A stretch of 57,474 bases of DNA, taken from contig DXBY01000153.1 in the NCBI GenBank assembly GCA_019116305.1, positions 1-57,474 of the forward strand, read 5' to 3'. The notes under the pieces were generated by a model. It saw nothing but the letters and a program-made list of their open reading frames with translations. It searched no databases and had not been told where the DNA came from. Positions 1 through 57,474 of the stretch are shown here, piece after piece. The position numbers and the translations under genes were made by a program. The stretch comes from Candidatus Ruania gallistercoris. Its GTDB lineage: Bacteria > Actinomycetota > Actinomycetes > Actinomycetales > Beutenbergiaceae. The first letter of the stretch is position 1, and each line of letters begins with the position of its first letter.

Positions 1-105
1 CCGCACCTGATCGGGTGGCCCGTTCTCGTCTTCGTGCTGATCATGTTGGCCTTCACCTGGGTAGGAGACGGATTCCGTGATGCATTCGACGTCGACGAGA
101 GCTGA
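1..105 (+). CDS. ABC transporter permease, C-terminal end only (peptide/oligopeptide type, DppC-like)
   Basis: Frame 1 reads PHLIGWPVLVFVLIMLAFTWVGDGFRDAFDVDES*; GDxxRDAxDv is the usual C-terminus of DppC/OppC permeases; directly precedes the Dpp-type ATPase. Confidence 0.8.
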   Translation, partial: PHLIGWPVLVFVLIMLAFTWVGDGFRDAFDVDES

Positions 106-1753
106 GGGCGCGCCAGCGCGGCCGGAGCCGATCACTGCGCTGCTGGACATTCGTGACCTCACGGTCGGCTTCGCTCTGCCCGACGGGGTCAAGGACGTGG
201 TGCACGGTCTGGACCTCACCATGCCGCACTCCGGGTCACTGGCCCTGGTGGGTGAGTCCGGCAGCGGGAAGAGCGTGTCGATGCGCGCCGTGCTCGGCCT
301 GCTCCCCTCCAATGCGCGGGTGAGCGGGTCCGCGACGCTGGCACCGCAGGACGGACCGGCCCAGGACCTGGTCTCGTTGAGCGAGCCGAAGCTGCGACGG
401 GTGCGCGGTCACCAGATCGGCATGGTGTTCCAGAACGCCATGGAAGCGTTCAATCCGTCCGTCCCGTTGGGGCGGCAGCTGGCCGAGGCGCTGCTCTGGC
501 ACGGTGCCTGTGATCGCCGGACCGCACACCGCCGTGCGGTCGAGGCGCTGGCGGACGTCGGCATCCCCGAACCCGAGCGGCGGGTCAAGATGTACCCGTT
601 CCAGCTCTCCGGCGGGATGCGCCAGCGCGCCATGATCGCGATGGCCATCATCGGCCGCCCGCAGCTGATCATCGCCGATGAACCGACGACGGCGCTCGAC
701 GTGACGGTGCAGAAGCAGATCCTGGATCTGCTGGTCGAGCTGCGCGACCGGGGGATGGCCCTGTTGATGATCACCCACGATCTCGGGGTGGCGCGCTACG
801 TCTGCGATGACGCCATCGTGCTGCGCGACGGCCGTCTGGTGGAACAGGCCCCGGTGGAACGACTCCTCACCGGCGCGCGCGAGAGCTACAGCCAGTCCCT
901 GGTCGACTCGGCTCTCGATCTGGGGGTGAGCTCACCGGAGCGGGTCCAGACCGCCGATGCAGATGCTGGGCCGCTGGTCGGGGCCCAGAACCTCACCAAG
1001 GTGTTCAGCAGCCGCGGCGGCCATGTGGTGGCCGTGGACGACGTGTCCTTCCGGCTCGATCCGGGCCGGACTCTCAGTGTGGTCGGCGAATCCGGCTCGG
1101 GTAAGTCCACCCTGGCCCGGATGGCGCTGCACCTGATCGAGCCGACCTCGGGGAGCGTGACCTTCGACGGTGTCTCCCTGGCGGAGCTGCCTGCGAAGAA
1201 GCTGCGCCTGGTGCGCCGGGACATGCAGATGGTCTTCCAGTCCCCGTACGGGTCCTTGCTGCCCTCGGCCACCGTGTCCGAGAACATCGGCGAACCGCTG
1301 CGGATCAACCGCATCGGCACCAAGGCCGAGCGCCGGGACAAGGCCGCCGAGCTGCTGCGACTGGTGGAGCTGGACACCGGCTATCTGGACTTCTATCCCC
1401 GGCAGCTCTCCGGCGGCCAACAGCAACGGGTCGCCATCGCCCGTGCACTCGCGCTGGAACCCAAGTTCCTGGTGGCGGACGAGCCCACCTCAGCTCTGGA
1501 CGCCTCGGTGCAGGTGCAGGTGCTGGATCTGTTGCACGGACTGCAGGAGCAGCTCGGGTTCGCGATGCTGCTGATCACCCACAATCTCGCGGTCGCCGAA
1601 CGGTTGGCACACGAGGTGCTGGTGATGCGCAGCGGACAGGTGGTCGAGCACGGGCCGACCGAGCAGGTCTTCCGGGCACCAGAACACGAGTACACCCGCG
1701 ACCTGCTGAACGCCGTCCTTCCGGTCCGGATCGGCCTGGACCAGGGGAGATGA
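77..1753 (+). CDS. dipeptide/oligopeptide ABC transporter, fused double ATP-binding protein (DppD-DppF like)
   Basis: Two Walker A (GESGSGKS), two signature motifs (LSGGMRQR, LSGGQQQR) and two Walker B (IIADEPT, LVADEPT) in one ORF. Confidence 0.93.
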   Translation: MMHSTSTRAEGAPARPEPITALLDIRDLTVGFALPDGVKDVVHGLDLTMPHSGSLALVGESGSGKSVSMRAVLGLLPSNARVSGSATLAPQDGPAQDLVSLSEPKLRRVRGHQIGMVFQNAMEAFNPSVPLGRQLAEALLWHGACDRRTAHRRAVEALADVGIPEPERRVKMYPFQLSGGMRQRAMIAMAIIGRPQLIIADEPTTALDVTVQKQILDLLVELRDRGMALLMITHDLGVARYVCDDAIVLRDGRLVEQAPVERLLTGARESYSQSLVDSALDLGVSSPERVQTADADAGPLVGAQNLTKVFSSRGGHVVAVDDVSFRLDPGRTLSVVGESGSGKSTLARMALHLIEPTSGSVTFDGVSLAELPAKKLRLVRRDMQMVFQSPYGSLLPSATVSENIGEPLRINRIGTKAERRDKAAELLRLVELDTGYLDFYPRQLSGGQQQRVAIARALALEPKFLVADEPTSALDASVQVQVLDLLHGLQEQLGFAMLLITHNLAVAERLAHEVLVMRSGQVVEHGPTEQVFRAPEHEYTRDLLNAVLPVRIGLDQGR

Positions 1754-1861
1754 GCAATCGGGCAGTGGCTGGTAGGCGATCTCGCCTGCCAGGCTGGGTG
1801 CCGGAAGAACGAGGTGCCCGGGGCAGGGCACCGCAGCACACTGACAGAGGAAGCAGAGAGC

Positions 1862-2884
1862 ATGAGTAACGAGGTCGGGGTCGGCATCCTCGGGCTGGGC
1901 GGGATCGGACTCACCCATGCCCGTGCACTGCGCGAGCTTGCACCGGACCTTCGGCTGCGCGCCTTCAGCGGCGGCTCCCCGGCACGGGCGGCTGAGGCCG
2001 GCTGGCCCGAGGCGGTGCAGGTGGAGCCGGACGAGCTGGCCGGCGCCCCCGGGGTCGACGTGGTGGCGGTGTGCTCACCGAGCCAGCAGCACGCCGACCA
2101 GGCCCTGGCCGCCCTGGGAGCGAGCAAACACGTGGTCGTGGAGAAGCCGCTCGCCCTCCAGGTCAGCGAGGCGGACCGGATCGTTGCGCTCGCCAGCGAA
2201 CGTGGCGCCGTCGCCGCGGTGATCTCCCAACGCCGCCTGGAACCGGAGTACGCCGCACTGCACCAGGCGCTGCGCACCGGAGCACTCGGCCGGATCCGGC
2301 TGGCCACCACGCACGTGCACTGGTGGCGCGACGCGGACTACTACCGGGCCGCCCCCTGGCGCACGGAGATGGCCGGCGGCGGTGGCTCGCTGATGAACCA
2401 GGGCGTGCACAACGTGGACCTGCTGCGCTGGCTCTGTGGGCCGGTGGCCGAGGTGACCGCGCAGTACGGCACCCTCGCGCACGAGATGGACGCCGAGGAC
2501 ACCACAGTGGCGACCTTGCGCTTCGCGAGCGGTGCACTGGGCATGATCAGCACATCGACGGCGACACCGCCCGGTTCACCGGCCACCGTCACCCTGCACA
2601 CCGACCGCGGCGTCGTCGAGCTCGGCCAGGGAGAGGTGCTGCGCTGGGAGGTGGAGGGTGTCCCCGCGCCGAGTGCAGGCAGCGGGATCGCCAGTGGCGC
2701 CGCGGACCCGAAGGCCATCGGCATCGCCGGGCACGTGCAGCAGTGGCAGGACGTGCTGACGGCGATCCGCACCGGCGCCGATCCGGCGGTGAGCGCCGCC
2801 GACGGCGCCGAGACCGTCCGCCTGCTCTGCGCCGTCTATCAGGCCGCCGAGACCGGCCGCAGCATCAACCCCGAGGAGCTCTGA
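1862..2884 (+). CDS. Gfo/Idh/MocA family oxidoreductase
   Basis: N-terminal Rossmann GILGLGGIG, VVVEKPLAL (EKP motif), GGGSLMNQGVHNVDLLRWL. Confidence 0.92.
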   Translation: MSNEVGVGILGLGGIGLTHARALRELAPDLRLRAFSGGSPARAAEAGWPEAVQVEPDELAGAPGVDVVAVCSPSQQHADQALAALGASKHVVVEKPLALQVSEADRIVALASERGAVAAVISQRRLEPEYAALHQALRTGALGRIRLATTHVHWWRDADYYRAAPWRTEMAGGGGSLMNQGVHNVDLLRWLCGPVAEVTAQYGTLAHEMDAEDTTVATLRFASGALGMISTSTATPPGSPATVTLHTDRGVVELGQGEVLRWEVEGVPAPSAGSGIASGAADPKAIGIAGHVQQWQDVLTAIRTGADPAVSAADGAETVRLLCAVYQAAETGRSINPEEL

Positions 2885-2885
2885 G

Positions 2886-3878
2886 ATGAAGGTCGCGATC
2901 CTTGGTGCTGCCCATCCACACGTCGCCTACGCCCTGGACGAGGTGGCCGCCCGCGCTGACCTCGAGCTGGTGGCCGTGTGCGAACCGGACCAGCAGCTGC
3001 GCAGTGCCTATCTACCCGCTGACCTCACCGCCCCGGTCTACGACACAGCGGCCGCGCTCCTGGACGCCCACGAGGTCGACGTGGCCCTGGTGGCCGGCGT
3101 CTACAGCCGCCGCGGGGAGGACACCCGGCTGGCGCTGGAGGCCGGAGCGCACGTGCTGGCCGACAAACCGCTGTGCACCAGTCTGACCGAGCTGGACCAG
3201 ATCGCCGCAGCAGCCGAACGCCACGACCGGTATGTCTCGGTGGTGTTCGAGAAGCGCGCCTATCCGCCCACGTTGGCGCTGCGCCGGCTGCTCGCCGACG
3301 GGGTGCTCGGTGAGCTGGCCCTGGTGGCCAGCACCGGGCCGCACAAGCTGAACCAGCCGAGCAGACCACCGTGGTTCCTCACTCGGGCCGGATACGGCGG
3401 GATCGCCGGAGATCTCCCGGTGCACGACATCGACCTGGTGCTGTTCCTCACCGGTGCCACCAGCGGGTCGGTCAGTGCCGTGACCGGGAACGCGCGCCGC
3501 CAGGACCACCCGGAGTTCGACGATCACGTGGCTGTGCTGCTGCAGGCGGGCAACGTGGCTGCGACGATCGAGGCGAACTGGCTCTCCCCGCAGGCCGCCG
3601 AGGTGCACGGGCACTACCGGATGCGGCTGACCGGGTCGGAGGGGACCGCCGAGCTGGACTGGGCCTACAACACGCTCACCGTGGCCACCCACGACCGGCC
3701 GACCTGGCAGGAGCCGCTCGGCGAGCCGCGTCGGCCGGCAGCCTACTTCTTCGATGCCTTGGCGGCCGGGATCGAACCCGAGATCGGTACTGCGGCCAGC
3801 CTGCTCGCCACCCGGGTGGCGCTGTTGGCCCAACGCAGCGCCGACTCCGGTGGCACCCCGGAGACGTTCGGCACCTGA
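2886..3878 (+). CDS. Gfo/Idh/MocA family oxidoreductase
   Basis: Rossmann start VAILGAAHPH, VLADKPLCT (DKP motif), GGIAGDLPVHDIDLVLFL. Confidence 0.9.
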   Translation: MKVAILGAAHPHVAYALDEVAARADLELVAVCEPDQQLRSAYLPADLTAPVYDTAAALLDAHEVDVALVAGVYSRRGEDTRLALEAGAHVLADKPLCTSLTELDQIAAAAERHDRYVSVVFEKRAYPPTLALRRLLADGVLGELALVASTGPHKLNQPSRPPWFLTRAGYGGIAGDLPVHDIDLVLFLTGATSGSVSAVTGNARRQDHPEFDDHVAVLLQAGNVAATIEANWLSPQAAEVHGHYRMRLTGSEGTAELDWAYNTLTVATHDRPTWQEPLGEPRRPAAYFFDALAAGIEPEIGTAASLLATRVALLAQRSADSGGTPETFGT

Positions 3879-3956
3879 GCCGGGCGGGATGCGCAGCCGT
3901 GCGGCCGGCGCCGGTGGCGAGGTAGAGACCGTTCGCTGGGGCTGGATCCCGGCGGG

Positions 3957-4928
3957 TCAGCCGGTGAGCAGCATCCCGACATCCACAGCGACCTCGGGCG
4001 CGCAGTGCAGCAGGAACGCTGGCCACACACTGCGGGTGTAGGCCCAGATCCATGCCAGCAGCACCCCCATCAGCGCCGCGAAGATTCCGCTGCCGATGTT
4101 CAGTGAGAACTCTCCGGCTGGGCTGAGCAGGATCATGTGGCCGGCGCCGAAGGCCACGCTGGTGACCACCAGGCCCCAGCCGACCGACGCCCCCGCCAGG
4201 CGCCACGGCGTACCGAAAGCTCGATCGAGGACGGCGAGCATCGCTGCTCGCCAGATGAGCTCCTCGGTGAGGTTCGGGATCGTGGTGTTGTACAGCACTT
4301 GGCCGACCCCGACCTCCTCGTGCATGGCGGGATCCAGCGCTACGGACAGCGCGATCAGGCCGATGAAGAGGAAGAACACGCCAGTGATCACGATCAGCGC
4401 CCAGCGTCCGCTGCCCGGCCGGAGCCGCCAGGTCAGGCGTGCGTCCTCACGGGCCCAGCGCCAGAGCACGGCGAACAGGATGCCCACCCAGAGCAGGTCC
4501 ACCACCTTGCCCTGCCAGTTGCTTTCGAACTGGGTGAAGAACGCTAGTCGCGGCGTCCGGCCGGCGAGAGAGGTCAGCACCACGAACAGGCTCACCACCA
4601 GCAGTGCCGGCAGCACGCGGCCGCGGCCGGGCGCCGGTGGCTGTGAGGTGCCGGCTGCTGAGGGCAGCGCCGAGCGGCGGTGACCGGTGCGGCCGGCCGG
4701 CCGCAGTCGCTGGAGCAGCCCCAGAGCACCCACCCCGACCGTGATCAACGCGAGCAGCAGAGCCCAGAGGACAACTGCCCCCATGGTGCTGACGAACTGC
4801 TCCCCCTCACCCATCGGCGCCGTGAGCCAGGACAGCACACCGATGATCGCGATCGGCGCCAGCACCGGCACGATCCATCGGGTACTCGTGACGGGTGTGA
4901 CCGGGTCCGGTTGTGCGGAGAGGGTCAT
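3957..4928 (-). CDS. CPBP family intramembrane metalloprotease
   Basis: Multi-TM protein with NLTEELIWRAAML (EExxxR) and FGAGHMILL motifs. Confidence 0.85.
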   Translation of the reverse strand: MTLSAQPDPVTPVTSTRWIVPVLAPIAIIGVLSWLTAPMGEGEQFVSTMGAVVLWALLLALITVGVGALGLLQRLRPAGRTGHRRSALPSAAGTSQPPAPGRGRVLPALLVVSLFVVLTSLAGRTPRLAFFTQFESNWQGKVVDLLWVGILFAVLWRWAREDARLTWRLRPGSGRWALIVITGVFFLFIGLIALSVALDPAMHEEVGVGQVLYNTTIPNLTEELIWRAAMLAVLDRAFGTPWRLAGASVGWGLVVTSVAFGAGHMILLSPAGEFSLNIGSGIFAALMGVLLAWIWAYTRSVWPAFLLHCAPEVAVDVGMLLTG

Positions 4929-4973
4929 GGTCGCCCACCCTAGTGATCTCGCCCACGGGGCGACCAGCGGTTC

Positions 4974-4987
4974 TGCAACCGGATGCT
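4974..4987. promoter_or_regulatory. Degenerate LacI-type operator, putative auxiliary site
   Basis: TGCAACCGGATGCT, 5/7 paired positions; centre 46 bp upstream of the main operator at 5020-5033. Confidence 0.35.
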
Positions 4988-5015
4988 AGACGGGCCCGGC
5001 CAGTCCTGCTAAGTT
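4987..5015 (+). promoter_or_regulatory. Putative sigma70 promoter of the propeller gene at 5077
   Basis: TAGACG (4987-4992), 17-nt spacer, TAAGTT (5010-5015); same layout as promoters at 12271 and 19638. Confidence 0.5.
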
Positions 5016-5016
5016 C

Positions 5017-5036
5017 GATTGCGACCGGTTGCAATC
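5017..5036. promoter_or_regulatory. LacI-family operator (site 1)
   Basis: GATTGCGACCGGTTGCAATC, 20-nt palindrome with one mismatched pair. Confidence 0.75.
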
Positions 5037-5076
5037 TGGGGTGCGGAGAAGCACCTCAGGAACACCAGGAGGTGCA

Positions 5077-7710
5077 ATGAAGCCCGGAATGCCACGGACC
5101 GGCCGACGGCGGCTCGGCCTCACCGCTGCCGCCCTGACTGCCGCGCTCGCGCTGCTGGCCGCACCGAGCCAGGCAGCGCCCAGCGAGGCCGAAATCGCCC
5201 AGGAAGGGCCCGCCGATGCTCAGCCCAGCCAGACCCCGCTCGCCCAGGACGTGTCCGGATCGGGCAGCGCGGAGGCTGGGGACGATCCAGCGGCCGACGG
5301 CGCTACGGCACCGCCGGCGAGCGCAGTCCCGGAACCGGTGGTCCAGGACCTCGGCCCGGCGGTGATGTCGGTGAACGTGCGCTCGGCGACCTTCGGTGAG
5401 CTGGCGGACGGCACCCCGGTGGCCTACGCCGTCTCCAACGGCAACCCCGCCACCTTCACGATGGTGGACGTGGCCACTGGGGAGGCGCTGTTCAGCAGCG
5501 AGATCGAGAACACCACCCTCGGCGGCTGGATCCTGGTGGACGAGGACGGCATGGTCTACTTCACCGCCCGCCACCCGATGTCCGCCGGGCTGTTCTCGTT
5601 CGACCCGGAGACGCAGGAGCTGACCAACCTCGAGGAGCGTGTGGCCGGTGAGCTCGTGCTCTACAGCGGCAGCTGGGGTCCGGACGGGCGGATCTACTTC
5701 GGCACCTACCCGAACGCGAAGGTGGTCGCGTTCGACCCGGCCACCGGTGAGCTCCAGGACTACGGCACCCAGACCGAGGATGCGGCGTACGTCTTCTCCC
5801 TCGGCGTGGTGAACGGGGAGATCTGGGCCGGCACCGGCCCGGTACCGCACCTGTACGCGATCGACCCGGCCACCGGGGAACGCCGGGAACTGCAGCCGCC
5901 GGAGCACGTGATGGCGAACACGCAGTGGTTCATCGGCATCGACCAGCGGGCAGACACGGCGCTGATCCGGCTCTCTCCCCGGGGGAACTACGACACCGCG
6001 CTGCTCGACCTGGAGACCGGGGAGTGGTCGGAGCAGATCATCCCGTCCGTGTTCGGCTCCTCGCCGACCAATCTGGACGCCGACGGGCGCACCTACTTGT
6101 TCTCCGAGGACGTGGTGACCAGCTACGACACCACCACCGGAGAGCTGGTGCCCACCGGATGGGCCGAGACCGACCTGCCTGAACTGCTGGCCGACCAGGT
6201 AGGCACCTATGACATGGCCGTGCTCGAGCTGCCCGGCACCGAGGGAGAGACGCTAGTCGGGCTGAGCACCGACGGCGACCTGTGGACCTACCACCTGAGC
6301 AGCGGGGAGACCACGTTCACCCGGGCCGAGATCGAACCGGCACCGGCAGAGGCGCACGGCCTTGGGGTCGGGCCGGACGGTAACGCCTACATCGGCGCCT
6401 ACCTCTCCAGTGGCTCGATGACCCGGGTGGATTCCCAGTCCCTGGAGCTCACCCCGCTGCGCGGCCCGAAGCAGGCGGATGCCATCGCCACCCACGGCGA
6501 GGAGCTGATCGTGACGTCCTACCCCGGCGCCGTGGTGCACGCGGGCGATCCCGAGCAGGACTGGGAGTGGGGCACCAACCCCCGCCACGTGCTCACCCTG
6601 GAGCGGGGCGAACCACACTTCCAGGATCGGATCAACGGCGTGGTCTCGATCGGGGACCGGGTGGCGCTGGGCACAGTGCCGGACTACGGCGAGCTCGGCG
6701 GCGCTCTCACCCTGCTGGACACTGAGACCGGTGACTTCGAGTTCCATCGGAACGTGGTCCCGGACCAGAGTGTGATCTCCCTGGCCTACGCCGACGGCCT
6801 GATCTACGGCGGCACCTCGATCAACGGCGGTCTCTCCTCCGACCCGACCGCGGACTCAGCGGAGCTGTTCATCTGGGACGTGGCGGCCCAGGAGGTGCTC
6901 TACTCCGAGGCGCTCACCGATCAGGCCGGCTACCTGGCCGGACTGTCCTGGGGCGCTGATGGTCAGCTGGTCGGGGCCACCTCCGACGGGGTGCTCTTCG
7001 AGTTCGATCCCCAGGAGCGTGAAGTGACCTGGTCAGTCCGCCTGTTCGAACCGGACCAGGGCAGCCACGGTGGCTGGGGCTACTCCACCAAGACCATCTG
7101 GGACGAGCGCACCGGCACCTACCTGGTCACGCTGAACGGCAGCCTCTACCAGGTGCACCGCGACTCCGGGGAGTTTGACGTGGTGGCCGAAGAGATGGAC
7201 CAGATCACACGGGACGGCGCCGGCACCATCATCGGGGTGGACCTCACCCACGCCTACCGCATCGACATCGATGGCGAGGACGTCACCTGCGACGAGACGA
7301 TCACCGGTGACCACCGGGGCCCGCTGCGGCTGACTGAGGGTGTCACCTGTGTGGATGGTGCCACGGTGCGCGGGCCGGTGACTGTGAGTTCCGGGGCGGG
7401 GCTGGTGCTGACCGACTCCGAGGTGACCGGTCCGTTGCGGGCCGAGGGCGCCGATGTGGTGCACGTGCTGGACTCGGTGGTCAGTGGTCCGGTGCGGGTC
7501 GAGGGCACCCGGGAGGAGGTGCTGCTGCGGGGTAACACCGTGCGTGGTCCGGTGCAGCTGACGAATAGCACGACGGCGCTGGCTCCGTTGGTCAGTGACA
7601 ACCAGGTGAACGGCCCGCTGTCCTGCTCCGGCAATGATCCGGCACCGGTGAATGCCGGGCTCGCCAACGAGGTCAGCGGGCCCAGCACCGGCCAGTGCGC
7701 CGACCTCTAG
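5077..7710 (+). CDS. secreted beta-propeller-like protein with C-terminal bactofilin/beta-helix-like repeat domain
   Basis: Signal peptide (RRRLGLTAAALTAALALLAAPSQA); repeated YGSx-GG/DG-type propeller motifs; C-terminal (VxGPVxV)n repeats. Confidence 0.75.
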   Translation: MKPGMPRTGRRRLGLTAAALTAALALLAAPSQAAPSEAEIAQEGPADAQPSQTPLAQDVSGSGSAEAGDDPAADGATAPPASAVPEPVVQDLGPAVMSVNVRSATFGELADGTPVAYAVSNGNPATFTMVDVATGEALFSSEIENTTLGGWILVDEDGMVYFTARHPMSAGLFSFDPETQELTNLEERVAGELVLYSGSWGPDGRIYFGTYPNAKVVAFDPATGELQDYGTQTEDAAYVFSLGVVNGEIWAGTGPVPHLYAIDPATGERRELQPPEHVMANTQWFIGIDQRADTALIRLSPRGNYDTALLDLETGEWSEQIIPSVFGSSPTNLDADGRTYLFSEDVVTSYDTTTGELVPTGWAETDLPELLADQVGTYDMAVLELPGTEGETLVGLSTDGDLWTYHLSSGETTFTRAEIEPAPAEAHGLGVGPDGNAYIGAYLSSGSMTRVDSQSLELTPLRGPKQADAIATHGEELIVTSYPGAVVHAGDPEQDWEWGTNPRHVLTLERGEPHFQDRINGVVSIGDRVALGTVPDYGELGGALTLLDTETGDFEFHRNVVPDQSVISLAYADGLIYGGTSINGGLSSDPTADSAELFIWDVAAQEVLYSEALTDQAGYLAGLSWGADGQLVGATSDGVLFEFDPQEREVTWSVRLFEPDQGSHGGWGYSTKTIWDERTGTYLVTLNGSLYQVHRDSGEFDVVAEEMDQITRDGAGTIIGVDLTHAYRIDIDGEDVTCDETITGDHRGPLRLTEGVTCVDGATVRGPVTVSSGAGLVLTDSEVTGPLRAEGADVVHVLDSVVSGPVRVEGTREEVLLRGNTVRGPVQLTNSTTALAPLVSDNQVNGPLSCSGNDPAPVNAGLANEVSGPSTGQCADL

Positions 7711-7732
7711 CACCCAGCAGGACCACCCCCCG

Positions 7733-7766
7733 CCGGGCCGGCCTCGCATCGATCGCGCCGGCCCGG
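7733..7766. terminator. GC-rich hairpin downstream of the 5077 gene
   Basis: CCGGGCCGGC (7733-7742) / GCCGGCCCGG (7757-7766), perfect 10-bp arms. Confidence 0.45.
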
Positions 7767-7789
7767 CCGGAGTGAGCCCGAGCACCACA

Positions 7790-7832
7790 ACGACGGCGGA
7801 ACTCACCTGGCCCAGGTGAGCTCCGCCGTCGT
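7790..7832. terminator. Bidirectional terminator hairpin between convergent genes
   Basis: ACGACGGCGGAACTCACCTGG (7790-7810) / CCAGGTGAGCTCCGCCGTCGT (7812-7832), 21-nt arms with one mismatch; lies between convergent stops. Confidence 0.7.
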
Positions 7833-7838
7833 GAGCGG

Positions 7839-8714
7839 CTACTTGATCCCGGACATCATCACGCCGCGCACGAAGTAGCGCTGCAGCACGATGAACACCA
7901 GCAAGGCGGGGATGAACGTGATCACCGCACCGGCCATGATCGTGGCCAGCGGAGCCTCCTGCTCCTGCATCGAGCTCAGCCCCACGGTGAGCACATAGTT
8001 GCCCGGGGACTGCTGGGAGACCAGCGGCCAGAGGAAGTCGTTCCAGTGCCAGAGGAACACGAACGTGCCCAGCGTGGCCATGATCGGCTTGGTCTGCGGC
8101 AGGATGATCGTCCAGTAGATCCGGAACTCACCGGCGCCATCGATCCGGGCAGCATCGATCAGCTCGTCCGGGATGTCCTGGATGAACTGCCGCATCAGGA
8201 ACATCGCCTGGGCGTTGGCGATCGTCGGCAGGATCATCCCCCACATCGTGTTCAGCCCGTCCAGCTCGGAGACCACCAGGTACTGCGGGATGATCGTCAG
8301 GTGGTAGGGCAGCATCAACATGGCCACGAACACCCAGAAGATCAGCTCCCGGCCGAAGAAGCGCTTCTTCGCGAACGCGTACCCGGCCATCGAGGCGAAC
8401 AGCAGCACCAGGAACACCGAGACCACCGAATAGATGGTGGAGTTCAGCGCCCAGGTGGGGATCGAGCGGCTGCCCATCGCCTCGGCGTAGGCGCCGAAGG
8501 ACGGCGCCGTGGGCAGCAGGGAACCGGGAAGCTGGACCGCCTCGCCGGGCTGCAGGGAGAGCGCCACCATCGCGTAGAACGGGAACGCGGTGATCAGTGC
8601 TGCCACGATCAGCAGCAGGTGCAGCCGCCAGGTGCGCTTGCGGCGCGCCGGCGTGGGCCCTTTCCGTGCCGGGGCGCTGGTGGGTCGGACCGGTGCGGTC
8701 GAGGTAGCGGTCAT
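7839..8714 (-). CDS. carbohydrate ABC transporter permease (MalG-like)
   Basis: TM protein with EAA-like loop DAARIDGAGEFRIYWTIILPQTKP. Confidence 0.93.
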   Translation of the reverse strand: MTATSTAPVRPTSAPARKGPTPARRKRTWRLHLLLIVAALITAFPFYAMVALSLQPGEAVQLPGSLLPTAPSFGAYAEAMGSRSIPTWALNSTIYSVVSVFLVLLFASMAGYAFAKKRFFGRELIFWVFVAMLMLPYHLTIIPQYLVVSELDGLNTMWGMILPTIANAQAMFLMRQFIQDIPDELIDAARIDGAGEFRIYWTIILPQTKPIMATLGTFVFLWHWNDFLWPLVSQQSPGNYVLTVGLSSMQEQEAPLATIMAGAVITFIPALLVFIVLQRYFVRGVMMSGIK

Positions 8715-9625
8715 GACGTCCTCCCCACGAGGCGGCGCTGGATCAGCGAGAAGATCAGGGTGATCACCAGCAGCACCACGCCGGCCGCGCTCGCGTAGCC
8801 GAAGTCGAAGTAGCCGAAGCCCTGGTCGTAGATCATGTAGGTCAACGTGTAGCTGGCGCGCACCGGGCCGCCGGAAGTCATCACGTAGATGGTGTCGAAC
8901 ACCTGGAAGGACTTCACCGTCTCCAGCACCAGCACGAAGAACAGCGCGGGTTTGAGCAGCGGCATCGTGACATTGCGGAACCGCTGCCAGGCGTTCGCGC
9001 CGTCAAGTGCGGCTGCTTCGTAGTAGTCCGCAGGGATGGCGAGCATGCCCGCCAGCAGGATGAGCATGTTGTAGCCGAAGTTCATCCACGCGCTGACCAG
9101 CGCCAGGGAGGGCAGCACCCAGAAACTGCTCTGCAACCAGTTCACCCCGCCGATCCCCACGCCGTCCAGCACCCAGTTCAGCGGGCCGTCCGGGCTGAAG
9201 ATCCACACGAAGATCAGACCGGAGAGCACCGGGGAGGTGACCACCGGCAAGAAGAAGATCGAGCGGTAGAAGGACATCCCGCGCAGCACCCGGTTGCACA
9301 GCTGCGCCATCGCCAACGAGATCGCGACGGTGAGCGGGATCGCCACGAACGCATAGACCCCGGTGGCGCGCAGCGCATTCCAGAAGATCGGGTCGGCGAA
9401 CAGCCGCTGGAAGTTCTGCAGGCCGAGCAGCTCGAACGTGCCGTTCAGCTTGTACTCACCGAGGCTGAGCATCATCCCGTACAGGGCGGGAACGATCCGG
9501 AAGATGGTGAAGAACACCACGTACGGGCCGATGAAGACGTAGGCCACCAGAGCCGCTCGGGAAGTGAGGACTCGGCGGCGGCGCGAGGGGCGGAGCTCAG
9601 GGGCGGAGGCGGAGATGGTCGCCAC
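8711..9625 (-). CDS. sugar ABC transporter permease (MalF-like)
   Basis: EAA loop YEAAALDGANAWQRFRNVTMPLLKP; 4-nt overlap with the downstream permease. Confidence 0.93.
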   Translation of the reverse strand: MATISASAPELRPSRRRRVLTSRAALVAYVFIGPYVVFFTIFRIVPALYGMMLSLGEYKLNGTFELLGLQNFQRLFADPIFWNALRATGVYAFVAIPLTVAISLAMAQLCNRVLRGMSFYRSIFFLPVVTSPVLSGLIFVWIFSPDGPLNWVLDGVGIGGVNWLQSSFWVLPSLALVSAWMNFGYNMLILLAGMLAIPADYYEAAALDGANAWQRFRNVTMPLLKPALFFVLVLETVKSFQVFDTIYVMTSGGPVRASYTLTYMIYDQGFGYFDFGYASAAGVVLLVITLIFSLIQRRLVGRTS

Positions 9626-9709
9626 GTTGTCTACTTTCTCGACGTGATTACGGGCTCGAGGGGCGCACCCGGGGCGGACTCGCCCCAGGTGCGCCCCTCG
9701 ACGGTCTGC

Positions 9710-10966
9710 TCAGCCTCGTTCCAGCAAGGCGTTGACCTCTTGCTCAGCAGCGTCGAGCGCAGCCTGAGGATCGTTCCCGTTCACCAGGACGGACTGGATG
9801 TGCGGGCGGATGGTGTCGATGATCTGCCGTGCCTGCGGGTGCATGATCCCGACCCGGACCTGGTCGAGGTAGTCCATCCCCTGTGCAGTCTGCGGGTCAT
9901 CCTCAAACAGGTCGTCGATCGACTCCCGCGGGGGCAGGTACCCGGTGTCGGCGAGGAAGTCCCGCTGGAAGTCCTCATCGCTGAGGAAGCGCACCCACGC
10001 CCGGGCGGCCTCCGGGTTCTCCGTGGTGTTGAAGATCGACCAGGCACCCACGGAACCGCCGGCCACCTGCTCGACGTTCTGCAGCGGCGGGACCACCTCG
10101 ATGATGTCCGGGTCGACCAGCTCCCGGGTCTGGGTGAGGTTGCCGCCCATCACGTAGCCGACCTCACCCTGGCCGACGGCAGTCTGCTCGAAGGGCTCCA
10201 TCACGGTCAGCGGCTGCTGCGGGACCCACTCCTCCTGCACCATCTCCTGGATCAGCTCCAGGGCCTCCAGGCCTTCCGGGCTGTTGAACGCGGCGGCGGA
10301 CATGTCCTCGGTGAGGACCTCGCCGCCGGCCTGCCAGAGGAACATGTAGAAGGTGTGGTTCAGCGTGGAGGTACCGGAGTACTCGGTCGCGTAGTAGCCC
10401 GCGTCCACGAACTTCGGGGCCGCCTCGCGGAACTCGTCCCAGGTGGTCGGGCACTCCGCATCGGCGGCTTCCAGGGCCTCGGTGTTGCAGTAGGAGGTCA
10501 TCATCTGCATCAGCACCGGTGCGCCGTAGAGGGTGTCCTCCCACGTGTTCGCCTCCAGGGAGGAGTCGTAGAAGTCGTCCCAGTCATCGCGCAGATCGTC
10601 CAGCGGCATGAGCATCTCTTCTTCGGCCCACTGGGGGATGAAGTCCGGGTTGAAGTAGATGACATCGGGCGCGTTCTGCCCGGCCACAGCCGTGACGATC
10701 GCGTCCTCGCGGTTGCTGAACGACTGCGGGACCAGCTCGATGTTGACGTTCGGGTACTCCTCGTTGAACGCCTCGACGTGCGGCTGCCACCAGTCGGTGG
10801 TCTCGGAGACGCCGACCGGGTAGAACCAGAAGGTGACGTCGCCGGAGACGTCCTCCGGGTTCTCGGGTTCACCGCCCGACCCGTCGTCGCCTCCGCCGCA
10901 GGCGGCAACCAGCACCATCGCCGCGGCTGCCATACCGGTGACCTTGGCTACCGTTGTGCGCTTCAT
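9710..10966 (-). CDS. extracellular sugar-binding lipoprotein (family 1 SBP)
   Basis: Lipobox LVAAC, WxxHVEAFNEEYPNV and PDVIYFNPDFIPQWAEEEMLMPLDD typical of family 1 SBPs. Confidence 0.93.
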   Translation of the reverse strand: MKRTTVAKVTGMAAAAMVLVAACGGGDDGSGGEPENPEDVSGDVTFWFYPVGVSETTDWWQPHVEAFNEEYPNVNIELVPQSFSNREDAIVTAVAGQNAPDVIYFNPDFIPQWAEEEMLMPLDDLRDDWDDFYDSSLEANTWEDTLYGAPVLMQMMTSYCNTEALEAADAECPTTWDEFREAAPKFVDAGYYATEYSGTSTLNHTFYMFLWQAGGEVLTEDMSAAAFNSPEGLEALELIQEMVQEEWVPQQPLTVMEPFEQTAVGQGEVGYVMGGNLTQTRELVDPDIIEVVPPLQNVEQVAGGSVGAWSIFNTTENPEAARAWVRFLSDEDFQRDFLADTGYLPPRESIDDLFEDDPQTAQGMDYLDQVRVGIMHPQARQIIDTIRPHIQSVLVNGNDPQAALDAAEQEVNALLERG

Positions 10967-11005
10967 GCGCCCTCCCAGTCAGTCCTCGTCTTTGAACACC
11001 ACAGT

Positions 11006-11019
11006 TGCAAGCGGTTGCA
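11006..11019. promoter_or_regulatory. LacI-family operator (site 2) upstream of ABC importer operon
   Basis: TGCAAGCGGTTGCA; core identical to site 4. Confidence 0.75.
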
Positions 11020-11023
11020 GGAA

Positions 11024-11052
11024 CGCTAACGAAGCCGTCGTCTGGATGTCAA
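11024..11052 (-). promoter_or_regulatory. Putative sigma70 promoter for SBP/permease operon
   Basis: On minus strand: TTGACA (11052-11047), 17-nt spacer, TTAGCG (11029-11024), operator immediately downstream. Confidence 0.55.
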
Positions 11053-11128
11053 GACAGCGCAAGGGGCGCTGAGGTAACGTTCTGGTCTCGGCGCAGGCGG
11101 CGGCTCGCTGAGCCGCACCCCGCCGCGG

Positions 11129-11142
11129 ATGCAACCGGTGGC
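11129..11142. promoter_or_regulatory. LacI operator half-site upstream of the lacI-like gene
   Basis: ATGCAACCGGTGGC retains a full TGCAACC half; second arm degenerate. Confidence 0.3.
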
Positions 11143-11233
11143 TTCAATCGGTACCGCGTGGCGGGCCGGATGTGTCACCCTTGGATCCCGGCTGCACGGG
11201 GACTGCAGCGGGCTCCTCCGGAAGGACAGGGTG

Positions 11234-12211
11234 ATGACGCGAGCCACGATCTACTCGATCGCCGCAGAGCTCGGAATCTCGGCGTCGACGGTCTCGCGCG
11301 CGTTCTCGCGGCCCGATCTGGTGCGGGACTCGGTGCGGCAACGCATCCTCGACGCCGCGGACCAGATCGGTTATCAGCCGAGCCGGGCGGCCCGCAGCGT
11401 GGCCACCGGGCGCACCGGCCTGATCGGCCTGCTCGTGCCGGACATCACCAACCCGTTCGTCCCGCCGCTGGTGCGGGCGATCGAGATGGCGGCAGCCGAG
11501 CGGCAGGCGGGTGTGCTGCTCGTGGATGCCCGGGCGAACGGCGATGCGGAGCCGGGTCTGGTGGTCCAGCTCAAGGCGCAGGTGGATGGTCTAGTGATCG
11601 TCTCCCCGCGTTCCGGAGCCAGTGCGCTGAGCGGGGCGCTCGGTGCCACGCCCGCGGTGATCGTGAACCGCGTGATGCGCGGGATGGCCAGCGTGGTCTG
11701 CGACAACACGGCGGCGATTGGGCAGGCGGTGCAGGCGCTGGTAGCCGACGGGCACGAGCGGCTCGCCTTGTTGCGCGGCCCCGCCGATGCCTGGGCTGCC
11801 AAGCGCCGGACCGAGGCGTTCCGCCGCGCTGCGGCAGGTGCTGGGGTGGAGCTGGCCGAGCACGGGCCGTTCGAGGCTCAGTTCGAGGACGGGCGCACAG
11901 CGGCCGAGGCCGTGGCTGCCTCCGGCGCGACGGCGGTGCTCGCGTTCGACGACCTGATGGCCTCCGGGGTGATCGCGGGTCTGACCGACGCCGGGTTGCG
12001 GGTGCCGCACGATGTCAGCGTGCTCGGCTGTGACGACGTGCTCCTCGCTCGGACGATGACGCCGACGCTGAGCACGATCAGTGCCCCGATCGATGGTCTG
12101 GGCGAGCGGGCCCTGGTGTTGCTGGGCGAGGTGATGGCCGGAGGGGATGTGCGCCAGGAGCGGCTGGAGGGCACGCTGGCGTTGCGGGGGACCACGGCGG
12201 AAGCGCGCTGA
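11234..12211 (+). CDS. LacI family transcriptional regulator
   Basis: N-terminal HTH TIYSIAAELGISASTVSRAFSRPDLV, then periplasmic-binding-like sensor domain (GLLVPDITNPF). Confidence 0.95.
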   Translation: MTRATIYSIAAELGISASTVSRAFSRPDLVRDSVRQRILDAADQIGYQPSRAARSVATGRTGLIGLLVPDITNPFVPPLVRAIEMAAAERQAGVLLVDARANGDAEPGLVVQLKAQVDGLVIVSPRSGASALSGALGATPAVIVNRVMRGMASVVCDNTAAIGQAVQALVADGHERLALLRGPADAWAAKRRTEAFRRAAAGAGVELAEHGPFEAQFEDGRTAAEAVAASGATAVLAFDDLMASGVIAGLTDAGLRVPHDVSVLGCDDVLLARTMTPTLSTISAPIDGLGERALVLLGEVMAGGDVRQERLEGTLALRGTTAEAR

Positions 12212-12270
12212 GTCCGGCCGGCCCCGCGCTGTGCCGGGCTGCCGCCGAACGGGGCCGGCCAGACGCTTCG

Positions 12271-12299
12271 TTGACCGCACCGGCGGGCGCTGCTAAGTT
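12271..12299 (+). promoter_or_regulatory. Putative sigma70 promoter of the 12380-18203 operon
   Basis: TTGACC (12271-12276), 17-nt spacer, TAAGTT (12294-12299). Confidence 0.6.
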
Positions 12300-12317
12300 G
12301 TAGCAACCGGTTGCAAC
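12300..12317. promoter_or_regulatory. LacI-family operator (site 3)
   Basis: GTAGCAACCGGTTGCAAC palindrome immediately after the -10 hexamer. Confidence 0.75.
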
Positions 12318-12379
12318 GAAGCGATGTGCGTGCCGCGCTGGCCGCCTGCGTCCGGCCGGGTTGACGAACGGAGAAGCGC

Positions 12380-14887
12380 ATGGCTGCGGTGACACGAGCG
12401 GGAAGCGGCCGACGCCTGCTGGTGGCCCTCGCCGCAGTTCTTGGCATCGTCCTGGCGGCCCAGGCAGTGCCCGGCGGCGCACGGGCCGAGGCACCGGAGG
12501 ATCCCCTCGGGCCGGTGAACGGCGGCTTCGAGGAACCGGTCGGAGACGAGGGCATCCCGGGCTGGCAGAGCCGTGGCGGCGAACTCGGCAGCGCAGCCGT
12601 GGTCAGCGACCCGGTGTTCGCCGGGTCTCAGAGCCTGCGGCTGGACGACCCGGCCGACGATGCGGCCTTCGGCCTGATGAGTACGCCGATGCCGGTCCAG
12701 GCCGAGCACACCTACCGGCTGTCGATGCAGACGTACGTCGAACGTGGCACGCCCACGGTGTACGTGTACTTCTACGATGCCGAGGGCACCGAGCTCGAGG
12801 CTCGCTCCGAGCACTTCGAGGACGCACCGACCGGCCAGTGGGCGCCCGCGACCCTGGATGTGACCGTGCCCGAGGGGGCCAGCAGCGCCGCCGTCTACCT
12901 GTACTCGACCATCGGCCGGGTCTCCACCTACTACGTCGACGACGTCGGTCTCAGCCACGTTCGCGCACCGATCGAGGTCGAGGAGCTCGGAGTCGCTTTC
13001 TACAGTCCGAACGTGCGCCTTGCCGCCACGGACGTGCTGGCCGACGGCACCCGGGTCGGGTACCTGTTCTCCGACGGTCAGCCGGTCAGCCTCACCATGG
13101 TCGACCTGAGCACCGGCGAGATCCTGGACACCCACGACTTCGAGGGCTACTCGATCGGCGCCTCGATCGTGGTGGCTGACGACGACCGCGTCTACCTCAG
13201 TGTCCGCGGCCCCAACGACGGCACGTTGTGGCGTTACGACCCCGCCTCAGGAGCCCTCGACCGGCTGGCCGGCCGGATCGTCGGGGAAGCGATGCTGCGT
13301 AGTCTGGTGATCGAGGACGGGATCCTGTACGGCAGCACCTATCCGAACGCCAAGGTCTTCTCCTACGACCTGGCCACCGAGCAGGTCCGCGACTACGGCA
13401 GTGTGGTCGAGGACGGTTCCTACGCCTGGGGCTTCGACATGATCGACGGCGAGCTCTGGGTGGGCACCGGCGCCGTACCGCACCTGATGCGGCTCGACCC
13501 GGACACCGGAGAGGTCACCGAGCTCCCGCTGCCTGACGAGGTCGCTGAGAGTGCCGACTTCATCACCCGAGTGGAGCAGCTCGGTGACAAGGTGCTGGTG
13601 AGCTACTCCCCGGCAGGAAGCAGGAACACAGCGATCTACGACCTGGCCACCGAGCAGTGGCAGGACGGCATCGACAGGGTTTCCGGCCCGTGGACCTCGC
13701 CGTCAGGCGACGGCACCGTGTACTACGTCGACGGCGACACGGTCAGCGGCATCGAGCTGGAGAGCGGCGCGGAGGTCAGCATCGACTGGGCCGGCAGCGG
13801 CATCGCCGACGAACTCGATGGCACCACCGAGCTCGCCCTCCTCGACGAAGGGCTCCAGGACGCACCGGGCCCGACGCTGGTCGGCATCAGGTCCGACGGC
13901 AGCATCTGGCATTACCAGCTGGCCGTAGGTGTCGGTGACGTTCTCGAGATCGCGCTGCGCGGCGCGCCGGCGACGGTGCACTCGGTGGGCACTGGCGCCG
14001 ACGGCGACATCTACTACGGCGCCTACCTCAGCGCCGGAGTGATGGCACGGGTGGACGTGCAGAGCAGAACCCTGGAACAGATCACCGGCCCCACCCAGGC
14101 GGACAGCATCACTGCTGCGCGCGGCGGACGCACCGTGATCGCCACGTACCCGGGCGCCGAGTTCTACGCCGCCCGCAGCGACCAGCCGTGGAACTGGGGG
14201 AACAACCCGCAGCACGTGTTCAGCCTGGGGCGCGATGCGAACGGTCAGGACCGGCCGCTCTCCATGGTGGCAGCCGGTCCGTGGGTAGCCGCAGCCACCA
14301 TCCCGAACTACGGTGAGCTCGGCGGTGCCCTGACCATGTTCCACCCGGTCACCGGCCGCCACGAGGTGCACCGCAACATCGTGCCGGACCAGAGCGTGAC
14401 GGTGCTGGCCCACCGCGACCGGGTGGTCTACGGCGGCACCAGCATCTACGGCGGACTGTCGTCCACCCCGACCCAGGATGAAGCTGAGCTGTTCGCCTGG
14501 GACTACCGGCGTGATCGCCTGATCGCCAGCGAGGTGGTGGTGCCCGGGGCCGAGGTGATCCACGCCCTGGCCTTCGACGCCGACGGGGATCTGTGGGGTC
14601 TGGCGGACAACGGGGTGTTCTTCGAGTACGACGTCTCCGCCGGAGAGGTGCTGCGCACAGTGTCCACCTCGGCCACTGTGAACAACGACTGGGGCCGGCT
14701 CAGCGAGTTCTTCCTGTACCCGGACGGGACGTTCTACGGCGACGCCGGAGGACAGCTGTTCCACCTCGATCCCGAGACCGAGGAATTCACCACCCTGATC
14801 GCTGACGATGCCTACCACTCGGCGCTCGCCTCGGACGGGTCGATCTACTTCTCCGACCGGACCAGCATCTACCGCTACCAGCCATGA
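12380..14887 (+). CDS. secreted beta-propeller-like protein with N-terminal CBM4/9-like domain; paralogue of the 5077 protein
   Basis: Signal peptide; NGGFEEPVGDEGIPGWQSRGG start typical of CBM-like jelly rolls; shares YGSTYPNAKVFSYDLAT, IPNYGELGGALTMF, VPDQSV and YGGTSIYGGLSS motifs with the 5077 protein. Confidence 0.75.
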   Translation: MAAVTRAGSGRRLLVALAAVLGIVLAAQAVPGGARAEAPEDPLGPVNGGFEEPVGDEGIPGWQSRGGELGSAAVVSDPVFAGSQSLRLDDPADDAAFGLMSTPMPVQAEHTYRLSMQTYVERGTPTVYVYFYDAEGTELEARSEHFEDAPTGQWAPATLDVTVPEGASSAAVYLYSTIGRVSTYYVDDVGLSHVRAPIEVEELGVAFYSPNVRLAATDVLADGTRVGYLFSDGQPVSLTMVDLSTGEILDTHDFEGYSIGASIVVADDDRVYLSVRGPNDGTLWRYDPASGALDRLAGRIVGEAMLRSLVIEDGILYGSTYPNAKVFSYDLATEQVRDYGSVVEDGSYAWGFDMIDGELWVGTGAVPHLMRLDPDTGEVTELPLPDEVAESADFITRVEQLGDKVLVSYSPAGSRNTAIYDLATEQWQDGIDRVSGPWTSPSGDGTVYYVDGDTVSGIELESGAEVSIDWAGSGIADELDGTTELALLDEGLQDAPGPTLVGIRSDGSIWHYQLAVGVGDVLEIALRGAPATVHSVGTGADGDIYYGAYLSAGVMARVDVQSRTLEQITGPTQADSITAARGGRTVIATYPGAEFYAARSDQPWNWGNNPQHVFSLGRDANGQDRPLSMVAAGPWVAAATIPNYGELGGALTMFHPVTGRHEVHRNIVPDQSVTVLAHRDRVVYGGTSIYGGLSSTPTQDEAELFAWDYRRDRLIASEVVVPGAEVIHALAFDADGDLWGLADNGVFFEYDVSAGEVLRTVSTSATVNNDWGRLSEFFLYPDGTFYGDAGGQLFHLDPETEEFTTLIADDAYHSALASDGSIYFSDRTSIYRYQP

Positions 14888-15906
14888 CAGAAAAGGAGCA
14901 GGCCACGGTGACCCACCCGCGCGCCTTCGTCGCCATCCGCCCGGAGGAATTTGACCGGCTCTTCGACGCGGCCACCGCCGCGGAGCTCGAGCGCCTGACG
15001 AGTCTCGACCGTGCGGTCGGTGCCGGCAAGGTCGAGCTGCCGGAGGACGTCGCCGACCGCTACGACGTGCTGATCACCTCCTGGAGCACCCAGCGCTTCC
15101 CGCCTGAGCAGCTCCAGGGAGACCGGCTCCAGCTGGCTGTGCACGCGGCCGGCTCGGTGCGCGGCCTGTTCTCCCGGGACTCCCTCGGCGGCCGCCTCCG
15201 GCTCGCCCAGGGCGGAGCGGATGCGATGGCAGTGGCGGTCGCCGAGCTGTCCGTGACCTTGGCACTGGTGCTACTGCGTAACGTGCACACCCACGACCGT
15301 GGCCTGCAGACCACCCGGGACTGGGTCGCCGGCGGGCGGGGGATGCTCGGGCGGTCCGTGCACGAGCAGCGGGTGGGCATCGTGGGCCTGTCCCGAGTGG
15401 GCCGCTCCGCCGCCCGGATGATGGCCGGACTGGGCGTGACGCGAATGAGCGCCTACGACCCCTACGCCGCACCGGAGAGCGCCCCCGGGATCGCACTGGT
15501 CGACCTCGACGAGCTCTGCCGCACCAGCGACGTGCTGCTCGTCTGCGCACCGGTCACCGCCGAGACACGCGGCCTGCTCGGCGCCGAGCAGTTCGCCGCC
15601 CTGCCCGACGGTGCGGTGCTGATCAACGCCGGCCGGTCGGCGGTCACTGACGAAGCCGCCCTGGTCCAGGAGCTGCTCACCGGGCGGATCAGCGCCGGCC
15701 TGGACGTGTTCGACACCGAACCGCTGCCTACCGACAGCCCGCTCTTCGGCCGGGACAACGTGGTGCTCACCCCGCACGTGGCCGGGGGCACCACCTGGTC
15801 GCGACACGAGCAGGGACGCGTCGTCGTCGCCGAGGTGGGCAGGTTCCTACGGGGCGAGCGGCTGGCCCATGAGGTGACCACGGCGAACTACGACCAGCTC
15901 GCCTGA
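14884..15906 (+). CDS. D-isomer-specific 2-hydroxyacid dehydrogenase family protein
   Basis: GIVGLSRVGRSAARMM NAD-binding motif, LINAGRSAVTDEAAL, GLDVFDTEPLP, LTPHVAG; ATGA overlap with preceding gene. Confidence 0.92.
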   Translation: MTEKEQATVTHPRAFVAIRPEEFDRLFDAATAAELERLTSLDRAVGAGKVELPEDVADRYDVLITSWSTQRFPPEQLQGDRLQLAVHAAGSVRGLFSRDSLGGRLRLAQGGADAMAVAVAELSVTLALVLLRNVHTHDRGLQTTRDWVAGGRGMLGRSVHEQRVGIVGLSRVGRSAARMMAGLGVTRMSAYDPYAAPESAPGIALVDLDELCRTSDVLLVCAPVTAETRGLLGAEQFAALPDGAVLINAGRSAVTDEAALVQELLTGRISAGLDVFDTEPLPTDSPLFGRDNVVLTPHVAGGTTWSRHEQGRVVVAEVGRFLRGERLAHEVTTANYDQLA

Positions 15907-15921
15907 CCGGTCCGGTGATGT

Positions 15922-17259
15922 ATGCGTAAGTCTGATGTCCAGGTGCTCAGCGCCGCGGCGTCCTTCCGCCCGATCCGGCTGGACCAACCGCTCTCGATCA
16001 GCGGCCGGGAGATCTCCTCGTTCAGCATGGCCGTGGTCGAGGTCCGCGTGGTCGATCGCACCGGCACCCCTGGCCGCGGCCTGGGCACGACCATGCTCTC
16101 GGTGCCATGGGCCTGGCCGGTGGCCGACATCGGCCTGGACGAACGAGACCGCGCGCTGCGTGAGCTCACCGAGGAGCTGGCCGACGCCCTCGTGCAGACC
16201 GGGCCTGGCGACCCGATCACGCTCTGGCGGGGGCTCTACTCCGGGCTGGACGAGCGGCTCGGCAGGTTGGCCGAGCGATACCGGGTGCCGCACATCCCGC
16301 GGCTGGCTGGACTGCTCGCCCTGGGTGCGGTGGACAGTGCCGTGCACGATGCGTGGGCCGCTGCCGCCGGTCGCCCGGCGAGCACGATGTATGACGCCGC
16401 GCACCTGACCGACGACCTCGGCTGGCTCGACCCCGCACTCGCCGGCCACTATCCGGGTGACTTCCTCACCACGCCACGGCGGCGGCTACCGGTCCAGCAC
16501 GTGGTGGGTGTGAGTGACCCGCTCACCGTGGCCGAGGCCGACGACGGCGGACGTGCGTTGACCGAGTGGCTGCGCACCGAGGGGGTGCGCTCGCTGAAGG
16601 TCAAGCTGAGTGGGCAGCGCCCGGAGCAGGATGCCCGCCGGGTGGTGGACATCACCAGGCTCGCCCAGGCCGAGGTGGGCCCGGTGGAGGTGGCACTGGA
16701 CCCGAACGAGGGCTGCGCAGGCGCGGAGGACGTGCTCCGGCTCCTCGAGGAGATCGAGCGGATCGCACCCGAGGTGATGCCGGCGCTGCAGTACCTGGAG
16801 CAGCCGGTCCCGCGGGACGCACCGGCCGAACCGGCGGCGATGACGCGTCTGGGTAAGCGGCTGCCGGTGCTGCTGGACGAAGGTTTCGCCGACCTGTCCT
16901 TGCTGCCCCGGCTGCGCGAGCTGGGCTGGTCCGGTGTGGTGGTCAAGGCTGCCAAGGGGCACAGCCTCGCGCTGCTCACCCATGCCTACGCCCGGGCCCA
17001 CGGGCTCTGGGTGGTGGTCCAGGACCTGACGGCGGTCTCCTGGGCGCTGGTGCACTCGGCGCGGCTGGTGAGCACCTTCGACCTGTCATCGGTGCACCTG
17101 GAGTACAACAGCCGGCAGTACGCCCCGGGCGCGGCCCGCGAGCTGCTGGCCGACCTTCCCGAGCTCATCCGGGTCCGCGGCGGGCGGGTGCAGCTACCCG
17201 CACCTGCAGCCAGTGGCCTCTACGAGCTGGCGTCCAGCACAGCAGAGGAGACCGAATGA
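15922..17259 (+). CDS. enolase superfamily (mandelate racemase/muconate lactonizing-like) protein
   Basis: KVKLSG, VALDPNEGC, YLEQPVP, LLDEGF and VVKAAKG motifs. Confidence 0.8.
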   Translation: MRKSDVQVLSAAASFRPIRLDQPLSISGREISSFSMAVVEVRVVDRTGTPGRGLGTTMLSVPWAWPVADIGLDERDRALRELTEELADALVQTGPGDPITLWRGLYSGLDERLGRLAERYRVPHIPRLAGLLALGAVDSAVHDAWAAAAGRPASTMYDAAHLTDDLGWLDPALAGHYPGDFLTTPRRRLPVQHVVGVSDPLTVAEADDGGRALTEWLRTEGVRSLKVKLSGQRPEQDARRVVDITRLAQAEVGPVEVALDPNEGCAGAEDVLRLLEEIERIAPEVMPALQYLEQPVPRDAPAEPAAMTRLGKRLPVLLDEGFADLSLLPRLRELGWSGVVVKAAKGHSLALLTHAYARAHGLWVVVQDLTAVSWALVHSARLVSTFDLSSVHLEYNSRQYAPGAARELLADLPELIRVRGGRVQLPAPAASGLYELASSTAEETE

Positions 17260-18203
17260 CCAGCGACGCTCGCAGCGTCCGGGTGCAGTGGTGGCGCGAC
17301 TGGCTCGGTGCCGAACGGGACCCGCGCGGCACCTGGTCCCTGCACCCACGCCCGGACAATCCGGAAGGCTGGCAGGACGCCGACCTCGTGCTGCACTCCT
17401 ACGGCACCGACCTCGGGGCCCGCCTGCTGCGCCCCGTCCCGACGGGGCGGCAACAGCGCAGCCCAGTGGTGATCGTGCCGTTCTACGAGACCGCCACCCT
17501 CGTGGGTGAACCCTGCCTGCGCACTGCGCAGCGGCCACCGGACCGGCCCACCCAGGCCTACGCCGTCGAGCTGGCCCGCCGAGGTGTGGCGGCCCTGGCC
17601 GTGCCCTGGTGGTTCGAGCAGATGGCGGCCGGCTCGCCCGCCCGCAACCTCGCCGAGCGCTACGGTCCACCTGCAGCGGCCCACGCCGCCGCTCAGGACC
17701 GGACCGCACTGGGCCGCAGCATCGCCGACCTGTTCCTGGCCGTGGACGCGCTGCTGGACCAGGACTGGGTGGACCCGGAGCGGATCGGGGTACACGGGCA
17801 CTCCCTGGGCGGCAAGCTCGCGCTGCACCTGGCCGCGCTGGACGATCGGGTGGCGGCCGGCGTCGCCCATGAACCGGGTCTGGGTCTGCAGCACTCGAAC
17901 TGGGACGCTCCCTGGTACCTGGGCACGCACCTGCCCGAGGAGGTCGACCACGACGAACTGCTCGGCCTGGTGGCGCCGCGCCCGTTCCTGATCGGCGCTG
18001 GGGGTGACTCCGACGGCGAGCACAACGCCGACCTTGTCCGCCGCGCCGCTGACTGGTGGCCCGCCGGTCAGGGACCCCAGGTGCTCCGGCACGAGCACGG
18101 GCACCCGCTGACCGAGGAGGTGCTCTCGCGCACGATCAGCTGGCTGGCCGAGGCACTCCAGCGGCCGGATGCGTCTCGGCCCCCAGCTCCACCAGCTGCA
18201 TGA
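17256..18203 (+). CDS. alpha/beta hydrolase (dienelactone hydrolase/acetyl xylan esterase-like)
   Basis: GVHGHSLGGKLALHLAALD nucleophile-elbow; ATGA overlap with preceding gene. Confidence 0.75.
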   Translation: MTSDARSVRVQWWRDWLGAERDPRGTWSLHPRPDNPEGWQDADLVLHSYGTDLGARLLRPVPTGRQQRSPVVIVPFYETATLVGEPCLRTAQRPPDRPTQAYAVELARRGVAALAVPWWFEQMAAGSPARNLAERYGPPAAAHAAAQDRTALGRSIADLFLAVDALLDQDWVDPERIGVHGHSLGGKLALHLAALDDRVAAGVAHEPGLGLQHSNWDAPWYLGTHLPEEVDHDELLGLVAPRPFLIGAGGDSDGEHNADLVRRAADWWPAGQGPQVLRHEHGHPLTEEVLSRTISWLAEALQRPDASRPPAPPAA

Positions 18204-19410
18204 GGTTGCGGGCGATGTGGAACGGGTCCTTCACCGGAAGGGCCACCACCTCGTCCTTCGGCTGCCCGCTGCGGTCCCGGATCTGGATCCACTCCCGGCC
18301 CTGGTCCCCGCCCGGGAAGGTGCTCAGGGTGTACTCCCAGATCCGGTCGAACCACGGCGCGGCCGCCGGCTGACCATAGCGCCGGGCGGCGATCGCCGTG
18401 GTGGCGCAGGCCTCCGAGTGCACCCACCACAGCTTGGTGTCCCAGGTAGCCAGCACGCCCTCGGTGTAGGGCGCTTGCTCGGCGGTGCCGGCCGGCCGGA
18501 CGGGGCCGGCGGCATCGGTGTAGCGCAGGAGTCCGCCGTGCTCGCGGTCCCAGCCGAGTTCGCACAGCGCGGGCACGCTGTCCAGGGCCTGTCGTCGGTG
18601 GGCGTCGGTGCCGAGCAGCTCACCGGCGGCCAGCACCATCCAGATCGCTTCGATGGCGTGCCCAGGAACGCGGTGCCGCTCGACCACGGTCTCGGTGCCC
18701 GCGTCCGGGGCACCGCCGGCCCGAGGCATCTCCACGAACGTCCCGTCCGCAGCGCGGAAGGACATCACGTGCTCGATCTCCGTGGCCAGAGCGGCCCGGG
18801 TGGTGGTGCCGTCCAGGTCCAGCGACCCCTCGGCCTGGGCGAGGACCAGCAGGGCGTTCAGGGCGATCATGTGCGGCCCGAGCGCGTCCCGCCCGGCCGG
18901 GATCTGATAGGGCGGGGTGGGACCGGTGCCGGCGTGGATGTCGGCCAGCGCTCGCTCCAGCACGCTGCGCGCCGGGACCAGCACGGCCGGGTCCGCCGTG
19001 CGTGCCGCCAGGCCCGCCAGGCCCATCACCGCGAACAGGTCGGCGTACACGCTCCGGTCCGGGACGGTGGGGTCGACCACCGGTGAGCCATCCCGCTGCA
19101 CCGCGAAGCGGCAGGTGCCGTCGGTGCGTACGGCGTGGTCGGTGAGGAACTGGCCGCCCCGCTCCGCCCAGCCGGTGAGCAGCTCGGGGTCGGCGGAGAG
19201 CAGCCCCTGCTCGGCCAGGGTGGCGGCGTGGCTGAGCAGCCAGACGAATCGCCCCTGGGACCAGGTGAACTTGGTCTCCGCCGTTCGGGTCCGACCACGG
19301 TTGTCGAAGCAGGTGTGAAACCCGCCGAGCTCGTGGTCGATCCCGTTCTCGTACCAGAACGGCAGGATGACCTGCTCCAGCTCGGTACGGGCGCGTTTCG
19401 CGAACCCCAT
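18136..19410 (-). CDS. AGE family epimerase/isomerase (N-acylglucosamine 2-epimerase-like)
   Basis: FWYENGIDHELGGFHTCFDNRGR, KFTWSQGRFVWLLS, RVPGHAIEAIWM, KLWWVHSEA motifs. Confidence 0.9.
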   Translation of the reverse strand: MGFAKRARTELEQVILPFWYENGIDHELGGFHTCFDNRGRTRTAETKFTWSQGRFVWLLSHAATLAEQGLLSADPELLTGWAERGGQFLTDHAVRTDGTCRFAVQRDGSPVVDPTVPDRSVYADLFAVMGLAGLAARTADPAVLVPARSVLERALADIHAGTGPTPPYQIPAGRDALGPHMIALNALLVLAQAEGSLDLDGTTTRAALATEIEHVMSFRAADGTFVEMPRAGGAPDAGTETVVERHRVPGHAIEAIWMVLAAGELLGTDAHRRQALDSVPALCELGWDREHGGLLRYTDAAGPVRPAGTAEQAPYTEGVLATWDTKLWWVHSEACATTAIAARRYGQPAAAPWFDRIWEYTLSTFPGGDQGREWIQIRDRSGQPKDEVVALPVKDPFHIARNLMQLVELGAETHPAAGVPRPAS

Positions 19411-19479
19411 CCAGCCTCCTCGCCTCGGTGTTCAGCGTCGTCGGTTCCCCGCCGATCCTAAGCGAGCCGACCCGATCCG

Positions 19480-19493
19480 TGCAAGCGGTTGCA
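19480..19493. promoter_or_regulatory. LacI-family operator (site 4) upstream of AGE epimerase gene
   Basis: TGCAAGCGGTTGCA, identical to site 2 core. Confidence 0.7.
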
Positions 19494-19637
19494 GGGGTGG
19501 TCACGGTGGCGCATTGTCGCGACGTCAGGGGAGGGGTGGCCTGCTTTTCGGCGCGCTGCTGCGGATCGCCGGTCGCTGCCAGACGCCTCGCCGGGGGAGT
19601 GGTCCCGTCTGCTGTCGGCGGGATCTTCGTCAGGGTG

Positions 19638-19666
19638 TTGACCCGGCACGGTCCGCTCGCTACAGT
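19638..19666 (+). promoter_or_regulatory. Putative sigma70 promoter of nagB-like gene
   Basis: TTGACC (19638-19643), 17-nt spacer, TACAGT (19661-19666). Confidence 0.6.
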
Positions 19667-19670
19667 CATC

Positions 19671-19684
19671 TGCAACCGATTGCA
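19671..19684. promoter_or_regulatory. LacI-family operator (site 5)
   Basis: TGCAACCGATTGCA between the promoter and the nagB-like start codon. Confidence 0.7.
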
Positions 19685-19697
19685 ATGGAGAGTGAGA

Positions 19698-20483
19698 ATG
19701 GTCCTGACGGAGTCTGATGTGCACCCGCCCACGGTCCGCATCGGTGCGACCGTGGCCGAGGCTGCCGAGGCCGCCGCCGAACGGGCCGCAGCGGGGATCC
19801 TGGCTGCCCTGGCTGCACGAGGCTCGGCCCGAGTGCTGTTCGCCAGCGCGCCCTCCCAGGAGGCGATGCTCGCCCGGCTCGGCGCTGATTCGCGGATCGA
19901 TTGGTCGCTGGTGCACTCCTTCCACCTGGACGAGTACGTCGGCCTGCCGGCCAGCGCCCCGCAGTCCTTCGGGCAGTGGCTGCAGGACCGGCTTCCGGCC
20001 GCGGCACTGCCCGGATTCGTTCGGATGCATGCCGAGGACGAGGCCGGAGTGATAGCCGAGATCGAGCGGTACAGCACCCTCATCGGGGAGGCACCGGTCG
20101 ACGTCACCTGCCTGGGGATCGGGGTGAACGGGCATATCGCCTTCAACGAGCCCGGGGTGTCCGACCTGGACGACCGGGATCGTGCCCGGCAGGTGGACCT
20201 GGACCTGGCCTCCCGCCAGCAGCAGGTGGACGAGGGGCTGTTCCCGACCCTGGCCGACGTGCCGACCTCGGCGATCACCCTCACCGTGCCGGCGGTGACC
20301 GGAGCCCGGATGCTGGTCTGCACTGTGCTCGGGTCGCACAAGGCCCAAGCAGTCGCCGGAGCGCTGGAGGGACCGATCGGTGCCGACTGCCCGGGCAGCC
20401 TGATGCAGGCACACCCGGAGGCGTACTGGTTCCTGGACGAGGCTGCCGCCGGGCAGCTGCGGCGGCAGCACCCCGGCCGCTGA
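19698..20483 (+). CDS. glucosamine-6-phosphate deaminase/isomerase family protein
   Basis: FHLDEYVGL, LGIGVNGHIAFNEPG motifs of NagB-type enzymes. Confidence 0.88.
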   Translation: MVLTESDVHPPTVRIGATVAEAAEAAAERAAAGILAALAARGSARVLFASAPSQEAMLARLGADSRIDWSLVHSFHLDEYVGLPASAPQSFGQWLQDRLPAAALPGFVRMHAEDEAGVIAEIERYSTLIGEAPVDVTCLGIGVNGHIAFNEPGVSDLDDRDRARQVDLDLASRQQQVDEGLFPTLADVPTSAITLTVPAVTGARMLVCTVLGSHKAQAVAGALEGPIGADCPGSLMQAHPEAYWFLDEAAAGQLRRQHPGR

Positions 20484-20574
20484 CCCAGCCTGCTGCGCAG
20501 ACGGTGCAACACCGGCCGGTCTGAGCACATAGACCCAGTGGACCCGAGTATCGCCTGATCCGCTGGAGGCTGTG

Positions 20575-22098
20575 ATGACCCGCAGCAACGACGAGGACCC
20601 GCTGGAGCGGCTGCGCGCCGCCGACCCTGCCGTCGATGGCGCAGCACCCGACCGGAACCGCATCCGGGCGGCAGTGGACCGTCGGCTCGCCGAGACGGCC
20701 GGGGCGCCGGAGTCAACGGGACCGGACCCAGCGCCGGGCGTTCACGGTGTCATGGCGGACGCGCATGACCGGGCGGACGAGCACCCCAGGGCGGCTGGAC
20801 AGGACGAGCACCCCGGGGCGGCCGAGCACCGCTCTGCGGACGAGCTCGCCGCACGGCGTCGGCGCCGCCGGCCGCTGCGGTACGCGGCGGCCGCGGTCGG
20901 TGCCGTGCTCCTCCTCGGCGGCGGGTACACGATCGGCGCCGAGTCCGGCGGGCTCGCCGGGAGCGCCGACCTTGCGGCCGGGGGCCAGGCGGAGGAGGAG
21001 CAGGCCAGCTCGCAGGCGTCACCCGAGAGTGCACCGGCGCCGGAGTCGGCTGGCGGCGACGAGTCCGAGCCGGACTCGAGCGGCGGGCAGGACGCGAGCG
21101 GCGAGCAGCAGCGCACAGTGTTCACCGCCGGTGACCTGCCCGCAGGACCCGCGCGCGGTCAGGTCTACGCCCTCGACGTCGCGGCCGGCCAGGCCGAGGC
21201 CCGTGCCACCGACCTGGCCGCTGCCCTAGGGCTGGACGAAGCCCCGCAGGAGCAGGACGGCACCTGGGTGGTCGGTGCCGGGGACGGCAGCACGCCGATG
21301 CTGCGGCTCTACCCGGACGGGACGATGGAGTACGCCGACCCGGAGCTGTACCCGTGGACCTGCCTGCCGGCCGAACCGCCGACCGATCCTGGGTCCACCG
21401 GCGAACCGGGTGCCGGCGAAGAGCCGGGAGCCACCGGCGAGCCCGGTGCCACCATCGAACCGGACGAGGGCGGTGCCCCGAGCGGCCCCGCGGACTGCGC
21501 GGATGCCGAGGTGCCCGCACCTGCCGATGCGGCGGAGACCTTCGCCGCCTTCCTCGACGACGCGGGACTGGTCGCCGACCGGTACGAGATCCGCACCGAG
21601 GACGCCGCGGTGGGGGCCAGGGTCACCGCCACCCTGCTCCTGGACGGACAGCAGAGCCAGGTGAGCGTGGCCGGCATCCTGGTCCCGGGCGGGATCGCCG
21701 CCGCCTGGGGATTGCCCGCCACGGCCACGGACCTGGGCGAGTACCCCCTGATCAGCCCCACCGACGCCGTCCAGCGGCTGATGGACCCGAAGTTCTCCGG
21801 CGGCGCCGACGTGATCACGGTCCCCGGTCCCCGATTCGCCGGCGACCAATCCAGCGGTGTGGTGGCCACTCCCGATCCCCGGTTCTCCGGCCCGGCACCC
21901 ACGTCCGGGGCGCCGGTGCCCTGGCCGGTGCGGGAGGTCCAGATCACGACGGCGGAGCTCACCCTGGTCCCGGTCCGCACCTCCGCCGGGGTGCTCGCCC
22001 TGCCCAGCTATGAACTCGCCGGGACCGATGCGGGCGGCACCGAAGGCACCTGGACGGTGCCAGCCCTGACCGAGGACAGCTTCGACTTCACCGGCTGA
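20575..22098 (+). CDS. hypothetical membrane-anchored protein (single TM, anti-sigma-factor-like layout)
   Basis: Cytoplasmic DPLERLRAADPA start, TM segment YAAAAVGAVLLLGGGYTIG, long Pro/Glu/Gly-rich extracytoplasmic part. Confidence 0.6.
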   Translation: MTRSNDEDPLERLRAADPAVDGAAPDRNRIRAAVDRRLAETAGAPESTGPDPAPGVHGVMADAHDRADEHPRAAGQDEHPGAAEHRSADELAARRRRRRPLRYAAAAVGAVLLLGGGYTIGAESGGLAGSADLAAGGQAEEEQASSQASPESAPAPESAGGDESEPDSSGGQDASGEQQRTVFTAGDLPAGPARGQVYALDVAAGQAEARATDLAAALGLDEAPQEQDGTWVVGAGDGSTPMLRLYPDGTMEYADPELYPWTCLPAEPPTDPGSTGEPGAGEEPGATGEPGATIEPDEGGAPSGPADCADAEVPAPADAAETFAAFLDDAGLVADRYEIRTEDAAVGARVTATLLLDGQQSQVSVAGILVPGGIAAAWGLPATATDLGEYPLISPTDAVQRLMDPKFSGGADVITVPGPRFAGDQSSGVVATPDPRFSGPAPTSGAPVPWPVREVQITTAELTLVPVRTSAGVLALPSYELAGTDAGGTEGTWTVPALTEDSFDFTG

Positions 22099-22273
22099 CG
22101 CACCCCAGCCCATACCCTCCGCCGGTGTGTCGCGTTCTGTCCCCCTCCATCGATGCGCCGCGTTCCGTCTCCTCGCGGGCCGTGGAAGAGACGAATCGCG
22201 GCACAGCGACGGCGGTGGGCTCGCGCATCGGACCACCGGTCACCAGGCCGTGGGAGCGTGGCAGACTGCAAGG

Positions 22274-25147
22274 GTGTCGAGCGCCACCGAAACCGATACC
22301 AGCACTGCACTGCTCACCGCGCTGCGCTCCGCGCTGCAAGGCGAGGTGGACGCGAGCACCCGGCGCCGGGCGGAGTACTCCACCGATGCCTCCAACTACC
22401 GGGTGGTGCCCGAGGTGGTGGTCTTCCCCCGCTCCACCCAGGACGTGCTCACCGCGCTGCAGATCGCCCGGACCCACGGCGTCCCGGTGACCTCCCGCGG
22501 CGGCGGTACCTCGATCGCCGGGAACTCGGTGGGCCCTGGGATGATCCTGGAGTTCTCCAAGCACCTGAACCAGATCCTGGAGGTCGACCCCGAGGCACGT
22601 ACCGCACGGGTGCAGCCCGGTGTGATCATGACCGACCTGCAGAAGGCAGCGGCCGTGCACGGGCTCCGGTTCGGCCCCGACCCGTCCAGCCAGGCCCGCG
22701 CCACGATGGGCGGACTGATCGGCAACAACGCCTGCGGCCCGCATGCGGTCGCCTACGGGCACACCGCCAGCCAGGTCATCTCCCTGGAGGTGGTGGACGG
22801 CCAGGGCCGGCGGTTCACCGCCGGTGCCGGCGACCTGGAGGCGGTGCCCGGGCTGTCCGAGCTGGTGCAGGGGAAGCTGGCCACCATCCGCACCGAGTTC
22901 GCCCGCTTCTCCCGGCAGCTCTCCGGCTACTCCCTGGAGCACCTGCTCCCGGAGAACGGCAGCGACCTGGCGAAATTCCTGGTCGGCACCGAAGGCACCC
23001 TGGTCACCGTGCTCGAGGCCACGGTGCGCCTGGTCCCGCTGGCCACCTCCCCGGTACTGCTCGCCCTGGGGTACCCGGACATGCCCTCCGCCGCTGATGC
23101 GGTGCCGGCGATGCTCGCCCACGACGTGCTCGCCGTCGAAGGCCTGGATGCGGAACTGGTGGATGTGGTCCGCCAGCACAAGGGTGACCATGCCGTCCCG
23201 GATCTGCCCGACGGGGCCGGCTGGCTGCTGATCGAGGTGGGCGGCGACAGCCCCGAGGATGCGCTGGCAAAGGCGCAGGCGGTGGCCGCCGATTCCGGGA
23301 CGGACGCGGTCCAGGTGATCCCCGCCGGTCCGGAGGCGGCAGCGATGTGGCAGATCCGCTCCGACGGCGCCGGCCTGGCCGGGCGTACCGCCGCCGGTGC
23401 CCAGGCCTGGCCAGGGTGGGAGGACGCCGCGGTGCCGCCGGAGAACCTGGGCAGCTACCTGCGCGAGTTCCAGGCGCTGATGGCCTCCTACGGCGTCACC
23501 GGTTTGCCCTATGGCCACTTCGGTGACGGCTGCATCCACATCCGGATCGACTTCCCACTCACCGACCAGGCCGGAGCCGAGGCGTTCCGGGCGTTCATGC
23601 TCGACGCCGCCGCCCTGGTGGCCCGGCACGGCGGCTCGCTCTCCGGGGAGCACGGTGACGGGCGTGCTCGGGGTGAGCTGCTCACCGCGATCTACTCCCC
23701 GGCGGCGATCGGGCTGTTCGAACAGGTCAAGGCCCTGCTCGACCCGGCTGACCTGCTCAACCCGGGCGTGGTGGTCCGGCCGAGGGCCGTGGACGCGGAC
23801 CTGCGCCGGCCGCACGCCAAGCCCCTGCCGCTGCTGAACGGATCCGGCTTCTCCTTCGCCCACGACGGCGGGGACATGACCAACGCCGTGCACCGGTGCG
23901 TGGGCCTGGGTAAGTGCCGTGCCGATCTGCCCAGCTCGTTCATGTGCCCCTCCTACCTGGCCACCCGGGACGAACGGAACTCCACCCGCGGGCGCGCACG
24001 AGTGCTGCAGGAGATGGCCAACGGCACGCTGGTGCAGGGCTGGGACTCCCCGGAGGTGCACGAGTCCCTCGACCTGTGCCTGTCCTGCAAGGCCTGCGCC
24101 AGCGACTGCCCCGCCGGAGTGGACATGGCCCAGTACAAGTCCGAGGTGCTGCACCGCACCTACCGCGGCAAACGGCGCCCGGTGAGCCACTACGCGTTGG
24201 GCTGGCTGCCCCGGTGGGCGCGGGCGATCACCGCTGCGCCGGCTCTGGCTCGCGTGGTCAACGCGGTGCTGGGGGTGCGCCCGATCGGCAAGCTGGTGCT
24301 CGCCGCCGGCGGCATGGACACCCGCCGGCAGATGGTCTCCTTCGCCGGGGAGTCCTTCCCCCGGTGGTGGCGCCGTCGCACTGGTGCCCCCGCTGCCCGG
24401 GGGAGCCGGTCTGGCCCACGGAGCGAACGCCGTCGGGAAGTGCTGCTCTGGGCCGACTCGTTCTCCTCCTACCTGGACACCTCCGGAGCCCGCGCCGTGG
24501 CCGACGTGCTGGAACAGGCCGGCTACACCGTGCGGGTGCCGGAGGCTTCCGCCTGCTGCGGCCTCACCTGGATCTCCACCGGCCAGCTCGACGGCGCCCG
24601 GTCCCGGTTGCGGCAGACGATGGACGTGCTCTCCCCGTACGCTCGCGCGGGAATCCCGATCGTGGGTATCGAGCCGTCCTGCACAGCGGTGCTGCGCTCG
24701 GACCTGGTCGACCTGTTCCCCGAGGACGACCGTGCCCGGCTGCTCGCCGAGCACACGTACACCCTGGCCGAGCTGCTCACCGGGGCCGAGGCGCCGCCGG
24801 ACTGGCAGGTCCCGGACCTGACCGGGACCACGATCATCGCTCAGCCGCACTGCCACCAGCACGCGGTGATCGGCTACCAGGCGGACCTGGACCTGCTGCG
24901 GCGCGCCGGGGCCGAGGTGACCACGTTGACCACCTGCTGCGGGCTGGCTGGGAACTTCGGCATGGAGAAGGGCCACTACGACGTCTCGGTGGGCGTGGCG
25001 GAGCAGTCGCTGCTGCCTGCCCTGCGCTCTGCCCCCGAGGGTGCGGTGTACCTGGCGGACGGCTTCTCCTGCCGCACCCAAGCGAGTCACCTGGCCGGCG
25101 TGGAGGGGATACACTTGGCAGAGTTGCTCAGGCGAGCAGGGGCGTAG
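22274..25147 (+). CDS. FAD-binding and (Fe-S)-binding oxidoreductase (D-lactate dehydrogenase/glycolate oxidase-like)
   Basis: FAD-binding 4 domain (SRGGGTSIAGNSVGPGMIL), CLSCKACASDCPAGVDM Fe-S motif, C-terminal CCG domain (SACCGLTW, TTCCGLAGNFG). Confidence 0.92.
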   Translation: MSSATETDTSTALLTALRSALQGEVDASTRRRAEYSTDASNYRVVPEVVVFPRSTQDVLTALQIARTHGVPVTSRGGGTSIAGNSVGPGMILEFSKHLNQILEVDPEARTARVQPGVIMTDLQKAAAVHGLRFGPDPSSQARATMGGLIGNNACGPHAVAYGHTASQVISLEVVDGQGRRFTAGAGDLEAVPGLSELVQGKLATIRTEFARFSRQLSGYSLEHLLPENGSDLAKFLVGTEGTLVTVLEATVRLVPLATSPVLLALGYPDMPSAADAVPAMLAHDVLAVEGLDAELVDVVRQHKGDHAVPDLPDGAGWLLIEVGGDSPEDALAKAQAVAADSGTDAVQVIPAGPEAAAMWQIRSDGAGLAGRTAAGAQAWPGWEDAAVPPENLGSYLREFQALMASYGVTGLPYGHFGDGCIHIRIDFPLTDQAGAEAFRAFMLDAAALVARHGGSLSGEHGDGRARGELLTAIYSPAAIGLFEQVKALLDPADLLNPGVVVRPRAVDADLRRPHAKPLPLLNGSGFSFAHDGGDMTNAVHRCVGLGKCRADLPSSFMCPSYLATRDERNSTRGRARVLQEMANGTLVQGWDSPEVHESLDLCLSCKACASDCPAGVDMAQYKSEVLHRTYRGKRRPVSHYALGWLPRWARAITAAPALARVVNAVLGVRPIGKLVLAAGGMDTRRQMVSFAGESFPRWWRRRTGAPAARGSRSGPRSERRREVLLWADSFSSYLDTSGARAVADVLEQAGYTVRVPEASACCGLTWISTGQLDGARSRLRQTMDVLSPYARAGIPIVGIEPSCTAVLRSDLVDLFPEDDRARLLAEHTYTLAELLTGAEAPPDWQVPDLTGTTIIAQPHCHQHAVIGYQADLDLLRRAGAEVTTLTTCCGLAGNFGMEKGHYDVSVGVAEQSLLPALRSAPEGAVYLADGFSCRTQASHLAGVEGIHLAELLRRAGA

Positions 25148-25201
25148 TTGGGCATCTGTTGACCTTCACTCACCCCACGGTCCACTGAGAGGCTCCCCTC
25201 C

Positions 25202-26326
25202 ATGCCGTCGTTCGCCTTCGAGTCCGGTTATCTCGTTCCCGCCTCGATCGGCCAACCGAGCACGAGTCCGCTCACCCCGGAGGTCCGCAGAGCGCTGCGG
25301 GACTATCTGCTGGACGTGATCGAGGCGGACCTGTTCCCGATCGAGTGGAGCGGTGAGGACGATCCGGTCCTGACGGCGATGGACGTGGCCGGGCAGGTAG
25401 TCACCGCCGTGGTCACTGACAAGCTGGACGGCGACCGGCTGCTGTCTGCGCTCACCCGTGCCGGCGAAGCGACCGCGAGCCCGTGGCTGACCATCGCCGG
25501 GCGGTACCACAGCGGGGTGGGCGGTTTCCGTCGGGACTGGAACGCGTTCCGCGAGTCCCGCCCGGCCGGTGCCCAGCCCGGGCCACAGCTGTATGTGGTG
25601 GCCGGGGAGGTGACCCGCGAAGTACTCGAGGCCACCCGGGTGCTGCACGGGGTGCAGGTGTTCGCCGTGGATGCGCGTGAGAGCTCCACCGGGCAGCAGC
25701 TGCTCGACGTGACTCCGGTGCAGCCGGCCACGATCCGGGTGCTCGAGGGAGCTGTGGTGCACGAGATCGAACCGGCGATCACCGCGGCGAGCCCGGGTCC
25801 GGCGTTGTCGGCACCGACCCCGGTTGCTGCCGATGTGGCGCGCACGGCCGAGGAACCACCAGAGCCGGAGACCCCGGGCTCTGCTGACCCGGCTGAGCCG
25901 GTGCCGGAGGAATCGGAGCTGGCTGCCGGCGCGGGGGCGGTAGCCGTACCCGCTGACTCGGTGCCGGCTCGGGCTGCTCCGTTCCCGGAGCGCTCCCCGG
26001 CCACCGCGCCGGAACCGGAACCGGAGACCGACCCCGTGGACCCCCAGCTGCGCGCCGTAGCCCAGCTCGTCGGTGCGCCGATGCCGATCGAGCTCCGGCA
26101 TGCCGGTCAGGTGCAGCATGCCGTGCTCACCGCCGAGGGGGCGTTGCAGGTGGGTGAGGCGAGGGTAGCCACCATCGAACGAGCCACCGAGATCCTCGGC
26201 GGCGAGCCGAGTCATGCCTGGACGGCCTGGCACGTGGCCGGGTTCCCGATGGCGGACGCACGGGCCGAGGCGACCCGCGCCCCAGCACCGGTGCGCAGTG
26301 CGCGTCGGCGCCGCCGGGCTGGCTGA
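25202..26326 (+). CDS. hypothetical protein with C-terminal RAMA-like (restriction system modified-DNA reader) domain
   Basis: C-terminus VGAPMPIELRHAGQVQHAVLTAEGALQVGEARVATIERATEILGGEPSHAWTAWHV resembles RAMA; Pro/Glu-rich linker. Confidence 0.55.
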   Translation: MPSFAFESGYLVPASIGQPSTSPLTPEVRRALRDYLLDVIEADLFPIEWSGEDDPVLTAMDVAGQVVTAVVTDKLDGDRLLSALTRAGEATASPWLTIAGRYHSGVGGFRRDWNAFRESRPAGAQPGPQLYVVAGEVTREVLEATRVLHGVQVFAVDARESSTGQQLLDVTPVQPATIRVLEGAVVHEIEPAITAASPGPALSAPTPVAADVARTAEEPPEPETPGSADPAEPVPEESELAAGAGAVAVPADSVPARAAPFPERSPATAPEPEPETDPVDPQLRAVAQLVGAPMPIELRHAGQVQHAVLTAEGALQVGEARVATIERATEILGGEPSHAWTAWHVAGFPMADARAEATRAPAPVRSARRRRRAG

Positions 26327-26390
26327 TCGGGGCGGCGGTCTCGGCTGATCAGGGACCGGACCGCTGATCAGGCCACCGGGTTGGTAGGCC

Positions 26391-27095
26391 TCAGAGCAGC
26401 GGGAGGTGCGGCGCCAGGTCGGGGAGACCGTCGCTGGGGTACTCCGGGCGGACCGCTTCCCGGCGGACGGCTTCGTCCCAGGAGATCCGGCCCGTGGCTA
26501 CCAGGATCCATGCCTCCTCGTCGGCCATGAGCAGGCGGTAGCCGGTGCGCTCGGTGACGATCTGCAGGAGTGCCTCAGCGACCAGGTGCCGGGCACCGCT
26601 GTCCACCGGGACGGGATCGCCCAGGGCGGGGGCGAGGTCGTACCCGTGTACGACCAGCTCGACCAGGCGGGTGAGGAGGAAGTCCCCGACGCTGATCGCG
26701 CCGTACCGGGTGTGGACCAGGGTGTGCGCATTGTTGGCGACCAGCACCTCGGCATGCTGCAGCGCCCGGTCCGCGATCGGTTCGACGGCGGTGAGGACAT
26801 CCTCGGCCTCGGCGGCCAGCGCCTGGGTCTTCGCCGCGATCGCCTCCGCCCGGGCGGCGTAGTGGGCGAGGTACTCCCCCACGCTGAGCACCGGCTCCGC
26901 TCCACCCGGCTCACACGGTTCGCACCGGTTGATCGGGTCGAGCGCGACGCCGAGATGCGCCACCACCTCCCGCACCGTCCAACCGGGCAGTGAGCTCTGC
27001 TCCGCCAGCACCGCGTCGGCGGTGTCCTCCAGCCGGGTGTGCAGCAGTTCCCACTGGTCGCGGAGCTCACCGACGATCTGCGCTGGAGTGGCCAT
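26391..27095 (-). CDS. maleylpyruvate isomerase family mycothiol-dependent enzyme / DinB-like
   Basis: LPGWTVREVVAHLGV and LTRLVELVVHGYDLAPALG motifs. Confidence 0.8.
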   Translation of the reverse strand: MATPAQIVGELRDQWELLHTRLEDTADAVLAEQSSLPGWTVREVVAHLGVALDPINRCEPCEPGGAEPVLSVGEYLAHYAARAEAIAAKTQALAAEAEDVLTAVEPIADRALQHAEVLVANNAHTLVHTRYGAISVGDFLLTRLVELVVHGYDLAPALGDPVPVDSGARHLVAEALLQIVTERTGYRLLMADEEAWILVATGRISWDEAVRREAVRPEYPSDGLPDLAPHLPLL

Positions 27096-27173
27096 CTGTC
27101 CATCATGGCGCACCGGCCCGCGCTGTGGGGGAGGGACGCGATAGCCTCCAGGGACGATAACGAGAGGCGGGAC

Positions 27174-28172
27174 GTGGTGACACTGCGCTGGGGACTGATC
27201 GGACCGGGACGGATCGCGGAGAAAGTGGCTGCGGACTTCCCGCACGTGACCAACGGGCAGCTGACGGCGGTGGCCTCCCGCAGCCGGGAACGGGCGGAGG
27301 CGTTCGCCGACCAGCACGCGGCTCTGGCGGGCCACCCGGTCCGTGCCGTGGAGGGGTACGACGCGCTGCTCGCCGACCCGGAGATCGACGCGGTCTACAT
27401 CGCCACGCCGCACAGCGACCACGCCCGCCAGGCGATCGCCGCGATCCAGGCCGGCAAGGCGGTGTTGCTGGAGAAGTCGTTCACCGCCACGCTCGATGGC
27501 GCCCGGCGGGTCACCGAGGCAGCGCAAGCCCACGATGTGTTCGTGATGGAGGCGATGTGGACCCGGTTCCAGCCGGCGATCCAGCGCGCCAAGGAGTTGG
27601 TCGCCGACGGCGCGATCGGGCAGGTCCGGGCAGTGGCGGCCGATCTGGGGGTGCGCCGTGAGCTCGACCCGGAGGACCGGATGTTTGCCCTCGAGCTGGG
27701 CGGCGGCGCCCTGCTGGACCTGGGCGTGTACGTGGCCTCCTTCGCCCAGCACATCCTCGGGACCCCGGACCGGGTGCACGCCACCGGCTCGCTGGTGCCG
27801 GAGACCGGTGTGGATGCCGAGGCCGGGATCCTGCTCGGCTACCACGATGGGCGCAGTGCCACCCTGCAGGTCTCCTTCCACCTCCCGCTGCCGGGTAACG
27901 CCCGGATCTACGGCACCGACGGCTGGATCGACGTCCCGCCCCGGTTCCACCACCCGGACCGGATCGTGCTGCACCGCGCGGGCCAGGATCCGGTGACCGA
28001 GGAGCTTCCGCCACCCGGTGCGGGCTACGCCCTGGAGTTCATCGAGGTGGGCGAGTGCCTGCAGGCCGGGCGGCGGGAGAGCGCCACCATGCCGCTGTCG
28101 GACAGCCTCGCGGTGCAGGCGGTGCTGCAGCAGGCTGCCGACCAGCTCGGCGTCGCGCTGTACGACCGCTGA
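27174..28172 (+). CDS. Gfo/Idh/MocA family oxidoreductase
   Basis: RWGLIGPGRIAEKVAADF, VLLEKSFTA, GGGALLDLGVYVASF. Confidence 0.92.
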   Translation: MVTLRWGLIGPGRIAEKVAADFPHVTNGQLTAVASRSRERAEAFADQHAALAGHPVRAVEGYDALLADPEIDAVYIATPHSDHARQAIAAIQAGKAVLLEKSFTATLDGARRVTEAAQAHDVFVMEAMWTRFQPAIQRAKELVADGAIGQVRAVAADLGVRRELDPEDRMFALELGGGALLDLGVYVASFAQHILGTPDRVHATGSLVPETGVDAEAGILLGYHDGRSATLQVSFHLPLPGNARIYGTDGWIDVPPRFHHPDRIVLHRAGQDPVTEELPPPGAGYALEFIEVGECLQAGRRESATMPLSDSLAVQAVLQQAADQLGVALYDR

Positions 28173-28276
28173 GCAGGCTCCGTCCGCCTACCGGGGCTGA
28201 ATCCATTCACTCGTCACTCCCCGCGCCGACTCGTGCTCGCGGGTAACGATTCCGCAGCAGGGGTAACGAGGGCGCG

Positions 28277-28332
28277 GCAGGGTGAGGGAGGCGGGGTGAG
28301 GGAGGCAGGGTGCGCAGGGCAGGGTGCGCGGG
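28277..28332. repeat. Four tandem 14-bp G-rich repeats
   Basis: GCAGGGTGAGGGAG / GCGGGGTGAGGGAG / GCAGGGTGCGCAGG / GCAGGGTGCGCGGG read consecutively. Confidence 0.85.
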
Positions 28333-28344
28333 CAAACGTGGCGC

Positions 28345-29562
28345 TCAGCTGCGGTCGGCGGCCAGGAACTCGGTGAGGATCGCTCCCACCTGATCGTTCT
28401 CGATCAGGAACCCATCGTGACCGTGATCGCTCCGGAGCTCTCGATAGACACCGCCAGGGACGCCGTCGGCAATCCGGCGCGACTGCGACGGCGGGAACAA
28501 CCGGTCGGAATCCACGGCCAGCGCCAGGGTCCGGGCGCGGATCGAGGCCAACGCCTCCTCCACCCCGCCGCGGTCGCGGCCCAGGTCGTGGGTGAGCATC
28601 GACTCGGTGAGCGCCACGTAGGAGTTCGCATCGAATCGGCGGGACAGCTTGTCCGCGTGGTGGTCCAGGTAGGACTGCACCGCGAACCGGCCACCGCCAC
28701 CGAGCGGGTTCTCCCCGCCCTGCGGGATCCGGCCGAACCGTTCGTCCAGCTCGTGTGCACTGCGGTAGGTGGTGTGCGCGATCTGGCGGGCGATGCCCAG
28801 GCCCACGTGCGGTCCGTCCCCGTCGGCGGCGTCGTAGTAGTCGCCACCGCGGAACTTCGGGTCGGCCCGGATCGCTCCGAGCTGGGCGTGCGCCCACGCG
28901 ATCTGGTCGGCGGAGGTCTGCGCGGCGGTGGCGATCGCAGCGATCGCGGCCACGCGCTCCGGGGCGGAGACTGCCCACTCCAGCACCCGGTGCCCACCCA
29001 TCGAGGCCCCGATCACCAGCTGCCAGGTGCCTACGCCCAGGTGGTCGGCCAGCTCGAGCTCGGCGGCCACCTGGTCGCGCACGGTCACGTACGGGAACCT
29101 GCTGCCCCACGGGGTGCCGTTCGGCGCGGGGGAGGAGGGTCCGGTGCTGCCCTGACAGCCGCCGAGCACGTTCGGGGCCACCACGAAGTACTTCTCGGTG
29201 TCCAGCGGTAGGCCGGGGCCCACCAGGCTGGCCCACCAGCCGGCGGACGCGTGCCCGTCCTCGGCGTCCCCCACCACGTGGCTGTCCCCGGTGAGGGCGT
29301 GCAGGATCAGGATCGCGTTGTCCCCCGTGGGGCTCAGCTCACCCCAGGTCTCGTAGGCGAGGGTCACATTCGGCAGCTGGCCACCGGCCTCCAGGGGGAG
29401 CGGACCGAGTTCGACGAACTGCCGGTTGCCGACCGGGTGATCCTCGCGCCAGGCGCCGCTCGCGGGGACCGGGGTGGTGGGGATGTGCCGGCGCCGGGCA
29501 GGCCGGGTCGGCCGGACGACGCGTCCGGCCGACCTGAACTGGCGACTTGTCACGGGGTACAC
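28345..29562 (-). CDS. metX: homoserine O-acetyltransferase
   Basis: LAYETWGELSPTGDNAILILHALTGDSHV, GGCQGSTGP, GASMGGHRVLEW, FLIENDQVG. Confidence 0.95.
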   Translation of the reverse strand: MYPVTSRQFRSAGRVVRPTRPARRRHIPTTPVPASGAWREDHPVGNRQFVELGPLPLEAGGQLPNVTLAYETWGELSPTGDNAILILHALTGDSHVVGDAEDGHASAGWWASLVGPGLPLDTEKYFVVAPNVLGGCQGSTGPSSPAPNGTPWGSRFPYVTVRDQVAAELELADHLGVGTWQLVIGASMGGHRVLEWAVSAPERVAAIAAIATAAQTSADQIAWAHAQLGAIRADPKFRGGDYYDAADGDGPHVGLGIARQIAHTTYRSAHELDERFGRIPQGGENPLGGGGRFAVQSYLDHHADKLSRRFDANSYVALTESMLTHDLGRDRGGVEEALASIRARTLALAVDSDRLFPPSQSRRIADGVPGGVYRELRSDHGHDGFLIENDQVGAILTEFLAADRS

Positions 29563-29579
29563 GATAGGTGGTCCTTGCC

Positions 29580-30929
29580 TCAGGCGCTGACTGTCGTCTC
29601 CGCCGAGCCCTGCGTGGCGGCGTTCGCAGCAGCGAAACCCTTCTCCAGGTCGGCGATGATGTCGTCGATGTGCTCCAGTCCCACCGAGAGCCGCACCAGG
29701 CCCGGGGTGACGGCGCTCGCAGCCTGCTCCTCGGGGCTGAGCTGGGAGTGCGTGGTCGAGGCGGGGTGGATCACCAGGGAGCGGACGTCACCGATGTTGG
29801 CCACCAGGGAGTGCAGTTCCAGACTGTCGACAAACGCCTTCCCGGCCGCCAGGCCCCCGGCGATCTCGAACGCCAGCACGGCACCGGGCCCGGCCGGGGC
29901 GTACTTCTGCGCCAGCTGGTAGTAGGGGCTGGACGGCAGGCCGGCGTAGTTCACGGTGACGACGTCGGAGCGAGCCTCGAGCCATTCGGCCACCTTCTTC
30001 GCGTTCTCCACGTGCCGCTCCATCCGCAGGGAGAGTGTCTCCAGGCCCTGCAGCAGCAGGAAGGAGTTGAACGGCGAGGCCGCCGGGCCGAGGTCGCGCA
30101 GCAGCTGCACCCGAGCCTTGAGGATGAAGGACAGGTTCACCCCGAACGCGCCGCCCTCGCCCAAGTCCCGGGCGTAGACCAGGCCGTGGTAGCTGGGGTC
30201 GGGCTGGTTGTAGTTCGGGAACTTCTCCGGGTAGTCGGCGTAGTTGAACGAACCCGCGTCCACGATCGCGCCGCCGATGGAGGTGCCGTGCCCGCCCAGG
30301 TACTTGGTGGTGGAGTGGACCACCACGTCTGCCCCGTGCTCCAGGGGGCGCACCAGATAGGGCGTGGCCACGGTGTTGTCCACGATCAGCGGCACACCGA
30401 TCTCGTGGGCGACGGCGGAGATCGCCTGGATGTCGAGGACGTCACCCTTGGGGTTGGGGATGGTCTCGCCGAAGAACAACTTGGTGTTTTCCTGCGCGGC
30501 CGCGCGCCAGGACTCCGGGTCGTCGGGGTTCTCCACGAAGGTGACCGACAGGCCGAGCTTGGGCAGGGTGTAGTGCAGCAGGTTGTAGGTGCCGCCGTAC
30601 AGGGACGGGCTGGCGACCACATGGTCTCCGGCCTCGGCGACGTTCAGGATCGCAAGCGTCTCGGCGGCCTGACCGGAGGCGACCACCAGGGCGCCCACGC
30701 CGCCTTCGAGTGAGGCGAGCCGGTCCTCGACGACGCCGTTGGTGGGGTTGTTCAGCCGGGTGTAGATCGGGCCCAGCTCGGCGAGGGCGAACCGCTTGCC
30801 CGCCTCGTCGGTGTCCTTGAACACGTAGGAGGTGGTCTGGTGGATCGGCACGGCGCGTGAGCCGGTGTCGGCGTCCGGGGCCTGGCCGGCGTGGATCTGT
30901 CGGGTATCGAAGTGCCAGTTCTCGCTCAT
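29580..30929 (-). CDS. metY: O-acetylhomoserine aminocarboxypropyltransferase/cysteine synthase
   Basis: Cys/Met metabolism PLP enzyme: HSTTKYLGGHGTSIGG (PLP lysine), TRLNNPT, SVGLEHIDDIIADL. Confidence 0.95.
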   Translation of the reverse strand: MSENWHFDTRQIHAGQAPDADTGSRAVPIHQTTSYVFKDTDEAGKRFALAELGPIYTRLNNPTNGVVEDRLASLEGGVGALVVASGQAAETLAILNVAEAGDHVVASPSLYGGTYNLLHYTLPKLGLSVTFVENPDDPESWRAAAQENTKLFFGETIPNPKGDVLDIQAISAVAHEIGVPLIVDNTVATPYLVRPLEHGADVVVHSTTKYLGGHGTSIGGAIVDAGSFNYADYPEKFPNYNQPDPSYHGLVYARDLGEGGAFGVNLSFILKARVQLLRDLGPAASPFNSFLLLQGLETLSLRMERHVENAKKVAEWLEARSDVVTVNYAGLPSSPYYQLAQKYAPAGPGAVLAFEIAGGLAAGKAFVDSLELHSLVANIGDVRSLVIHPASTTHSQLSPEEQAASAVTPGLVRLSVGLEHIDDIIADLEKGFAAANAATQGSAETTVSA

Positions 30930-30983
30930 CACGGTCTCTCTTCTAGGTGTAGACCCGGGATAGCTGGCTCGACATGCGCCGAA

Positions 30984-31008
30984 CCGACCATCCCGGTGGG
31001 GTGGTCGG
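30984..31008 (-). promoter_or_regulatory. Strong hairpin in the metY 5' leader
   Basis: Minus strand CCGACCAcCCCaccGGGaTGGTCGG: 10 bp with one mismatch and a 3-nt loop. Confidence 0.5.
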
Positions 31009-31269
31009 TGCACGTCGGCCCGTCGGCGCGGGTTCCCGAAGGGGCCTCACCGCGCGGAGGGCATGCCGAACGTGCGCATCAGCGACACATTCGGCAGAAC
31101 ATGTGGCTCACAGTACGTGCATGATCAGGTTCCGGATAGCCTGTCTCGCACTGTGGACAAGGGTGGGTGCTCAACTGTCCTGCCGCTGAGCCGTCTGTTC
31201 TGCAGGGTGTGTGAGCCCAGCACCCTGCACAGCTGACGGTTAGGGGTGGCGGTGAGCGCGTTCGCCCTC

Positions 31270-31289
31270 TTGACAAATAATTTTGTCAA
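31270..31289. promoter_or_regulatory. Operator palindrome upstream of ArsR-family gene
   Basis: TTGACAAA-TAAT-TTTGTCAA, perfect 8-bp arms, left arm contains a consensus -35 TTGACA. Confidence 0.7.
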
Positions 31290-31304
31290 AGGTTTCATGG
31301 CCGC

Positions 31305-31925
31305 ATGCAAGACATGCAGATCGTGACCGACCCACAGGCCGCTGCGCTGTTGCTGGACCCCGTGCGGCGTCAGTTGCTCGCCGCGGCCCGGGAACCGGCG
31401 TCGGCGGCACAGCTCGCGCAGTGCGTGGGCCTGAGTCGGCAGAAGGTGAACTACCACGTGCGAGCGCTGGAGCAGCGTGGGCTGCTGGAGCAGGTCGAGG
31501 AGCGCCGGTGGGGTGGGATCACCGAACGTCTGCTGACGGCAACGGCGGTCTCCTACGTGGTCTCGCCGGACGCCCTCGGCGAGGTCACCGCCGATCCGCG
31601 GAAGGTGACGGACCGGCTCTCGGCCCAGTACCTCGTCGCACTGGCGGCGCGCGCAGTGCGCGAGGTCGGCGAGTTGCTGCGTCGTGCCGCAGCGGAGGGC
31701 AAGCAGGTGGCCACGCTGTCGCTGGACTCGGTGGTCCGCTTCCGGTCTGCCGAGGAACGAGCACAGTTCGCCGAGGAGCTCGGCGCGGCCGTGCGCTCGC
31801 TGGTCGCCCGCTACCACGCACCCGAGGATCCTGCCGGCCGCGAGCACCGATTCGTGATCGCGGTCCATCCGGTCCCACCCACCACCGTGTCCGAGACACC
31901 GGACGAACAGGAGGAGCAGAGATGA
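31305..31925 (+). CDS. ArsR-type helix-turn-helix transcriptional regulator
   Basis: LLDPVRRQLLAAAREPASAAQLAQCVGLSRQKVNYHVRALEQRGLLE winged HTH. Confidence 0.88.
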   Translation: MQDMQIVTDPQAAALLLDPVRRQLLAAAREPASAAQLAQCVGLSRQKVNYHVRALEQRGLLEQVEERRWGGITERLLTATAVSYVVSPDALGEVTADPRKVTDRLSAQYLVALAARAVREVGELLRRAAAEGKQVATLSLDSVVRFRSAEERAQFAEELGAAVRSLVARYHAPEDPAGREHRFVIAVHPVPPTTVSETPDEQEEQR

Positions 31926-32377
31926 ATGAGGACCCGGATATGAAGCCCCGCATCATCGATCTGGAGATCGAGGTGCCGGGAACTCCGGAGCAGGTCTGGG
32001 ACGCGATCGCCACCGGTCCGGGCGTCTCTGCCTGGATGCACCCGACGCAGATCGAGGAGCGCGTCGGCGGGCGGTACGCCTTCGACATGCGGCTCGGTGC
32101 CGGGCGCAATGAGAGTGGTCACGTCACCGACTATGACCGTCCGCATCGATTCGCCACCGCCGGTGTGCGCTGGGAACCGCAGGGCGAGGCGCCCGCGGCA
32201 ACGCTCGCCACCGAGTGGTTGATCGAGAACCGCGTCGGCGACATCTGCACAGTGCGGATGGTGATGAGCGGCTTCGGCACCGGCGACGTCTGGGACGAGG
32301 AGATCGACGGTATGGCCGCAGGGATGCGCCAGGCGCTGGAGGCGCTGCGCAGCTACCTGCAGGGGGTTGTGGGTTGA
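31922..32377 (+). CDS. SRPBCC/AHSA1 domain protein
   Basis: IEVPGTPEQVWDAIATGPGVSAWMHPT; ATGA overlap with the ArsR-family gene. Confidence 0.88.
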   Translation: MNEDPDMKPRIIDLEIEVPGTPEQVWDAIATGPGVSAWMHPTQIEERVGGRYAFDMRLGAGRNESGHVTDYDRPHRFATAGVRWEPQGEAPAATLATEWLIENRVGDICTVRMVMSGFGTGDVWDEEIDGMAAGMRQALEALRSYLQGVVG

Positions 32378-32466
32378 CCACGGCGTACCGGGCGACCGGC
32401 AGGGACGGCGCTCAGCGCGGACAGGACAAGGACGGGCAGTACAAGCACGCGAGGGGATGAAATCAG

Positions 32467-33270
32467 ATGTTGCTCGAGAACAAGGTGGCAGTGGTGTACG
32501 GGGCCGGTGGGGCCGTCGGTAGTGCCGTCGCACGGACATTTGTCCGCGAGGGGGCTGAGGTTTTCCTCGCGGGTCGGACGAGAGCGAAGCTGGAGCACAC
32601 TGCCGAGGCGGTCGAAGCAGCGGGGCGACGTGCCCGGGTGGCGACCGTCGACGCGCTGGATGAAGACGATGTCGACAACCACCTGGAGTCTGTGCTGGAA
32701 GCGGCGGGCCGGGTCGACATCAGTGTCAATGCCGTCGGCTTCGACAATGGTGAGCAGGGCGTCGCGCTCACCAGCCTGACCGCCGACGCCTACTCTCAGC
32801 CGATCGCTGAGTACACGCGGACCCACTTCGTCACCGCGAAGGCGGCGGCCGGGCACATGACGGCACGAGGGCACGGGGTGATCCTGACCGTGTCCAACCC
32901 GATGGCCCAGGCTCCGGCGGCCCTGTCCGGCTGCTTCGGCCAGTACGGAGCCGCCGTCGAGAATCTCACCACCCAGCTCGCCGCCGAGCTCGGCCGGGAC
33001 GGTGTGCGCGCACTCTGCCTGCGCCCGAACGGCATGCCCGACTCCGCGCGGGACCATGACGGTGCACCGGGGCGGATGTGGCGTCGGGCGGCGCAGCGGT
33101 TCGGCATCGGCATCGACGAGCTGCTCGAGACGATCGGGGGCGGCACGCTGAGCGGCGAGCCGGTCACCACTGAGGATGTCGCTGAGACCGCGGCATTCGT
33201 GGCATCGGACCGAGCCAAGGGGCTGACGGGCACGGTTATCAATGTCACTGGAGGTGCAGTGGCGGACTGA
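32467..33270 (+). CDS. SDR family oxidoreductase, atypical
   Basis: VAVVYGAGGAVGSAVARTFVREGAEVFLAGR Rossmann start; C-terminal GTVINVTGG; canonical YxxxK not conserved. Confidence 0.85.
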   Translation: MLLENKVAVVYGAGGAVGSAVARTFVREGAEVFLAGRTRAKLEHTAEAVEAAGRRARVATVDALDEDDVDNHLESVLEAAGRVDISVNAVGFDNGEQGVALTSLTADAYSQPIAEYTRTHFVTAKAAAGHMTARGHGVILTVSNPMAQAPAALSGCFGQYGAAVENLTTQLAAELGRDGVRALCLRPNGMPDSARDHDGAPGRMWRRAAQRFGIGIDELLETIGGGTLSGEPVTTEDVAETAAFVASDRAKGLTGTVINVTGGAVAD

Positions 33271-33343
33271 CGACGGTCTGCTGCCGCGACCAACACCTTG
33301 CACCATTGCCGGCTCGCTGCGGGCCGGTATGTGACAGATGTGA

Positions 33344-33396
33344 ATTTTGTGAATCAAGGGGCTGGTGTTCACAAAATCTGCAAGTTCGAGTACGTT
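33344..33396 (+). promoter_or_regulatory. Promoter with overlapping inverted repeat upstream of NlpC/P60 gene
   Basis: ATTTTGTGAA (33344-33353) / TTCACAAAAT (33368-33377); TTCACA (33368-33373) as -35, 17 nt, TACGTT (33391-33396) as -10. Confidence 0.5.
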
Positions 33397-33514
33397 GGGG
33401 CGCGGTTGATCGTCAACGTCAATGCGACACGCCGAGGTTGTCTCGCTTTGATGACGGCGGAGGGCCCGTTGCGCAGATGCGCAGCAGTGTCGTTCAGGAC
33501 GAGGAGCAGATTCG

Positions 33515-34999
33515 GTGGTGACCCGGACCAAGTGGCGCAGCGCACTGGCTGCGCTGGCCGCAGGTGTGCTGGCTGGCACGTTGTCGGCGGCACCCGCGCA
33601 CGCCGATCCGGACTACCCCAGCGAGGACGACATCGCCCAGGCCGAACAGGCCGAGCAGTCCACCGCCGACCAGGTTCGGGCGATCGAGGTCCAGCTCGCG
33701 GCGAACAGCGCGGAGCTGGAACAGGCACGCGTGGACGCTTCAGTGGCGGCGGAGGCCTACAACCAGGCATCGGTCGAGCTGGAGCAGGCCCAGGCCGATG
33801 CTGACCAGGCCGCCGAAGCTGCTGAGCAGGCGGATGCAGACGTGCTCGCGGCGGAGCAGCAGGTGGCCCAGATCGCCATGGCCTCCTATCGCAACAACGG
33901 CGAGGTCCAGCAGCTGTCGATGTTCTTCAGCGCCGACGACTTCGACCAGGCGCTGGATCGGGCAACCCTGTTCCAAATGATCGGCTCCGATGCCGATGAC
34001 GCCCATCAGCGCCTCGACGCCGCCGAACGGGTAGCACAGGTGATGCACCAGCGTGCGGACGAGGCCGTAGCCGACGCTGAAGCGGCCGCATCGGCTCGCC
34101 AGGAAGCGTCCCAGAACGCCGATGCGGCAGCACTGGCAGCACAGAACACCATGGAGAGCACCGCCAGTGAGCGTGAGGCGATGCTCACCGAACTGGCCGA
34201 CCTGCGCCAGACCACTGTGGAGCTCGAGGAGGAGCGCCAGGCCGGGATCGAGGCCGAGCGGCGGGAGCGGGAGAACGCGGCAGCCGCCGCGGAGCTCGAG
34301 GCGCAGGCGGAGCGGGAGGCGGCCGCAGAAGCGGCACAGGCACAGGAGGAGGCCGCTGCTACAAGCTCGAGCGAGCGGGACGACTCCTCGAGCCGGTCGA
34401 GCGACCGGACCGAGCGGCCCAGCAGCAGCGACTCCGAGTCGAGCAACAGTTCCGGTGGGAGCAACTCCACGGGGAACAGTTCGGGCTCGTCCGGCAGCGG
34501 CGGTTCCGGCGGGAGTAACTCCGGTTCTTCCGGGAGTGGCGGCTCTGGCGGGAGTGACTCCGGTTCGTCCGGGAGCGGGGGCTCCGGTGGTAGCGACTCC
34601 GGTTCCTCCGGGAGTGGCGGCTCCAGCGCACCCTCGAGCGTGGGCCGGGCGGCGCTGGACTGGGCGATGACCCAGATTGGCAAGCCCTACATCTGGGGTG
34701 CGACCGGGCCGAACGGGTACGACTGCTCCGGCCTGACCATGCGTGCCTTCCAGAACGCCGGCGTGAACCTGCCGCGCACCACCGGGGCGCAGTACGCAGC
34801 CACCTCCCGGGTCCCGGTCGGCGACATGCGCCCAGGCGACCTGATCTTCTACTCCCGCAACGGTTCGGCCTCCGGGATCTACCACGTGGCCATCTACGCC
34901 GGGAACGGGATGCGGGTGCATGCACCGTCGCCCGGCAGCAGCGTGGAGCACGTGCCGATCTGGTGGAGCAACGTGCTCCCCTACGCCGGGCGCGTCTGA
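33515..34999 (+). CDS. secreted C40 (NlpC/P60) peptidoglycan endopeptidase with coiled-coil N-terminus
   Basis: Signal peptide, Ala/Glu/Gln coiled coil, YDCSGLTMRAFQNAGVNLPRTTGAQY, GDLIFYSRNG, YHVAIYAGNGMRVHAP. Confidence 0.93.
   Translation: MVTRTKWRSALAALAAGVLAGTLSAAPAHADPDYPSEDDIAQAEQAEQSTADQVRAIEVQLAANSAELEQARVDASVAAEAYNQASVELEQAQADADQAAEAAEQADADVLAAEQQVAQIAMASYRNNGEVQQLSMFFSADDFDQALDRATLFQMIGSDADDAHQRLDAAERVAQVMHQRADEAVADAEAAASARQEASQNADAAALAAQNTMESTASEREAMLTELADLRQTTVELEEERQAGIEAERRERENAAAAAELEAQAEREAAAEAAQAQEEAAATSSSERDDSSSRSSDRTERPSSSDSESSNSSGGSNSTGNSSGSSGSGGSGGSNSGSSGSGGSGGSDSGSSGSGGSGGSDSGSSGSGGSSAPSSVGRAALDWAMTQIGKPYIWGATGPNGYDCSGLTMRAFQNAGVNLPRTTGAQYAATSRVPVGDMRPGDLIFYSRNGSASGIYHVAIYAGNGMRVHAPSPGSSVEHVPIWWSNVLPYAGRV
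34481..34636 (+). repeat. 39-bp in-frame tandem repeats encoding SGSSGSGGSGGS(N/D)
   Basis: Three full units and one degenerate unit, starting at 34481, 34520, 34559 and 34598. Confidence 0.85.
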
Positions 35000-35094
35000 T
35001 CACGCCGCGCGTCTGATCACGCCGCGCGTCTGACCACGGGCCACGGCCTGTGACCGTCACTGACCGCTGCCGCTGCTCGCGGCGGCGGTCGGAC

Positions 35095-35640
35095 TCAGCC
35101 GCGCAATGAGTAGGTGAGCACGGCATTGCCGGCGGAGGTCACAGTGTGCTCCACCAGGCGCAGCCGGGTCACCGGTACCGTGTCGTCGAACAGCCGGCGG
35201 CCCTGACCCACAGCCGGGTGCACGGTCAGCGTGAGGGTATCCACCACCCCGGCCAGGAACAGGGACCGCACAGTCTCGATCCCACCGGCGACCACGATCC
35301 CACCCTGCCCGGAACCGGCGAGATCGCGCACGTAGGCCACCGGATCGCCGTCGATCGCGGCACTGTTCCACCCCAGGTCGCCGCTCCCGGCAGAGGTGAG
35401 CACATGCTTGCGAGCGGGATTGATGAACGCCGCGAACGGATCGCCGTCGGCATGCGGCGGCCAGTATTCGCTCCACTCCTCCCAGAGCGTGCGGCCGATC
35501 ACCACATCGGTCACCCCGGCCAACGAGGCGCCCATCAACTGCCCCTCCTCGGGGCCGAAGGCATCGAACTGGAACGTATCCGGGGCCTCGACCACCCCGT
35601 TGACGGCGCAGAAGAGGTGGGCGGAGACGGTGCGGGCCAT
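35095..35640 (-). CDS. dihydrofolate reductase family protein (RibD C-terminal-like)
   Basis: MARTVSAHLFCAVNGVVEAP, VVIGRTLWEEWSEYWP, GGIETVRSLFLAGVVDTLTLTVHPAVGQGRRLF. Confidence 0.88.
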   Translation of the reverse strand: MARTVSAHLFCAVNGVVEAPDTFQFDAFGPEEGQLMGASLAGVTDVVIGRTLWEEWSEYWPPHADGDPFAAFINPARKHVLTSAGSGDLGWNSAAIDGDPVAYVRDLAGSGQGGIVVAGGIETVRSLFLAGVVDTLTLTVHPAVGQGRRLFDDTVPVTRLRLVEHTVTSAGNAVLTYSLRG

Positions 35641-35766
35641 GGCGGGTCCTTTCCTCGACGGGAACGGCACCGGGGTGGTGCCGTCACTCCTAGAACGCTT
35701 CGCCCGGCCCGAACTCATCGGTGCCGGGACGCCTCCGGTGCCCTCGAACTGGTCCGCCGTGTCCGG

Positions 35767-36282
35767 TCAGTGCCCGATATGCGGCTGTGGGTGGGTGTAC
35801 CCGGTCTCCTCGGCGCGCTGGAAGGAGCGACGGATCTCCTCCTCAGCGGCCTCCCGGTCCACCCAGTGCGCGCCTTCGACCGACTTGCCCGGCTCCAGGT
35901 CCTTGTACACCTCGAAGAAGTGTTGGATCTCCAACCGGTGGAACTCGGAGACGTCATCGATATCGCTGCGCCAGCTGGCCCGCTGGTCCCCGACCGGTAC
36001 GCAGAGCACCTTGTCGTCACCGCCGGCCTCGTCGCGCATCCGGAACATGCCCAGGGCACGACACCGGATCAGGCAACCCGGGAACGTGGGCTCCTCGAGC
36101 AGTACCAGGGCATCCAGCGGGTCGTTGTCCTCACCGAGGGTGCCGTCGATGTAACCGTAGTCGTCCGGGTAACGGGTCGAGGTGAACAGCATCCGGTCAA
36201 GACGGATCCGACCGGTCTCGTGGTCCACCTCGTACTTGTTCCGCTGACCTTTGGGGATCTCGATGGTGACGTCGAATTCCAC
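35767..36282 (-). CDS. ppa: inorganic pyrophosphatase
   Basis: [48 protein letters not shown] start. Confidence 0.95.
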
Positions 36283-36374
36283 AGCCTGTCTCTTCTCACT
36301 TCGCCGATGTGCTACCCCTAGTGTGGCGTACGGCGGGCCGATCCGGGTGAGCCCGCGGAGACGAAGGGCAAAGT

Positions 36375-37883
36375 GTGGCGAAGACGGCAGGTCGAGGTGA
36401 GCGACCGACCGGGCAGCGAACAGGCCGGCCACCTGCGCGCCGTCCGGCCCCGGCGAGCGCGAGCAACAAGCGCCAGCCGGCCAAGGTCTACCGCCGGCGC
36501 CGGATCACAGTAGGTCTGGCGCTGCTCCTGGTCCTCGGCACCGGGTACGCCGCGTTGGACGCCGCCGACATTGCGCCCGGTGTGCTGACCACCACCGAAC
36601 CCTGGCCGGAGGCGGAGCCGTTCCCGCAGCCCGCCCTGCCCGGTCCGGTGGCCGAGGCCGCGGTGCCGGGCCTGTCCGAGGATGCCCCGATGCCCACCAC
36701 CGAGGCACTGACCGAGCTGACAGCAGACCTCCTGCCACCCGCCGTGGCCGGCCCCGAACCCGGGGTGATGGTGACGGACGTGGCCAGCGGCACCGAGCTG
36801 CTCGCCCAGAACGTCGCCGACGCCTACGTCCCCGCCTCCAGCCTGAAGGTCCTGGTGGCGCTCGCGGCCGTAGCCACCTATGGCGACCAGCACCGGTTCG
36901 AGACCACTGTCACCACCGGCGGCGACGGCCAGATCGCCCTGGTGGGTGGCGGTGACCTCGCACTGGCCGCCGGCAGCGGCGACCCGGAGGCGGTGGTCGG
37001 CCATGCCGGCCTGGGCGACCTCGCCGCACAGACCGCCGAGGCGCTCACCGAGCAAGGGGTCACCAGCGTGCAGCTCGCATTGGACGACACCCTCTTCACC
37101 GGCCCCAGCCTGGCGCCCCGATGGGCGGATGTGGACCTGGCCAACGGCTGGGCGATGCACATGTCGCCACTCGCCGTGGACATCGGCCGCATCGATGGTC
37201 AGCTGCCGCGGTCCACCGATGCCGGGATGGACGCCGCCGAGACGTTCGCCGAGGCGCTCACCGATGCCGGCATCACCGTGGAGGGGGAGATCGAACGCGC
37301 TCCGGCCACCGAGGGTGGCACCGCACTGGCTACTGTCTCCTCGGCCACACTCGGCGAGATCGTCGGCTACACGCTGCAGGCCTCGGAGAACATCCTCTCC
37401 GAGACCCTTGGCCGAATGACAGCGGTCGGCACCGGGCACGAGGCAAGTTTCGCAGGAGCCAGCGAGGCGGTGCTCGCGGTGCTTGCCGAGCTCGGCCTGG
37501 ACACCTCCGGCAACACGATGGTGGATGCCTCCGGGGTGTCCTCGGCCAGCGAGCTCACCCCGCAGCTGCTCACCAGCGCAGTGCAGCTGGCAGCGGACGG
37601 CACGCACCCTGAGCTGCTCTCGATCGTCGACGGCGTTCCGGTCGCTGGTCTGGAAGGCACCCTCGCCTCCCGGCTGGGTGACGGTGCTGCGGCCGGCACA
37701 CTGCGCGCCAAGACCGGCACCCTGCCCCAGGCAATCTCCCTCACCGGTCTGGTCACCACAGCGGAAGGTCGCCTCCTGGCGTTCACGGTGCTCGCCAACG
37801 ACTTCGACTCCGGCGGGGCCTGGGGTGTGCGCGGGGCCGTGGACGAGTGGGCCACTGCGCTGGCCGCCTGCGGCTGCCGCTGA
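36375..37883 (+). CDS. dacB: D-alanyl-D-alanine carboxypeptidase/endopeptidase (PBP4 family)
   Basis: [13 protein letters not shown] (SxxK), [12 protein letters not shown] (SxN), RAKTGTLP (KTG). Confidence 0.92.
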
Positions 37884-37945
37884 CCCGCAGCGGGCACGCC
37901 CGGCCGTGGACTGCTCAGCCGCATCCGGCCCGACCCGCGCCCCGC

Positions 37946-39499
37946 TCAGCCGGCCTCGGGCGCTGTCGCCTCCTCGGTGCCGACCTCCCGCTCGGCAGCT
38001 TCCGGCCGCTCGATCCGCACCCGTCCGCGCATCGCGATGTAGTGGAACAACCCACCGAGCAGGGCACCGATCAGCCAAGCGAACCCGCCGAGCGCCGCCA
38101 GGGCGGGCACCCACACCGCAGCGATGGAGAAGATCGCCGCCAGACCGCCCGCCGCCAGCGCCCGCCGGTTCCAGCCGTTGCGGAAGTAGTAGACGCCAGC
38201 GGGGTCGGCGGTGAACATGTCCGACACACTCAACCGCCCCCGGCGGAGCAGGTAATAGTCAGCCACCAGGATTCCGTACAGCGGAGCGAGGATGGCGCCG
38301 AGGGTGTCCACGAACGCGGGCAGCCCCATGTCTGCGATCACGGCGACCCAGAGCCCGCCGATGATGAAGCCGAACACTGCGGTGATCACCCCGCCGATCT
38401 TGAAGCTGATCCGGGACGGCATCAGGTTCGCCAAGTCGTAGGCGGGCGGGATGAAGTTCGCCACCAGGTTGATGCCGACGGTGGCGAGCAGGAAGGTGAT
38501 CGCCGCGAGCACGGTCAGCGCCGGGTTGCCCACCTGGCCGACGATGTCGGCCGGGTTGGTCAGCGGATCGCCGGTGCCGTCCTGGTAGACGATGTAGGCG
38601 CCCGCCGTGGTGAACAGGGACAGGAAGGTGAAGAAGGCCAGCGAGACGGGCAGCCCGAGGAAGTTGCCCCGGCGCATCTGCCGGGTGGTGCGGGTGAACC
38701 GGGCGAAGTCACCGAAGTTCACCACCACGGCGGCGAAGTAGGCGACCATCGTGCCGGTCACTCCGGCGAAAGCCAAGAATGCCGACATGCCGCTCTGCGA
38801 CTCACCCTGGAACAACGAGCCGATGCCGGTGAGCAGCTCATCTCCGGCCTGGATCCAGATCGCGATCAGCAGCAGCACCATCACCACGTACACCGCAGGC
38901 CCGGCGAAGTTCAGGAACTTGGCGATCCAGTCGATCCCGCGCACGAACAGCAGCACCTGCAGGGCGGCCACGATCACGTAAGAGAGCCACTCGATCGCCG
39001 TCATCCCGAGGAAGGTGCCGGCGGGGCCGGTGCCGACGATCGCGTGCAGTGCCAGCGCCACCGCCGTGGAGGCGAAGTAGGTCTGTGCGCCGTACCAGAA
39101 CATCCCCACGATGCCGCGTAGCAGTGCCGGAAACTTGGCGCCGAACACGCCCATGCTGGTGCGGGCCATCACCGCGTACGGGACGCCGTAGCGCACACTA
39201 GGTCGGCCGGACAGGCCCACCAGGCCCATCACGATGAACCCGGCCAGGATGATCGCGGCGAACACGTACCAGCCGCTGATCCCGGCAGTGATGAACAGAC
39301 TGGCGGCCAGGGTGTAGCCGGCCAGGGACTGGACATCATTGGTCCAGACGTTGAAGATCGCGAACGAACCCCATTTCCGCCCGGCCGGCGGCACCGGGGC
39401 CAAGTCCTCGTTGTAGAGACGCTTGTCCTGGTCGGTCACCGTGTAGTGGTGGATCGGCAGGAGTTCGTCGTGAGCCTTGATCGTGCGTTGCGGAGCCAT
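37946..39499 (-). CDS. NCS1 family nucleobase:cation symporter
   Basis: N-terminal LAPVPPAGRKWGSFAIFNVWTNDVQSLAGY and multi-TM pattern typical of NCS1. Confidence 0.9.
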   Translation of the reverse strand: MAPQRTIKAHDELLPIHHYTVTDQDKRLYNEDLAPVPPAGRKWGSFAIFNVWTNDVQSLAGYTLAASLFITAGISGWYVFAAIILAGFIVMGLVGLSGRPSVRYGVPYAVMARTSMGVFGAKFPALLRGIVGMFWYGAQTYFASTAVALALHAIVGTGPAGTFLGMTAIEWLSYVIVAALQVLLFVRGIDWIAKFLNFAGPAVYVVMVLLLIAIWIQAGDELLTGIGSLFQGESQSGMSAFLAFAGVTGTMVAYFAAVVVNFGDFARFTRTTRQMRRGNFLGLPVSLAFFTFLSLFTTAGAYIVYQDGTGDPLTNPADIVGQVGNPALTVLAAITFLLATVGINLVANFIPPAYDLANLMPSRISFKIGGVITAVFGFIIGGLWVAVIADMGLPAFVDTLGAILAPLYGILVADYYLLRRGRLSVSDMFTADPAGVYYFRNGWNRRALAAGGLAAIFSIAAVWVPALAALGGFAWLIGALLGGLFHYIAMRGRVRIERPEAAEREVGTEEATAPEAG

Positions 39500-39672
39500 G
39501 TGTTCTCCCTACTCGTCCTTGAGTTCTCGCGTGACGGAAAGTGTATGACACGAAGTGGAATCTGCCTAGTGCGGTGATGCTGGCTCTGCGCCGAGGGGTG
39601 GCCTGTATCTCCGGTCCTCGTGCGGCCACCGGTGCGGACGGCGGAGGTCACGGGAGTCCGTAAGGTGGGGGA

Positions 39673-40752
39673 ATGGCAACTGAGCCCGGAGCAGCACCCA
39701 CCGACGACGCCCCGCGGCCCGCCGTGGACTGGGACCTGGCTACCCGCCGCGCCCGCCAGCTCGCCCGCCCCGGTCCGACAGTGCACCCGGCCGAGGCACG
39801 GGACCTGGTGGCCGAGCTGCGCGGGTCTGCGCGGGCGGCCCCGGCGCATGTGGGTGCGGTCACCGGGCTGCTCGAGCCTGCCCTGCAGGCCGGGGCGGGA
39901 CCGGTGTACGTGCTCGACCGGCCGCGCTGGGTGGAAGCGAACCTGACCATGTTCCGGTCCCTGATCGGCGATGTGCTCCCTACCCCCACCAGCGCGTGGG
40001 GTGCGCGGGCCACGGCGATGGAGCTCGCCGCAGTGCTCGGACTGCTCTCCACCCGGGTGCTCGGACAGTACGACCCGTACAGCATCACCTCGGCCGGCAC
40101 CGGCCGCCTCGTGCTGGTCGCCCCGACCATCCTGAGCATCCAGACCGAGCTGGGCCTGCGCCGTCGGGACTTCGGCCTGTGGGTGTGCCTGCACGAGCAG
40201 ACCCACGCCCTCCAGTTCGCGGCCGCCCCCTGGCTCGCCGACCATCTGCGCACCACGATGCGCGAGCTTCTGGGCACGCTGACCGAGACCGGTGACGGCG
40301 CCGACCGGCTGGAGCAGTTCGTCCGGGCGCTACCCCAGGTGCTGCGCGGCGACCGCCGCGATGCGACGTCCTCCTCGCTGTTGGACACCGTGCTCACGGA
40401 ACCGGAGCGGGACCTGTTGGCCGAGACGATGGCCACGATGTCTCTGCTCGAAGGGCATGCGGACGTGGTGATGGACGAGGTGGGCCCGCAGGTGGTGCCC
40501 ACTGTCCGTACGATCCGCCGGGCCTTCGAACGACGGCGCTCGGGCACCTCGCCGATGGACGTGCTGGTGCGCCGACTGCTCGGTCTGGACGCCAAGCTCG
40601 CGCAGTACCGCAACGGCGCACGATTCGTCCGGAGCGTGGTCGACCAGGTTGGACACGACGGCTTCAACGCGGTCTGGTCCGGGCCGGAGCACCTGCCCCG
40701 GGCGGCCGAGCTCGCCGACCCCCAGGCGTGGGTGCGGCGCGTGCACGGCTGA
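39673..40752 (+). CDS. zinc-dependent metalloprotease (F420-biosynthesis-associated family, DUF2342-like)
   Basis: LHEQTHALQF (HExxH), EGHADVVMDEVG; located directly before tilS as is usual in Actinobacteria. Confidence 0.88.
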   Translation: MATEPGAAPTDDAPRPAVDWDLATRRARQLARPGPTVHPAEARDLVAELRGSARAAPAHVGAVTGLLEPALQAGAGPVYVLDRPRWVEANLTMFRSLIGDVLPTPTSAWGARATAMELAAVLGLLSTRVLGQYDPYSITSAGTGRLVLVAPTILSIQTELGLRRRDFGLWVCLHEQTHALQFAAAPWLADHLRTTMRELLGTLTETGDGADRLEQFVRALPQVLRGDRRDATSSSLLDTVLTEPERDLLAETMATMSLLEGHADVVMDEVGPQVVPTVRTIRRAFERRRSGTSPMDVLVRRLLGLDAKLAQYRNGARFVRSVVDQVGHDGFNAVWSGPEHLPRAAELADPQAWVRRVHG

Positions 40753-41948
40753 TGGCCGGCCCGCCCGGACCGGTGGCCCGTGTCCGGTCCGCACTGCGCA
40801 CCTTCCTCGGCCACCGGCTCGCGGCCGGTGAGGTGGCTCGCGACGACCTGATCCTCATCGCCTGCTCCGGTGGGCCGGACTCGCTGGCGCTGGCTGCCGC
40901 CGCGGCGTTCGTCGCTCCGCGGCTGGGTCTGCGGGTCGGGGCGGTGCACGTGGACCACGGCCTGCAGCCCGGCAGCGCCGAGGTGGCCGAGCAGACCGTG
41001 GCCGCCTGTGCCGCTCTGGGGCTCGCGCCGAGCCTGGCCGTCCGGCCGGCGCACCCCGGCGAAGCCGAGCTGGTGGCCCCCGGAGGTCCTCATACCCCCG
41101 TCGCCACGGACGTGCCCGCTGCCACGGACCGGCCGGATCTGCCCGGCACGCCTGGCCCGGGCGGCCCGCCCGCCCCGGGGGGCCCCGAAGCCAGGGCGCG
41201 CACCCTGCGGTACACCGCGCTCGAGGCGACCCGGCAGGAGCAGCGAGCCTGCGCCGTCGTGCTGGGCCACACCCAGGACGACCAGGCCGAGACGGTGCTG
41301 CTCGCCCTCGCCCGGGGCTCCGGCACCCGCGCCATCGCCGGGATGGCGCCGGTGCGAGGCCGGCTCTGGCGGCCGCTGCTGAGTGTGACCCGGGCGGACA
41401 CGGAGGCGATGTGCCGGGACGCCGAGCTACCCGCCTGGCACGACCCGACGAACGCACTGGACGGCCCATGGCGCACTGCCGACGGCGGCCCCCTGCCCCG
41501 TGCCGCGATCCGGCACCGGGTGCTCCCCGCGCTGCAGGAGGTGCTCGGGCCCGGTGTCCGCGCGGCGCTGAGCCGCACCGCAGAGCAGGCCCGGGACGAT
41601 GCCGACCACCTCGATGCACTCGCCGAGCAGGTCTGGACCCGGGCCGCTGTGACCACGACGGCGCCGGTGCAGCTGGAGGCCGCGGTACTGACTGCACAGC
41701 CCCCTGCGCTGCGCCGCCGGGTGCTGCACCGTGCGGCACTGGCCGCCGGCAGTCCCGCCGGAGCGCTCGGATCGGTGCATGTGCGCCGCCTCGAGGCGCT
41801 GGTCACCGACTGGCACGGCCAGGGCCCGGTCCACCTGCCCGGGGGCCTCGAAGGGGTGAGAGAATGTGGCAGGCTTGTGCTGCGCGCGGCTCCGTCGGCC
41901 CGGACCGGTGGCGGGCGCCCGGACCCGACCGTCGATCTGGAGAAGTGA
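40752..41948 (+). CDS. tilS: tRNA(Ile)-lysidine synthetase
   Basis: ACSGGPDSLAL P-loop motif, GHTQDDQAETVLLALARGSG, RPLL. Confidence 0.93.
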   Translation: MAGPPGPVARVRSALRTFLGHRLAAGEVARDDLILIACSGGPDSLALAAAAAFVAPRLGLRVGAVHVDHGLQPGSAEVAEQTVAACAALGLAPSLAVRPAHPGEAELVAPGGPHTPVATDVPAATDRPDLPGTPGPGGPPAPGGPEARARTLRYTALEATRQEQRACAVVLGHTQDDQAETVLLALARGSGTRAIAGMAPVRGRLWRPLLSVTRADTEAMCRDAELPAWHDPTNALDGPWRTADGGPLPRAAIRHRVLPALQEVLGPGVRAALSRTAEQARDDADHLDALAEQVWTRAAVTTTAPVQLEAAVLTAQPPALRRRVLHRAALAAGSPAGALGSVHVRRLEALVTDWHGQGPVHLPGGLEGVRECGRLVLRAAPSARTGGGRPDPTVDLEK

Positions 41949-42503
41949 GTGGACGCCACCGATATGGGCTCGGACCTGGAGAAGGTCCTGCTCACCGAGG
42001 ACCAGATCGCCGCTCGCCTGGATGAGCTGGCGGCACAGATCGACGCCGACTACGCCGGTCGGGAGATCCTGCTCGTCGGGGTGCTCAAGGGTGCGGTGAT
42101 GGTGATGGCCGACCTGTCCCGGCGGATGCACACCGAGCTGCGGATGGACTGGATGGCGGTCTCCTCCTACGGCTCGGGGACCAGGTCCTCCGGCGTGGTG
42201 CGCATCCTCAAGGATCTGGACACCGACATCGACGGCAAGCATGTGCTCATCGCCGAGGACATCATCGACTCCGGGCTGACCCTGTCCTGGCTGGTCTCCA
42301 ACCTGCGCAGCCGCAATCCTGCCTCGGTCCAGGTGGCCGCACTGCTGCGCAAACCGGAGTCGGTGAAGGTGGACGTGGATGTGCGCTACGTCGGTTTCGA
42401 CGTGCCCTCGGAGTTCGTGGTGGGCTACGGCCTGGACTATGCCGGCCGGTACCGGAACCTCCCGTTCGTGGGCACGCTCGCCCCGCACGTGTACCAGCGC
42501 TGA
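41949..42503 (+). CDS. hpt: hypoxanthine phosphoribosyltransferase
   Basis: VLIAEDIIDSGLTLSWL PRPP motif; LVGVLKGAVMVMADL; adjacent to tilS and ftsH. Confidence 0.95.
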   Translation: MDATDMGSDLEKVLLTEDQIAARLDELAAQIDADYAGREILLVGVLKGAVMVMADLSRRMHTELRMDWMAVSSYGSGTRSSGVVRILKDLDTDIDGKHVLIAEDIIDSGLTLSWLVSNLRSRNPASVQVAALLRKPESVKVDVDVRYVGFDVPSEFVVGYGLDYAGRYRNLPFVGTLAPHVYQR

Positions 42504-42617
42504 ACGGCGAGGAGCGCTCATGCCCTCGGCGAACAGAGACCGGAATTATCTGCCGTGTCGTATAGCGTCACCTGAGGAACTGCTAGCAGGAGGGACCCCG
42601 GCCACCGGGATCAGGCG

Positions 42618-44867
42618 ATGAATCTGAAGAAGTTGCTGCGCGGTCCGCTGATCTGGATCCTCATCCCGATCATCGTGATCATCGTGAGTTTTCAGCTCAT
42701 GGGCGGCGGCGGTGTGCGCGAGATCGACACCTCCGCCGGTCTGGAGCTGCTCTCCGGTGACACAGTGGAGCAGGCCGAGATCACCGACGGTGAGCAGCGC
42801 GTCGCCCTCACCCTGTCCGAGGACTACGTGGCCGAGGACGGCGAGAACTACGGCCAGCAGGTGGAGTTCTACTACGTCGCCCCGCAGGGGGACACCGTGG
42901 CGACCGCGGTCGCGGATGCGGCGCCGGCACAGGGCTACAACTCCGTGGTGCCGCAAACCCCGTGGTGGTCCAGTCTGCTGATGACCATGCTCACCGTGCT
43001 GCTGCTGGTGGGTGTGTTCTGGTTCATCATGTCCCGGATGCAGGGCGGCAACTCCCGGATGATGAACTTCGGGAAGTCCAAGGCCAAGCAGGTGACCAAG
43101 GAGACCCCGAAGGTCAAGTTCTCCGACGTGGCCGGTGTCGACGAGGCGGTCGAGGAGCTCGAGGAAATCAAGGACTTCCTGTCCAGCCCGGACCGGTTCC
43201 AGGCGGTCGGGGCGAAGATCCCCAAGGGTGTGCTCCTCTACGGCCCGCCCGGAACGGGGAAGACCCTGATGGCCCGGTCGGTGGCCGGTGAGGCCGGGGT
43301 GCCCTTCTACTCCATCTCCGGATCGGACTTCGTGGAGATGTTCGTGGGTGTGGGTGCCTCCCGGGTGCGCGACCTGTTCGAGCAGGCGAAGAACAATGCC
43401 CCGGCGATCATCTTCGTGGACGAGATCGACGCCGTCGGCCGCCAGCGGGGCGCCGGCCTGGGTGGCGGGCACGACGAGCGCGAGCAGACCCTGAACCAGC
43501 TCCTGGTGGAGATGGACGGGTTCGACTCGAACACGAACGTGATCCTGATCGCCGCCACCAACCGCCCGGACATCCTCGACCCGGCGCTGCTGCGCCCCGG
43601 CCGCTTCGACCGGCAGATCGCGGTGGAGTCCCCGGACCTGAAGGGTCGCGAGGCGATCCTGCGGGTGCACTCGCAGGGCAAGCCGATGGCCCCCGACGTG
43701 GACCTGCACGCGATCGCCAAGCGCACCCCGGGCTTCACCGGTGCCGACCTGGCGAACGCCCTGAACGAGGCCGCCCTGCTCACCGCCCGGCAGAGCGGCG
43801 AGATGATCGGCAACTGGGAGCTGGACGAAGCCATCGACCGGGTGATCGCCGGGCCGCAGAAGAAGACCCGGGTGATGAACGAGTCCGAGCGCAAGCTCAC
43901 CGCCTACCACGAGGGTGGGCACGCCCTGGTGGCCGCGGCGCTGCGGTACACCGATCCGGTCACCAAGGTGACCATCCTGCCGCGTGGGCGCGCCCTCGGG
44001 TACACGATGGTGATGCCCGCCGAGGACAAGTACTCCACCACCCGCAACGAGCTACTCGACCAGCTCGCCTACGCGATGGGTGGCCGGGTCGCCGAGGAGA
44101 TCGTCTTCCACGACCCGACCACCGGGGCCTCCAACGACATCGAGAAGGCCACCGCCACTGCGCGCAAGATGGTCAAGGAGTTCGGGATGAGTGAGCGGGT
44201 CGGCGCGATCCGGCTCGGTACCCCGGACAGCGAGGTGTTCCTCGGCCGGGACATGGGTCACCAGCGGGAGTACTCCGAGGACGTCGCCGGGCTGGTGGAC
44301 GAGGAGGTGCGCCGGATGATCGACTCCGCGCACGACGAGGCCTGGCAGATCCTGAACGAGTACCGGCACGTGCTGGACAGTCTCGCCACCGAGCTGTTGG
44401 AGCGGGAGACGCTGAACCAGGCCGAGCTGGCCGAGGTGTTCGCTGCTGTGGTCAAGCGCGACCCCCGCCCGGTCTGGCTGTCCAGCGACGACCGGCCGGT
44501 CAGCGACCTGCCGCCGGTGCAGACTCCGCTGGAGTTGTCCCAGGGGCAGCAGCCGATGGAGCCCCAGGACGAGGCGGCCGCTGCCGGTGACGACACGGCA
44601 ACCGGTCCGATCGCCCCGGGCGGGGAGCCGGCACCGGGCACCCGACGTCCGGAGCAGGCCGAGACCTCCGGTCTCTACGATCAGGCCGTCGACGGCGGGG
44701 CGCACCCGGGTGGTGCGGTTCCGGACGGCGGGGCGCACCCCGGCGGGACGCCGCACCAGGGCTGGGGTCAGCCGGGTGGCGAGGCGACCGGGCCGGGGCA
44801 GCCCGGGCAGCCGGGTCCCGAGGAACCCGGAGCTGGGCAGCCCGGCCGGCCCGAGGAGCCCCGGTGA
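42618..44867 (+). CDS. ftsH: ATP-dependent zinc metalloprotease FtsH
   Basis: [38 protein letters not shown] zinc motif. Confidence 0.97.
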
Positions 44868-45493
44868 GCGATCACCAGCCGAGTACCGCCGAGCGGGACG
44901 CGGGCGTGCCCGACGGTGCCACCGAGAACCAGTACGACGTCGCCGGCGTGCAGCGGGCGGTCCGGGATCTGCTCCGGGCCGTGGGGGAGGACCCGGACCG
45001 GCCCGGGCTGCGGGACACCCCCGCCCGGATGGCGCGGGCCTACACGGAGATCTTCTCCGGGCTGCGCCAGGACCCCGAGGACGTCGTGCAGACGTTCTTC
45101 GACATCGATCACGAAGAGATGGTGATCGTGCGCGATATCGAGGTCTACTCCACCTGCGAGCACCACCTGCTGCCGTTCCACGGGGTGGCGCACGTCGGCT
45201 ACATCCCCTCGGCGGCCGGCACGGTGACGGGCCTGAGCAAACTCGCCCGACTCGTGGACGTCTACGCCAAGCGTCCCCAGGTGCAGGAACGGCTCACCAC
45301 CCAGATCGCCGACGCGCTGGTGCGCCTGCTCGACGCTCGCGGAGTGATCGTGGTGGTGGAGTGCGAGCACCTGTGCATGTCCATGCGTGGGGTCCGCAAA
45401 CCCGGGTCACGCACGGTGACCTCCGCCGTCCGCGGAATGATGCGCAACAGTGCCACCCGCGCCGAGGCGATGAGCCTGATCGCCCGGGCGTAA
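44864..45493 (+). CDS. folE: GTP cyclohydrolase I
   Basis: [50 protein letters not shown]. Confidence 0.97.
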
Positions 45494-45515
45494 GATCTGC
45501 CGGCGTGGATAAGGT

Positions 45516-46346
45516 GTGCGAGTGACCTCGCGGACGTTGGTGATGGGGGTGGTCAATGTGACCCCCGACTCCTTCAGCGACGGCGGCCAGTGGTTCGAGA
45601 CCGACGTCGCCATTGCCCACGGGCACACGCTCCTGGAGCAGGGTGCGGACATCGTCGACGTCGGCGGGGAGTCCACCCGGCCCGGTGCCGACCGGGTGCC
45701 GGAGGGCGACGAACTCGACCGAGTGCTCCCGGTGGTCGAGGCGATGGCGGCCCGAGGGGCACGGGTCAGTGTGGATACGATGCGCGCCACTGTGGCCGAC
45801 GCTGCCTTGACCGCCGGCGCCAGCCTGATCAACGACGTCTCCGGCGGGCTGGCCGATCCCGAGATGGCCGGGGTGATTGCTGACCACGGCAGCACCTACG
45901 TCCTCTCCCACTGGCGGGGGCACTCGGATGTGATGACCGGCCGCGCCGTGTATACCGATGTCACGGGCGAAGTGTTGGCCGAGCTCTCCGAGCGGGTCAG
46001 CGCGCTGCGCGATGCCGGGGTGCCCGGTGACCAGATCGTGCTCGACCCAGGGCTGGGCTTCGCGAAGAACGCCGAGCACAACTGGCGGCTGCTGGCCGAT
46101 CTGGACCAGCTGATGGCGCTCGGTCACCCGGTGCTCATCGGTGCGTCCCGGAAACGGTTCCTCGGCCAGATCCTCGCCGACGCCGGAGCCGAGTCGCTCC
46201 CGGCGTTCCGGGACCGGGCCACGGCAGCGGTCAGTGCGCTGGCAGCGGCCAAGGGCGTGTGGGCGGTGCGGGTGCATGATGTGGCCGGTAGCGTCGACGC
46301 CATCCGGGTGGCCCAGGCATGGCGGGAGGCTGAGAATGAGCGGTGA
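45516..46346 (+). CDS. folP: dihydropteroate synthase
   Basis: MGVVNVTPDSFSDGG, DVGGESTRPGAD, DPGLGFAKNAEHN. Confidence 0.96.
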   Translation: MRVTSRTLVMGVVNVTPDSFSDGGQWFETDVAIAHGHTLLEQGADIVDVGGESTRPGADRVPEGDELDRVLPVVEAMAARGARVSVDTMRATVADAALTAGASLINDVSGGLADPEMAGVIADHGSTYVLSHWRGHSDVMTGRAVYTDVTGEVLAELSERVSALRDAGVPGDQIVLDPGLGFAKNAEHNWRLLADLDQLMALGHPVLIGASRKRFLGQILADAGAESLPAFRDRATAAVSALAAAKGVWAVRVHDVAGSVDAIRVAQAWREAENER

Positions 46347-48174
46347 GGACCCCGTGGCGGAGGATCAGGTGAACCAGAAGGACCTGGAGACCATGACGCG
46401 AGCAGCACCTGTCGACCACCCGCCCACCGGCACGGCGGGGCCGACCGACCAGATCCGGCTGACCGGGGTGGGCGGGATCGGCCACCATGGTGTCCTGGCG
46501 GAGGAGCGCCGGGACGGCCAGCCGTTCCTCGCCGACCTGGTGCTGAGCGTGGATACCCGGGCCGCGGCGGCCGATGACGACCTGACCCGCACCGTCAACT
46601 ACGCCGAGGTGGCCCAGCAGGTGGTGGCGGTGATCGAGGGGGAGCCGGTCAACCTGATCGAGACTCTGGCCGCCCGGATCGCGGCAGTGGCGCTGAGCCA
46701 CCCGGGGGTGCACCGGGCGACGGTCACCGTGCACAAACCGGAGGCACCGGTGGGGGTGCCGTTCACCGACGTCGAGGTGACGATCAGCAGGACTGCGGCC
46801 GAGGACCTGCCCGAGGTGGACCTGGCAGCGGCGGAGCCACCCGCTGCACAGGAGCCGGCGGCGGCCCTGCCCCCGACGGTGCAACCACCCGCCGCGGCCG
46901 TGAGCCCGGCGCCGGCCGAGGAGCAGGAACAGCCCGCGCGGGGCCCGGACCTGCACGCCACCCCCGAGCAGCCGGTGCCGGTGGTGATCGCCCTCGGTGG
47001 GAACGTCGGGGACGTGCGGAGCACCCTGCGTGCCGTCGTCGCCGATCTGCGGGCGTTGCCGGGGCTGTCCGTGGAGGACGTCTCCCCGCTGGCTCGCACG
47101 GCCGCCGTGCTCGCCCCGGACGCCGTGGCCCAGCCCGACTACCTGAACGCCGTCGTGCTGGCCACCAGCACACTGTCGCCGCTGGGGCTGCTGGAGTCGC
47201 TGCAGGGCCTGGAGGACGCCTACGGCCGACGACGCGCGGTGCGTTGGGGGGAGCGCACACTCGACCTCGACCTCGTGGTCTACGACGGTGTGACGTCCAC
47301 CGACCCGGAACTGACCCTGCCGCACCCGCGTGCCAGCGAGCGTGCCTTCGTGCTCGTGCCCTGGGCGCAGGTCGCTCCGGACGCGTTCCTGCCCGGGCTC
47401 GGCGGTGGACCGGTGGCCGCGCTCGCGGAGACCGCCCCGGACCGCGGTGGCGTGCGCTGGCTCGCCCTGGACTGGCTGGAGGAGCCGGCTCGGCCGGCGC
47501 CGGCAGCAGCCGCGGACCCCGCACCGGCACCGGGTGCCGAGGCCGCCCCAGCGCCGGAACCTGCGCCAGGGCCGACGCCCGAACCCGCAGCCCCGCCGGC
47601 CGACGGGCCTGCGCCGGTGAGCCACTGGGCACCCGAGAGCCTGGAGGACCAGGACGACCTGGAGCTGCTGGCCCACGGCGACGCCGAACCGCCGCCCGCG
47701 CAGTCCGCGGAGCAAGGGGAGCCCTCTGTGCCGGTCGACCCGGCTCCCGCCGCACCGCCGGCGGAGGGTGCGCAGCCGCCGGTGGTCCCCCCGCCGGGCC
47801 GACCTGCGCGCGCCAGCTTTCCCCCTGCCGACCCTGGGCCGGTCGACCCGGCTCCTGCCGTACCGCCCCCGGCGCCGCCCGCAGAGCCCACTCCCGGGGC
47901 CGCACCGGCGGAACCGGGGAGTGGACAGGAACCAGTGGTCGAGTACCAGGCCCCCTCCGGTGCCCCGGCTCCGGTCGAGGGCGAGCCGCCGTTCGAACCG
48001 GAGAACGAGCCGCGGGCGGAGCCTAGCTCCTGGTTCGGGTCGCCGGAGGAACCGGCTGATGCGGACCAGCACAATGATCCGAACCTGCCCTGGGTCACCT
48101 CCTCCTCGGAGGAAGGACAGGCACCGCGGTTGGCGCCCCGATGGCAGCCGCTGCGCCGTCACGACGACACCTGA
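46336..48174 (+). CDS. folBK: fused dihydroneopterin aldolase (FolB) / HPPK (FolK) with long Pro/Ala-rich C-terminal tail
   Basis: FolB: GIGHHGVLAEERRDGQPF; FolK: ALGGNVGDVRSTLRAVV, RRRAVRWGERTLDLDLVVYD; overlaps folP by 11 nt. Confidence 0.93.
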   Translation: MSGEDPVAEDQVNQKDLETMTRAAPVDHPPTGTAGPTDQIRLTGVGGIGHHGVLAEERRDGQPFLADLVLSVDTRAAAADDDLTRTVNYAEVAQQVVAVIEGEPVNLIETLAARIAAVALSHPGVHRATVTVHKPEAPVGVPFTDVEVTISRTAAEDLPEVDLAAAEPPAAQEPAAALPPTVQPPAAAVSPAPAEEQEQPARGPDLHATPEQPVPVVIALGGNVGDVRSTLRAVVADLRALPGLSVEDVSPLARTAAVLAPDAVAQPDYLNAVVLATSTLSPLGLLESLQGLEDAYGRRRAVRWGERTLDLDLVVYDGVTSTDPELTLPHPRASERAFVLVPWAQVAPDAFLPGLGGGPVAALAETAPDRGGVRWLALDWLEEPARPAPAAAADPAPAPGAEAAPAPEPAPGPTPEPAAPPADGPAPVSHWAPESLEDQDDLELLAHGDAEPPPAQSAEQGEPSVPVDPAPAAPPAEGAQPPVVPPPGRPARASFPPADPGPVDPAPAVPPPAPPAEPTPGAAPAEPGSGQEPVVEYQAPSGAPAPVEGEPPFEPENEPRAEPSSWFGSPEEPADADQHNDPNLPWVTSSSEEGQAPRLAPRWQPLRRHDDT

Positions 48175-48650
48175 TGAGTCGGCTGCGCTGGTCCACTCTG
48201 GGCGCAGTGACGATCGTCGCCGGCACGATCTCGGTGGTGGCGTTGCGGTGGTGGACCACGCTCGGCCATCTGCCGGTGCACGTTCCGCTGTTGCTCGCCG
48301 CAGTGCTGCTCGCCCTCGCCGTACTGGTGCTGGTCTTCGGCCTCCGGGTGCGGGCCGCGGTGCGCCGGCACACCCTGGACGACCCGGTGGGCGCCGCCCG
48401 GGTGCTCGTGCTCGGCCAGGCCGCGGCGATCACGGCGGCGATCCACCTGGGCTACCTGTTCGCCCAGCTCGGGTTGGCGCTGCCGCGCTGGGATGCACCG
48501 GAGCCGCGTGCCCAGGCGATCCGGGTGCTGATCTGCCTCGTGACCGCTGGGGCCCTCGGTGCTGCCGGGATGCTCACCCAGCACTTCTGCCGGGTACCGC
48601 CCGAGGACGACGACGACCAGGACCCCAGCCCCCCAGGCGTCAGTGCCTGA
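48174..48650 (+). CDS. DUF3180 family membrane protein
   Basis: Four-TM pattern, ARVLVLGQAAAITAAIHLGYLFAQL, position after folK. Confidence 0.82.
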   Translation: MSRLRWSTLGAVTIVAGTISVVALRWWTTLGHLPVHVPLLLAAVLLALAVLVLVFGLRVRAAVRRHTLDDPVGAARVLVLGQAAAITAAIHLGYLFAQLGLALPRWDAPEPRAQAIRVLICLVTAGALGAAGMLTQHFCRVPPEDDDDQDPSPPGVSA

Positions 48651-48666
48651 CCACCCGCCCGCGCTG

Positions 48667-48722
48667 GAGGTGCCACTCGTTGTCGCTCACCGACAGTGAG
48701 GAGCAACAACGAGTGGCACCTC
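48667..48722. terminator. Perfect 17-bp inverted repeat (terminator or dispersed palindromic element)
   Basis: GAGGTGCCACTCGTTGT (48667-48683) / ACAACGAGTGGCACCTC (48706-48722), with nested CTCAC/GTGAG in the loop. Confidence 0.7.
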
Positions 48723-48778
48723 GTGGGCTCCGTCGCGGGGTTGACGCGACCGGTGGCAGTGTCGGCAAGAATAGGGGG

Positions 48779-49267
48779 ATGGACTCCGACGCAGCGTTCG
48801 ACCTGGACGGCATCACCTGGCTCCCGGTCTCACCCCGACTCACACCGGTGCGGGTGACCATCGCTGCCATCCTGCTCGGTATTCCGCTGCTCGCCGGGCT
48901 CGTGCTGGCAGTGATCTTCGGCGGATGGCTGTGGACCGCGCCCGCTGCGGTGACAGTCCTGCTGGTCTGGGTGATGTGGCTGGTGCCACGGCAGGTCAAG
49001 GCGATCGGGTATGCCGAGCTGGACGAGGACCTGCTCATCCGCAAGGGGGTGATGTTCCGCTCGCTCGTGGTGGTGCCCTACGGCCGGATGCAGTACGTGG
49101 AGGTCCAGGCAGGGCCGGTGGCACGCTCCCGAGGGATCGCTCAGGTGCAGCTGCACACCGCCTCCGCCCAGTCCGACGCCTCGATCCCCGGCCTGCCGGA
49201 GGCCGAGGCAGCCCGGTTGCGCGATCAGCTCTCCGCCCGCGGCGAGGCACGGCTGGCGGGCCTGTGA
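48779..49267 (+). CDS. PH domain-containing membrane protein (YdbS-like)
   Basis: Two TM segments then KGVMFRSLVVVPYGRMQYVEVQAGPVARSRGIAQVQLHTAS. Confidence 0.87.
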   Translation: MDSDAAFDLDGITWLPVSPRLTPVRVTIAAILLGIPLLAGLVLAVIFGGWLWTAPAAVTVLLVWVMWLVPRQVKAIGYAELDEDLLIRKGVMFRSLVVVPYGRMQYVEVQAGPVARSRGIAQVQLHTASAQSDASIPGLPEAEAARLRDQLSARGEARLAGL

Positions 49268-51036
49268 GCACACCGCACCCGCCGCCGGAGGAGTTCCCGC
49301 GGCCGGACCAGTACCCGCCTGCGGGACCGCCTCAGCCGGCGTCCACCGGCGCGCCCCCGCCGGCGCCTACGGATACACCTCCACCGGCGCCTACCGACGC
49401 ACCCCCGCCGGAGCCGACCGGCGCCCCCGCAGACACCCCGGCACGCGATGAGGACGGCGTCCAGTGGCACCGGGTGCACCGGGTCACCCCGTTCCTGAAC
49501 GCGTGGAAGGTGGCCGCGGCGCTGTTCGCGATCTTCGTCTGGCAGTACAGCGACACCCTGGGTCAGCTGGAGCTGCCGGTGGTCCAGATCCTGCTGATCG
49601 TGCTCGGCGCGATCGTGCTCGGCTCACTCATCGGACTCGGTATCTCCACCCTCGCCTGGTCCCGCACCAAGTACGGACTCTCCGACGAGAGCGTGTTCCT
49701 GCACTCGGGCATCCTGTTCCGGCAGCAACGGCACGTGCGCCTGGACCGGATGCAGACCGTGGACGTCACCCAACCGCTGCTCGCCAGGATCGCCGGCTTC
49801 TCCGCCCTGAAGATCGAGAGCGCCGGCGGGGCGGGGTCGAACCTGACGCTGCAGTTCCTGCGGGAGGAGACCGCTAAGCAGCTGCGCAACGACCTGTTGG
49901 CTCGCGCCGCCGGTCTGCGTGTGGGCCGCAGCCCGGCCGGCCGCGCGGAAGCGGGTGCGGCGCCTGCCGCCTCGGCCCCGGCCGCCGCGGGAACGAGTGA
50001 GAGCGCCTTCGCCCCCGAGGCTCCGGAGCGGCCGGTGCTCACCCTGACGGCCGCCCGGCTGCTCGGTTCGCTGGCGCTGTCCATGAGCATCGTATTCCTG
50101 CTGCTGTTCTTCATCGGCCTGGTGGTAATGGTGATCGTCACCGGGAACGTCAGTCTGCTGGTCGGTGTCGGCGCACCGGTGCTCGGTGGTGCGGCCTACT
50201 GGTGGGGCCGGTTCGCGGGCGAGTTCTCCTTCCGGGTGGCCACCTCACCGGACGGCATCCGGGTGCGCCAAGGGTTGCTCGAGACGAAGGCGCGGACCAT
50301 CCCACCCGGCCGGGTGCAGGCGGTCCAGCTCAGCCAGGCGCCGATGTGGCGGATCAAGGGCTGGTGGCGGATCAGCGTGAACATCGCCGGCTATGGGCCG
50401 GAGGAGACCACCAGCACCGTGCTCTACCCGGTGGCCACCGAGGCCGAGGCCGCCCAGCTGCTGTACCTCGTGCAACCGGACCTGGGCACCGAGGCACCGC
50501 TGGACGTGCTGCGTGCTGGGCTGGTCGGCACGTCCGATCACGTCGGGTTCGTCACCACGCCCCGTCGTGCCCGTTGGCTGGACCCGCTGATCTGGCGTCG
50601 CAACGGGTACCGGCTCACCGACACGGTGACCCTGCTGCGCACCGGACGGTGGTGGCGCAACCTGGTGCTCGTCCCGCATGAGCGGGTGCAGTCGCTGGGG
50701 ATGGAGCAGGGGCCGCTCGCGCGCAAGCTGTCGCTGGCGGACATCGCCCTGCACTCCACCCCCGGTCCGATCACCCCACGGGTGGCACATCTCGACCTGG
50801 CCGCAGCACAAGGGCTGCTCGTGGAGCTGACCGAGCGGGCACGTCTGGCGCGGCACAGCGCCGGGCCGGAACGCTGGATGGAGTCACCGGCTGAACCCGG
50901 TGCCGGTCCGCCGGAGAGTGCGGCCGGTGCGCCGGACGGTGGCGCCGGGGTGGACCCCAGCACGGTGCGCGCCGGCTTCGGCGGGATCCTGCCCGCGCGC
51001 AGCACGCCACCGGGGTCCGCAGCACCGCCGACCTGA
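49264..51036 (+). CDS. PH domain-containing membrane protein (YdbT-like), Pro-rich N-terminus
   Basis: Repeated bPH2-like segments (GILFRQQRHVRLDRMQTVDVTQPLLARIAGFSALKIESAGG; VRQGLLETKARTIPPGRVQAVQL). Confidence 0.87.
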   Translation: MSTPHPPPEEFPRPDQYPPAGPPQPASTGAPPPAPTDTPPPAPTDAPPPEPTGAPADTPARDEDGVQWHRVHRVTPFLNAWKVAAALFAIFVWQYSDTLGQLELPVVQILLIVLGAIVLGSLIGLGISTLAWSRTKYGLSDESVFLHSGILFRQQRHVRLDRMQTVDVTQPLLARIAGFSALKIESAGGAGSNLTLQFLREETAKQLRNDLLARAAGLRVGRSPAGRAEAGAAPAASAPAAAGTSESAFAPEAPERPVLTLTAARLLGSLALSMSIVFLLLFFIGLVVMVIVTGNVSLLVGVGAPVLGGAAYWWGRFAGEFSFRVATSPDGIRVRQGLLETKARTIPPGRVQAVQLSQAPMWRIKGWWRISVNIAGYGPEETTSTVLYPVATEAEAAQLLYLVQPDLGTEAPLDVLRAGLVGTSDHVGFVTTPRRARWLDPLIWRRNGYRLTDTVTLLRTGRWWRNLVLVPHERVQSLGMEQGPLARKLSLADIALHSTPGPITPRVAHLDLAAAQGLLVELTERARLARHSAGPERWMESPAEPGAGPPESAAGAPDGGAGVDPSTVRAGFGGILPARSTPPGSAAPPT

Positions 51037-51084
51037 CCGGGCTCCCGGCGCCCGCGCATCGGGTGCCGCCCACAGTGCGACACA

Positions 51085-53094
51085 ATGGCGGGTGTGACTA
51101 CCCGACCTGGACGCCTCGGCGTCGGCGTCGTCGGCGCCGGCCGCGTGGGCACCGTACTGGCCAATGCGCTGCGGTCCACCGGCCACGCTGTGGTCGGCGT
51201 CAGCGCCACGTCGCAGAACTCCCGCGACCGTGCCGATGCCCTCCTGCCGGGGGTGCCGGTCCTGGAGATTCCGGAGGTGGTCGAACGCAGCGAGCTGGTG
51301 CTGCTCACCGTGCCGGACGACGCCCTCGGTGAGCTGGTCGGCGGGCTGGCCTCGCTCGGTGCCTTCCAACCCGGCCAGCTGCTGGTGCACACGGCCGGCC
51401 GCTACGGGGTGGACATCCTCGCCCCGGCCCGCGCCAGCGGGGCGATCCCGCTGGCGATCCACCCGGCGATGACCTTCACCGGCACCAGTGTGGACCTCGG
51501 CCGGCTGGTCGGCGCCCCGTTCGCCGTCACCGCGGACCCGCCGGTGCTGCCGATCGCGCAGGCGCTGGTGGTGGAGATCGGCGGGGAGCCGGTGGTGTTG
51601 GCGGAGTCCGCCCGGGGTCTGTACCACGCGGCCCTCGCCCACGGCGCGAACCACCTCGTCACCCTGATCAGCCAGGCGATCCGGGTGCTCGCCGCCGCCG
51701 GGATCGACGACGGCGGTGCGCTGCTCACTCCGCTGCTCACCGCCGCCCTGGACGGCGCACTGCGCGGTGGTGAGACCAATCTCACCGGCCCGATCGTGCG
51801 AGGTGACGCCGGAACGGTCGCCGAGCACCTCGCTGCCCTGCGTGCTGCCGCCGCCGACCACCCGGACCTCGCGGACCTGCCGCCCAGCTACCACACCCTC
51901 GCCCGGGCCACAGTGCAGCGCGCCCTGGCCACGTTGCGCATCCACGAGCCCCAGGCGGCAGCACTGCTGGACGCGCTGGCTGTCCCCGGACCGGGCAGTA
52001 CGCCAGCGGCGCAGGTGAGCCAGCCGGTGCAGGCGGGCGGGCCCGTGGACCCGGCTCAGGTGAGCGGAGCACCAGACGCCACCAGCACACCCGAGCAGCC
52101 CCCGAGCAGCACCAGTGCCGGTGCGACGGCAGAGCCCGGCCGCCCCGCCGTCGTGCACACCATCTCCGAGCTACGCCAGGTGCGGGCGACCTGGCACGGA
52201 AGCACCGCCGTCGTGATGACGATGGGTGCGCTGCACGCCGGCCATCTCGCCCTGGTGCAGCACGCCCGTGAGGTGGCCGAGCATGTGATCGTGACCATCT
52301 TCGTCAACCCGTTGCAGTTCGGTGCTGGCGAGGATCTCAGCCGATACCCGCGCACGCTGGACGCTGACCTGCGCGACCTGACCGGAGAAGGGGTGGACCT
52401 GGTCTTCGCCCCCGCACCGGCCGAGATGTACCCCGACGGCGAACCGCAGGTCTGGGTGCGTGCCGGCACCATGGGGGAGGTGCTGGAGGGAGCGGCCCGG
52501 CCCGGTCACTTCGACGGGATGCTCACCGTGGTGAACAAGCTCTTGCACCTGACCGCGGCCGATGTGAGCGTGTTCGGACAGAAGGATGCCCAGCAGCTCG
52601 CCCTGGTCCGCCGGATGGTCGCCGACCAGAACCTGCCCACCCGGATCGACGCCGTCCCGATCGTGCGGGAGGCGGACGGACTGGCGTTGTCCAGCCGCAA
52701 CGTCTACCTCGATGACGCCGAGCGGGAGGCCGCGCTGGTGCTCTCCCGCACGGTCGCCGCCGGGGCTGAGGCCGCTGCCGAGGGGCTCCCGGCCGATCGG
52801 GTCCGGGCCGCGGCCCGAGCAGTGATGGCCGAAGCCGACCCGAGCCTGCGGGTGCAACCGGGTCGGAACAATGACGCTTCGGACGGTGTTGTACCGGGGC
52901 CGGAAGACGTGAACTTGGTCACCTGCGACTACCTCGAGCTGGTCGAGGAGGGCACCATGGAACCAGTAGCAGCACAGCGCTCCACCGGCAGCGCACTGCT
53001 CGTGACCGCCGCCCGTGTCGGGAGCACCCGGCTGCTGGACAATGCGATCGTGCACTGGCCCGAGGAGGGCCGGCCGATGGGAGAAGACCGATGA
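51085..53094 (+). CDS. panC: fusion: Rossmann-like/DUF2520 protein + pantoate--beta-alanine ligase
   Basis: N-term [18 protein letters not shown] and [27 protein letters not shown]-term [40 protein letters not shown]. Confidence 0.93.
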
Positions 53095-53528
53095 CCAGTC
53101 TGATGCGTCCGATGATGGTGGGCAAGATCCACCGCGCCACCGTGACCCAGGCCGACCTGCACTACGTCGGCTCGATCACCATCGATGCCGACCTGCTCAC
53201 CGCGGCCGACCTGCTCGAGGGCCAGCAGGTGGACGTCGTCGACATCACCAACGGGTCCCGGTTGACCACCTACGCGATCGCCGGCCCGGCCGGGTCGGGG
53301 CAGGTGTGTATCAACGGCGCGGCCGCCCACCACGTCCACCCAGGCGATCTGGTGATCATCATCGGCTACGGGGTGCTCTCCGATGCCGAGGCCCGCAGCT
53401 ACGACCCGCACGTGGTGCACGTGGACGGCGAGAACCGAATCGTGGCGCTCGGTGGCGACCCCGGAGCGGTCCCCGCCGGCAGCGGTCTGGCTACTGCCGC
53501 AGTGGGCTGGCACACCAGCGTGCACTGA
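53091..53528 (+). CDS. panD: aspartate 1-decarboxylase
   Basis: [21 protein letters not shown] with Gly-Ser self-cleavage site; ATGA overlap with panC. Confidence 0.96.
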
Positions 53529-53556
53529 TGTGGCCGGGTGATCGTACGATTGAGGG

Positions 53557-55107
53557 GTGACCGAGACCGCCGAGAACCCCGCCACCGCCCCAGCCGAGAC
53601 TGACGAGCACACCGTCGACGGCGTGACCGCACCGGAACAGGTACGGGTGCGGCTGGCCAAGCGGGAGCGGATGCTGGCGGCCGGGATCGAGCCCTATCCG
53701 GTGGGAGTGCCGCTCACGCACACCATTGCCGAGGTGCGCCGGCAGTACGACGACGTCCTGGCGCCCGGCGAGGAGACCCAGGACGAGGTCGGGGTCTCCG
53801 GCCGGGTGGTGTACCTGCGCAACACCGGCAAGCTGTGCTTCGTCACCGTGCAGGACGGCGCCGGGAACACACTGCAGTACATGATCTCCCAGCGGGAGAT
53901 CGGCGAGGAGTCGATGGCGGACTTCAAGGCCGACGTCGACCTGGGCGACCACCTGTTCGCCCGCGGTCGGGTGATCGCCTCCCGACGCGGGGAGCTGTCC
54001 GTGTTCGTGGACTCCTGGACGCTCGCGGCCAAGGCGTTGCGGCCGCTGCCCGCGCTGCACAAGGACTCCTCCGAGGAGAACCGGGTGCGCCGTCGGCATG
54101 TGGACCTGATTGCGCGGCCGGCCGCACGGGAGATGATCCGCCTGCGGGCCGCCGTCGTGCGCTCGTTGCGGGAGACGTTCCACCAGCGGGACTTCATCGA
54201 GCTGGAGACGCCGATGCTGCAGACGATGCACGGGGGTGCCGCGGCTCGCCCGTTCTCGACCCATATGAATGCGTTCGATATTGAGCTCTATCTGCGGATC
54301 GCACCAGAACTCTTCCTCAAGCGGGCAGTCGTGGGCGGTATCGAGCGCGTCTTCGAGATCAACCGGAACTTCCGCAACGAAGGTGCTGATTCCACCCATT
54401 CCCCAGAGTTCGCGATGGTGGAAGCCTATGAGGCTTATGGTGACTACAACACGATGGCCGCCCTTACCCGGCACCTCGTGGTGACCGCTGCCGAGGATGC
54501 GTTCGGTACCACAGTGCTGACCCTTGCGGACGGCACGGAGTATGACATCGGCGGGGAATGGTCCGATATTCAACTATACCCATCGCTCTCGGCGGCCTGT
54601 GGTGAGGAGATCACTCCGGCCACCCCACTGGAACGTCTTCTGGCCTTGGCCGACCAAGCAGGTCTGTCCATCGATCCCAAGACGGCGATCAGTGGAAAGG
54701 TCGCCGAAGAGCTCTGGGAGCACTTTGTCGGAGACACCCTGCATGTCCCCACGTTCGTGCGTGACTTTCCGATCGATACCTCACCACTGACCCGGGCGCA
54801 CCGTTCCATCCCGGGTGTTGCCGAGAAATGGGACTTGTACGTGCGCGGATTCGAGCTGGCCACTGCCTACTCGGAGCTGGTCGACCCCGTGGTGCAGCGG
54901 GAGCGTTTCGAGGCGCAGGCCCGCCTGGCTGCACGGGGGGATGAGGAAGCGATGGGCGTGGATGAGGAGTTCCTGCAGGCGATGGAGTACGGAATGCCCC
55001 CCTCCGGTGGAATGGGCATGGGTCTGGACCGGTTGTTGATGGCCCTGACCGGTTTGGGTATCCGGGAGACGATTCCGTTCCCGCTGGTGAAGCCGTTGGA
55101 GCAGTGA
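53557..55107 (+). CDS. lysS: lysine--tRNA ligase
   Basis: Class II aaRS motifs: [56 protein letters not shown]. Confidence 0.97.
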
Positions 55108-55277
55108 TGGCAAGCTTCACCGACATCGTCGTTGCGCTGGCGCCGCCGTTGGGTTTAGCCACGCTCTTCCTTATTGCCATTCGCACGATGATCACGGCCG
55201 ATCGGCGGGAACGGCGGGCGCAGGCACGCTTCGAAGCTGAACAGAGTGAGGAGAAGGGGAGCTCGACCGAATCCTGA
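55107..55277 (+). CDS. small single-TM membrane protein (56 aa)
   Basis: ATG overlaps lysS stop; [56 protein letters not shown]; not in the supplied ORF track. Confidence 0.65.
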   Translation: MASFTDIVVALAPPLGLATLFLIAIRTMITADRRERRAQARFEAEQSEEKGSSTES

Positions 55278-55291
55278 TTCGTTCATTAGCT

Positions 55292-55319
55292 TTGACATCG
55301 TTGCCGACATCGTGACAAT
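55292..55319 (+). promoter_or_regulatory. Putative lsr2 promoter
   Basis: TTGACA (55292-55297), 16 nt, GACAAT (55314-55319). Confidence 0.4.
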
Positions 55320-55373
55320 CTTGTTTCCCGCGTGGCGCTCGCCGCGACGAAATCTGCGACGAAGGAAACTGCG

Positions 55374-55700
55374 ATGGCTCAGAAAGTCCGCGTCCTGCTC
55401 ATCGACGATGTCGATGGTTCGGATGCAGAAGAGACCGTGACGTTTGCGCTCGACGGCGTCACCTACGAGATCGACCTGAACGCGAAGAACGCCGCAAAGC
55501 TTCGCGACGCTTTCGCGCCATGGGTCGCATCGGGCCGACGCAGCGGTGGCCGAAAGATCTCCGGCCGCCGGGGCACAGTGCGCAGCGGCCCCTCCGATTC
55601 CCAGAAGATTCGGGAATGGGCCAAGGAGAACGGCTACAAGGTCAGCGACCGCGGCCGGGTCTCCACCGAGATCCGCGAGGCCTACGCCAAGGCACACTGA
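55374..55700 (+). CDS. lsr2: Lsr2-family nucleoid-associated protein
   Basis: MAQKVRVLLIDDVDGSDAEETVTFALDGVTYEIDLN; C-term IREWAKENGYKVSDRGRVSTEIREAY. Confidence 0.97.
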   Translation: MAQKVRVLLIDDVDGSDAEETVTFALDGVTYEIDLNAKNAAKLRDAFAPWVASGRRSGGRKISGRRGTVRSGPSDSQKIREWAKENGYKVSDRGRVSTEIREAYAKAH

Positions 55701-55745
55701 CCGAGCGTCAGCAGTTCATGGCACTCCATCGTAGGGTGGGGTGCC

Positions 55746-56759
55746 ATGAACACGTTGCGCCAGTTCTGGATCGGGACGAAGGCCCAGGACAAGTCCAGTG
55801 GCATCTGGCGGTTTCAGCGCGAACCCAGTGCTTCGTGGAGCGAGGTGACCGCTACGCTGATGGCCGTCGCGCCGATGCCGACCTTCCTCGCCGTGCACCC
55901 GCACGCCGAGCGCCTGTACGCCGTCGGCGAGGGCAGGAAGGGCGGGGTGGCCTCCTACAACGTCGGTACCGACTGCTCGCTGCATCGGACCGGCACCGTG
56001 GCCAGCGGGGGTGAGGGGCCCTGCCACCTGCTGGTCCACCCGCAGGGGCACTGGGTATACGTGGCCAACTACGGTGACGGCACCCTGGCTGCCATCGAGC
56101 TCACCGAGGCCGGCGACGTCGACGAGTTTGTACGCACCTACACCCACAGCGGGTCGGGGCCGGTTGCCGACCGGCAGGAGCGCTCGCATGCTCACTTCTG
56201 CGCACTCAGTCCCGGTCGGGACTGGCTGATCGTGACTGATCTGGGCACCGACCAGCTGCGCGCCTACCCGCTGGACGACGGTCTGCCGGAGGACGAGCCG
56301 GTGCTGACCGCACTGCCCGCCGGGTTCGGACCGCGGCACCTGGCGATGGCCGGCGACTACCTGTACGTGGCTGGTGAGCTCAGTGGTGAGGTGGCCACGA
56401 TCGCCTGGGACGAGGGCAACGGAGAAGGTGAGGTGCTGCACCTGGAGCCGGCGTCCGTGGCCGAAGGCCTGCACCAGCTCTCGCACATCGAACGATCCGG
56501 TGACCGGCTGTTCGTCGGTGTGCGCGGCGTGGACACACTCGCCACTCTGGCGATCGCTGAGGACGGCACGCGCACGTCGCTGCTCGGGGAGGTCGCCACC
56601 GGTGCCTGGCCCCGTCACCTGAACGTGGCCGGTGATCACGTGCTCGTGGCCGCGGAGAACGGCGATGTGGTCGCCGTGCACCCGATCGTCGACGGTCAGG
56701 CCGGCGAGGTCGCCCACGAGATCGCGGTGCCCGGGCCGATGTGCGTGCTGCCGATGTGA
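55746..56759 (+). CDS. lactonase family beta-propeller protein (6-phosphogluconolactonase-like)
   Basis: [60 protein letters not shown]. Confidence 0.9.
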
Positions 56760-56835
56760 CCTGCCCGAGCGCCGACCGCGACGTCGGTGGTTGCGGGTGG
56801 CGGGTGTGGTACCTGCGATGCGGCACACTGGAACC

Positions 56836-57474
56836 ATGACCTACACCCTGGTACTGCTCCGCCACGGCGAGAGCGAGTGGAACGCGAAGAACCTGTTCAC
56901 CGGCTGGGTGGACGTACCGCTCTCGGAGAAGGGCGTCGCCGAGGCGGAGCGCGGCGGTGAGCTGCTCACCGCCGCCGGTGTGCTCCCGGATGTGGTGCAC
57001 ACCTCGCTGCTCCGCCGGGCGATCACCACCGCGAACCTCTCGCTGAACGCGGCCGACCGGCACTGGATCGACGTCAAGCGGTCCTGGCGGCTGAACGAGC
57101 GGCACTACGGGGCGTTGCAGGGCAAGGACAAGAAGCAGATCCGGGATGAGTTCGGCGAGGAGCAGTTCATGACCTGGCGGCGCTCCTACGATGTGCCCCC
57201 GCCACCGATCGAGCCCGGCACGGAGTACTCCCAGGACGCCGACCCGCGGTATGCCGGGGAGCCGATCCCGGCCACCGAGTGCCTCAAGGATGTGCTCGGT
57301 CGCGCACTGCCGTACTGGGAGAGCGCCGTGGTGCCCGATCTGCGCGCAGGCAAAGTGGTGCTGGTGGCCGCGCACGGCAACTCCTTGCGGGCGATCATCA
57401 AGCACCTGGACGGCATCGACGACGAGACGATCGCCGGGCTGAACGTGCCCACCGGGATCCCGCTGGTCTATGAG
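56836..57474 (+). CDS. gpmA: 2,3-bisphosphoglycerate-dependent phosphoglycerate mutase (truncated by window end)
   Basis: [66 protein letters not shown]. Confidence 0.96.

Follow-up and report, generated by a model that had tools for sequence, protein, structure and literature searches.

Local regulons of the LacI family have been described as built on an even, CG-centred palindrome which is intergenic and lies mostly 30-140 bp before gene starts (PMC4052901). The stretch analysed here, a window of 57,474 nucleotides from Candidatus Ruania gallistercoris (Beutenbergiaceae; contig DXBY01000153.1), resembles these in encoding a regulator with an HTH and a periplasmic-binding-protein domain, in the CG centre of its putative operator and in having sugar transport and catabolism targets with the sites at their promoters. 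It differs in that the operators are distributed over several distant loci and in that the targets include propeller proteins and, in relatives, DUF4127 proteins. With the actinobacterial nan clusters (PMC8754123) it shares AGE/NagA/NagB chemistry and ABC import; however, Ruania has no clustered nanA/nanK/nanE, its regulator is of the LacI and not the FadR type, and it possesses tandem propellers and several Gfo/Idh proteins. The latter are related to the Gfo/Idh enzymes of glycoside cleavage by oxidation and elimination such as DgpA and glucuronide-3-dehydrogenase (PMC10628242, PMC7676230). Literature searches brought up no orthologous regulon. The regulator and its CG-centred motif are thus of the ordinary LacI type; the system stands out by how broad its conserved set of targets is and by the unstudied proteins within that set.

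It is highly probable, from the comparative sequence data, that a dispersed regulon under a single LacI repressor (11234-12211) has its core in the window; the set would serve the uptake and breakdown of a glycan that contains amino sugars. The window genes attributed to it and the putative operators, the latter being even palindromes with a central CG (consensus TGCAANCGNTTGCA), are as follows:

77-1753, plus strand: OppDF-type ATPase (family match)
1862-2884 and 2886-3878, plus strand: two Gfo/Idh/MocA oxidoreductases (family matches)
4974-4987, plus strand: weaker auxiliary operator TGCAACCGGATGCT, two mismatches, 46 bp upstream of the 5020 operator
5020-5033, plus strand: main operator TGCGACCGGTTGCA before propeller 1; predicted -10 TAAGTT at 5010-5015 and -35 TAGACG at 4987-4992
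5077-7710, plus strand: secreted propeller 1 with a C-terminal Gly-Pro-repeat domain
7839-8714, minus strand: ABC sugar permease 2 (PF00528)
8711-9625, minus strand: ABC sugar permease 1 (PF00528)
9710-10966, minus strand: sugar-binding lipoprotein (SBP_bac_1, family match)
11006-11019, unstranded: operator TGCAAGCGGTTGCA before the minus-strand SBP-permease operon; predicted -10 at 11023-11028 and -35 TTGACA at 11047-11052
11130-11143, plus strand: weak operator-like site TGCAACCGGTGGCT, two mismatches, some 90 bp before the start of LacI
11234-12211, plus strand: LacI-family repressor of 325 aa, probable regulator (PF00356 HTH and Peripla_BP_3)
12302-12315, plus strand: operator AGCAACCGGTTGCA before the propeller 2 operon; predicted -35 TTGACC at 12271-12276 and -10 TAAGTT at 12294-12299
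12380-14887, plus strand: secreted propeller 2, a CBM_4_9-like domain and a tandem propeller
14884-15906, plus strand: D-2-hydroxyacid dehydrogenase (PF02826)
15922-17259, plus strand: enolase-superfamily protein (PF13378; match to the C-terminal domain only)
17256-18203, plus strand: alpha/beta hydrolase, glucuronyl/acetyl esterase-like (family match)
18136-19410, minus strand: AGE-family N-acylglucosamine 2-epimerase (PF07221; best solved relative 1fp3)
19480-19493, unstranded: operator TGCAAGCGGTTGCA before the minus-strand AGE gene, its TTGCA half at the -35 position; predicted -10 TAGGAT at 19455-19460
19671-19684, plus strand: operator TGCAACCGATTGCA before the nagB-like gene; predicted -35 TTGACC at 19638-19643 and -10 TACAGT at 19661-19666
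19698-20483, plus strand: NagB-like glucosamine-6-phosphate deaminase (PF01182; best solved relatives 2ri0 and 2ri1)

A search for a solved relative of the enolase-superfamily protein found none. The sequence-only reading had placed five matching cores (at 5020, 11006, 12302, 19480 and 19671) upstream of propeller 1, the SBP operon, the propeller 2 operon, the AGE gene and the nagB-like gene. A sequence check found all five exactly at these positions, intergenic and 14-107 bp before the starts, these distances and starts being approximate as the gene calls came from a codon-usage script. If up to two mismatches are tolerated, 16 strand-matches at 8 places occur in the window; shuffled sequences gave an expectation of 0.87, and none of the shuffles attained 16. 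The match at 9285-9298 lies inside the permease gene, is probably due to chance and was set aside as an operator. In a closely related Ruania genome (G021) the four operators compared are all identical to those of the window's genome (G000) over 14 of 14 positions, whereas the intergenic DNA around them is 57-79% identical; the four include the sites of propeller 1 (remaining intergenic DNA 79%), of the SBP operon and of AGE (remaining intergenic DNA 57%). The auxiliary site at 4974 is kept in two other Ruania, G021 (46 bp) and R. albidiflava G016 (45 bp), while the first 12 bases of the weak 11130 site are conserved in G021.

The LacI protein scores over the cut-off with PF00356 (37 bits) and PF13377 (96 bits), and RbsR, CcpA and PurR are among its solved relatives. 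With regard to autoregulation in the window's genome, the good site is that on the SBP side, and the 11130 site nearer to the gene is the weak one. In four relatives (G015, G017, G018, G019) the LacI gene follows DUF4127 and hydrolase genes downstream of an operator, and in G010 an operator lies directly before it. G010, Occultella gossypii, has two LacI orthologues in one cluster (G010:C13:23039-24004 and 33664-34641, with 59% and 61% identity to that of the window).

Pattern searches, with reversed controls for background, covered the draft assembly from which the window comes (4.37 Mb in 357 contigs). Only ten places were found at up to one mismatch; half of them lie in the window and the other five on four further contigs. 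These outlying sites lie before an oligopeptide-type binding protein (C4:618-631), before a Gfo/Idh pair (C52:2711), before a second sugar ABC operon and in the intergene of a glucuronyl-esterase-like and a nagB-like gene (C236:13638 and C236:18355), and before a nagB-nagA pair (C180:12449). The two-mismatch scan proposed earlier proved too loose, giving 40 motif against 76 reversed-control forward matches; since the control outnumbered the motif, matches of this class were not counted as signal. The OppDF-Gfo-Gfo genes at the window's left end (77-3878) have no operator of their own. In G021 a single stretch runs Gfo-Gfo, operator, propellers, operators, SBP5-OppB-OppC-OppDF-Gfo-Gfo and then roughly the order of the window. 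By synteny with this, contigs C52 and C4 are probably the immediate left-hand neighbours of the window in its genome as well, and the G021 gene order (906326-913934) makes genes 77-3878 the probable end of an operon controlled from C4:618-631. The regulon is larger than first claimed, with at least ten sites and four more loci and, to judge by G021, also the OppDF-Gfo-Gfo genes.

Sites of this kind could also represent a general catabolite-repression element like that of CcpA, or be common to several LacI paralogues, the motif being of the general LacI-family type (PMC4052901) and the genome having about 41 LacI genes. This is considered very unlikely. Rather than occurring at similar density in random intergenic regions, or before many unrelated carbon operons genome-wide as with CcpA, the ten places all adjoin one functional set of related genes, namely paralogous propellers, NagB-like proteins, Gfo/Idh oxidoreductases and ABC transporters, and no glycolytic or unrelated sugar operon was found beside them. 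None of the LacI genes is on the four outlying operator contigs.

Across relatives, the sites follow the LacI orthologue rather than the propellers. Orthologues (at least 57% identity) are present in 10 of 24 family genomes, with identities of 57-90% (90% in G021), the next best match being 43%; in an order-wide sample of 297 genomes, matches at E <= 1e-75 were found only in the same ten. Their recognition helix is conserved (IS-A/G-STVSRAF and close variants) and differs from that of the readable paralogues. The ten genomes have 7, 9, 5, 9, 5, 6, 9, 2, 9 and 2 exact TGCAANCGNTTGCA sites (total 63), against 0 or 1 in each of the fourteen without an orthologue (total 5; Mann-Whitney p = 1.3e-5, uncorrected for shared ancestry, the genomes sharing descent and the counts not being independent). 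In the family regions analysed, all 79 sites with no more than one mismatch fall between genes, although intergenic DNA makes up only 12% of these regions. Two orthologue-bearing genomes without propellers (G008 and G011) have two sites each, before NagB-like and Gfo genes; conversely, G009 has three propellers but neither the orthologue nor a site.

Orthologue and sites also occur together outside the family, in genomes reached via propeller homologues in public genomes. Seven of these, with an orthologue of 52-62% identity, have 2-10 exact sites each, mostly before the same gene families: Georgenia subflava (LacI 62%, 10 sites), Jiangella muralis (59%, 5), a Brachybacterium MAG (57%, 2), two Microbacterium MAGs (55%, 4; 53%, 5), Phytoactinopolyspora (54%, 9) and an Avipropionibacterium MAG (52%, 2). 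Nonomuraea (51%), Jiangella anatolica and other propeller-bearing actinobacteria with a more distant LacI have none or one. Bacillus niameyensis has no LacI match, yet has two exact sites.

The isolated exact sites in genomes without the orthologue are the remaining point in favour of a shared paralogue element. There are five such family genomes with one site each, in two of which (G001 and G012) the site adjoins a different LacI gene. The motif is thus not wholly private to the orthologue, and LacI paralogues of 42-46% identity may bind related sequences. Against this, Ruania G020 and Occultella G009 have other LacI genes and no site at all. Furthermore, positions 6 and 9 of the exact family sites are never A and T (0 of 62 with A6/T9), whereas genomes lacking the orthologue show this form at several of their sites.

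The single-regulon explanation is supported further by its targets. Gene maps of 20 family and 10 outside regions show the same families behind operators despite reshuffled gene order, these being propellers, NagB-like, NagA, AGE, Gfo/Idh groups, 2-hydroxyacid dehydrogenase, alpha/beta hydrolase, sugar ABC and Opp transporters, DUF4127 and DHDPS-like/SDR pairs. The same association is seen again in Georgenia, Microbacterium, Phytoactinopolyspora, Jiangella and Brachybacterium. As the target families co-occur and were probably transferred together, the palindromes might be conserved as mere passengers of co-moving gene cassettes with no single present-day regulator, but we regard this as exceedingly improbable: from one species to the next the genes change their order and their divergent pairings, yet each unit keeps an operator in front of it, and there are sites without propellers (G008, G011) as well as propellers without sites (G009, Nonomuraea, Jiangella anatolica). 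The earlier proposal of one LacI regulon is hence strongly supported by the ten-site scan, by the tracking of the orthologue across the 24 family genomes and outside, and by the retention of targets despite rearrangement.

DUF4127 (L120:16086-17567) is a recurrent regulon member in G015, G017, G018, G019, Georgenia, Jiangella and Microbacterium; it was not found in the regulon loci of the window's genome. The C236-type locus of G021 includes a gene call of 2363 aa (L103:11936-19027; G021:C2:3936936-3944027) in which an alkaline phosphatase domain is combined with a calcineurin-like phosphoesterase domain; it sits among sugar ABC genes and is absent from the corresponding place in G000. In some Ruania, a further likeness to the oxidation-elimination systems is a DUF1961 protein that weakly matches 3-keto-disaccharide hydrolases.

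Predicted sigma-70 elements fall into three fixed registers around the operator (108 contexts). In register A (TTGAC/TANNNT), the -10 ends a few bases before the operator (39 of 108, against 16.8 with shuffled flanks); in register B, the operator fills the 17-bp spacer (16 against 4.4); and in register C, the TTGCA half of the operator is at the -35 position (21 against 9.6). Within the window, propeller 1, SBP, propeller 2 and nagB belong to register A and AGE to register C, and orthologous promoters in different species have the exact register in common. Repression is the natural reading since all three registers would exclude RNA polymerase, and we infer from these positions repression by polymerase block rather than activation. 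Operators are often paired about 47-60 bp apart (Georgenia L194-L196; up to 124 bp in G017, L112), an arrangement which might allow cooperative binding or looping. The registers would offer a usable repressor-promoter pair for these actinobacteria.

In the proposed mechanism, the ligand-free LacI dimer would bind the palindromes over the promoters and block RNA polymerase, and would come off on binding a sugar, which probably derives from degradation of the target glycan. Release would switch on together the propellers, ABC importers, esterases, Gfo/Idh enzymes, hydroxyacid dehydrogenase, enolase-like protein and AGE/NagB, with the AGE/NagB (elsewhere NagA) route feeding N-acetyl-hexosamine units to fructose-6-phosphate. 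The import and catabolism assigned to the locus by the sequence-only reading fit the gene families of the targets. NagB-like, AGE and NagA proteins, together with NanE and mannonate-type ManD/SDR genes beside the regulon in Jiangella, point to N-acetyl-hexosamine units, perhaps with uronic acid, as substrate.

The set might also be a variant sialic-acid (nan) system under the same LacI, a rival on substrate and not on regulation, as AGE, NagA and NagB are accompanied by a DHDPS-like protein in relatives and by NanE in Jiangella, and some Gfo/Idh proteins are described as acting on 2,7-anhydro-sialic acid (PMC7535918, PMC7315737). It is nevertheless unlikely. There is no nanA/K/E cluster, the genome's only NanE match is on C101 with no operator there at up to one mismatch, and no sialidase match was found in the regulon genes scanned. 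The DHDPS-like protein has weak family matches alone and was not found in the regulon loci of the window's genome. In actinomycetes, nan clusters almost invariably go with a regulator of the FadR type (PMC8754123), whereas the regulator here is a LacI. For teichuronic acid or ManNAcA as substrate, ideas which were set aside, no supporting paper was found.

None of the regulon genes in the window matched a family profile of glycoside hydrolases or of lyases, and the secreted tandem propellers occupy the place of a recognised glycoside hydrolase. The solved relatives of the regulon Gfo/Idh proteins (a Jiangella member was tested) include DgpA and glucuronide-3-dehydrogenase, making an oxidation-elimination route possible; the closest, 3q2i/3q2k, are annotated merely as dehydrogenase/oxidoreductase, and no eliminase was identified in the regulon set of the window's genome. 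A bolder reading, which we consider less likely than not, is an undescribed system for a glycan with N-acetyl-hexosamine, possibly also with uronic acid, whose bonds would be cut by the propellers, which would then form a new family of lyases or hydrolases, and/or by Gfo/Idh 3-oxidation and elimination in the cell.

Four close members of the propeller family are present in the genome, two in the window and one each on C4 and C52, and there are several homologues in each related species. Their only Pfam matches are DUF6923, CBM_4_9 and PQQ-like; they have no NCBIfam match and no solved relative by sequence, and neither sequence nor fold matched a CAZyme family (glycoside hydrolase, polysaccharide lyase). 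Literature searches on DUF4127 and DUF6923 found nothing. The AlphaFold model of propeller 2 is a tandem propeller with pLDDT 93.6 from an alignment of 35 relatives (46 for a single sequence), and a fold search of the PDB and viral proteins returned generic double propellers alone (TM <= 0.41 among the best 50). The propellers may bind or cleave a glycan at the surface, and the regulon may serve one glycan, as the sequence-only reading proposed. A well-bounded regulon ties these secreted proteins, and DUF4127 in relatives, to amino-sugar catabolism, and the LacI ligand could reveal the substrate and then the propeller activity.

Paired propellers also occur in halophilic Bacillaceae (Thalassobacillus, Virgibacillus, Sediminibacillus; L132-L135) beside an SBP-permease set, mostly with Gfo/Idh and without the motif; these loci are the same module under other control. 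The C-terminal 130 or so residues of propeller 1 and the end of the C52 propeller form a Cys-containing Gly-Pro-repeat domain with two further matches on contig C275.
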